This document shows positions 1-34,434 of a stretch of 34,434 bases of DNA, piece after piece (position 1 is the first letter of the stretch; every line of letters starts with the position of its first letter). The notes under the pieces are model-generated. The model ran no database searches and had not been told where the DNA came from. It saw only the letters and a program-made list of their open reading frames with translations. Origin of the DNA: a virus; the IMG/VR virus record IMGVR_UViG_3300010885_035415, positions 1 to 34,434 of that record; one strand, written 5' to 3'. The translations under genes were made by a program, and so were the position numbers.

Positions 1-81
1 GGAAAAGAATGGCGACTCCTGTAAAGGCTGTCGATTCATAGATACTTTTTTATTCTGACGAAGGTCTAATGTATTACTCAT
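1..81 (-). CDS. possible N-terminus of a gene running off the left edge (partial, unidentified)
   Basis: An open frame starts with ATG at 79-81 and stays open for 27 codons to the window edge, beginning MSNTLDLRQNKKVSMN. It lies 43 bp beyond the stop of the preceding minus-strand gene, in line with the long leftward operon, and is read in the same direction. No Shine-Dalgarno sequence is evident, but most genes here also lack one. The fragment is too short to recognise a family. It could be a chance open frame. Confidence 0.4.
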   Translation of the reverse strand, partial: MSNTLDLRQNKKVSMNRQPLQESPFFS

Positions 82-124
82 ACATTAATAGTATGATATA
101 ATAAGAGGAAAACCAAGGAAAATC

Positions 125-1441
125 TTACACCTTCTGATCTAAATTATTAGCAATCAATATAGGGCTCTTCTTGTTTCTTTCTTCTGAACCCCATTCAGTA
201 AAGTATAAAGCCTCGTATTCATCTAAGTGGTCTTCTAACCAAAGACCCTCAGCAAATTTGCGTCCTTTATCCGAAAGATTCATATAACGATCAAAATCAG
301 AAGTTATATATTCCAATTGCTGAATAAGATCACTTCCATTTTTAAAACTAACATCAGCACCTTCATAAGTGCAAATGTCCTGGAAAGCGCCTGGCATACC
401 AAATGCACCTGCTTCGATCATCTTAATATTGCTCTTGGACTTATTGAATACATTATCTTGTAAGGGAGCAAACGATGCATTACAATTAGTATCATAAATG
501 CCTTGAGGATAATCAGGAAGAGCCGACCAATCAATATATTCCATTTCACCATTATCAATATAAGGTTTCAGAGCTAATGGATAACAGCCCTTCCAAACAA
601 ATTTAAATTTCTTACGAGCTTTGATAATCTCTTGCACTACATGAGCAAAATCATCATTCATTCCAGTTCTATTGATTACATCAATGTGAGTTCCAGATCC
701 AGCATAAAGAATTCTTGGACGCTTTTTATTCTTTTCGTAAAGATCTATAACACGTTGTTTATTATAGAATCTATCAAGCCAGAACTTAGGAGCGTAATTT
801 GGTATAACTGTAATCTTTTTATTACCTGTCTTATTAATATAATAATCTTTCATGTATTTACAAGTGACGGTAATTTCATCCATCATTTCCATAATACCAA
901 GAATACTCTTTACAATATTTTCATCGACGAATGCATCCTTACATCTATTGTAATCTGGAATATCATCCTTGAATACGATATCATCTACTTCATAAATCAA
1001 ACGAAATCCCATCTGACCACTAGCTTTTTTAAGTTCTGTAATGAATTCTTTCTGTACTGGAGTGGCTTGTCTTTGCATTCTTATCGCCTTTATACCTTGA
1101 TAGAAACGAATATCCATTACCATACAAGTCAAACCAGAAATACAAGCTTTCTGATATTGATTTAAAGCAAATTCTGGCCAAATCATTCTCCAGAAACCAC
1201 AACCACCATAATCTGCATAATAATTTAAAGCTCTAGGTAAAGAGCTTTCAGGCATTTCTATAGGAGGAGGTCCGGGGACGTGTACTGGATTAATAGCCAC
1301 ATACGAATAAGAAGGCATCCCAGGAGGGAGAGAAGGAGGATTTAAAGGAAGTCCTGTATTAACAGCCTTGTATTCAAATACAATTTTATTTTGTAAATTT
1401 ACAGGTGGTGTTGTTTCCGCATTTTTAATTTTTAAGGCCAT
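125..1441 (-). CDS. GT4-type (GT-B fold) glycosyltransferase
   Basis: This 438-residue protein is probably a cytoplasmic retaining glycosyltransferase using a nucleotide sugar. Acceptor and sugar cannot be read from the sequence. Residues about 30-65 are proline-rich and precede an ADYGGCGFWRM segment. The C-terminal half has a GT-B look: a VIPNYAP strand, ILYAGSGTHID at the start of the donor domain, and KMIEAGAFGMPG, which resembles the E-x7-E region of GT4 enzymes. No membrane segment or signal peptide is visible. It follows queE in the leftward operon with a 34-bp gap. That gap holds a TATAAATT octamer, so the gene may also have its own late promoter. Its G+C content looks higher than that of the glycan cluster, closer to conserved phage genes. 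Family assignment is moderately sure; substrate is unknown. Confidence 0.7.
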   Translation of the reverse strand: MALKIKNAETTPPVNLQNKIVFEYKAVNTGLPLNPPSLPPGMPSYSYVAINPVHVPGPPPIEMPESSLPRALNYYADYGGCGFWRMIWPEFALNQYQKACISGLTCMVMDIRFYQGIKAIRMQRQATPVQKEFITELKKASGQMGFRLIYEVDDIVFKDDIPDYNRCKDAFVDENIVKSILGIMEMMDEITVTCKYMKDYYINKTGNKKITVIPNYAPKFWLDRFYNKQRVIDLYEKNKKRPRILYAGSGTHIDVINRTGMNDDFAHVVQEIIKARKKFKFVWKGCYPLALKPYIDNGEMEYIDWSALPDYPQGIYDTNCNASFAPLQDNVFNKSKSNIKMIEAGAFGMPGAFQDICTYEGADVSFKNGSDLIQQLEYITSDFDRYMNLSDKGRKFAEGLWLEDHLDEYEALYFTEWGSEERNKKSPILIANNLDQKV

Positions 1442-1447
1442 ATGTTA

Positions 1448-1455
1448 AATTTATA
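1448..1455 (-). promoter_or_regulatory. candidate T4-type late promoter octamer
   Basis: On the minus strand this reads TATAAATT, seven of eight matches to the T4 late consensus TATAAATA. It ends 6 nt before the ATG of the GT4-type gene. With T4 spacing, transcription would begin at or next to the start codon. In such AT-rich DNA a chance match is quite possible. Confidence 0.3.
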
Positions 1456-1475
1456 AGCTACCGTCTAAAAATCAA

Positions 1476-2249
1476 TCAGACCTTAAGAGCTTTATTCCAA
1501 ATTAACAATTGTAATCTTGGACTAAAATTAACATGCATTGCTTTTGCGTACTCTGCAACTGCTGGTGCGTTTTTTACATGTTCTTCTCTAGAACCACAAC
1601 AAGGCATAAACCAAATACGATCTCTATCCACGTTAATGAAATTAGGATCTTGAACATACTTTTGCCAAATTTCTTCAATATCTTCTGACTTATTAATAAC
1701 AAACTTAAATCCTGAACCGTTCCTTGCGTGCCATTTGAGGACTTCTGGATTATAGGTTTTGTCTTCTGGGTCTCCGTTGGAACGAAGTTTAGGAGAGGTT
1801 GTAAAAGTGGCTTTAAAAGCATCTTTCCAAACTGTATCTGGTAATAGAGTAGCATTAGTTTCAAAATCTATACGTGGTACAATTTTATATCTTGTTATAA
1901 AGGCTTGAATAAATTTAATCAATTGCTTCTGCTGAATAAGGGGTTCTCCACCTGTAAGCTTTAAAATAGCATTATGGGCTAAGTGATCAATATAACCATT
2001 ATCTTCCATGAGTTGAAAGATTTCTGCGAACGTCATCTTGTTCTTCACCGTCCAAGAAACAAATGAATCACAACCATTTGGTGAGTCTTCTGAAGCAAAG
2101 CCTATACAAGTAAGATTACACATAGACATACGCATAAAGACTGAAGGTACTCCTATATACTCTCCCTCTCCTTCAATTGTATAAAATATTTTATCATCCG
2201 ATAGGAATAGTGTTTCTTGGTTAATATCAATTAAAGAATTCATTGTCAT
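1476..2249 (-). CDS. queE: 7-carboxy-7-deazaguanine synthase-like radical SAM protein (QueE)
   Basis: QueE converts 6-carboxytetrahydropterin to 7-carboxy-7-deazaguanine on the queuosine/7-deazaguanine pathway. Seen in this 257-aa protein: FYTIEGEGEYIGVPSVFMR (residues 22-40), which matches the QueE opening, a cysteine cluster C44-x3-C48-x11-C60, and TGGEP at 99-103, a radical SAM SAM-binding motif. The canonical radical SAM cluster is CxxxCxxC. Here the third cysteine seems displaced by an 11-residue insertion, and residue 51 is Phe. No queC, queD, folE or DNA transglycosylase lies in the window, so phage DNA modification cannot be concluded; the product might instead feed host preQ0 or preQ1. 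It lies 13 bp downstream of gene 46 in the same operon. I am confident of the family and less so of the exact activity. Confidence 0.82.
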   Translation of the reverse strand: MTMNSLIDINQETLFLSDDKIFYTIEGEGEYIGVPSVFMRMSMCNLTCIGFASEDSPNGCDSFVSWTVKNKMTFAEIFQLMEDNGYIDHLAHNAILKLTGGEPLIQQKQLIKFIQAFITRYKIVPRIDFETNATLLPDTVWKDAFKATFTTSPKLRSNGDPEDKTYNPEVLKWHARNGSGFKFVINKSEDIEEIWQKYVQDPNFINVDRDRIWFMPCCGSREEHVKNAPAVAEYAKAMHVNFSPRLQLLIWNKALKV

Positions 2250-2262
2250 ATTTTAATATATT

Positions 2263-4074
2263 TTAATCTAACATCAACTGTGTTTTGCCGTTTATCTTTT
2301 CTAGTTGAATAATATTATCTAAACCGTTTTTGATAACGGATTTATTATGTGATACTATATAAATAGACTCTCCGTAATCCTCTACTCTATTTTTTAATAT
2401 TTCTAATATCTTTTCTGCTCCTTTTTCATCTACAGCAGAATCTAATAATTCATCATACATACTAAGAGAAAAGGATGTGCCTGTTTGTGTTCTTAATACA
2501 TCCTGGAACATAAAAAGAATAGCCAAGTCTATACGCTTTCTTTCACCACCGCTAAAATTGAAATAAGAACATTCCTTGCCTTGATCATTGTGTATTGATT
2601 CTTCAAATACTTCATTAAATTCACATTTGCAAGGAGCTTCCAATATATGCAAATAATGGTTAAGTCTGGAATTTAAAAGATTTAACATCTTTTTAATAAT
2701 GTAAGTTTTTACACCTTCTTCCGAAACAACATATTTAGCAGTGTCTAAAATAGTTAATTTCTTTTGTATTGCTTGTATTTGTTTTTCTGATTCTAAAATT
2801 TCTACTTCTATGTTATCTATAAGTTCTAATATACCATCTTTTTCATTTCTTAATATAGAAATTTCTTCAAGAATCTCATTATTTCGTTTTTCTAATTGAC
2901 TTAATTCTTGTACAGCAAGAGCTAAGTCACCCTTGTCTTTATTAAGAATTTTTATCTTTTGTCTAGTAGTTGTAATAGCAGATTCTACTTTAGATTCTTT
3001 TTTATTTAAATCTTCTAAAGATTTTCTTAAAGGTTCTTTTTTATCTTGAAGAGGTATTAATTTGTCTTCTATTTCTTTTAAACAATCTTCTAAATTAGCA
3101 TTTTCATCATACTTTCTTTTACACGTAGGACAAGAAGAATCGGTTTTTAATTTTTGTTTCTGTCTTTCTAAATTACCCAATTCATAATTGGTTTGTAATA
3201 ATTCTGTATTGATATCTGATATAGACTTTTTAACTTTCTTTAAACCTTCTTCTAGAGCTACTAAATCAGATTCTTTGCTCTCTAACTCTGTGTCCAAATC
3301 ATCAATCTTCTTCTTTACCGAATCTTGATTGGATACATTTTTAATCTTTTGATTATTAACTTCTATTTTATCTTTTAAAGCTAGTATTTTATTGTTTTTT
3401 GCTTCTTCATTTTTATCTGCTTGGCTCTTATAGAGCTTTAAATTTCTTTGTTGATCTATAAATTTAGTCGCAATTATATCATTTTCTTTTTTAACATCAT
3501 TATAATCCGATCTTGCTTGTAAAAGCATTTGGCCGAAAATACCAAGATTTAAAATACCTTCTACAAATTTTCTCTTATCTACCTTCTTTTGAGCCATAAA
3601 AGGTAATGTATTATTAGCAGTCATAATAACTGCATTTTGAAATACCTCTTCATTAGCTCCAATTAATTCTTTAATAAATTCATTGGTTTCTGGCATAGTT
3701 GAATGAGTTTCATCAACATCACCTTTATTTAAATGTTTAATTATAGAAACCTTACTAGGGTCTAAAGATCTTTTAAGGGTGTAAGGAGTATGAATAGATC
3801 CGTTATTTACAATAAAATTTAAAATTACTTCACAACCTTTTTTTGATTGATGATGTATAACTTTATCCTTTTTAATATCTCTTATAGTATTACCAAATAA
3901 ACACCAGTATAAAGATTCAATTATGGTACTTTTACCGACACCATTGCGTCCACCCTTGTCCTTATTCTCACCGGTAATAAGATTAATACCAGAAGTAAAA
4001 TTTAATTCTATAGGATTTTCTCCTACAGATAGAAAATTTTGTATTTTTACAGAATTAAACTGAATTTTTCTCAT
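2263..4074 (-). CDS. 46: gp46-like recombination endonuclease subunit (Rad50/SbcC family)
   Basis: This is the ATPase subunit of the T4 gp46/gp47 complex, which resects double-strand ends for recombination-dependent replication and degrades host DNA. The 603-residue protein has a Walker A GRNGVGKST (42-50) and a long charged coiled-coil region (about 195-445) broken by a zinc-hook CPTC (315-318). The ABC signature FSGGERKR (507-514) and Walker B region LSMYDELLD (537-545) follow. The hook pairs two coiled coils through zinc, as in Rad50. The start ATG is the only one giving the full first strand before Walker A. The unusual feature is position: its partner gene 47 lies 11.6 kb upstream in the same operon instead of next door. 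The next gene, queE, starts 13 bp downstream. Identification is firm. Confidence 0.95.
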   Translation of the reverse strand: MRKIQFNSVKIQNFLSVGENPIELNFTSGINLITGENKDKGGRNGVGKSTIIESLYWCLFGNTIRDIKKDKVIHHQSKKGCEVILNFIVNNGSIHTPYTLKRSLDPSKVSIIKHLNKGDVDETHSTMPETNEFIKELIGANEEVFQNAVIMTANNTLPFMAQKKVDKRKFVEGILNLGIFGQMLLQARSDYNDVKKENDIIATKFIDQQRNLKLYKSQADKNEEAKNNKILALKDKIEVNNQKIKNVSNQDSVKKKIDDLDTELESKESDLVALEEGLKKVKKSISDINTELLQTNYELGNLERQKQKLKTDSSCPTCKRKYDENANLEDCLKEIEDKLIPLQDKKEPLRKSLEDLNKKESKVESAITTTRQKIKILNKDKGDLALAVQELSQLEKRNNEILEEISILRNEKDGILELIDNIEVEILESEKQIQAIQKKLTILDTAKYVVSEEGVKTYIIKKMLNLLNSRLNHYLHILEAPCKCEFNEVFEESIHNDQGKECSYFNFSGGERKRIDLAILFMFQDVLRTQTGTSFSLSMYDELLDSAVDEKGAEKILEILKNRVEDYGESIYIVSHNKSVIKNGLDNIIQLEKINGKTQLMLD

Positions 4075-4110
4075 TAAAAATAATTGTACTTTAGTTCAAA
4101 GTAAATTCAA

Positions 4111-5085
4111 TTATTTTTTATAAAAATCCAACCAATACTCTATCATTTCTTGCATTAGATCATCAAAAGAATATTCTAGTTTCCATCCTAATTGAGTTCT
4201 TATCTTTGTAGAATCACCTTTTAGATATTTTAACTCTTCTGGTCTCAAGAACTTAGGATTTTGAACTATATATTTTTCATAATTAAGATCTAATTTAGAA
4301 AAAACTAAATCAACCATTTCTCTTACAGAATGGGTTTCCATAGTAGAAACTACAAAATCATCCGGTTTATCATTGTTTATGATCAAATGCATAGCTTTGA
4401 CATAATCTTTAGAATGACCCCAGTCTCTGTAAGAATCCATATTGCCCAATTCAAGCTTATCTAACAAACCTAATTTGATTTGTACTGCACCTTTAACTAC
4501 TTTATTTGTTACAAAGTTAGAACCTCTTCTGGGTGATTCATGGTTAAATAAAATACCATTACTAGCATGTAACTTGTAAGAATTTCTATAATTTCTTACT
4601 ATATTATATGCAAAAACTTTTGAACATCCGTAAGGACTAACCGGAGACATGGGTGTGGTTTCTCTCTGGAAACCATCTGAGTCAACAGAATTACCAAACA
4701 TCTCAGAAGAACTTGCTTGATAATATCTTGCAGCTGGGCAAGAATTTTTATAAGCTTCTAGAATATTTAATACACCTAATGAGTTTGATAAGACGGTTGT
4801 CTGGGGAACATCAAAACTAATTCTAACATGGCTTTGAGCTGCTAAATTATAAATTTCATCAGGTTGAATGTCACGAATCAATTTTTCTAAACCACTTTGA
4901 TCTAATAAATCACCATATTGTATATGTAATCTATTTCTTGTTTCGTCTGTGAATCTGCTTTGCTGATTTTCACAGACAGAATTTCTTCTTATTATTCCAT
5001 AAACCTCATATCCAAGATTTAAGAGATGTTCTGCAAGATAAGAACCATCTTGCCCGTTGATGCCTGTTATGAATGCTTTTTTCAT
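4111..5085 (-). CDS. gmd: GDP-mannose 4,6-dehydratase
   Basis: This extended short-chain dehydrogenase turns GDP-D-mannose into GDP-4-keto-6-deoxy-D-mannose, the branch point for GDP-L-fucose, GDP-rhamnose and GDP-perosamine. The 324-aa protein has the NADP-binding loop TGINGQDG (7-14), SSSEMFG (125-131), and the catalytic pair Y152-x3-K156 in SPYGCSK. NHESPRRG (181-188) and DSYRDWGHSKDYV (217-229) are GMD hallmarks that separate it from dTDP-glucose dehydratases. The length is a little short of typical GMD (about 340-370). It is the last glycan gene before gene 46 (36-bp gap). The adjacent aminotransferase and acyltransferase suggest an amino-sugar branch. The GT10- and GT11-like genes suggest a fucose branch. 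No clear GDP-fucose synthase is present, so that step would need a host or distant phage gene. Confidence 0.92.
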   Translation of the reverse strand: MKKAFITGINGQDGSYLAEHLLNLGYEVYGIIRRNSVCENQQSRFTDETRNRLHIQYGDLLDQSGLEKLIRDIQPDEIYNLAAQSHVRISFDVPQTTVLSNSLGVLNILEAYKNSCPAARYYQASSSEMFGNSVDSDGFQRETTPMSPVSPYGCSKVFAYNIVRNYRNSYKLHASNGILFNHESPRRGSNFVTNKVVKGAVQIKLGLLDKLELGNMDSYRDWGHSKDYVKAMHLIINNDKPDDFVVSTMETHSVREMVDLVFSKLDLNYEKYIVQNPKFLRPEELKYLKGDSTKIRTQLGWKLEYSFDDLMQEMIEYWLDFYKK

Positions 5086-5086
5086 A

Positions 5087-5674
5087 TTATTTAAATATTT
5101 CCATTTGAGTTAAATCTGGCCAGTCTTTGACGTTCCATTGTCTGGGAGGAGTATTTACAGCTACTGAAAGTTTGTCAAGACCTAATTGAGCTGTTTCTGG
5201 TGTCATATAATAATGATAACCAGCTGTGTCTATGTTTTGCTCTCTCCACGGAACATTGGGTATTCTTCCGTCATAGGACATTTTTTTTATTTGAGTAGCT
5301 GCTAGAGAATCATCTAAAAGAAGAACTCCTCCTCTTCCTAAAGAAAGATGTTTTTGATATTGAAAACTAATACCCATGAATGTTCCGGGTATATAACTAT
5401 TAGGTTTCCAAAGAACTGCTGCGTCTATTATATTTTCTGTTATATAATAATAGTCTTTCCATTCTTCATCTTTCCAATTTAGTTTAATTTTTAATTTATT
5501 TGCTAAAAAAGGAATAGAGAGATAGGTGTGTTTGGGAACTGATATACTATCTACAGATGTATATCTTAAAGCCAATTCTATTCCATGAGTACAACTATCA
5601 ATTGCTATGGCAAAAGGTGCACCAAAAAATTCTGCTATTTTGTTTTCAAATTCTGTTACTGTATTAAAATTCAT
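5087..5674 (-). CDS. short DegT/DnrJ/EryC1/StrS-type PLP sugar aminotransferase
   Basis: Family members transfer an amino group to a keto-sugar nucleotide using PLP. At 195 residues this is about half the usual 360-400. The large-domain core is recognisable: DSCTHGIELAL (26-36) matches the PLP-phosphate loop, IIDAA (82-86) carries the likely pyridine-binding Asp84, and SFQYQKHLSLGRGG (103-116) carries the probable Schiff-base Lys108. The sequence ends soon after an ETAQLGLDKL helix (160-169), so the C-terminal small domain seems missing. The reading frame is intact and tightly packed between gmd (1-bp gap) and an acyltransferase (11-bp overlap), which argues for a functional minimal form and not decay. 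With gmd this would make GDP-perosamine-like sugars. That is inference from context; activity is uncertain. Confidence 0.72.
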   Translation of the reverse strand: MNFNTVTEFENKIAEFFGAPFAIAIDSCTHGIELALRYTSVDSISVPKHTYLSIPFLANKLKIKLNWKDEEWKDYYYITENIIDAAVLWKPNSYIPGTFMGISFQYQKHLSLGRGGVLLLDDSLAATQIKKMSYDGRIPNVPWREQNIDTAGYHYYMTPETAQLGLDKLSVAVNTPPRQWNVKDWPDLTQMEIFK

Positions 5675-6188
5675 ATCCTAATTTTTTAGCTCTCTCTATT
5701 ATTTTATCTCCGTTCAAAACTTTTTCAAGTTTTGCTGGATTTCCTTTATAAACTCCCCATTCCACTGTATCTCCAATTAAAAGGCTTCCGGCTGCTAATA
5801 ATACACCTTTTCTTAAAATAGAACCAGGTAATACGATAGAATTGGTTCCTATATTTGAAAATTCCTCCATTATTATAGGTTCTATAATTTGTTTTCCTTT
5901 CAATTCTTGTGGAATCATAGCTCCAAATAATCCACTTTCATCAAATCTATCCGAACCACAAACTATGCGAGCGCCAGCCATTATATTATTAAAACCCAAA
6001 GCACGAAATTTAGCGTTTTTACCTCCTATACAAGTAACATAAGGACTAATATGAATATAATTTCCTAAAGTAATTTTAGTTGTACAGTAAAATCCTTTAT
6101 CTATTGCTACGTGATTGCCGATAATTGTATGATCTTTTTGTTTAAAAACAACATCATTATCAATTATTACGTCTTCTCCCATTTTCAT
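5664..6188 (-). CDS. left-handed beta-helix (hexapeptide) acyltransferase
   Basis: It is probably a CoA-dependent O- or N-acetyltransferase acting on a sugar. The 174-aa sequence shows imperfect hexapeptide turns with hydrophobic i positions: TIIGNHVAIDKG (21-32), ITLGNYIHISPYVTCIGG (39-56) and SNIGTNSIVLPGSILRKG. The likely catalytic His46 sits in NYIHISPY. A loop rich in Phe and Gly (about 62-95) interrupts the helix, as in xenobiotic and sugar acetyltransferases. It overlaps the aminotransferase by 11 bp, so the two are probably translationally coupled. A matching trio (dehydratase, aminotransferase, acetyltransferase) makes GDP-N-acetylperosamine in bacteria such as Caulobacter and E. coli O157, which suggests N-acetylation of the amino sugar. 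An alternative is O-acetylation of a finished glycan. Confidence 0.8.
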   Translation of the reverse strand: MKMGEDVIIDNDVVFKQKDHTIIGNHVAIDKGFYCTTKITLGNYIHISPYVTCIGGKNAKFRALGFNNIMAGARIVCGSDRFDESGLFGAMIPQELKGKQIIEPIIMEEFSNIGTNSIVLPGSILRKGVLLAAGSLLIGDTVEWGVYKGNPAKLEKVLNGDKIIERAKKLGYEF

Positions 6189-6800
6189 TTAATTCTGTGT
6201 CCAAGATTCCCAAACAAATGAATAATTGAATTTATTTGTAAAGTTATTTTCTATCAATTTGTTTTGTATTGATTTGCGTTTTTCTTCACATTTATCTATA
6301 CCTAAATGAAATTGAATTTGAATATTTTTAAATTTCTTGATCAAACCCTTTGAAATTATATTTTCTAATACATCATATTCACTACCTTCTATATTAATTT
6401 GAATTAAATCTATATCAGAATCTATAAGATTCCAAGTTTTAAATATAGTTTCAATGGTGTTAAATTTAACGGACGTTTGAATTCCACTATTATTATATAT
6501 AGATGTCTGATCGCCTTGAATAAAAATAACATCTTCTTTATCTTCCAATCCTATAGCAACATTTAATAAATGAATTTTGTTATTTTCAGAAAAATTTTCA
6601 ACTAATGAATTATAAAAATCTGATATAGGTTCTATAATATAGATATAAGGATTGTATTTTTCTACTATTTGTTTAACCCATACACCAGAATAACCACCTA
6701 AGTCAATAACAATAGATTGTTCGTTTAAATCATAAATCACATTGTGCGTGTTATCACCATTATCTTGAATCCATCTATTAAGTTCATTAGAATCTAACAT
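6189..6800 (-). CDS. FkbM-family SAM-dependent methyltransferase
   Basis: It is probably an O-methyltransferase on a sugar, as for many FkbM members in glycan clusters. The 203-aa protein has a SAM-binding motif I VIDLGGYSGVW (31-41), an acidic end of beta-2 (IIEP, 55-58), and INIEGSEYDVL (135-145), the family's conserved EGxE region. No membrane segment is present. It abuts the acyltransferase with no spare base (stop at 6189, next start at 6188) and lies 5 bp from the cupin gene. That fits one co-expressed sugar-tailoring unit. The family is sure; which hydroxyl is methylated cannot be seen. Methylation often caps the terminal residue of a chain and blocks extension; that is inference here. 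Confidence 0.82.
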   Translation of the reverse strand: MLDSNELNRWIQDNGDNTHNVIYDLNEQSIVIDLGGYSGVWVKQIVEKYNPYIYIIEPISDFYNSLVENFSENNKIHLLNVAIGLEDKEDVIFIQGDQTSIYNNSGIQTSVKFNTIETIFKTWNLIDSDIDLIQINIEGSEYDVLENIISKGLIKKFKNIQIQFHLGIDKCEEKRKSIQNKLIENNFTNKFNYSFVWESWTQN

Positions 6801-6805
6801 AATTT

Positions 6806-7216
6806 TTATAAAAATGTTTTATCTAATTCTTGTCCTTCATAAGGACCTGTTTTGTATTCATAAACAATTGTATCTTCTTCCAAAGAAACATAATTGTGTC
6901 CGCCATAAAGAGTAAAACTAGCATCTCCTGGGTTTAATATTTCTTCAGAAATAATTGTATCATCAATATCGTATAATAAGCATTTGACTTTTCCTTTAAT
7001 AACAACCCAACTCTCTTGAGCTATTTGTTTTTCATGAACTCTCTTTTTTTCTATATGCTTATGTGGTTTAAAAGTCTTGTCTATTGGCAATTTAAGAGTT
7101 GCACATTGAATAAAATTCTCTTCTGGTACAACATCTGTTCTGCCTGTAATTTCTTCTAAACGGTTGATTATATGCAGTAATTTATTAGGTTCTATTTTTG
7201 AGTATATATATTTCAT
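6806..7216 (-). CDS. cupin-fold protein, possibly a sugar-modifying enzyme
   Basis: This 136-aa protein has a single cupin barrel. PHKHIEKK (51-58) gives the metal-site His52 and His54, ESWVVIKGKVKCLLYD (68-83) gives Glu68 and the G-x-hydrophobic turn, and GGHNYVSL (105-112) gives His107. The four ligands suggest a bound metal. The C-terminal KTGPYEGQELDKTF recalls the WbuC-type cupins found in O-antigen clusters. It does not show the RGxHAHK motif of FdtA-type 3,4-ketoisomerases, so I prefer a WbuC-like assignment. WbuC function is not well known. It overlaps the GT11 gene by 4 bp and precedes the FkbM gene by 5 bp. A role in sugar synthesis or repair is inferred from the neighbours. Confidence 0.68.
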   Translation of the reverse strand: MKYIYSKIEPNKLLHIINRLEEITGRTDVVPEENFIQCATLKLPIDKTFKPHKHIEKKRVHEKQIAQESWVVIKGKVKCLLYDIDDTIISEEILNPGDASFTLYGGHNYVSLEEDTIVYEYKTGPYEGQELDKTFL

Positions 7217-8022
7217 ATTTTAATCCATGTTTCTGGTATTATATCATGAGTTTGAAAATTTGCAAATGCCGGCCCAAACCAATTACTAGGACCAACTACT
7301 ATTTTATTAGGATTATTATTTAACCAAGCCCCCCACCATCCAAAAGATGAGTTACATATTACATTGTTTTGACATAAAGTCATCATGTAAAGCTCCATAT
7401 AATCTTTATTATTTTCTACAAAAATAAATTTATTACCATTAAATATTTGTTTACACCACTCTATATCATCACTAAATATAAAATATTTGTCTGTTGTATT
7501 TTTAGTTAAATCTATTGCTTGTTTATAATATTCAACAGACTGTACTGGGTGGTGATCTGGTAATCTTACATAATCACCCCTTCTGACATGGATAGATGAA
7601 ATTCTTTTATTAAAAATAATTGGATATTTTTCTAATATATAATTAATAATTTCATCTGTTGGCCTAAAATTATATTTTATTAAATTTTCATATCCTTTAA
7701 AATATTTTTCGCTTTGAAAAAAACCTGAAACGAGTTTATTTTCTTCTGTAAAATCTATTTCTTCGTAATGAAATGGATATTCACAAGATGTTGTATCTGA
7801 AGGAATTGGAAAATTATTAAGATTTTTAAAGATATTAAGATTTTTATAATCAAAACAATAATCTATTTTTGGATTATAAATTGAATCTTCGTTCAAATAT
7901 TTGAGTTGTTCATCTATATTTAAAAAGGATACACTAGTATTTCTTTTTTTGGCAATAGCAGTTATAGCTGCTATTTGAAACATCATATTACATAATCCAC
8001 CCTTTAAATTACAAAAAATCAT
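7213..8022 (-). CDS. GT11 family glycosyltransferase (alpha-1,2-fucosyltransferase-like)
   Basis: GT11 enzymes transfer L-fucose from GDP-fucose in alpha-1,2 linkage, the step that makes the H blood-group antigen. The 269-aa sequence has an N-terminal KGGLCNMMFQIAAITA (7-22), matching the GGLGNQMFQ opening. The signature HVRRGDY (145-151) has both arginines, and the C-terminal motif is NSSFGWWGAWLN (224-235). FFQSEKYFKGYE (101-112) is shared almost exactly with the second GT11-like gene at 11903-12706, so the two are probably old paralogues. The 4-bp overlap with the cupin gene suggests coupling. GMD in the cluster provides the GDP-fucose precursor, but GDP-fucose synthase is not visible. The family call is strong; GDP-fucose as donor is likely but not proven. 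Confidence 0.86.
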   Translation of the reverse strand: MIFCNLKGGLCNMMFQIAAITAIAKKRNTSVSFLNIDEQLKYLNEDSIYNPKIDYCFDYKNLNIFKNLNNFPIPSDTTSCEYPFHYEEIDFTEENKLVSGFFQSEKYFKGYENLIKYNFRPTDEIINYILEKYPIIFNKRISSIHVRRGDYVRLPDHHPVQSVEYYKQAIDLTKNTTDKYFIFSDDIEWCKQIFNGNKFIFVENNKDYMELYMMTLCQNNVICNSSFGWWGAWLNNNPNKIVVGPSNWFGPAFANFQTHDIIPETWIKI

Positions 8023-8037
8023 ATTTAAAATTCTATA

Positions 8038-8709
8038 TTATTTTTTATTACTTGATTGGTTATTATGTATTCTGTAATATAAAAGAACATCTTTATGTAT
8101 TCCAAATTTATACCCATTGTTTATAGATTGAATCCATAAATCCATGTCCTCTTCTGGTGTTTTTGTTATATCATACCTATTATTAGTATCATTCCAAAAT
8201 CTTTTATTATAACAAACACTGGGATGAGCTATGACGTTATGTTTAAAATTTAAATTAGTTTTTATATCACCATATTGAAGTATATTTTTATACTCAATAA
8301 TAGGATCTTCAAATATTTGATTATTTATTCTTTCTGTAATGTAACAAAAATCAGAACTAACAATGTCATAATCTAATTCTGTTATCATTTTTGTTTGTAA
8401 TTTTATTCTATCCTTATGATAGAAATCATCTAAATTAGTGTTGAAAATATAGTCACAATTATCATTAAAGGCTTCATCTAAAATAAAATTCATGGCCTCT
8501 GCATAATTGGATAATTTTTGAGACCAAAATTTTTTATCAATATTTGAATTTTCAGGTATTACAGAATAATCATCACCACCATAGTTTATTTCATAAAAGG
8601 TAAAATCATTATCTGATTGATCTAACATGGAATTGATAGATTTGGAAATCCATCTATCTTTATAGATGGATTTTATATTAGAATGATATAATATTACTCC
8701 TTTTTTCAT
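8038..8709 (-). CDS. GT2-type (GT-A fold) glycosyltransferase
   Basis: This 223-residue protein is probably an inverting GT-A transferase. The N-terminus has the open form of a GT2 first strand and helix (VILYHSNIK, then SKSINSMLDQSDNDFTFYEI, 23-42). The metal-binding position is NLDDF (92-96), with LDD standing for DxD. HNVIAHPSVCY and TPEEDMDLW (about 184-192) correspond to the acceptor loop and catalytic-base ED region of GT2 enzymes. It ends soon after LLYYRIHNNQSS, a common GT2 ending. No membrane helices are present, unlike undecaprenyl-linked transferases. It sits 15 bp upstream of the GT11 gene and 9 bp from the next transferase. Donor and linkage cannot be told. Confidence 0.75.
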   Translation of the reverse strand: MKKGVILYHSNIKSIYKDRWISKSINSMLDQSDNDFTFYEINYGGDDYSVIPENSNIDKKFWSQKLSNYAEAMNFILDEAFNDNCDYIFNTNLDDFYHKDRIKLQTKMITELDYDIVSSDFCYITERINNQIFEDPIIEYKNILQYGDIKTNLNFKHNVIAHPSVCYNKRFWNDTNNRYDITKTPEEDMDLWIQSINNGYKFGIHKDVLLYYRIHNNQSSNKK

Positions 8710-8718
8710 TGTATAAAT

Positions 8719-9465
8719 TTATACAAGCCAGGCTCCTACGCTTTTAAGAGAATTAATTTTAGTATCTTTACCAATCATATGATTGGCGTGTATAGCTACT
8801 TTATTTTCCTTTTCATACCAATTAAATTTAAATGTATCATATCCGTTTTGAAATAGTTCTGGATCATAAACGTCAAAGTCACATTCCTTGAAATCTTTTA
8901 TATTAGAACATTTAGAATTTAGATAATTGTATAATAATTCTTGATCATTTTGTTTATAGTCTATTAATTTTATTAATTTGTCTAGTAATATTAAAGAATT
9001 ATCTGTATTCTTTATAGTAAAATTTCCTGTACAAACGTAATTGCTATATAGTATATGACCATCACTTCTAGGTGAGTCTTGTTGAAAGACCATATCATTA
9101 TCTTTTATTTTTTCTAAAATATTTTGTCTTGGGTTTTTAAAGAAAAATACATCACCATCAAAAAAATGGAGAATTTCACATTTTAAAAGTTTTTGATAAA
9201 TTATGCGAAGTTTTAAAGATGTAATATTTTTAAAATTGGGTGAATTAAAATGTTCATCTTTGGTATAAGGGGTTTCTAACAATTTAAGTATAATATCATT
9301 GGATCTGTCTTTTAAAAATTCTGTTAATTCTATATAAGAATCTTTATCTAAAGCAACTACTGTTAATTTAGATAAGTCGTCTTTAAAATTTAAAAAATTT
9401 AATATATTATTTTTTGTAAAATTAATATATCCGTAATTTGTATATGTTAAATATTCAATAATCAT
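8719..9465 (-). CDS. nucleotide-diphospho-sugar transferase (PF03407/GT77-like)
   Basis: A 248-aa GT-A-type protein. KLRIIYQKLLKCEILHFFDG (85-104) leads into a clear DxD, DGDVFFFKNP (103-112), preceded by the helix that packs the donor in this group. Near the C-terminus VAIHANHMIGKDTKI supplies the HxNHxxG-like metal and donor site typical of PF03407 proteins. Members such as plant RRA/XEG113 and RGXT are retaining arabinosyl- or xylosyltransferases; the sugar used here is unknown. It overlaps the next upstream gene (GT6) by 4 bp, so the two are probably co-translated. Fold and DxD are well supported. The exact CAZy family is less certain, with GT8 as the alternative. Confidence 0.66.
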   Translation of the reverse strand: MIIEYLTYTNYGYINFTKNNILNFLNFKDDLSKLTVVALDKDSYIELTEFLKDRSNDIILKLLETPYTKDEHFNSPNFKNITSLKLRIIYQKLLKCEILHFFDGDVFFFKNPRQNILEKIKDNDMVFQQDSPRSDGHILYSNYVCTGNFTIKNTDNSLILLDKLIKLIDYKQNDQELLYNYLNSKCSNIKDFKECDFDVYDPELFQNGYDTFKFNWYEKENKVAIHANHMIGKDTKINSLKSVGAWLV

Positions 9466-10145
9466 GGGGTTCTATATTCACTGTGATTTTTATCCAGAGC
9501 TAAAAGTTTTTTATCAAAAGGGATACTCCAAGACTCTGGATAACAATAACTTGGGTCTAATATTTTTGTAGGAACATTATCTATCATATACCTGTTTAAA
9601 TGGCTTTCATCATGCCATATCGCAATAATACCTCTTGAATAATCATTATCTATATTATTTGATAATGTTTCAGACATCTTTAAAAATTCTTTACTATTTC
9701 CTCCATTAAAACCACCCGCAAAATATTGCATATTTTCATGTGGATATACACAAGCTAGAGAATTTGGATTGGTCTCTGGTGTTCCCCTTCTTTCATAATG
9801 CCCCGGATGTTGAGTTGCTACTAAATCACTCAAAATTTCATCACCCACATTGTTTACAAATCTCATATCAGCATCACAATAATACAAATAATCCATTTCA
9901 GATAAAATTTCTTTGCTGTTAAAGAATAATTTGTATCTTTCTAGCGTCATAAAAGGCCAATTTTTATGGACTGTTTCTATTTTTTTAATGTTTCTTTTTG
10001 TTTCTATATTAGAAATTTCTTGATTTGTAAAAACAAAATATGTCACGTCATGATCTTTTAAAAACCATTCGTCCGCACTGTTTAATAACGGATTAACAAA
10101 ATTTATGTATTTGTTTGTAGCAATTATAAGGAGCCCTATTTTCAT
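9462..10145 (-). CDS. GT6 family glycosyltransferase (ABO/alpha-1,3-Gal(NAc)T-like)
   Basis: GT6 enzymes are retaining transferases that add Gal or GalNAc in alpha-1,3 linkage. Human ABO transferases do this on the Fuc-alpha-1,2-Gal H antigen. This 227-aa protein keeps the catalytic core without the animal stem and membrane anchor. It has a DAD metal site (91-93, in YYCDADMRF), HPGHYERR (113-120), YFAGGFNGG (141-149) for the donor and acceptor pocket, and WHDESHLNRY (177-186), whose Glu180 matches the catalytic Glu303 of human GTA/GTB. PTKILDPSYC (192-201) and a C-terminal lysine-rich stretch also match. By my alignment, human positions 266 and 268 correspond to Ala143 and Gly145; Gly at 268 is the GalNAc-type residue, a weak hint at UDP-GalNAc. 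It overlaps the genes on both sides by 4 bp. The family assignment is very strong. Confidence 0.92.
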   Translation of the reverse strand: MKIGLLIIATNKYINFVNPLLNSADEWFLKDHDVTYFVFTNQEISNIETKRNIKKIETVHKNWPFMTLERYKLFFNSKEILSEMDYLYYCDADMRFVNNVGDEILSDLVATQHPGHYERRGTPETNPNSLACVYPHENMQYFAGGFNGGNSKEFLKMSETLSNNIDNDYSRGIIAIWHDESHLNRYMIDNVPTKILDPSYCYPESWSIPFDKKLLALDKNHSEYRTP

Positions 10146-10939
10146 TTTTGTGTTAATTTTTTTATTTTTTCGTAAATTCTACTTTTCCAATTTTGCCAAT
10201 ATATGGCTTTATTAAAATTTTCATTAATACTTTCAGTTTTTAAAAGGTAGTCTTTTTCTGTTAAAGAATTACAAATTTCAATTATTTCATCTATAGTATT
10301 TGCTTTGTAGATAGTATCTGTGTTAAAAAATTGCTCTATATTAAGACATCCTAAAACTATAGGAATACTTTTACATAAAATAGGATCTAGTGTTTTTTCT
10401 GTAAAATGATTTTTACAAGTAATATTTTCTATGCAAATATGGAACATTGTGTCAAATAAAGGTTCTTTTTCCTCACCTAAAACTGGATTATTTTCAAATC
10501 CTTCAATACAACCATGTTTACTTCTATAAAAATTTTTTGGTATTTTTATTTCATCCTGTCTTCTCCATAGTTCATGTCGAAGTTGATGATTATACGTAGA
10601 ATTTTTAGTACCAACTACAGTAGAAACTCCAAATATTTTTGGTTTGTTAAAATTATAATTTTCAAAATCTACCCATTTTGCCGCTGGTTCGTGTAAACTT
10701 GAATGTTTAACATTATTTAAAATTTGTTCTTCATATGCAAATATATGAGTAAACATATTTTGATATGCTATTATAGCTTCATTAAGACCTGATATAACAT
10801 TAGGTTCGTTTTGAATTAAAATTTTATGTTTAGCATTTGAGTTTTTAGTCCCGTCAAAACAATCAACCCATATTTCTACATCTGGAATATCTTCATATTC
10901 ATCTAAATTAAAATTCCAGGTAGAATTACATTTAATCAT
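10142..10939 (-). CDS. GT10 family glycosyltransferase (alpha-1,3-fucosyltransferase-like)
   Basis: GT10 enzymes transfer fucose from GDP-fucose in alpha-1,3 or 1,4 linkage, making Lewis-type structures. In this 265-aa protein the hallmark is FHICIENITCKNHFTEKTLD (166-185): IEN (170-172), then FTEK (179-182), then SIPIVLG (191-197). It matches the ENS...YxTEK...PxxxG donor site of the family. The N-terminal half (IPDVEIWVDC, KILIQNEPNVISGLNE) fits a GT-B acceptor domain in which an NEP motif is common. It is somewhat shorter than bacterial FucTs (about 350-480) and lacks their heptad repeats and C-terminal amphipathic tail, so membrane association is not predicted. It overlaps the epimerase gene by 8 bp and GT6 by 4 bp. 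Some phage GT10-like enzymes may use other donors. Confidence 0.76.
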   Translation of the reverse strand: MIKCNSTWNFNLDEYEDIPDVEIWVDCFDGTKNSNAKHKILIQNEPNVISGLNEAIIAYQNMFTHIFAYEEQILNNVKHSSLHEPAAKWVDFENYNFNKPKIFGVSTVVGTKNSTYNHQLRHELWRRQDEIKIPKNFYRSKHGCIEGFENNPVLGEEKEPLFDTMFHICIENITCKNHFTEKTLDPILCKSIPIVLGCLNIEQFFNTDTIYKANTIDEIIEICNSLTEKDYLLKTESINENFNKAIYWQNWKSRIYEKIKKLTQK

Positions 10940-11822
10940 TTGTTTTAATTATTGTTTTTAACCAATTTTCAACTTTTTCCTTTGGACTCCAATCAAAAGT
11001 ATTTAAAGTTTTTATATTATCACAACAACTATATTTTAATTCGCCTATTTTAAGAGATGAGTATTCTATTTTATTAGATATCAATGACGCTAGATAGTTT
11101 ATTGATATAGATTTACTAGTTCCTACATTATATATATTGCCGTAAGAAGGTAATTCTTTTAAAGATGCTAATATGTTTATATCCGCTACATCTTCTACAT
11201 AAACAAAATCCCTGGTTTGTAACCCATCACCGTAAATTTTAATGGGTATATTTTGTTTATAATTATTTAAAAATTTTACCATGACTGCTGCATATGGGCT
11301 ATTCGACATAGTAGATCCATAAACATTAAAATAACGCAATACTACGGTTTCTATCTTGTAAAGTTCCCAGTAAATCTTACAAAGATATTCGCCAAATAAT
11401 TTAGATGCAGAATATAAATTTAATGGATTAGTTTCATCAGTTTCTTTGTATTTTTCATCTGAATTTTTTTCTTTATATACAGCAGAAGTAGATGAAAAAA
11501 CTAATCGTTTAATATTTTTTATCCTACAACATTCTAAAACATTTAAGGTTGTGTTTGAATTGTTTATCCCTGATAGTCTAGGATTATTTTTACAATACTC
11601 TATTGATACGTCAGCAGCTAGGTGAAACACTCTATCAACTGAATCAAAAATAGGAAGTATTTCTTCAAAATTATTAAGATCTATATCAAAATATTTAACA
11701 TTTTGAATTTTATTATATGTTTGAGCTTTATCTATTACAATAACCTCATCACCTTGATCAATCAATTTCTTGGCCAATACACTTCCTATAAAGCCTTTAC
11801 CTCCAGTTACTATACTTTTCAT
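10932..11822 (-). CDS. NAD-dependent sugar-nucleotide epimerase (GalE/WbpP-like extended SDR)
   Basis: It is probably a UDP-hexose 4-epimerase interconverting UDP-Glc/Gal or UDP-GlcNAc/GalNAc. The 296-aa protein has the Rossmann loop TGGKGFIG (6-13), HLAAD (67-71), FSSTSAVY (109-116) and the catalytic Y137-x3-K141 in YSASK. VLRYFNVYG (161-169), DGLQTRDFVYVEDVA and YNVGTS follow, all common in GalE-like enzymes. There is no GMER-specific signature, so I do not call it GDP-fucose synthase, but that cannot be excluded. Its product, UDP-Gal or UDP-GalNAc, would be the donor for the GT6 enzyme two genes downstream and for the galactosyltransferase-like GT at 12713. The upstream gap of 80 bp is the widest in the cluster and seems to hold a gene relic. 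Confidence 0.8.
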   Translation of the reverse strand: MKSIVTGGKGFIGSVLAKKLIDQGDEVIVIDKAQTYNKIQNVKYFDIDLNNFEEILPIFDSVDRVFHLAADVSIEYCKNNPRLSGINNSNTTLNVLECCRIKNIKRLVFSSTSAVYKEKNSDEKYKETDETNPLNLYSASKLFGEYLCKIYWELYKIETVVLRYFNVYGSTMSNSPYAAVMVKFLNNYKQNIPIKIYGDGLQTRDFVYVEDVADINILASLKELPSYGNIYNVGTSKSISINYLASLISNKIEYSSLKIGELKYSCCDNIKTLNTFDWSPKEKVENWLKTIIKTND

Positions 11823-11901
11823 AATATTTTTGCTTATTATAATAATCTAATAATTTTATAGGGATAATAAAAGTACAATCTGTTAAATCTAATTTAACCA
11901 T
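11797..11901 (-). pseudogene. possible relic of a GT2 gene N-terminus
   Basis: A 34-codon frame opens with ATG at 11899-11901 and stops at 11797-11799, just inside the epimerase gene. It begins MVKLDLTDCTFIIPIK. That hydrophobic TFIIPIK strand is typical of GT2 N-terminal strands, but nothing of the remaining domain follows. It fills most of the only wide gap in a cluster otherwise packed to within a few bases. A deletion that removed the rest of a GT2 gene would explain both facts. It could equally be a chance frame or a small leader peptide. Confidence 0.35.
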
Positions 11902-11902
11902 T

Positions 11903-12706
11903 TTATATAACCTTCCATTCAGAAGGATATAAATCTTTAGTATCTAAAGTTCCATCAGTTATTTTAAACCATTTTTTGGGTGCAAAAACAATTTTATTTG
12001 GATTATTATTAAGCCAAGATCCCCACCAACCAAACGAAGAATTAGAAATAATATTATGTTGACATAATGTTTGTATAAAAAATTGTTGTATATAGTTGTA
12101 TTTTTCTAAAAAGTAAAAATTACCATATCCAGAAAACATTTTTTTGGCTTCTGTAAAATTATTTGTAGTAACAAAAAACTTCATATTTTTACCAAAGAAG
12201 TTTATAGAATTTTTTAAATAATCTATATTTTCATGTACATTGTAATATCTTTCGTATGATGCATCTAAATGAATCTTAGGATTATATGAGCGAGTATTGT
12301 CGTAGAATCTTAATTGAATGCAAACAGAATTTTCGTAATCTAAATTTTTTATACTATCTAGTATAGGTTTAACCGGTTTGTAATAATTTCTGATTTTGTC
12401 CTCAGCATGCTTGAAATATTTTTCACTTTGAAAAAACCCATATAAATCTACATTAGAGTTTAAATTAGGAATTGGAGTATAGTGATAGGTAGGTTCTTCA
12501 TAGAAATGAAAAGAACCTTCAAAATGATCAGTTTCTGGTATAGGATTTTTAAAACATTTAGAATATTCATGTTCTGAGATCATTCCCTTCCATTTAGGGA
12601 AAATATATTGATCATTAATAGAAGATGCATATCCTATAGTAGCAGCAATTTGAAATAATTGATTTCCAAATTCTCCATGTCTTCCTAGATTACTAAATGT
12701 TATCAT
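11903..12706 (-). CDS. GT11-like glycosyltransferase with divergent signature
   Basis: A second GT11-fold protein of 267 aa. It keeps the N-terminal HGEFGNQLFQIAA (10-22), the shared GFFQSEKYFK (90-99) and the C-terminal NSSFGWWGSWLNNNPNKIV, nearly identical to its paralogue at 7213-8022. The signature HxRRGDY, however, reads QLRFYDN (131-137): His, the second Arg and Gly are lost, and the first Arg and the Asp remain. In fucosyltransferases of this type the first Arg is the more critical donor contact, so activity is possible but a changed donor or acceptor is plausible. It lies 6 bp downstream of the GT2/GT7-like gene. Family sure, function uncertain. Confidence 0.74.
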   Translation of the reverse strand: MITFSNLGRHGEFGNQLFQIAATIGYASSINDQYIFPKWKGMISEHEYSKCFKNPIPETDHFEGSFHFYEEPTYHYTPIPNLNSNVDLYGFFQSEKYFKHAEDKIRNYYKPVKPILDSIKNLDYENSVCIQLRFYDNTRSYNPKIHLDASYERYYNVHENIDYLKNSINFFGKNMKFFVTTNNFTEAKKMFSGYGNFYFLEKYNYIQQFFIQTLCQHNIISNSSFGWWGSWLNNNPNKIVFAPKKWFKITDGTLDTKDLYPSEWKVI

Positions 12707-12712
12707 AAATTT

Positions 12713-13516
12713 TTATTTCCAAGTTTCAATATAAGATTCAAGCTGTTCTTTGTTCATTTTAGATATTTTACTCCATTCTTTACTATTTAAATCAAAAAAT
12801 GGATTTTCTGCTCTTTGAGCATATCTATGAAATAAATGAAAACAAACAGATGTATTTCTTGTATCTCTAAAAGTAGAATAATTTAAAATTTTTAGTCTAG
12901 AGACAATTTCATTATCTTCACATCCCCAACCTATAAATTTTTCATTATATCCACCAGCTTTGAGGAATAATTCTTTGTTAAACATAACGATTCCTCCTGT
13001 TCCTAAATGATCTGAACTTGTGCATCTAACATGGAAATTTCTATAACTAGAACTTAAAGGAAGATTGTAATTTCCATCTAGTCTATTTAATAAAACATCA
13101 TAGTCTAGATTATTTTTTAAAAATTCATCATGTAAATTAAAATCTGTATCAATAAAATATCCGTTATAAGGCCAAGCAGCAGTTGCTCCATTTAATAATG
13201 CGTCTCTACACATTAAAATAGAAGATATAGGAACGATACAGTCTGTGTCTAAAGACACTACTATAGGATTATTAGACATTTTAAATCCATGATTTAATGC
13301 TCTTGTTCTATAATAAACAGAATCATTTTTCATGAAATTAAATGAAGTGCCTTTAGGATACTTCAGTTTATCAAACGCTTTATTATGTTCTGAATCGTCT
13401 TCTATAAAAATAAATTTAACGTCTGGTATATTATTATAATAATAATCCATGATAGTTTGAAGGTTTTTGAGCCTATCATCACTATCATATCTTAAATGTG
13501 TAACAAATGTTATCAT
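12713..13516 (-). CDS. GT2 glycosyltransferase with GT7-type galactosyltransferase C-terminus
   Basis: The 267-aa protein begins with a GT2 domain: first strand ITFVTHLRYDSDDR, FIFIEDDS, and the metal site LDTD (89-92). It ends with a GT7 C-terminal module: LGTGGIVMFNKELFLKAGGY (171-190), then GWGCEDNE (196-203), which matches the WGxEDDD catalytic and acceptor motif of beta-1,4-galactosyltransferases. CFHLFH (225-230) gives a metal-binding His. This combination is known from chondroitin and heparosan polymerases and from polypeptide GalNAc transferases. A beta-linked Gal or GalNAc is therefore the likely transferred sugar. It would provide the Gal acceptor that GT11 fucosylates. It overlaps the 481-aa gene by 4 bp. 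Confidence 0.8.
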   Translation of the reverse strand: MITFVTHLRYDSDDRLKNLQTIMDYYYNNIPDVKFIFIEDDSEHNKAFDKLKYPKGTSFNFMKNDSVYYRTRALNHGFKMSNNPIVVSLDTDCIVPISSILMCRDALLNGATAAWPYNGYFIDTDFNLHDEFLKNNLDYDVLLNRLDGNYNLPLSSSYRNFHVRCTSSDHLGTGGIVMFNKELFLKAGGYNEKFIGWGCEDNEIVSRLKILNYSTFRDTRNTSVCFHLFHRYAQRAENPFFDLNSKEWSKISKMNKEQLESYIETWK

Positions 13517-14958
13517 GGTTTAAAAATAATTCCTATTCCTTTTTGGTTTTTATAATGTTTTCTTAGTTCTATATGTTGAAAATTATTTTTTATTTCATCC
13601 CAAAATTTATGAACTCCTCCTTCTTCAGCATATCCTATATCATGAAGTGCAATTATACCACCAGGTCGAACTAAATCAAAATATATTTCAAAATCCTTTT
13701 TAACTGCATTGTAACTATGATCTCCATCTATGAAAACAAAATCTAATAAATCATTATTTAATAATTCTACTACCTTTTGTTTAGTTCTTTCATATTGAGA
13801 ATAGTCTTGGATTAAATAAAGCTTATTTTTATTTTTTTTAGCCCAATTTTTCCATTCATTATTAATAATATCTTCTTGTTTTTTACATCTAGGATCTGCA
13901 GCTCCGCAGAATTTACTAATAGGTAAATCTATGCTTATTACTTTAGATCCTGGTTCTGATAATTCTAACCAATGATGTAAAGACCATCCAAAATACGATC
14001 CTATTTCTAATACGTTTTTAGCTTTTAATTTTTTAAATTCTTCTAAAAGAATATCAAATTCTGGAAGATATTGTGTTTCTTGTATTCTTACATCAATAAT
14101 ATTTTTTAATTCAGACCTTATTTTAATGTCTTTTAAAATATTTTTAATATCTTCTGTGTTATGATTACTTTGAATCATAGAAGGTACAGTATTATGTTTT
14201 TTATAAAAAACTTTTAATCCTTCTTCTACTTGACGCATAAAAGTTGTTTCGTCTTTAGCTAAAGAAGTTTGAGCCTTTTCATTCTTTGCTTCTTTAATAT
14301 AATTTTCACTACCAGTTATATCAGCAAACCACCAAAAAGGGGTGTATTCACCGTTTTGAATGATTCTATAGGTATGTTCTACGTGTTCCCATGCATTATA
14401 AAATTCCTCATCTAGTAACCCTGCATTGTCTAAAGCTGATTTGTGAAAATAACAAAACATAGCAACTATATGCTCATAAAGAGATATAGAAACATTGTTT
14501 TTATAATTTATAACCATTTTAGGGTTAGCTGGTGATTCTTGAGTTGCTAATTGCCTCTTTGAGAGATCACCAATAATAGAGGGGTCTTTTTGAACTCTAT
14601 TCCAAGGACTACCTGGACCAAAATTAAAATGTTTTATACCGGTTTCTTTATAAGCCTCGATATATTTTTCAAATATATCATTATTTGAAATAATGCAATC
14701 ATCTTCCATAGTGAATATATGATCACAATTAAAATCTAGTAAAGCTTTAAGAATTTTATTTTTTGATTTAGATATTCCTAAATTTTCTGGATTCTGAATA
14801 AACGTAATTTTATCTGAATCAAGATTATAATCAAAAGGCTCACCATCATTTACTATAACAATATAATCAACTTTATCAAGATCAATACTTTCTATACACT
14901 TTTCAAAAAAGTGTGGTCTATTACAAGTTGTTATTCCAACACCTATTTTTTCTTTCAT
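13513..14958 (-). CDS. bifunctional GT2 glycosyltransferase - SAM methyltransferase fusion
   Basis: A 481-aa two-domain protein. Residues about 1-255 are a GT2 domain: GVGITTCNRPHFFEKCIESI (6-25), VNDGEP (36-41), the metal site EDD (85-87) in FTMEDDCII, and AWEHVEHTYR (189-198) for the acceptor and base region. After a helical linker (265-310) comes a class I methyltransferase of the Methyltransf_24 type: VLEIGSYFGWS (316-326), ISIDLP (341-346), FIDGDHSY (409-416) with the DxDH metal-like site, and PGGIIALHD (432-440). One polypeptide would add a sugar and methylate it or the chain end, which in some O-antigens controls chain length. The frame is continuous. It overlaps genes on both sides by 4 bp. 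Confidence 0.85.
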   Translation of the reverse strand: MKEKIGVGITTCNRPHFFEKCIESIDLDKVDYIVIVNDGEPFDYNLDSDKITFIQNPENLGISKSKNKILKALLDFNCDHIFTMEDDCIISNNDIFEKYIEAYKETGIKHFNFGPGSPWNRVQKDPSIIGDLSKRQLATQESPANPKMVINYKNNVSISLYEHIVAMFCYFHKSALDNAGLLDEEFYNAWEHVEHTYRIIQNGEYTPFWWFADITGSENYIKEAKNEKAQTSLAKDETTFMRQVEEGLKVFYKKHNTVPSMIQSNHNTEDIKNILKDIKIRSELKNIIDVRIQETQYLPEFDILLEEFKKLKAKNVLEIGSYFGWSLHHWLELSEPGSKVISIDLPISKFCGAADPRCKKQEDIINNEWKNWAKKNKNKLYLIQDYSQYERTKQKVVELLNNDLLDFVFIDGDHSYNAVKKDFEIYFDLVRPGGIIALHDIGYAEEGGVHKFWDEIKNNFQHIELRKHYKNQKGIGIIFKP

Positions 14959-15722
14959 ACTATATTATTTTTAGCGTAATTTTTCTGAATGTTTTCCATG
15001 GAATTTAATAATTGTTCCTGGGTAACTCCCGCTGGATCATTTTGACCTGGTAGATATTGATTATTATGCATAAAATATGCATAAGATAATTGAACACTTT
15101 TATCTAAATCAGGAATATCTTTAAAATTAATCTTTTGAACTAAAGAATTAGATTTTTCTATACCTTCTTTTATCGAAGGATGGTAATGATTAGGAGGATA
15201 TATACCCTTTTTTCTTAGCTTTAATACATAATCCAACACATCCAAATGCTTGGTATTATAAAATCTCTCATCAAAATATCCATTATTCTTTATAACACCT
15301 GTATAAAGGAATATAAAATCACTATTTAACTCTGGAGTAAGATGTAAAGTAACCCCAGCTTCATCATCTTCCAAAGGGATAGATTTATCACCTGGACCTA
15401 AAATAAACCAAGTACCAAATACTTCTGCAGTTTTAATAGTCTTTTCAAAAATATTAGGATCTTTAATAATTTGATTAGAATTGATTAAAAATAAAAATTT
15501 AAAATCTTTTATACGCAATTGTGATAATAACCAATTACGTAACGTAGCGAAAGATACTTCCTTATCATATGTTCTTGATATTGGTATATTTGAAATTGGA
15601 TTTTTTATGTTAGATACAACAATAACATTGTCTTTTAATTCTTCTGGTATAGAAGAGTAACAATTGTTAAGATCTTCTGGTGAGTAAACGTCTAGTATTC
15701 CTATGCCTATTTTATCATTCAT
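14955..15722 (-). CDS. GT2-fold protein lacking the DxD site (possible pseudoenzyme)
   Basis: This 255-aa protein resembles the GT2 half of its downstream neighbour: KIGIGILDVYSPEDLNNCYS (4-23) against KIGVGITTCNRPHFFEKCIE, and IFEKTIKTAEVFGTWFILGP against IFEKYIEAYKETGIKHFNFG. Where the neighbour has the metal-binding EDD, this protein has NSN (81-83). A helix GYFDERFYNTKHLDVLDYVL replaces the acceptor region. The C-terminus (SYAYFMHNNQYLPGQNDPAG) matches no family I recognise. It may be a scaffold, a regulatory partner of the fusion enzyme, or a metal-independent transferase. It overlaps gene 47 by 4 bp and is the first gene of the inserted cluster. Confidence 0.58.
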   Translation of the reverse strand: MNDKIGIGILDVYSPEDLNNCYSSIPEELKDNVIVVSNIKNPISNIPISRTYDKEVSFATLRNWLLSQLRIKDFKFLFLINSNQIIKDPNIFEKTIKTAEVFGTWFILGPGDKSIPLEDDEAGVTLHLTPELNSDFIFLYTGVIKNNGYFDERFYNTKHLDVLDYVLKLRKKGIYPPNHYHPSIKEGIEKSNSLVQKINFKDIPDLDKSVQLSYAYFMHNNQYLPGQNDPAGVTQEQLLNSMENIQKNYAKNNIV

Positions 15723-16771
15723 GTTAATTTTAAATAAAGAGTGTCTAAATAATTTACTATATCTTCTTTGTCTTGCACTTCTAAAGATTCAACAAAGTCT
15801 TTTATACTTTTAGATATATCAATAGCTGTATATTCTATGTTATTAGCGTTTAAATCATCGTCCGTATTAGATAATTTGTAATCTATACGAAAGAATTTAG
15901 GTCCAAGATTTTGAATTTTGGACGACAAAAGAGGTATTTTTTCTGGTTCTATATTTTTATCTATAATAAAACTAACTATATTATTAGGCACATTATCCTT
16001 TAAATATTGAGAATCTTGTTTACCTGATTGTAAATCATTTAAACTTACTTTAATATGTTTTGGTGATATGATATTTTCAAAAAAATCTATTTCTTCCGTC
16101 TCTACATTTAAAATATAAACCCCTCTATCATCACCCGTATCACCAAAATTCTGTTGATATGGACTTCCTACATATAAGATTTTACCTTTATCATATTTTC
16201 TGAGCTCTCTTTTGTGGAAATGACCGGATAATACAAAAGGAGATTTTTCTAATAAGGTTTGTGATTCAAATCCATGATCACAAACCTTAAAAGAATTCAT
16301 ATAGAAGGACTGTATTTCAAAATGTCCAAAACAAATATCCGATTCTGGAATATCTTTCAACTCTGTACCCCAAGGGATTAAAGATATTTTTTTATCAGCA
16401 ACTAAAATAATGATAGGATTTTTGTCTACTATAACAATATTATCCCAACCATCTAGCATAGTTATTGAATTAACATCCGATCTGTCTTTATAATAACAAT
16501 CATGGTTACCGGTGGATATAAAAATACGAAAATCTTTTAATATAGAAAAGAATTCTTTAGCAATAGTTAAGGTATTAACCGATATTTCATTTCTATTATG
16601 AAATATGTCTCCTGGAATAATAATATCATTTATACCTTTTTGAGAGTATAATTCCTTAACCCATTCAGCAAATTCTAAAACACTCTTGTGCCACATAGGA
16701 CTATCTTGTCCTAGTCCTATGTGGATATCTGAAAATACTCCTATATTTTTACTTTTTATATTGTAAATCAT
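15719..16771 (-). CDS. 47: gp47-like recombination endonuclease subunit (Mre11/SbcD family)
   Basis: This is the nuclease partner of gp46, processing DNA ends for recombination-dependent replication. All calcineurin-type phosphoesterase motifs are visible in the 350-aa protein: FSDIHIG (13-19), PGDIFHNR (53-60), STGNHD (86-91), FGHFE (148-152) and LSGHFHKRE (181-189), supplying the Asp, His and Asn ligands for two metal ions. The C-terminal third would form the capping and gp46-binding part. It overlaps gene 55 by one base and the first glycan gene by 4 bp. In T4 its downstream neighbourhood leads to gene 46; here 15 glycan genes intervene. Identification is firm. Confidence 0.95.
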   Translation of the reverse strand: MIYNIKSKNIGVFSDIHIGLGQDSPMWHKSVLEFAEWVKELYSQKGINDIIIPGDIFHNRNEISVNTLTIAKEFFSILKDFRIFISTGNHDCYYKDRSDVNSITMLDGWDNIVIVDKNPIIILVADKKISLIPWGTELKDIPESDICFGHFEIQSFYMNSFKVCDHGFESQTLLEKSPFVLSGHFHKRELRKYDKGKILYVGSPYQQNFGDTGDDRGVYILNVETEEIDFFENIISPKHIKVSLNDLQSGKQDSQYLKDNVPNNIVSFIIDKNIEPEKIPLLSSKIQNLGPKFFRIDYKLSNTDDDLNANNIEYTAIDISKSIKDFVESLEVQDKEDIVNYLDTLYLKLT

Positions 16772-17472
16772 TACTCTCTATTACGTTCTTTCATTATTTT
16801 AATCTGATTATTCTTCATTAAATTATTATAATTCTCAGACATAGACATTAATTCATTTTGATACTTCTCATGTGTATCCCTCATATGCTTTTCTTTCTTA
16901 ATTCTGTTTCTAAAAGCATTAAAAGCGATGCGAGTAAAGTAAGAAAAGGGATTAGTACCCTTAACTCTATCATACTTCTTAGACATAAGTGCCTTGAACA
17001 TTCTTATAATACCATCACCTACCATTTCTTCTCTGTAAGTGTAGTTAATAAAGTTAGGAGCATAACTGAGTTTGTGTGAAATTTTACTAACCATCTCTGC
17101 TAAATCATTTGACATATGACCCGAATCATAATACTTGACGATTTCATCATCAAAATGTTTAGGATCTACATAAAATTTTTCCTTATCTGCAGGTTTCTTA
17201 CCTCTTCTTTTTTTAACAGGCTCTGTAGGCTCTACCGGTTCTGCAACAATTACTTTAGTAACTATTTCTTCTAATTCTTCTTCGTCTAATTCATCATCTT
17301 CATCAATATCTTCTTGTTTACTTAAAATATTAATTTCATCATCATCATCATCATCTGAAAAATCATCTGTTGCATCAAGATCAATACCTAAATTGGCAGC
17401 TTCTTCTTCTGAGTAGTTAATAAAATCATCATTATTTAATGATTTACGATAATTCTTTTTCCGTGTGTTCAT
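16771..17472 (-). CDS. 55: gp55-like late transcription sigma factor
   Basis: T4 gp55 directs host RNA polymerase to TATAAATA late promoters together with gp33 and the gp45 clamp. The C-terminal part of this 233-aa protein (about 100-200) matches its sigma-2-like core: YVDPKHFDDEIVKYYDSGHM (101-120), then APNFINYTYREEMVGDGIIR and NPFSYFTRIAFNAFRNRIKK. The protein is longer than T4 gp55 (185 aa) because of a highly acidic N-terminal stretch (31-70, with six consecutive Asp) and a basic KKRRGKK (87-93). Its start overlaps uvsW by 29 bp, and its last base overlaps the start of 47. Its presence predicts late promoters of the TATAAATA type nearby. Confidence 0.88.
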   Translation of the reverse strand: MNTRKKNYRKSLNNDDFINYSEEEAANLGIDLDATDDFSDDDDDDEINILSKQEDIDEDDELDEEELEEIVTKVIVAEPVEPTEPVKKRRGKKPADKEKFYVDPKHFDDEIVKYYDSGHMSNDLAEMVSKISHKLSYAPNFINYTYREEMVGDGIIRMFKALMSKKYDRVKGTNPFSYFTRIAFNAFRNRIKKEKHMRDTHEKYQNELMSMSENYNNLMKNNQIKIMKERNRE

Positions 17473-18862
17473 ATTTTTCTAATTTGTAAAGTTTCTTCCT
17501 TTCAGATAAGTGTATTTTACCATACTTTGTATTATCTGCAATGTCAAATATGGTAGCCATTTTTTTGGTGTGGTGTAAACGCAATGCTCGACCTATAGAT
17601 TGCATAATTTTAATTTTAGCTTTGCCAGCTGAAGCAAAAATAATATTATGTAAATTAGGAATATTAATACCTGTGCTAAAAATTTTAGATACAGCTACTA
17701 CTATGATATCATTACGTTCATTCATTAAAGCTCGGATATTTTCTCTATCTTCGACTTCTGTAGAACCTCTAATAAAATAAATAGGTCTTTTGGTTTGTAT
17801 ACTATCTAGAGTGGCTTTTATAATTTCACCATGAGCTATACGATCAACCATTATAAGAGTATTATTTTCTAATTTAGCTGCTAATCTAGAAATAATTTCG
17901 TTTCTTCTATTATTGTTTATAAGAAAATCTAATTCATTTTCATAAGCAGCCGTAGGTAATGAATAGTCTGAAGTGGATGGTCGTGTACTATGAGCAATAT
18001 TTAAAATGACTATTTTAAAATCAGATACATGAGATTGTTTTTTAAGGTCATCCGTCTTCTGTTCGAAAGTTATAGGGCCTAATTTACCAATAATATTCCA
18101 CTGATCTATTTCAGAAGGTGGCATAGTGCCTGTAAATCCAAATTTATAGTTTGTATTAATAAAATTTAATACCTTATTGAGTTGATTACCCTTCCTTAAT
18201 GAATGAGCTTCATCCATTAATAAAATTTTAACATCAGCTAATTTAGATAAATCCGAACTTTCACTTAATAAAATTTGGGTACCAGCTACTATAATAGTAG
18301 CTTCTGGATCTGGTTTATTGTTGCCAGACCATTTAGTAACTCCTTTTAATCCATATGATGTAAAATCATCTGCAGTCTGTTCTACCAATTGAAGAGAAGG
18401 AACTGTAACTAAAACTAAAGCATTAGGATCTTTAAGATTAAGTCTTAGACTTTCAATAAGAGTAGCACAAATTAAGGTTTTGCCACCCGCTGTAGGAATT
18501 AAAGTGACTCCTCTGCCTTGCCTAAGAGCTGATATAACGGATTTCTCTTGATAATCTCTTAACTTTAAATTTAACTCTTTAATTTCTGGGTTATCAAACC
18601 CAGGATTAAATATAGTTTTGATATCCGGATCAATACTATATTCATAATGATTTAATTCTGCAAAAGTAATAACATCTTTAAAAAGACCTACATCAAATTT
18701 ACCAGATGGAGTTATTGCATATAATCGTGGTTGTATGTAAGGGTTATTTCTTCTATATGCCGGATTAGCTATAGAAAATTTTTCTCTAATCAATGATATA
18801 CTCTTTAAGTCACCGCTGATTTGAATTTGTTTTTTTTTATTTATTAAAGCAAATGATATCAT
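17444..18862 (-). CDS. uvsW: UvsW-like SF2 DNA/RNA helicase
   Basis: UvsW unwinds branched DNA and R-loops. It shifts T4 from origin-dependent to recombination-dependent replication and helps stalled-fork repair. The 472-aa protein has an N-terminal domain (1-95) like T4 UvsW, then a Q-like LRDYQ (101-105), Walker A IPTAGGKT (122-129), motif Ia VPSLQLVEQT, DEAH (217-220), motif III FTGTMPP and motif VI QSIGRALR. Length is a little under T4 UvsW (503 aa). It overlaps uvsY by 4 bp (ATGA) and 55 by 29 bp. Identification is firm. Confidence 0.94.
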   Translation of the reverse strand: MISFALINKKKQIQISGDLKSISLIREKFSIANPAYRRNNPYIQPRLYAITPSGKFDVGLFKDVITFAELNHYEYSIDPDIKTIFNPGFDNPEIKELNLKLRDYQEKSVISALRQGRGVTLIPTAGGKTLICATLIESLRLNLKDPNALVLVTVPSLQLVEQTADDFTSYGLKGVTKWSGNNKPDPEATIIVAGTQILLSESSDLSKLADVKILLMDEAHSLRKGNQLNKVLNFINTNYKFGFTGTMPPSEIDQWNIIGKLGPITFEQKTDDLKKQSHVSDFKIVILNIAHSTRPSTSDYSLPTAAYENELDFLINNNRRNEIISRLAAKLENNTLIMVDRIAHGEIIKATLDSIQTKRPIYFIRGSTEVEDRENIRALMNERNDIIVVAVSKIFSTGINIPNLHNIIFASAGKAKIKIMQSIGRALRLHHTKKMATIFDIADNTKYGKIHLSERKKLYKLEKYEHTEKELS

Positions 18863-19257
18863 GTGGTCTCGAGCTTATTAATCTCGATGATATTTTTTAA
18901 ATCATACGTCATACTTCTAAAGATGGATTCTACTTTTTCTAAGTATTCTATAACTAATTTTGCATTACCCATTTCTTCATCTATTTTTTGTATAGCTTCT
19001 GATTCTTCAATCTTTCTATCTAAAGCTGATTTAGGTATACCAGGAGGAATACCTTCTCTTTCATAAGAAGCATGGACTGCAGCTCTTATAGTCTTTCTTT
19101 TCTTTTCTAAAGAATAAAGATATCTTTTTTGTTCTATGAGACGTGCTACCCATTTATGTTTAATAGCAGGTAATCTTAATTGTTTTTCTAAAAGATTTAG
19201 TTCATCTACTTTAGTATCTTCTTCTAATTCTTTTTTGATTTCTTCAATTATAACCAT
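18859..19257 (-). CDS. uvsY: UvsY-like recombination mediator protein
   Basis: UvsY loads the UvsX recombinase onto gp32-coated single-stranded DNA. The 132-aa protein is close to the T4 length (137) and mostly helical and charged. KHKWVARLIEQKRYLYSLEK (34-53) parallels the T4 KW...K...E region. A basic KKRKTIRAAVHASY (52-65) follows, then a SALDRKIEESEAIQKIDEEM segment, and a C-terminal helix ending near IIEINKLE like the T4 C-terminus. Sequence identity to T4 looks low, so context carries weight: directly upstream of and overlapping uvsW, first gene of the replication operon. The gene begins about 6 nt after the expected start of a sigma70-type promoter. Confidence 0.8.
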   Translation of the reverse strand: MVIIEEIKKELEEDTKVDELNLLEKQLRLPAIKHKWVARLIEQKRYLYSLEKKRKTIRAAVHASYEREGIPPGIPKSALDRKIEESEAIQKIDEEMGNAKLVIEYLEKVESIFRSMTYDLKNIIEINKLETT

Positions 19258-19262
19258 AAATA
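19255..19262 (+). promoter_or_regulatory. candidate T4-type late promoter octamer for the rightward genes
   Basis: CATAAATA on the plus strand matches seven of eight bases of TATAAATA and lies 17 nt before the ATG at 19280, so a short leader would result. It overlaps the start codon of uvsY. It would let gp55 polymerase read the rightward genes while an early promoter drives uvsY leftward. Chance occurrence in AT-rich DNA is possible. Confidence 0.35.
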
Positions 19263-19269
19263 TAATTAA

Positions 19270-19297
19270 ATTATAACATATGGCAAGTAGATTTCAA
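19270..19297 (-). promoter_or_regulatory. sigma70-type promoter for the uvsY-uvsW-55-47 operon
   Basis: Read on the minus strand, TTGAAA (19292-19297) and TATAAT (19270-19275) are separated by 16 bp. That is a perfect -10 and a one-mismatch -35. Transcription would start near 19263, about 6 nt before the uvsY ATG, giving an almost leaderless mRNA. It is the only clear promoter for the 19-kb leftward operon. It overlaps the first codons of the divergent gene at 19280. Confidence 0.5.
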
Positions 19298-19525
19298 CAA
19301 TTAATAGATAATATCATGGAGAATATGAATGCTGCAGGAGCTGGTGGAGTTTTTGGAACCCCACAACAAGCTGTATATAATCCTCCTTCAAATGTAAATT
19401 CTGGTGATACCTATGCCCCTAATAATGCTATGAATCTTTTTAGGTTTCCTAAAGTAACCAAAAGAAAAAAACCAGAACTTTTAGTATTTGGTAAAAATAA
19501 AAAGAAAGTTAGAAAGAAAAAGTAA
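19280..19525 (+). CDS. small conserved-looking protein with basic tail (unknown)
   Basis: An 81-aa protein that I do not recognise. The N-terminus (MASRFQQLIDNIMENMNAAG) is a short amphipathic helix. The middle is rich in Gly, Asn and Pro and looks disordered. The last third ends with KRKKPELLVFGKNKKKVRKK, very basic, which could bind nucleic acid or an acidic protein surface. It is divergent from uvsY with only 22 bp between the start codons. Its stop TAA shares one base with the ATG of the SegE-like gene, so the two are coupled. Small proteins of this type occur near uvsY in marine T4-like phages; that is recollection, not shown here. Confidence 0.7.
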   Translation: MASRFQQLIDNIMENMNAAGAGGVFGTPQQAVYNPPSNVNSGDTYAPNNAMNLFRFPKVTKRKKPELLVFGKNKKKVRKKK

Positions 19526-19959
19526 TGGATACTGGTCATTGGATATTAGATGACGGTGTTTTTATAGATGATAATACTTTTGGCTTTATCTATGAAATAT
19601 GCAATACAGCTAATGGTAGGAAATATATTGGTAAGAAACAATGCATATCTCGGTTTAAACGCAAACCTTTGAAAGGCAAAAAGAATAAGCGCATAGATTA
19701 TAAAGAATCTGATTGGAAAAGTTATACAAGCTCTTCTAATGAATTAAATGCTGATATAGAGAAGTATGGTAAAGACAAATTTACTTTTAAAATATTAAAG
19801 GCTTGTGGATCTAAGTGGGAAAATGCTTACTTTGAAATAAAGGAACAATTAGAACGTAACGTTTTAATGAGAGATGATTATTATAATGGGATAATCAATG
19901 TCCGTATTGGTACCCCACCAAAAGAAATCAAGTCAAAATTCCAGTCTGAGGTTAAGTAG
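19525..19959 (+). CDS. SegE-like GIY-YIG endonuclease
   Basis: GIY-YIG proteins make DNA breaks; Seg proteins in T4 are homing-type nucleases that spread their own locus. In this 144-aa protein the motif reads GFIYEI (20-25) then KYIGKK (33-38): FIY and YIG in place of GIY and YIG, as in the SegE group. Arg43 (QCISRFKRK) may be the catalytic Arg, and Glu104 (AYFEIKEQLE) the metal-binding Glu. There is no recognisable C-terminal DNA-binding repeat, so target specificity may be loose, or it may act in packaging or repair. One-base overlap with the preceding gene, and four bases to the next. Family likely; whether it is a mobile homing nuclease is uncertain. Confidence 0.75.
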   Translation: MDTGHWILDDGVFIDDNTFGFIYEICNTANGRKYIGKKQCISRFKRKPLKGKKNKRIDYKESDWKSYTSSSNELNADIEKYGKDKFTFKILKACGSKWENAYFEIKEQLERNVLMRDDYYNGIINVRIGTPPKEIKSKFQSEVK

Positions 19960-19963
19960 TAAA

Positions 19964-20521
19964 ATGGCTAAAACTCGATGCATTTATTGTTCTTCTTCGA
20001 CTTACGGAAGACCCTGTCTTTATTCCCCCACTAATACTCATGTGCATATGGATGAACCTGGTAAGTGTATCTATTGTGGATCTCCTCATGTAGGAGGAGG
20101 TTGTGTATATAATCCATACGGAACCCAGCACGTAAGGGGCCCAGAATATCTTATAAGTGCTAAAGTAAAAACAGAAAAAGCTATTATTTTAAATTATCTC
20201 TTGAATAAGATAGGAACAGAAGTTATAAGTGAATCTTATACATCTCCTTTAGATAGATTCTACAAGAGAATTGTTAATATAATATTAACAACTGCAGAAC
20301 CTTTATTAGAAGCGTTAGGGTTACAACAAGCATCTATACATTCTAGATTAGAAAAACAGCAACTTATAACGGCTTTAGAATATAAGCACAAATTTAAAAA
20401 ACATTTTAATGAATTAAATAAAACCATATCAGAAGCTGGTATGCAATTACCACCTGAAATTGTGGAAGAATATCTCGTTGATGCTATAATGGATAGCAAA
20501 GATGGAGAACAGAAGAATTAA
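19964..20521 (+). CDS. double zinc-ribbon-like protein (unknown function)
   Basis: A 185-aa protein with two tandem putative zinc-binding repeats: C6-x2-C9-x8-C18-x7-H26 and C35-x2-C38-x8-C47-x8-H56, both reading CIYC then a Gly/Ser-rich turn. The remaining two thirds are helical (about 60-180), with no motif I know. I start at ATG 19964 (MAKTRCIYC), 4 nt after the SegE-like stop. An in-frame ATG at 19898 would add 22 residues inside the nuclease gene with no family logic. The next gene starts 20 bp before its end. It could be a DNA-binding or protein-scaffold factor. Confidence 0.75.
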   Translation: MAKTRCIYCSSSTYGRPCLYSPTNTHVHMDEPGKCIYCGSPHVGGGCVYNPYGTQHVRGPEYLISAKVKTEKAIILNYLLNKIGTEVISESYTSPLDRFYKRIVNIILTTAEPLLEALGLQQASIHSRLEKQQLITALEYKHKFKKHFNELNKTISEAGMQLPPEIVEEYLVDAIMDSKDGEQKN

Positions 20522-20978
20522 AGATTATCTGGTATATTACCTACATCAGAGAGTTATTATATTTCCTATAAATGAATATCAGGAAGTATTGATAGATAAC
20601 ATTATTAAAAATTTCCTAGAATGGGGTTTATTAGATAATAAAGTTATTAGTTGTAAAGAAAAATATTTTAAATATTTTTTAGAAAAAGAAATAGATTCTA
20701 TTTTAGATTCATTTAGAATGATGTTTTCAGACCTAAATGTAAAAATATTAACGGTTTATAAAAATGTAGAAGTAAGTGATCCTTATAAACATTGGTTTGA
20801 AGATAATACTCGTTTTAGTAAAGCTCTGATAACTACACTTAAGAAAAAAACAAAATATTTTAAAGAAATAAAAAAAGATAACTTGTTGTTTATCAACACA
20901 GAAGGTAAATTTCGAGGTATTAAAATAGGTATACCTACAGGCGAAGAAACAGAATTTTTGCAAAAGACTCTTGCATAA
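20502..20978 (+). CDS. hypothetical protein, mostly helical
   Basis: A 158-aa, lysine-rich protein with no motif I recognise. It has alternating aromatic-hydrophobic helices (YLVYYLHQRVIIFPINEY, 9-26; ILDSFRMMFSDLNVKILTVY). The helices are amphipathic with charges, so it is not convincingly membrane-spanning. The C-terminus has a beta-like segment LLFINTEGKFRGIKIGIP. It overlaps the zinc-ribbon gene by 20 bp, suggesting co-translation, and ends the first rightward gene group. About 100 bp of AT-rich sequence without a clear terminator follows (20979-21081). Confidence 0.68.
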   Translation: MENRRIKDYLVYYLHQRVIIFPINEYQEVLIDNIIKNFLEWGLLDNKVISCKEKYFKYFLEKEIDSILDSFRMMFSDLNVKILTVYKNVEVSDPYKHWFEDNTRFSKALITTLKKKTKYFKEIKKDNLLFINTEGKFRGIKIGIPTGEETEFLQKTLA

Positions 20979-21081
20979 TTGAATACCCCTAATAATTAGA
21001 GATAGGAAGCCTCGGTACCTTCTTTATAAAAATAACCCTTTATCTATTAATTTAGTAATTTTCAAATAAGTATAAAAATAA

Positions 21082-21558
21082 ATGTATTATCCTAATAATA
21101 ATTTAAGTGATGAAATTACATCAGAAAACGAAGTATTTCTAATAGAAGCAAAGCCTTATATTAGAAATGTAAAACCTTACAGTGTTAGCTTGGTTAATTC
21201 TGTTTCAACAACCCCCCGTATAATAATTTCTGGTAAAAATTTCTTTTCAATATCTAATATATTCCTAAGTGCCTCAAATCCTACTATGATAAATGGATCC
21301 ACTTATTTTAATTTATTTTCATCAGAACCAAGATTATCAGCTATTAACCCCCCTTTTTACGGAGTAGAAATTTATCCATTTACACAAATAGATAATACAA
21401 TTTATTTTAATTTACCGACAATTAACAAAAAAGGTAATTTAGATGTAATAGTATTAAATGAAGCCGGATACGGTTTATTATCAAGAGATAGTCATAAACA
21501 AAATTTAAGTAGTTTTAATTTACAACTACCTTGCATATCAGGTATTAAAATTATTTGA
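21082..21558 (+). CDS. Ig-like (IPT/TIG-type) beta-sandwich protein, probable structural protein
   Basis: This 158-aa protein has a pattern seen in IPT/TIG Ig-like domains: RIIISGKNFFSISNIFLS (46-63), a loop with polar turns, then a strand run ending NLDVIVLNEAGYGLLS. That fits the GxNF...VxVxNxxG layout. It opens with about 30 residues that look disordered. No signal peptide is visible. It sits just before the second decoration cassette, and a TATAAAAA tract lies a few bases before its ATG. Being next to fibre-decoration genes suggests a virion surface role, perhaps as a glycan acceptor, but that is inference. Confidence 0.6.
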   Translation: MYYPNNNLSDEITSENEVFLIEAKPYIRNVKPYSVSLVNSVSTTPRIIISGKNFFSISNIFLSASNPTMINGSTYFNLFSSEPRLSAINPPFYGVEIYPFTQIDNTIYFNLPTINKKGNLDVIVLNEAGYGLLSRDSHKQNLSSFNLQLPCISGIKII

Positions 21559-21588
21559 AATTTATAAAAAATATAATATACTTTTTTT

Positions 21589-22521
21589 ATGTCAAAGTAT
21601 ATTATATTTCACATAGATGGAGGATGCGGGAAAAATATTGTAGCAACCTCAGTTTGTAAATCTATAAAAGCGGCCTATCCAGAGCATAAACTTATTGTTG
21701 TTTCTGCTTATCCAGAAGTTTATGTTCATAACCCAAATATTTATAGGGTCTATAAATTTGGTAATATTCCTTATTTTTATGATGATTATATCAATCAAAA
21801 AGATTCTATGATTCTAAGAATGGAACCATATCATAGTGGAGACCTTCTTTATAAAAGAAAATCTTTGAGCCAAATATGGTGTGATGTTTTTAACATCCCC
21901 TGTATAGATGAAACTCCAGAAATTTATCTAACAACGAGAGAATCAGTTTTTGCTCAAAAAAAAATACAAAAAGACGGACCAATATTATTAATACAATCAT
22001 CCGGAGGAGCTGAAAACCAACCACATCCCTATTCCTGGTCTAGAGATCTTCCTCCAGTATTTGCTCAAGAAATAGTAGAAGAAGTTAAAGACAAATTTTC
22101 TAAAATTTTACATATTAGAAGAGATAATCAACCGGCAATAGAAGGAACTATACAAATTTCTGATAATTTTAGAAATTTACTCTGCTATATATCATTGGCA
22201 GACAAAATTATAGGTATTGATTCTTTTGTTCAACATGCAGCTGCGGCTTTAAATAAAAAAGCAACAGTTGGTTGGATTTCAAATTCTCCAACCGTCTTTG
22301 GTCATAAGATACATGATAATATTATTGCAAATGGTGCAGAATCATTTCGTCATAGAATAGATTCCTACCTAGAAGAAGATGATTGGACTGGTGGTAGATT
22401 TCATGAATGCCCTTACGATGATTTAAATAATCTTTTTGATAAAGATAAATTTATAGAATCAATATTAGGTTCTAAAAATGATTTACTTTTTGATGTTCAA
22501 CCTAATATACTTAATTTTTAG
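21589..22521 (+). CDS. GT9-like (heptosyltransferase-type) glycosyltransferase
   Basis: GT9 enzymes add heptose or related sugars from ADP-sugar donors, usually to LPS cores. The 310-aa protein has the opening KYIIFHIDGGCGKNIVATSV (3-22), matching the GGxGDxxxT start of GT-B acceptor domains. The donor domain shows PILLIQSSGGAEN (131-143) and LADKIIGIDSFVQHAAAAL (203-221), the last being the conserved D(S/T)xxxHxAAAL motif. The end (WTGGRFHECPYDDLNNLF) is unusual. No membrane segment. A TATAAT at 21572-21577 without a good -35 precedes it. It starts a four-gene cassette ending at the fibre genes. Confidence 0.78.
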   Translation: MSKYIIFHIDGGCGKNIVATSVCKSIKAAYPEHKLIVVSAYPEVYVHNPNIYRVYKFGNIPYFYDDYINQKDSMILRMEPYHSGDLLYKRKSLSQIWCDVFNIPCIDETPEIYLTTRESVFAQKKIQKDGPILLIQSSGGAENQPHPYSWSRDLPPVFAQEIVEEVKDKFSKILHIRRDNQPAIEGTIQISDNFRNLLCYISLADKIIGIDSFVQHAAAALNKKATVGWISNSPTVFGHKIHDNIIANGAESFRHRIDSYLEEDDWTGGRFHECPYDDLNNLFDKDKFIESILGSKNDLLFDVQPNILNF

Positions 22522-22524
22522 TAT

Positions 22525-23343
22525 ATGATATTTTTTAATTCTTCAATGCCACGCAGCATGAGTACACTTCTTCAGTGTATTCTTAATCAAAATCCAGAAA
22601 TTTGTGCTACGCCTACCGATCCTGTGTTAGAGTATTTATATGGAGCTCGTCTGAATTTTACTAATACTCCCGAAGTCAAAGCCATGGATCAAGAACTTGC
22701 TTTAAAGACTTGGAGAGGTTTTTGTAAAGGGGGACTTGAAGGTTATGCAAATTCTTATACTGATAAGCCTAACCTCTGTATTAAGACACGAGGTGGCACA
22801 ATTCATTATAAGTGGTTTGAATCATTTATGTCTGAAAAGCCAAAGATGATTTGCATGGTAAGAAATTTGAAGAGCGTCTTCTCTTCTATGGAAAAAATTT
22901 ATAGAAAAAACCAAGAACACCATCAGTCTATTCAGAATCATGCCGAGATGAAAGGTACAAGCACAGCTAAGAGAATTGATGCTTGGGTAGCAGGTCCTCC
23001 AGTTGGTCTAGCTCTAGAAAGACTACAACAGACATTCCTCGAAGGTATTAACAAAGATGTTCTCTATATCAGAGCTGAAGATCTTACTTCTTATCCTCAA
23101 AGAGAGATGGATAAGATTTATCAGTATCTTGGTTTGGAATCATTTAAGCATGATTTTGATGACGTAGAACAATCTATTAAAGAAGATGATGCGATTTACG
23201 GTCTAACAAGTGACCTTCATACTATTAGACAAAAAGTACAACCTTTATCTCCAGACTATGATAAGATTCTAGGTAAGCAAATTTGCGATTGGATTGATAA
23301 TACTTTTGCTTGGTATCAACAAGGATTTGGATATACAAAATGA
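22525..23343 (+). CDS. PAPS-dependent sulfotransferase family protein
   Basis: Sulfotransferases move sulfate from PAPS to a hydroxyl or amine, here probably on a sugar. The 272-aa protein starts with a 5'-phosphosulfate-binding loop NSSMPRSMSTLLQCIL (5-20) and has the 3'-phosphate motif MVRNLKSVFSSM (111-122, with Arg113 and Ser120). No signal anchor is present, so it is cytoplasmic. Its base composition differs from its neighbours: the stretch 22981-23040 is half G+C, while 24061-24120 in the next-but-one gene is under one fifth. That suggests a separate origin or a conserved phage gene adapted to high expression. It starts 3 bp after the GT9-like gene and shares ATGA with the next gene. 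Confidence 0.82.
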   Translation: MIFFNSSMPRSMSTLLQCILNQNPEICATPTDPVLEYLYGARLNFTNTPEVKAMDQELALKTWRGFCKGGLEGYANSYTDKPNLCIKTRGGTIHYKWFESFMSEKPKMICMVRNLKSVFSSMEKIYRKNQEHHQSIQNHAEMKGTSTAKRIDAWVAGPPVGLALERLQQTFLEGINKDVLYIRAEDLTSYPQREMDKIYQYLGLESFKHDFDDVEQSIKEDDAIYGLTSDLHTIRQKVQPLSPDYDKILGKQICDWIDNTFAWYQQGFGYTK

Positions 23344-23894
23344 GAAATTTTAATAAAATATTTCAAATAGGGCTCTGCAAAAGTGGAACATGGACATTGC
23401 ATCAAACATTTACAGACCTTGGATTGATATCAACTCATGATGATAAAATTGTCAATAATTTTATAGCCAATAATGATATAGAAGGATTAAAAAATTTTAT
23501 AAAAGATTATCAAGCTATTAATAGTTTTAATTATAAAAATTTTGAAAAATATTTTCCTGATAGCTTATATATTTTTTCATATAGAAATCCTTATGACATG
23601 GCTTATAGTATGGCTAAACACTGCTACAATAGACCAGAAAAAGCAAAAGAAGATCCGTTAGCTTTTGAGTCAGATAAACTATATCAATATGGATGGACAG
23701 ACTTTAATAAAAATGTTAAAAGAATAGAAGATTATTACACAGAAGTTTTTAATTATTTTTACCCATTGCGAAATAGTTTCTTATTTGTAGATATTTTTAA
23801 TTCACCAGAAAAATCTTATAAAAATATATGCAACTTTTTAAATATAGAAACTGATAAAAAAACATTCTCTCATCTCAATGAGAATATTTACTAA
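23340..23894 (+). CDS. second sulfotransferase-like protein, short
   Basis: A 184-aa protein with the PAPS loop FQIGLCKSGTWTLHQTF (8-24) and a 3'-phosphate motif IFSYRNPYDMAYSM (78-91). These match the SGTT and RNP-D-S patterns of sulfotransferases. It is short for the family (usually 250-300), lacking part of the acceptor region. I place the start at ATG 23340, overlapping the previous stop in ATGA. A frame beginning at 23310 would extend into the previous gene without adding a motif. Its last base overlaps the next ATG. It is strongly AT-rich, unlike the first sulfotransferase, so the two are not a recent duplication. Confidence 0.75.
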   Translation: MRNFNKIFQIGLCKSGTWTLHQTFTDLGLISTHDDKIVNNFIANNDIEGLKNFIKDYQAINSFNYKNFEKYFPDSLYIFSYRNPYDMAYSMAKHCYNRPEKAKEDPLAFESDKLYQYGWTDFNKNVKRIEDYYTEVFNYFYPLRNSFLFVDIFNSPEKSYKNICNFLNIETDKKTFSHLNENIY

Positions 23895-24805
23895 TGAGTT
23901 CTGTTGCAGTATTTACAAGGATATCTGAATGTGATTTACCCTTTTACAGGCAATGGTTAGAATACTACTCTAAAATTGGGGTCGATAGTTTTTATGTTGT
24001 AGGAGATCAATCATATAAAGATCTACCCTTTTTAAAAGAATATAATGTTAATTTTTTTAACTGTATTCACTATGAAATAGAAAAAGAAAAAATGAATTTT
24101 TTTCAAACTATCATAAAAATAAAAATAAAAGAAGACTATGTTCTTATGATAGATGTTGATGAGTATCTAGCCTACAGTGATATAAAAGAAATAATAAAAG
24201 ATAATAAAGATCTTTATTTCTTTTCTTGGTTTATGATGCCATCTATATTCTCTCAGTATGATAATATGTATAAACAATCTTTGAACGTTAAAGGATTTGA
24301 TTTAATGCAGGGAAAATCATTACATAAAATATCAAAAATAGATACAGTATTTGATTATCACTCATTTAATAAACCAATTTCTAGAATAGATGAAACTAAT
24401 AATTCTTTATATCATTTTAGATTCCGAGGGTTAAAAGATATTATTAATAAATGTTGTACTTCTAATGGTTACACAGAATGGCATAAAAAGGACTCAGAAA
24501 AAATTAAGCAATTTTTATCTAATGATAAAATGAAATTAATAGACATTCCTAATAGAATTATTTTGGCAGCAGCAGAACATTATTGTCAAAATAAAAAGGA
24601 AAATAAAATATTACCGATTATTTGCGAATCAAAAACAGATGAATCATATTTTAATTATTCAATAGACACAAATATTTTTAAAAATAGATTTAAATTATTT
24701 TTAAATAATATCCGAGAAATATTAAAAGATTTTGAATTTAGTAAACAACACTGCAAATACAGTTTAATACAATTGTTAAAAAAACACGAAGATTTTTTAA
24801 TATAG
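23894..24805 (+). CDS. GT2_4/GT92-like glycosyltransferase
   Basis: A 303-aa GT-A-type protein of the group that starts with a conserved acidic opening and a DxDE site. RISECDLPFYRQWLEYYSKI (9-28) is the characteristic N-terminal segment for this group, and VLMIDVDEYL (83-92) holds the metal site DVDE (87-90). HFRFRGLKDIINKC and a His-containing helix (AAAEHYCQNKK) follow. No membrane segment is present, although the C-terminal half is helical and lysine-rich. It starts one base within the preceding sulfotransferase stop and ends exactly against the stop of the convergent fibre gene. Sugar and acceptor are unknown. Confidence 0.78.
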   Translation: MSSVAVFTRISECDLPFYRQWLEYYSKIGVDSFYVVGDQSYKDLPFLKEYNVNFFNCIHYEIEKEKMNFFQTIIKIKIKEDYVLMIDVDEYLAYSDIKEIIKDNKDLYFFSWFMMPSIFSQYDNMYKQSLNVKGFDLMQGKSLHKISKIDTVFDYHSFNKPISRIDETNNSLYHFRFRGLKDIINKCCTSNGYTEWHKKDSEKIKQFLSNDKMKLIDIPNRIILAAAEHYCQNKKENKILPIICESKTDESYFNYSIDTNIFKNRFKLFLNNIREILKDFEFSKQHCKYSLIQLLKKHEDFLI

Positions 24806-24825
24806 TTAAAGTAGAGAAACTATAT
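24800..24825. terminator. hairpin at convergent gene ends (candidate bidirectional terminator)
   Basis: A perfect 8-bp inverted repeat, ATATAGTT and AACTATAT, flanks a 10-nt loop and spans both stop codons where the cassette and fibre genes meet. On the plus strand a weak T-rich tract (GATTTTGAT) follows. On the minus strand no U-run follows. The stem is AT-rich and not very stable, so it may be only partly effective. Confidence 0.4.
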
Positions 24826-27800
24826 CTGATTTTGATACAATATTTTTAATTTTACCACCAATAGTATTAACGTTTATAGATGATGTTGGATAATTCCATA
24901 AAGTAGTTGCATCCAATAAAGCAATTCCGATGTCAGAATTGTCTACTTTCACTCCATAGGATACAAACTTTTTATCAGGAATTATCATACTTCCAGTTAA
25001 ACTACTATAAACGGTGTTCAATCTAACACTACTTGTTGGAACTTTTTTCATAGTTCCGTAAACATTTATTCCTTGACCATTATCAACCAATGTATCACTA
25101 CCAACATCACTTAATGATGGTATTATTACATTTCCAATTTGTGTATTAGAATTATAAGAATAAGCATTCCTAACTTGAGATACCGGCACTGGAATGATAT
25201 TGGCAGTTTGTTGAGCATACGAAGGTGTTTTAAAACTACTAAAATATTTTGTTGAGATAATTACACCATATTGAGCAGGTGGACTAGATGGTCCTATTAT
25301 ATAAAAAGCAGAAGGAGATAAACTTATGGTATTAAATACACCATTCCAAGAAAAGGCTGGGTCATAAAAAGTATAAGAATAAACTGTATCATTATTTTTA
25401 AGCAAATGAGCACCGTTTGTTAAAACTAAAGCACTATTACCATAATATCCAGTTTGATTAATTAAAATACTTGTTCCGTAAGACCCTGGTGTTGTTGCAA
25501 AATTACCAGAAACAGTCAATTGTGTTGTGCTTGGTATGGAAACTATTCCATATATGTTATTCCACGTACTATCAGAAAATCCAGTAGACGAAATAATACC
25601 AGCAGTTGAAGTTACATTATGTACAGAATTAAATGTAATGGTTTTTTGAGTATTAGAAATTGATGTAATATTTGTTATACCAGGAAGAGATGAAACTGAA
25701 TTTGTATTTGATCCTTGTATAGAATATTTTGGATAACCACCTTTATAAAAATTTAATATACTTGAAGAAACTATTGGTGTTAATGTAAATTTTGAATTTA
25801 CAGGGAAAAATCCAGATTCACTTGCATTAATTTGTCTTGCCGATACACTAAATAAGTTATTATAAGTATTATTGATTAAAAAAGACTTATTATATCCGAA
25901 TATATTATTAGCAGAAATATAACTAATATTATTAGGTTTTATTAAAGGAGCATTTCCTATATAAATACTGCCAAATATATTTGTTATATTACTATTTACG
26001 CCCGGATATAATAGTTCATTTGAAGAACTAGGATTAGTTGAACCTACAACATCTCCATATACATTTAATGTACTATATCCGTTAATAAAACCACTAGATG
26101 ATGGTCCACTATATCCTGGATAAACATTACCACTTACAGAAATTGTTGTAGCATTTATAGCTGTATTATTACCTAATGTAGAATTCCCTATTACATTTTT
26201 TATAACATTAACTATACCTCCGCCTTGTATTAATGGTTGAGCTGTATTATTTATACCAGAATATACATTGCCATATACATTAACATTAGCATTAGTTATA
26301 AAAGGAGCATTGTTATTATTAGCACTTAAATCACCTAAAACACTTACAAATCCGTTACTAATTGAAACCTCATTAGAAGTAGATGTATATAATAGATTTC
26401 CATACAAATTAACAGTTGAATTATTATTATTAACACCATAAGAGTTAGTTCCACTTCCTCCGGTAATATTACCGTATAAATTTACAGTTCCTAAACCAGA
26501 ATTATTGACTCCGTAGAGATTATTACCAGAACCTCCTATTGCATTTCCATATAAATTTATCGTTGCAGGATTTGAATTATTGACTCCATTTCCTAATAAT
26601 GAACCAAAAACATTTGCAGATATATTTAAAGTTCCAGTATTTGAAGCGTTATTAATACTTGCAACAGCAGCAATCGTTGACCCAGACAAAGAAGAATTAA
26701 AAGGAGATACATTTACAATACCTACACTTGAATTATAAATTGCATTTGTATTTCTAGGAGTTATATTACCATAAAAATATACAGTACTAGTAATAACCCC
26801 TCCTAAAGATATTCCATAAGTGTTAGTTGTTGAACCAGATGATATATTATTATAAATTGTTATAGTATTATAAGAACCACCTACAGTTATTCCTGTGGCA
26901 TTAGTAGCTACTCCGCCGTATACATTACCTCCACTTATAACATGAACAGTTGATGTATTACCATTATTAATATACAAACCAGTTGCTCTATTACCGGATA
27001 TGTTTCCATACACAGTAAGATTACCACCATTAGACCAATTTACACCATAACTAGCAGAACTTGCACCTGATGCTCCAATTATATTACCAATAATAGTTAT
27101 AGGAGAGATACCAGTTGTTCTATTCAAACCATATATACTTGCAGTTGAAGTATTACCTCCATATATATTACCTGTGACAGATATAGATGCTGTACTCCCA
27201 CTAGCGGTTGCATTAACGCCAATTGCACCTCTAGGAATTATACTTCCAGAAATTGCTAAAGTTCCTGTTGAAGATGTATTAATTCCGTAATGTGTTGTAG
27301 CTATTGTTCCAGATGTTATATTTCCGTATACAGACGCACTTACTGAACCTCCTAATGTTAAACCAGCAGCAGATAAAGCAGATACGTTTCCATAAATTGT
27401 TAAATTACCCACATTAGCAATTATTGATGAACTTGATAAAGAAATACAGTTCCCATAAACTGTTAAATTACCAATTGAACTTATTCCATAATTGGTAGAT
27501 GTATTATTTGATGCAAGCCCAACACCATATCCACCATAAACTGTTCCAGTCAAATAAGCAAATGAAGAAGTTGATAATGAAAATCCAACTGAATTTGAAC
27601 TAAAACCTCCGTATATAGTTCCGCTAATATTTGCTATTGTTGAATTTCCTTGAATTGATAATACTGGATATCTCAAATTATAAGCGCTAATATTAGAATT
27701 AATAAATACATTCCCAGATGATAATACAAATCCTCCAGAGTTAGTTAATGTCAATGTATCAGCATTAACATTTGAATCTATATTCACTTTAAACCTATTT

Positions 27801-27901
27801 GCATCCGCTATATAAAGATTGTTATTAGGGACGACACCATTTACCCACGTCAAAGAAGATGAAAATACACCGTTCGCACTAGCTTGTATAATAGTCGCCA
27901 T
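24806..27901 (-). CDS. tail-fibre-like protein with beta-helix repeats
   Basis: A 1031-aa, Ser/Asn/Gly-rich protein, probably a virion fibre or adhesin. The N-terminus (about 1-60, SLTWVNGVVPNNNLYI) has the WxxGxxP start seen in phage fibres and shared with the next gene. Residues about 60-660 repeat a rung ending in YGNI or YGNV roughly every 20-25 residues (for example TVNLYGNITGGSGTNSYGVN), as expected for a right-handed beta-helix. The C-terminus carries SSVRLNTVYSSLTGSMIIP and VKVDNSDIGIALLDATTLW, a module common in marine phage fibres and also present in the 781-aa neighbour. It starts 9 bp after that gene ends, with no clear promoter. It is very rich in Asn, Ser and Thr, potential glycan sites. 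Confidence 0.75.
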   Translation of the reverse strand: MATIIQASANGVFSSSLTWVNGVVPNNNLYIADANRFKVNIDSNVNADTLTLTNSGGFVLSSGNVFINSNISAYNLRYPVLSIQGNSTIANISGTIYGGFSSNSVGFSLSTSSFAYLTGTVYGGYGVGLASNNTSTNYGISSIGNLTVYGNCISLSSSSIIANVGNLTIYGNVSALSAAGLTLGGSVSASVYGNITSGTIATTHYGINTSSTGTLAISGSIIPRGAIGVNATASGSTASISVTGNIYGGNTSTASIYGLNRTTGISPITIIGNIIGASGASSASYGVNWSNGGNLTVYGNISGNRATGLYINNGNTSTVHVISGGNVYGGVATNATGITVGGSYNTITIYNNISSGSTTNTYGISLGGVITSTVYFYGNITPRNTNAIYNSSVGIVNVSPFNSSLSGSTIAAVASINNASNTGTLNISANVFGSLLGNGVNNSNPATINLYGNAIGGSGNNLYGVNNSGLGTVNLYGNITGGSGTNSYGVNNNNSTVNLYGNLLYTSTSNEVSISNGFVSVLGDLSANNNNAPFITNANVNVYGNVYSGINNTAQPLIQGGGIVNVIKNVIGNSTLGNNTAINATTISVSGNVYPGYSGPSSSGFINGYSTLNVYGDVVGSTNPSSSNELLYPGVNSNITNIFGSIYIGNAPLIKPNNISYISANNIFGYNKSFLINNTYNNLFSVSARQINASESGFFPVNSKFTLTPIVSSSILNFYKGGYPKYSIQGSNTNSVSSLPGITNITSISNTQKTITFNSVHNVTSTAGIISSTGFSDSTWNNIYGIVSIPSTTQLTVSGNFATTPGSYGTSILINQTGYYGNSALVLTNGAHLLKNNDTVYSYTFYDPAFSWNGVFNTISLSPSAFYIIGPSSPPAQYGVIISTKYFSSFKTPSYAQQTANIIPVPVSQVRNAYSYNSNTQIGNVIIPSLSDVGSDTLVDNGQGINVYGTMKKVPTSSVRLNTVYSSLTGSMIIPDKKFVSYGVKVDNSDIGIALLDATTLWNYPTSSINVNTIGGKIKNIVSKSDIVSLL

Positions 27902-27910
27902 ATATAATAA

Positions 27911-30256
27911 TTATATTAAACCAATCAAATCTCCTTTTTGAGCAGTTTTATTAAATAAAACATCCCCAATAGTATTATTTTGAATAAAGGCACTTAACGT
28001 GTTCCATATTGTAGGAACACTGACCACAGAAGCAGATCCAATTGTATTATCAACTGGAACATAAATTGTAACAGAAGACAATGGAGGGATAGATACTTTA
28101 CCTATACTATTAATATCGTAATTTGTACCCAGTCTTACATCAGAGACTTGAGGAAAGAAGTATGATCCTATTAAAGAATTTAAAGAATCAAAATTTACAT
28201 TACCTCTTACGTTTTGTATTTCTGGAACTGCCATAGTCCCTATGTATGTCCCATTTGCATATGAATATCCTAATCTAACACTACTAACTTCAGGATAAGA
28301 AGCAGCTAATGATACGTCTTGATCCTGGAAAAAATAAGCTCCGTAATCTACAAAAAGAGTCCCAGTCAATTTAATAGTAAAATTGTTTAAATTAACTGGA
28401 ATTATTAATGAATTTGAATTTAAAACTTTAGCCGGATATGAAGTACCATTTAAATTACAATCAGGATTTAAAAATCCAATAAAACCTATATTTGTATTAT
28501 TTGGTATATTGTATAAAGAATTATTATTAAATAATACAGCACTATTATTATAATAAAAATTACTTGCATTATTACAAGAATTTAATACAGCTATACCAGA
28601 AGCACTATTAAAATTAGTTGGATTATTAGAACTTACTACAAATAAATTAAGAGTGTAACTATCCGGAATACTAGATAATAAATATTGACTGGTATTTGCA
28701 AAAGAATTATTAACATTAATTCCTGACAATTTAATAAAACCTCCAATATTTTGTATCGAGTGTGGTGTGTTGGATGAAAAATTAATATTACAATAATTTG
28801 AATTTGTAGAGACGCTTGTTATTACGGGATATTGTGTTGATGACTGTGGAAATTTTGTATTATCCCTAGAAAAACCACCTATTATATTTGGTGGTGGAGC
28901 TGGATATACTCTAGGATCGTTGTATCCGTATGTATAATTATCTGTACTACCATAAGGGCAAACAAAACTTGTATTATTTACATTTGATATACCTGATGGA
29001 TAAAAACAATAACATTTACAGTTTAATTGACAGTAACATGAATATAAATTAGAAATATCTTGTTGTGTTATGTTTGGACTAAAAATATCGTCTTGAACAA
29101 CTGCACTCACAGAATCTAATACAGACAATACTTTTGAAGATCTTTCTATATGATTTTTAGGATAACATTGTGATGTATAACAATAAAAATTACCACAACC
29201 CTGGTCCGAACAATAACTATACCAGCTATAAGCATAGGTTCCCGTATTACAGTTGTATGAATCTACAAGACTTCCTTGATTTGTATAACAAAAACTAAAG
29301 GTGTTTGGCGCATTAACCACACATAAACCCGGATAAAGACCATGAGGTTTTGAAAAACCTATAGTACATGTTGCAGAATTATATGATACTATGGAAGGCA
29401 ATTGATAACAAGTTGAAGCAGCTGATTGGTTATTTACTGTATTATATTGTAAAATTTGATTTTTAGGGTTGTTTAATAAAACATTATCATTTAATAATGG
29501 GGATTTTGGTATAAAAGAACCTACAATTGGAAATTTACCATCTGGCCCACTTATTAATTTTTGTACATAAGCACTACCTGTAGAGTAAACTGCTGGATTA
29601 TTTTTAGATGCATAAATTTTACCATAAACAGACATCGTGCCATAATTGTTAATTGGATATAAATCAGAATCTGTCGGAAATATATTTCCACATATTTTTA
29701 ATGTACTAGTATTATCAACTGCAATATCCCCAGAATTAATATTTCCATTTACAATTAAATCAGAACTTGCTATACTAATAGATGTACAAATAATATTTCC
29801 GTTAATTGTAACACTTGATGATTGATCAGATGTTAAATTGTTAGAATAATTTGATTGACCACTACAAATATCCGAATTTATTATTGTATTTGATTTGTGT
29901 ATACCTACAGTACTTGGATAGTAATCATTACCACCAAAAACCCCTCCACACATATAATTTGCACAAAAATCTACATTAGAACCTGATAAAGTCATTACTC
30001 TAGCACAACTACCAGAACCTATAATATTACCAGTTAAAGATATAGTTGACCCACAAACCCAAAATCCTATGGTTTCTGGACCGCTACTCGAAGAAGTAGA
30101 ATTTAAAAATCCACCAGTTGTTCCCAAATTTACATTTTGATTGATTTTAATACAATTACCACGAGCATCAACACAATCTCCGACCGTAGGAGTATTTCCT
30201 CCCCAAACAGCTGGATTGTTAAAATAACCAGATTGTGTAGCATTATATAACGCCAT
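27911..30256 (-). CDS. tail-fibre-like protein, paralogue with cysteine-rich insert
   Basis: A 781-aa protein sharing ends with the 1031-aa fibre: an N-terminal SGYFNNPAVWGGNTPTVGD (9-27) and a C-terminal SSVRLGYSYANGTYIGTMAV module, repeated as SDVRLGTNYDINSIGKVSIP. Short beta-helix rungs (INGNI, VNGNI, ICGNI) occupy residues 70-215. Between 312 and 433 there are 13 cysteines in 122 residues, mixed with Tyr and Trp (YAYSWYSYCSDQGCGNFYCY), unusual for a cytoplasmically assembled fibre. A shared middle segment (SIPDSYTLNL) also has an equivalent in the larger fibre. It lies 6 bp from the 159-aa gene, which suggests one operon. Confidence 0.74.
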   Translation of the reverse strand: MALYNATQSGYFNNPAVWGGNTPTVGDCVDARGNCIKINQNVNLGTTGGFLNSTSSSSGPETIGFWVCGSTISLTGNIIGSGSCARVMTLSGSNVDFCANYMCGGVFGGNDYYPSTVGIHKSNTIINSDICSGQSNYSNNLTSDQSSSVTINGNIICTSISIASSDLIVNGNINSGDIAVDNTSTLKICGNIFPTDSDLYPINNYGTMSVYGKIYASKNNPAVYSTGSAYVQKLISGPDGKFPIVGSFIPKSPLLNDNVLLNNPKNQILQYNTVNNQSAASTCYQLPSIVSYNSATCTIGFSKPHGLYPGLCVVNAPNTFSFCYTNQGSLVDSYNCNTGTYAYSWYSYCSDQGCGNFYCYTSQCYPKNHIERSSKVLSVLDSVSAVVQDDIFSPNITQQDISNLYSCYCQLNCKCYCFYPSGISNVNNTSFVCPYGSTDNYTYGYNDPRVYPAPPPNIIGGFSRDNTKFPQSSTQYPVITSVSTNSNYCNINFSSNTPHSIQNIGGFIKLSGINVNNSFANTSQYLLSSIPDSYTLNLFVVSSNNPTNFNSASGIAVLNSCNNASNFYYNNSAVLFNNNSLYNIPNNTNIGFIGFLNPDCNLNGTSYPAKVLNSNSLIIPVNLNNFTIKLTGTLFVDYGAYFFQDQDVSLAASYPEVSSVRLGYSYANGTYIGTMAVPEIQNVRGNVNFDSLNSLIGSYFFPQVSDVRLGTNYDINSIGKVSIPPLSSVTIYVPVDNTIGSASVVSVPTIWNTLSAFIQNNTIGDVLFNKTAQKGDLIGLI

Positions 30257-30262
30257 ATTTTA

Positions 30263-30742
30263 TTATGATTTACCTACACCTATAATATTTCCATTATTAT
30301 CATAGACTACGGTTTTTGTTCCTACAACTGTACCATTGACACCCCCAACTCGATATTGAACAGATGTCAATGCATTTGTAGTTGTATTATAATTTAATGT
30401 TCTATAATCATGTGCTGGAAAATTAAAACCTGCAATAGAGGATAAAATTGTATTTGTCGTTAATTGACTATTCTGGTCTGATGGTATACTAAAATCATCT
30501 ATAAAAATTTGTAAAGCATCGCCACTAGACATAGTGGAAGTATCAGCTTTAAGAGTTAGAGTATTCCCACTTATACTACCACCTACTGTTGGATCAGCAA
30601 AATTATAAATTATCACATTTCTAGTAGTATTTGTGATTAAAAGAATCTGATTCAAAGTCAAAGAACTATATCCAGTAAATTGAACAGTTCCAGAATTTGC
30701 TACACCGGGATTAAAAGTATAATTTTTGACTAAGATCTTCAT
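30263..30742 (-). CDS. marine-phage structural-type protein (fibre-associated)
   Basis: A 159-aa protein with an all-beta look and no cysteine. It begins MKILVKNYTFNPGVANSGTV and contains ILLITNTTRNVIIYNFADPT, GNTLTLKADTSTMSSGDALQ and KTVVYDNNGNIIGV. I recognise this arrangement as one common beside tail-fibre genes in marine T4-like phages and usually annotated as a structural protein. Its exact place in the virion is unknown. It is co-directional with the fibres and has an AATAAATA octamer 7 nt before its ATG. Moderate confidence. Confidence 0.65.
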   Translation of the reverse strand: MKILVKNYTFNPGVANSGTVQFTGYSSLTLNQILLITNTTRNVIIYNFADPTVGGSISGNTLTLKADTSTMSSGDALQIFIDDFSIPSDQNSQLTTNTILSSIAGFNFPAHDYRTLNYNTTTNALTSVQYRVGGVNGTVVGTKTVVYDNNGNIIGVGKS

Positions 30743-30749
30743 TGTTTAA

Positions 30750-30757
30750 TATTTATT
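30750..30757 (-). promoter_or_regulatory. candidate late promoter octamer
   Basis: AATAAATA on the minus strand, one mismatch to TATAAATA, lies 7 nt before the ATG of the 159-aa structural-type gene. It overlaps the last codon of the upstream gene. Spacing is like that of three other octamers in this window. Confidence 0.3.
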
Positions 30758-31040
30758 AGAGAGCTATTGAATAAGCCAGGGCCATAGTTTTTGATATATA
30801 AGATCCAGAAGTATTTTGGTATGTTGTAGAAGTATTATAAGAAGCATCCCAATTACCTGGATGAAAATCATTTAACACATAATTCAAATCATTATCATGT
30901 TTAATAATAGAATCACCGGATAAAAAATTATAAAGTGATTTTGCATCTACAGCATAATTTACATCATTTCTGACAAACGGATAACGATCGTTAAGTCTTA
31001 TAGAAGGAGCTACTGGTAGTTCTGAAAATTTAACACCCAT
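30756..31040 (-). CDS. small structural-type protein (unknown)
   Basis: A 94-aa protein beginning MGVKFSELPVAPSIRLNDRY, with FSELP...LNDRYPFVRN typical of short phage structural proteins in which the FSELPxA opening is followed by a polar helix and a DxYP-like segment. The C-terminal part is rich in Tyr, Ser and Thr (NTSTTYQNTSGSYISKTMAL). No other motif. It is directly before the 159-aa gene and preceded by a GATAAATA octamer. A short fibre hinge or adaptor role is plausible, but only from context. Confidence 0.6.
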   Translation of the reverse strand: MGVKFSELPVAPSIRLNDRYPFVRNDVNYAVDAKSLYNFLSGDSIIKHDNDLNYVLNDFHPGNWDASYNTSTTYQNTSGSYISKTMALAYSIAL

Positions 31041-31160
31041 TTGTTATATATTTATCCTTTTAATCTTGTATATTCAAAAGAATACTAGTTCATTATAATA
31101 CAATGAACGACAACCTTTAAAAATTATAACTACTTCTCTTATAATTAATATTAATAGTAA
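31041..31160. other. intergenic region with small hairpin and octamer
   Basis: A 120-bp AT-rich spacer between two minus-strand genes, the widest gap in the fibre block. It holds an inverted repeat of 7 bp (GTTCATT at 31088-31094, AATGAAC at 31102-31108) with a 7-nt loop, and the GATAAATA octamer at 31049-31056. No U-run follows the hairpin on either strand, so I do not call a terminator. Confidence 0.4.
31049..31056 (-). promoter_or_regulatory. candidate late promoter octamer
   Basis: GATAAATA on the minus strand, one mismatch to TATAAATA, ends 8 nt before the ATG of the 94-aa gene. It sits in the largest gap of the fibre block, where a promoter is most expected. The expected transcription start would leave almost no leader. 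Confidence 0.4.
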
Positions 31161-31403
31161 TTAAACAAATCTTATATTACCAGAATTAATAAGATCTTTA
31201 GCTCTCTGAAGCGCTGTCTCGTTTGTCCAGATACCAGCTTCATTGTACTCTACAGGTCCATACCAAAGGTATATATCTCTACCTAAAGCTGGAATTGTTG
31301 TCCAGATAGTCTGAGAAGATGAGCTATCAACAACCTTGTCTAGGGTAAGAGTATTAATATCAATGTCTACAGATTGTTGTGGTTGAAGTATAATTGTTGC
31401 CAT
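31161..31403 (-). CDS. small hypothetical protein (80 aa)
   Basis: An 80-aa protein that I do not recognise. It begins MATIILQPQQSVDIDINTLT and contains TIPALGRDIYLWYGPVEYNE and an end helix TALQRAKDLINSGNIRFV. The Ala-Thr-Ile-Ile start resembles the 1031-aa fibre's start, perhaps only by chance. It lies between two fibre-type genes, in the same direction, with a CATAAGTA octamer 6 nt before its ATG. A fibre-associated or chaperone role would fit the place, but nothing in the sequence shows it. Confidence 0.55.
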   Translation of the reverse strand: MATIILQPQQSVDIDINTLTLDKVVDSSSSQTIWTTIPALGRDIYLWYGPVEYNEAGIWTNETALQRAKDLINSGNIRFV

Positions 31404-31409
31404 ATATTA

Positions 31410-31417
31410 TACTTATG
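31410..31417 (-). promoter_or_regulatory. candidate late promoter-like octamer (weak)
   Basis: CATAAGTA on the minus strand, with two mismatches to TATAAATA, ends 6 nt before the ATG of the 80-aa gene. It overlaps the stop codon of the giant fibre. It is the weakest of the group and is listed for its matching spacing. Confidence 0.2.
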
Positions 31418-34400
31418 TTATTGATGAATAGATTGGAATAAAGCCAAGTGAAGTTCCGGTAGAGTTAAATATTTCAACTTTACCTGTAATAGATCCAACA
31501 GGGCCAGTTGCTGCAAGAGAGTTTCCGACTCTTAGTGGGTTAGCTACAACAACACCCTGTGAACTTAGATTATTAACATATGTGTAGTTTGCAGCAGTTG
31601 CACTTAATGCTGTACCTAAGATAAAGGTATTAGCAAATCCCTTTGTATCGTTAGCAGAACCACCTGCGACGAATGAGAAAGTACTAGAAGCTAAGTTACA
31701 TAAACCGCCAACAATTGATGTAGTACTGCCTGTAATACAGTTTAAATAACCTCCGCCGATAAAGGCATATCCAGAGGCAGAGGTAATACAATTTTGTCTT
31801 CCACCGACAATAGAACTAAAGCTAGCACAGTTGTTACTAGTATACCCTCCACCGATAAATCCCCAGCCAGCATTCACAGTATTACCCTGACCACCAGCTA
31901 CAGTAGCTCCTTGTCCATTTGCCGTATGAGAGGTGCCACCACCCACTGTTGAGTATGTACCAGATGCTGTATTATTACGACCACCTGCTACTGTTGAAGC
32001 ATTTGAACTTGCAGTATGACAACACCCTCCACCAATGGTCACGAAATTACCAGTAGCTTTTTGTAAACAGCCTCCTCCAACAAAGCTATAACAACCAGAA
32101 GCTGTATTCAAAACACCACCGCCAATAAAGTTAAAGCACCCACCTTGGTTTAAGCATCTATCATAAACCCAAATACTACATGCACTCGAACCAGTTGAGC
32201 ATGTACTATAATCACCATTGATAATAATGCAGTTAGCAGCATTAGTAATAATATTTGCAGTAGTAAAGTTTGCAGAAGATAATGAACTATTAGCTGTACC
32301 TGATGTCATCCAAACGAGTGAGACTGCACCAGTTGTTCCAGATGTACTAAAGCATGAACCAATACCTGTAGCAATTAAAGCTGTACAAGAACCATTACCA
32401 GAAAGGTTTGCACCAAATGTTATATTAGCTGGAGCATATCCACCCATATGGTTAAATGAACCACCTTCAATACTAGAATTGAATAGAGGGTTATAATTGA
32501 ATTTACCACCAACGATTGTTGAAGTCGATCCACTTGCTATATTACATACACCGCCTCCAACTACTATACATGCTCCAGTTGCTGTGCAATTATAATAACC
32601 ACCACCTATAAATGAATTATTTGAGATAGTACAATTATTTGATCCACCAGCAATCACTGCGTTTCTACCTCCACTGTTATTAGACTGACCGCCACCTACA
32701 AAAGAAGCATAACCGGATGCTGTATTAGACTGTCCACCGACAACAGCACTTTTACAAATTGCGCAATTTCCCTGACCACCAGCAACAGTAGCAAAGTAAG
32801 CTGATGCTGTGTTACCACATCCACCGCCAATTGTCGAAAAACATGCAGGGGTATTACCACTTACACTGGTTAAAATACGATTATTAAATCCTCCAGCAAT
32901 GGTAGTGTAGCATCCAGAAGCTGTATTAAGCTTTCCACCACCTATAAAGTTATCATACCCAGTTTGATTTATTGCTCTATCATAGACATATAAACTCGTT
33001 GCACTCAATCCATTTGAACATGCACTATAGTCTGTATTAAGAATAACATAGTTTGTACCAGTTGCAGCAATTGTAGTTGTTACAAAGCACCCTGAACTTA
33101 ATGGATTGGAAGCTGTTGCATAATAAACAGAAATATTATTAGATGTAAAGGGATAAGAGAAACAGTTCTGAATATTAGTACCACAGATACAGGTACATGC
33201 TCCATTACCAGATAATGATGTACCTGTAACAAAGTTTAGAGGAGCATAACCACCTGTATGGTTTGCAACACCTCCAACAATTTGAGAATCTCTTAATGGG
33301 TTGTAGTTACCTAATCCTCCACCGATGATTGAATAGATACCAGAAGAGGTATTACATTTACCACCTATGACAATGGAGCTAGTACAAGAAGCTGTATTAC
33401 AACAACCACCAACTACTATACTTCCACCGACGCAGGCGGTATTAAATACACCACTACCAACAAAAGTTGCATATGCTGATGATGTATTTGATTTCCCACT
33501 AACCAAAGCTGCATACTGACCAGAAGCTGTATTATTTCTACCAGCACCAACAAACGTTTGATTACCACTTGATACATTAACACACCCTGCAACAACAGCT
33601 GAGTATATATTAGTAGATTTATTACAAGCACCACCACCAGCAAAACTATAGTTACCAGAAGCTGTATTACACTGACCACCAACAGCTACAGCATAGTTAC
33701 CTGTTGCACAAACTCCAGATCCAGCACCTACAAATGTTGCATAACCTGTAGCACATCCACTAAATCCTCCGACAACTGTTGAATAGTTTGTTGTTGCTTT
33801 ATTGCATTGTCCTGCACCAACAGTACTATAACAACCAGAAGCTGTATTACAACAACCACCAGCAATAGTAGCTGCATATGCTGAAGCTGTATTACAGCGA
33901 CCACCACCGATAACAGTGTTTGCTATACTACCGTTATTATTTCTACCACCAGCGACAACAGCAAATGCTCCAGCTGTATTACCACAACCACCACCAACAG
34001 AACCTGATGAATTGTTTATTAAATTAGATGTACCACCTGCGATTGTTCCGAAACTACCATTACCGCATATAGTATTATTACTACCTCCACCTATAGTGTT
34101 ATAACAATTTGAAGCCGTATTTTTAGCACCACCATTAACAACTGAATAATCCCCTGTAGCTCTAATACCTGATCCTGCTCCTACAAATGTTGCATATCCT
34201 GTAGCACAACTACTAAATCCATTAACAATTGTTGAATATGTTCCAGATGCTAAATTACAAACACCTCCTAAGACTTCAGAGAATGTATTATTAGCTGTAT
34301 TCGAGCCGATAAGAGTAGTTGTCGAGGAGAGCGATTGATTGAGAATATGAGGATTAGTAGAAACTGTTTGATAAGCTGTATTCCAGTTACCTGATACAGA

Positions 34401-34434
34401 ATTAATAGCAGTATTAAGAACTAATTGAGATGTA
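31413..34434 (-). CDS. giant YadA-head-like repeat fibre protein, 5' end beyond the window
   Basis: I read this frame codon by codon from 33506 to the right edge and found no stop, so the gene is at least 1006 codons and begins outside the window. A TTG at 33504-33506 is internal, not a start. The protein consists of head-type repeats about 16 residues long, of the form GGxxNTASGxYSxVxG (for example AGGRNNTASGTYSTVG), as in trimeric autotransporter heads (YadA/Hia) and phage fibres. Two copies of a larger module (NYNPLRDSQIVGG-like segment, then a long insert ending VYDRAINQTGYDNFIGGG) interrupt the array. Many repeats carry Cys before Asn-Thr. The C-terminus (KVEIFNSTGTSLGFIPIY) is a common fibre end. 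It is probably a trimeric receptor-binding or decoration fibre. Confidence 0.85.
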   Translation of the reverse strand, partial: TSQLVLNTAINSVSGNWNTAYQTVSTNPHILNQSLSSTTTLIGSNTANNTFSEVLGGVCNLASGTYSTIVNGFSSCATGYATFVGAGSGIRATGDYSVVNGGAKNTASNCYNTIGGGSNNTICGNGSFGTIAGGTSNLINNSSGSVGGGCGNTAGAFAVVAGGRNNNGSIANTVIGGGRCNTASAYAATIAGGCCNTASGCYSTVGAGQCNKATTNYSTVVGGFSGCATGYATFVGAGSGVCATGNYAVAVGGQCNTASGNYSFAGGGACNKSTNIYSAVVAGCVNVSSGNQTFVGAGRNNTASGQYAALVSGKSNTSSAYATFVGSGVFNTACVGGSIVVGGCCNTASCTSSIVIGGKCNTSSGIYSIIGGGLGNYNPLRDSQIVGGVANHTGGYAPLNFVTGTSLSGNGACTCICGTNIQNCFSYPFTSNNISVYYATASNPLSSGCFVTTTIAATGTNYVILNTDYSACSNGLSATSLYVYDRAINQTGYDNFIGGGKLNTASGCYTTIAGGFNNRILTSVSGNTPACFSTIGGGCGNTASAYFATVAGGQGNCAICKSAVVGGQSNTASGYASFVGGGQSNNSGGRNAVIAGGSNNCTISNNSFIGGGYYNCTATGACIVVGGGVCNIASGSTSTIVGGKFNYNPLFNSSIEGGSFNHMGGYAPANITFGANLSGNGSCTALIATGIGSCFSTSGTTGAVSLVWMTSGTANSSLSSANFTTANIITNAANCIIINGDYSTCSTGSSACSIWVYDRCLNQGGCFNFIGGGVLNTASGCYSFVGGGCLQKATGNFVTIGGGCCHTASSNASTVAGGRNNTASGTYSTVGGGTSHTANGQGATVAGGQGNTVNAGWGFIGGGYTSNNCASFSSIVGGRQNCITSASGYAFIGGGYLNCITGSTTSIVGGLCNLASSTFSFVAGGSANDTKGFANTFILGTALSATAANYTYVNNLSSQGVVVANPLRVGNSLAATGPVGSITGKVEIFNSTGTSLGFIPIYSSIT

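Follow-up and report, generated by a model that had tools for sequence, protein, structure and literature searches.

A T4-like phage appears to carry a metal-dependent glycosyltransferase of family 6 (GT6), the family of the human ABO transferase, within its sugar-gene cluster. We put at roughly 0.55 the probability that this enzyme carries out metal-dependent, retaining α-1,3 transfer of GalNAc (or Gal) onto fucosylated galactose, a figure that covers the chemistry and not the target. The 34,434-bp stretch analysed here (the window), an IMG/VR virus record, has no completeness estimate and is much shorter than T4-like genomes, so it is probably a fragment.

A T4-like contig with a sugar-gene cluster

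Judging by its marker genes, the contig belongs to a T4-like phage. A megablast of window positions 1–25000 against phage records gave no match, two core proteins are only ~27–35% identical to their counterparts in cyanophages and other T4-like phages, and the window showed no photosynthesis gene. The sugar cluster occupies the minus strand from ~4.1 to 15.7 kb and includes methyltransferases besides its glycosyltransferases, dehydratase and epimerase. The features needed here are as follows.

2263..4074, minus: T4 gp46-like recombination endonuclease subunit (phrog_77, 7e-101), a T4-like marker
4111..5085, minus: GDP-mannose 4,6-dehydratase (GMD; PF16363, 1e-113; TIGR01472, 386 bits, below the equivalog cut-off of 415)
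7213..8022, minus: GT11, the α-1,2-fucosyltransferase family, with canonical HVRRGD (PF01531, 5.8e-22; phrog_2644, 6.5e-57)
8719..9465, minus: PF03407 nucleotide-diphospho-sugar transferase, downstream of GT6 with a 4-bp overlap
9462..10145, minus: GT6 glycosyltransferase, 227 aa (D91-A92-D93; E180 catalytic; A143-G144-G145 donor positions)
10142..10939, minus: GT10-like (α-1,3-fucosyltransferase C-terminal domain), weak (PF00852, 8.6e-6, 26.0 bits against a cut-off of 23.9)
10932..11822, minus: NAD-dependent sugar epimerase, best score GalE-like, below all equivalog cut-offs
11903..12706, minus: second GT11-like gene (PF01531, 5.2e-12), with the degenerate motif QLRFYD
12713..13516, minus: GT7C/GT2-type glycosyltransferase (Pfam)
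13513..14958, minus: fusion of GT2 and methyltransferase (PF13578; Pfam)
16771..18862, minus: late sigma factor (gp55-like) and UvsW-like helicase, T4-like markers (PHROG)
18859..19257, minus: UvsY (PF11056, 1.9e-11), a T4-like marker

The GT10-like gene lies directly upstream of GT6, likewise with a 4-bp overlap, and the junctions of these two genes and the PF03407 gene look like those of a translationally coupled operon. Against the α-1,3-fucosyltransferases of the PDB the GT10-like gene gave values of 0.003–0.014. The canonical GT11, 1.4 kb from GT6, had no PDB relative by sequence search, and the second GT11-like gene, with its degenerate motif, may be inactive or divergent. GMD catalyses the first step to GDP-fucose and also feeds other GDP-deoxyhexoses.

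Other genes of the window deserve mention in their own right. Within the cluster, a DegT/DnrJ sugar aminotransferase (5087–5674, minus) has 195 aa against a Pfam profile of 360 and is only partially recognized by Pfam; it keeps a PLP-lysine-like QYQKHLSLGRGG segment. Its length is close to the median (~204 aa) of 70 similar ORFs from the fetched loci, which suggests a conserved half-size form and not decay. On the plus strand, opposite to the glycosyltransferase cluster, are two overlapping sulfotransferase-family genes (22525–23343 and 23310–23894), and the same strand holds a SegE-type GIY-YIG homing endonuclease (19525–19959). Finally, the minus strand at 24806–33506 encodes three fibre-like proteins that are very large and repetitive and gave no Pfam match, one of them Cys/Tyr-rich and another with many GGG-x-N-x-A repeats.

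The GT6 protein, its fold and its active site

The minus-strand frame from 10145 to 9462 runs from ATG to stop, fills these coordinates exactly and contains YYCDADMRF, YFAGGFNGG and WHDESHLNRY; a plus-strand reading of the same interval is ruled out by stops throughout. Residues 2–219 match PF03414 (Glyco_transf_6) at E 7.2e-44 (150.3 bits, cut-off 25) over profile positions 76–303 of 313, PHROG 3317 (‘glycosyltransferase’) matches at 2e-60, and a PDB sequence search returned the Bacteroides ovatus enzyme BoGT6a (2e-45) and the human ABO transferase (7e-39). Chance is excluded as a source of this match, and it is near certain that the protein is a GT6, as the earlier note had proposed from motifs alone. 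An AlphaFold2 model built from 58 window and locus sequences (pLDDT 96, pTM 0.92) bore out the same assignment: the best 50 PDB matches were all GT6 enzymes (human GTA/GTB variants and BoGT6a), with TM (query) of 0.86–0.95, and the predicted fold is GT-A of the GT6 type.

In this family DxD binds the metal-UDP-sugar complex and a glutamate sits at the sugar site. By alignment, D211/D213 of human GTA correspond to D91/D93 of the phage protein, so that the intact DAD site claimed earlier was upheld on the minus-strand frame, with DxD at the subdomain junction; E303 corresponds to E180, which lies in W177-H178-D179-E180 (E192 in BoGT6a). Near the C-terminus, the phosphate-binding K346 is matched by K219 (K231 in BoGT6a) and R352 by R225. 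Residue mapping likewise agreed with the earlier note in placing Ala and Gly at the equivalents of human 266 and 268, positions 266/267/268 being A143/G144/G145. In the acceptor pocket, H113 (human H233), G115 (G235) and T122 are as in GTA and BoGT6a, and human D326 is replaced by P203, as by P215 in BoGT6a.

Thus the phage protein resembles human GTA/GTB in its GT-A fold (TM ~0.9 or more), DxD, WHDE and K346/R352 equivalents at 37% identity, but has Ala where the human enzymes have Leu/Met at 266, and consists of the catalytic domain alone, without the human N-terminal stem. BoGT6a (PDB 4AYJ/4CJ8; 40% identity over 220 columns) shares its AGG donor triplet and has H122/G124, E192 and K231 at the corresponding positions, but is NxN and metal-independent, whereas the phage protein is DxD.

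The A/B synthases use Fuc-α-1,2-Gal as acceptor. The H113/G115 pair is that of the H-antigen users human GTA and BoGT6a, while bovine α-3GT has Q/W (substrates from PMC3961637 and general knowledge). This pair, together with the nearby GT11, is why we favour a fucosylated acceptor. As to the donor, UDP-GalNAc, towards which the earlier note had leaned, is a fair guess by analogy, because BoGT6a has the same Ala-Gly-Gly and transfers GalNAc to give an A-antigen-like product (PMC3961637). Donor triplets do differ among phage GT6s (AGG, QGC, CGG), so the donor sugar may differ among them too.

A decayed, functionless passenger gene is hardly credible as an explanation: one relative (L023) is apparently split into two frames, but the ORF here is intact with its catalytic residues, has start/stop overlaps with both neighbours and a high-confidence predicted fold, and belongs to a family widely retained in phages.

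Linkage to GT11 and the proposed reaction

Among 42 phage GT6 loci of at least 12 kb, dereplicated at 70% identity, GT11 lay within 10 kb in 32, compared with 15 of 57 GMD-seeded phage control loci (Fisher p 9e-7), and within 2 kb in 20, compared with four of the 57 controls (p 4e-6). In phages as well as in bacteria (Francisella, Methylomonas and Chitinophagales among them), GT11 and GT6 were found as direct neighbours, with either gene first; the phages had eight such pairs against 3.7 expected (p 0.02) and the cells six against 3.2 (p 0.06). GT11 adjoins or lies near GT6 in the annotated cyanophages P-SSM2, ACG-2014f and B23, and in cyanophage DSL-LC02 it is directly upstream of GT6 in a cluster that also holds GMD and GDP-L-fucose synthase; the cultured cyanophages Bellamy and S-CAM9 carry the pair too. 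As to other controls, PF03407 seeds gave no loci and GT7C seeds only six, and in GT25-seeded, cyanophage-only loci GT6 and GT11 were not associated (odds 0.87); to some extent, then, the linkage may mean no more than that the same phages commonly have both genes. We therefore regard the link as likely, and as partly confounded by lineage.

On the reading that we prefer, the GT-A-fold enzyme would bind Mn2+ or Mg2+ and a UDP-sugar through D91/D93, as the motif suggests, and would, as a retaining enzyme, attach GalNAc (or Gal) at position 3 of an α-1,2-fucosylated galactose. The GT11 1.4 kb away is the candidate maker of that acceptor, unless an equivalent enzyme supplies it. A glycan of the host surface (LPS or O-antigen type), or a virion glycoprotein, might thereby be capped during infection with an A/B-antigen-like end, and the benefit could be superinfection exclusion or another change of the surface. 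Several points weigh on the other side. No GDP-L-fucose synthase was recognizable in the window, the epimerase at 10932..11822 not being recognizable as one by equivalog profiles; but the window is probably only part of a genome, and GDP-fucose could come from the host. In addition, GMD also supplies other sugars, GT11 was absent within 10 kb from 10 of the 42 dereplicated loci, and D326 is not conserved.

These 10 loci, the lack of association in the GT25-seeded set and the variation of donor and acceptor residues across phages fit a different acceptor, with GT6 adding α-1,3-linked Gal or GalNAc to an O-antigen sugar of the host that lacks fucose or is decorated in another way, and the GT11 neighbours serving other branches. 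The enrichment of GT11 over the GMD-seeded controls, the recurrent adjacency in both orders and the match of H113/G115 to H-antigen-using enzymes all argue against such a change, which we hold to be possible and somewhat unlikely.

An alternative target is the virion itself, with the whole cluster glycosylating phage structural proteins, for example the fibre-like proteins at 24806–33506, instead of host LPS. Three large repetitive genes of this kind share the contig, and, among the cluster genes scanned, none was recognized as a lipid-carrier initiating transferase, flippase or polymerase. Sugar clusters of jumbo phages and cyanophages have, however, been described as modifying the surface polysaccharides of the host, those of jumbo phages perhaps excluding other phages (PMC7824862), and nothing in our analysis ties a transferase to a fibre. 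We consider this target unlikely; it is compatible with the chemistry proposed above, so the confidences given to these readings do not sum to one.

Relatives in phages, bacteria and vertebrates

The phage GT6 is not new in kind, its relatives being known beforehand. A 2014 count listed GT6 in 36 bacterial species, two cyanophages and two unicellular eukaryotes, with NxN in nearly all bacterial members and a DXD enzyme in Parachlamydia that requires metal (PMC3961637). We found GT6 in 71 phage records, many of them, including P-SSM2, annotated as ‘glycosyltransferase family 6’. In the literature searched we met neither an activity assigned to a phage GT6 nor a report of a phage GT11–GT6 pair, the latter not being proof of absence. 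P-SSM2 (Prochlorococcus phage, AAX44645) and other Kyanoviridae are likewise T4-like and carry a DxD GT6 in a GT11/GMD/epimerase cluster, and the P-SSM2 protein is 46% identical to that of the window; their hosts are cyanobacteria. The closest GT6s in the annotated-phage collection come from the uncultured huge phages LR745206 (635 kb; 67% identity) and LR756502 (642 kb; 62%), both records being themselves unannotated. Beyond phages, a 958-aa Megaviridae environmental protein (BFVD A0A5J6VM96) matched with a GT6 domain (TM 0.93), placing GT6 in giant-virus sequence as well.

The earlier note had set this protein, as a DxD enzyme, apart from mostly NxN bacterial GT6s. In our scans, whose patterns were built from mainly phage sequences and of whose genome loci the top scorers were retrieved (the counts are thus not unbiased frequencies), DxD was found in 107 of 110 phage GT6s from viral contigs and phage records (the other three NxN), in 20 of 20 Dependentiae loci and in 20 of 21 Chlamydiota loci (the other DxN), and NxN in three of three Bacteroidota loci and in nine of 10 in the Gastranaerophilales phylum. 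The protein does fall in the DxD group, but this is the usual state among phage GT6s; and the rule for bacteria held for Bacteroidota, Gastranaerophilales and the other cells sampled, and failed for Chlamydiota and Dependentiae. Under the same limits, GT6 was present in 22 of 234 genomes of the phylum of the Chlamydiae MAG, 28 of 101 of that of the Babeliales/Dependentiae MAG, three of 395 sampled Bacteroidota and 11 of 386 of the phylum of the Gastranaerophilales genome. The Dependentiae frequency is unusually high for the family; some genomes have two or three copies, and all loci read are DxD.

Individual loci add further variety. A 15-kb contig binned as Bacteroidetes (L028) carries a DxD GT6 that groups with phage rows, and the contig may be phage. 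In two viral contigs, an FkbM-methyltransferase-like domain is fused to an NxN GT6 (L013:9374-10699 and L015:4730-5995); the gene order is GMD-GT11-GT10-(FkbM+GT6) in L015 and the same in L013, with one additional ORF ahead of the fusion.

The spread of GT6 over vertebrates, some bacteria and a few viruses is puzzling, and the earlier note suggested that phage members could bear on how the family moved between animals and bacteria. In the 80-row tree the D/N difference is explained by only two changes, and the window GT6 groups with huge-phage GT6s in both trees (99/94 with 80 rows, 98/97 with 98 rows), its starred clade including LR745206 and LR756502 in the 80-row tree and again LR756502 in the 98-row tree. 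The 98-row tree brings nearly all NxN rows together (98/77) and makes Chlamydiota and Dependentiae, whose GT6s are cellular genes, a separate starred set (97/98); these are DxD and mostly AGG like the phage protein, with which they share a larger DxD set. Vertebrates, represented by two sequences on a long branch (one identical to PDB 1GWV), fall within this starred DxD set (100/99) with Chlamydiota/Dependentiae and most phages, their sister not being resolved in a tree whose bootstrap had not settled. AU tests rejected neither a placement with NxN bacteria (p 0.30 and 0.33) nor one with Chlamydiota/Dependentiae (p 0.36), and were compatible with NxN as a single clade (p 0.48), the phage row L013 shifting between trees. 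These trees do not establish the suggested bearing on transfer and settle neither the source of vertebrate GT6 nor the direction of transfer. The broadest proposal is that T4-like phages of aquatic habitats possess an entire ABO-like capping module in portable form (GDP-fucose supply, GT11, DxD GT6), and that vertebrate GT6 arose from the phage/endosymbiont DxD pool and not from NxN bacteria; we rate it as quite improbable.

For phage GT6s, the tendency to lie near GT11 gives a ‘glycosyltransferase of unknown role’ a specific and cheap assay, on 2'-fucosyllactose. For the family, the rule that bacterial GT6 is NxN is now qualified: the metal-dependent form is carried by phages and also by two phyla with intracellular symbionts among their members.
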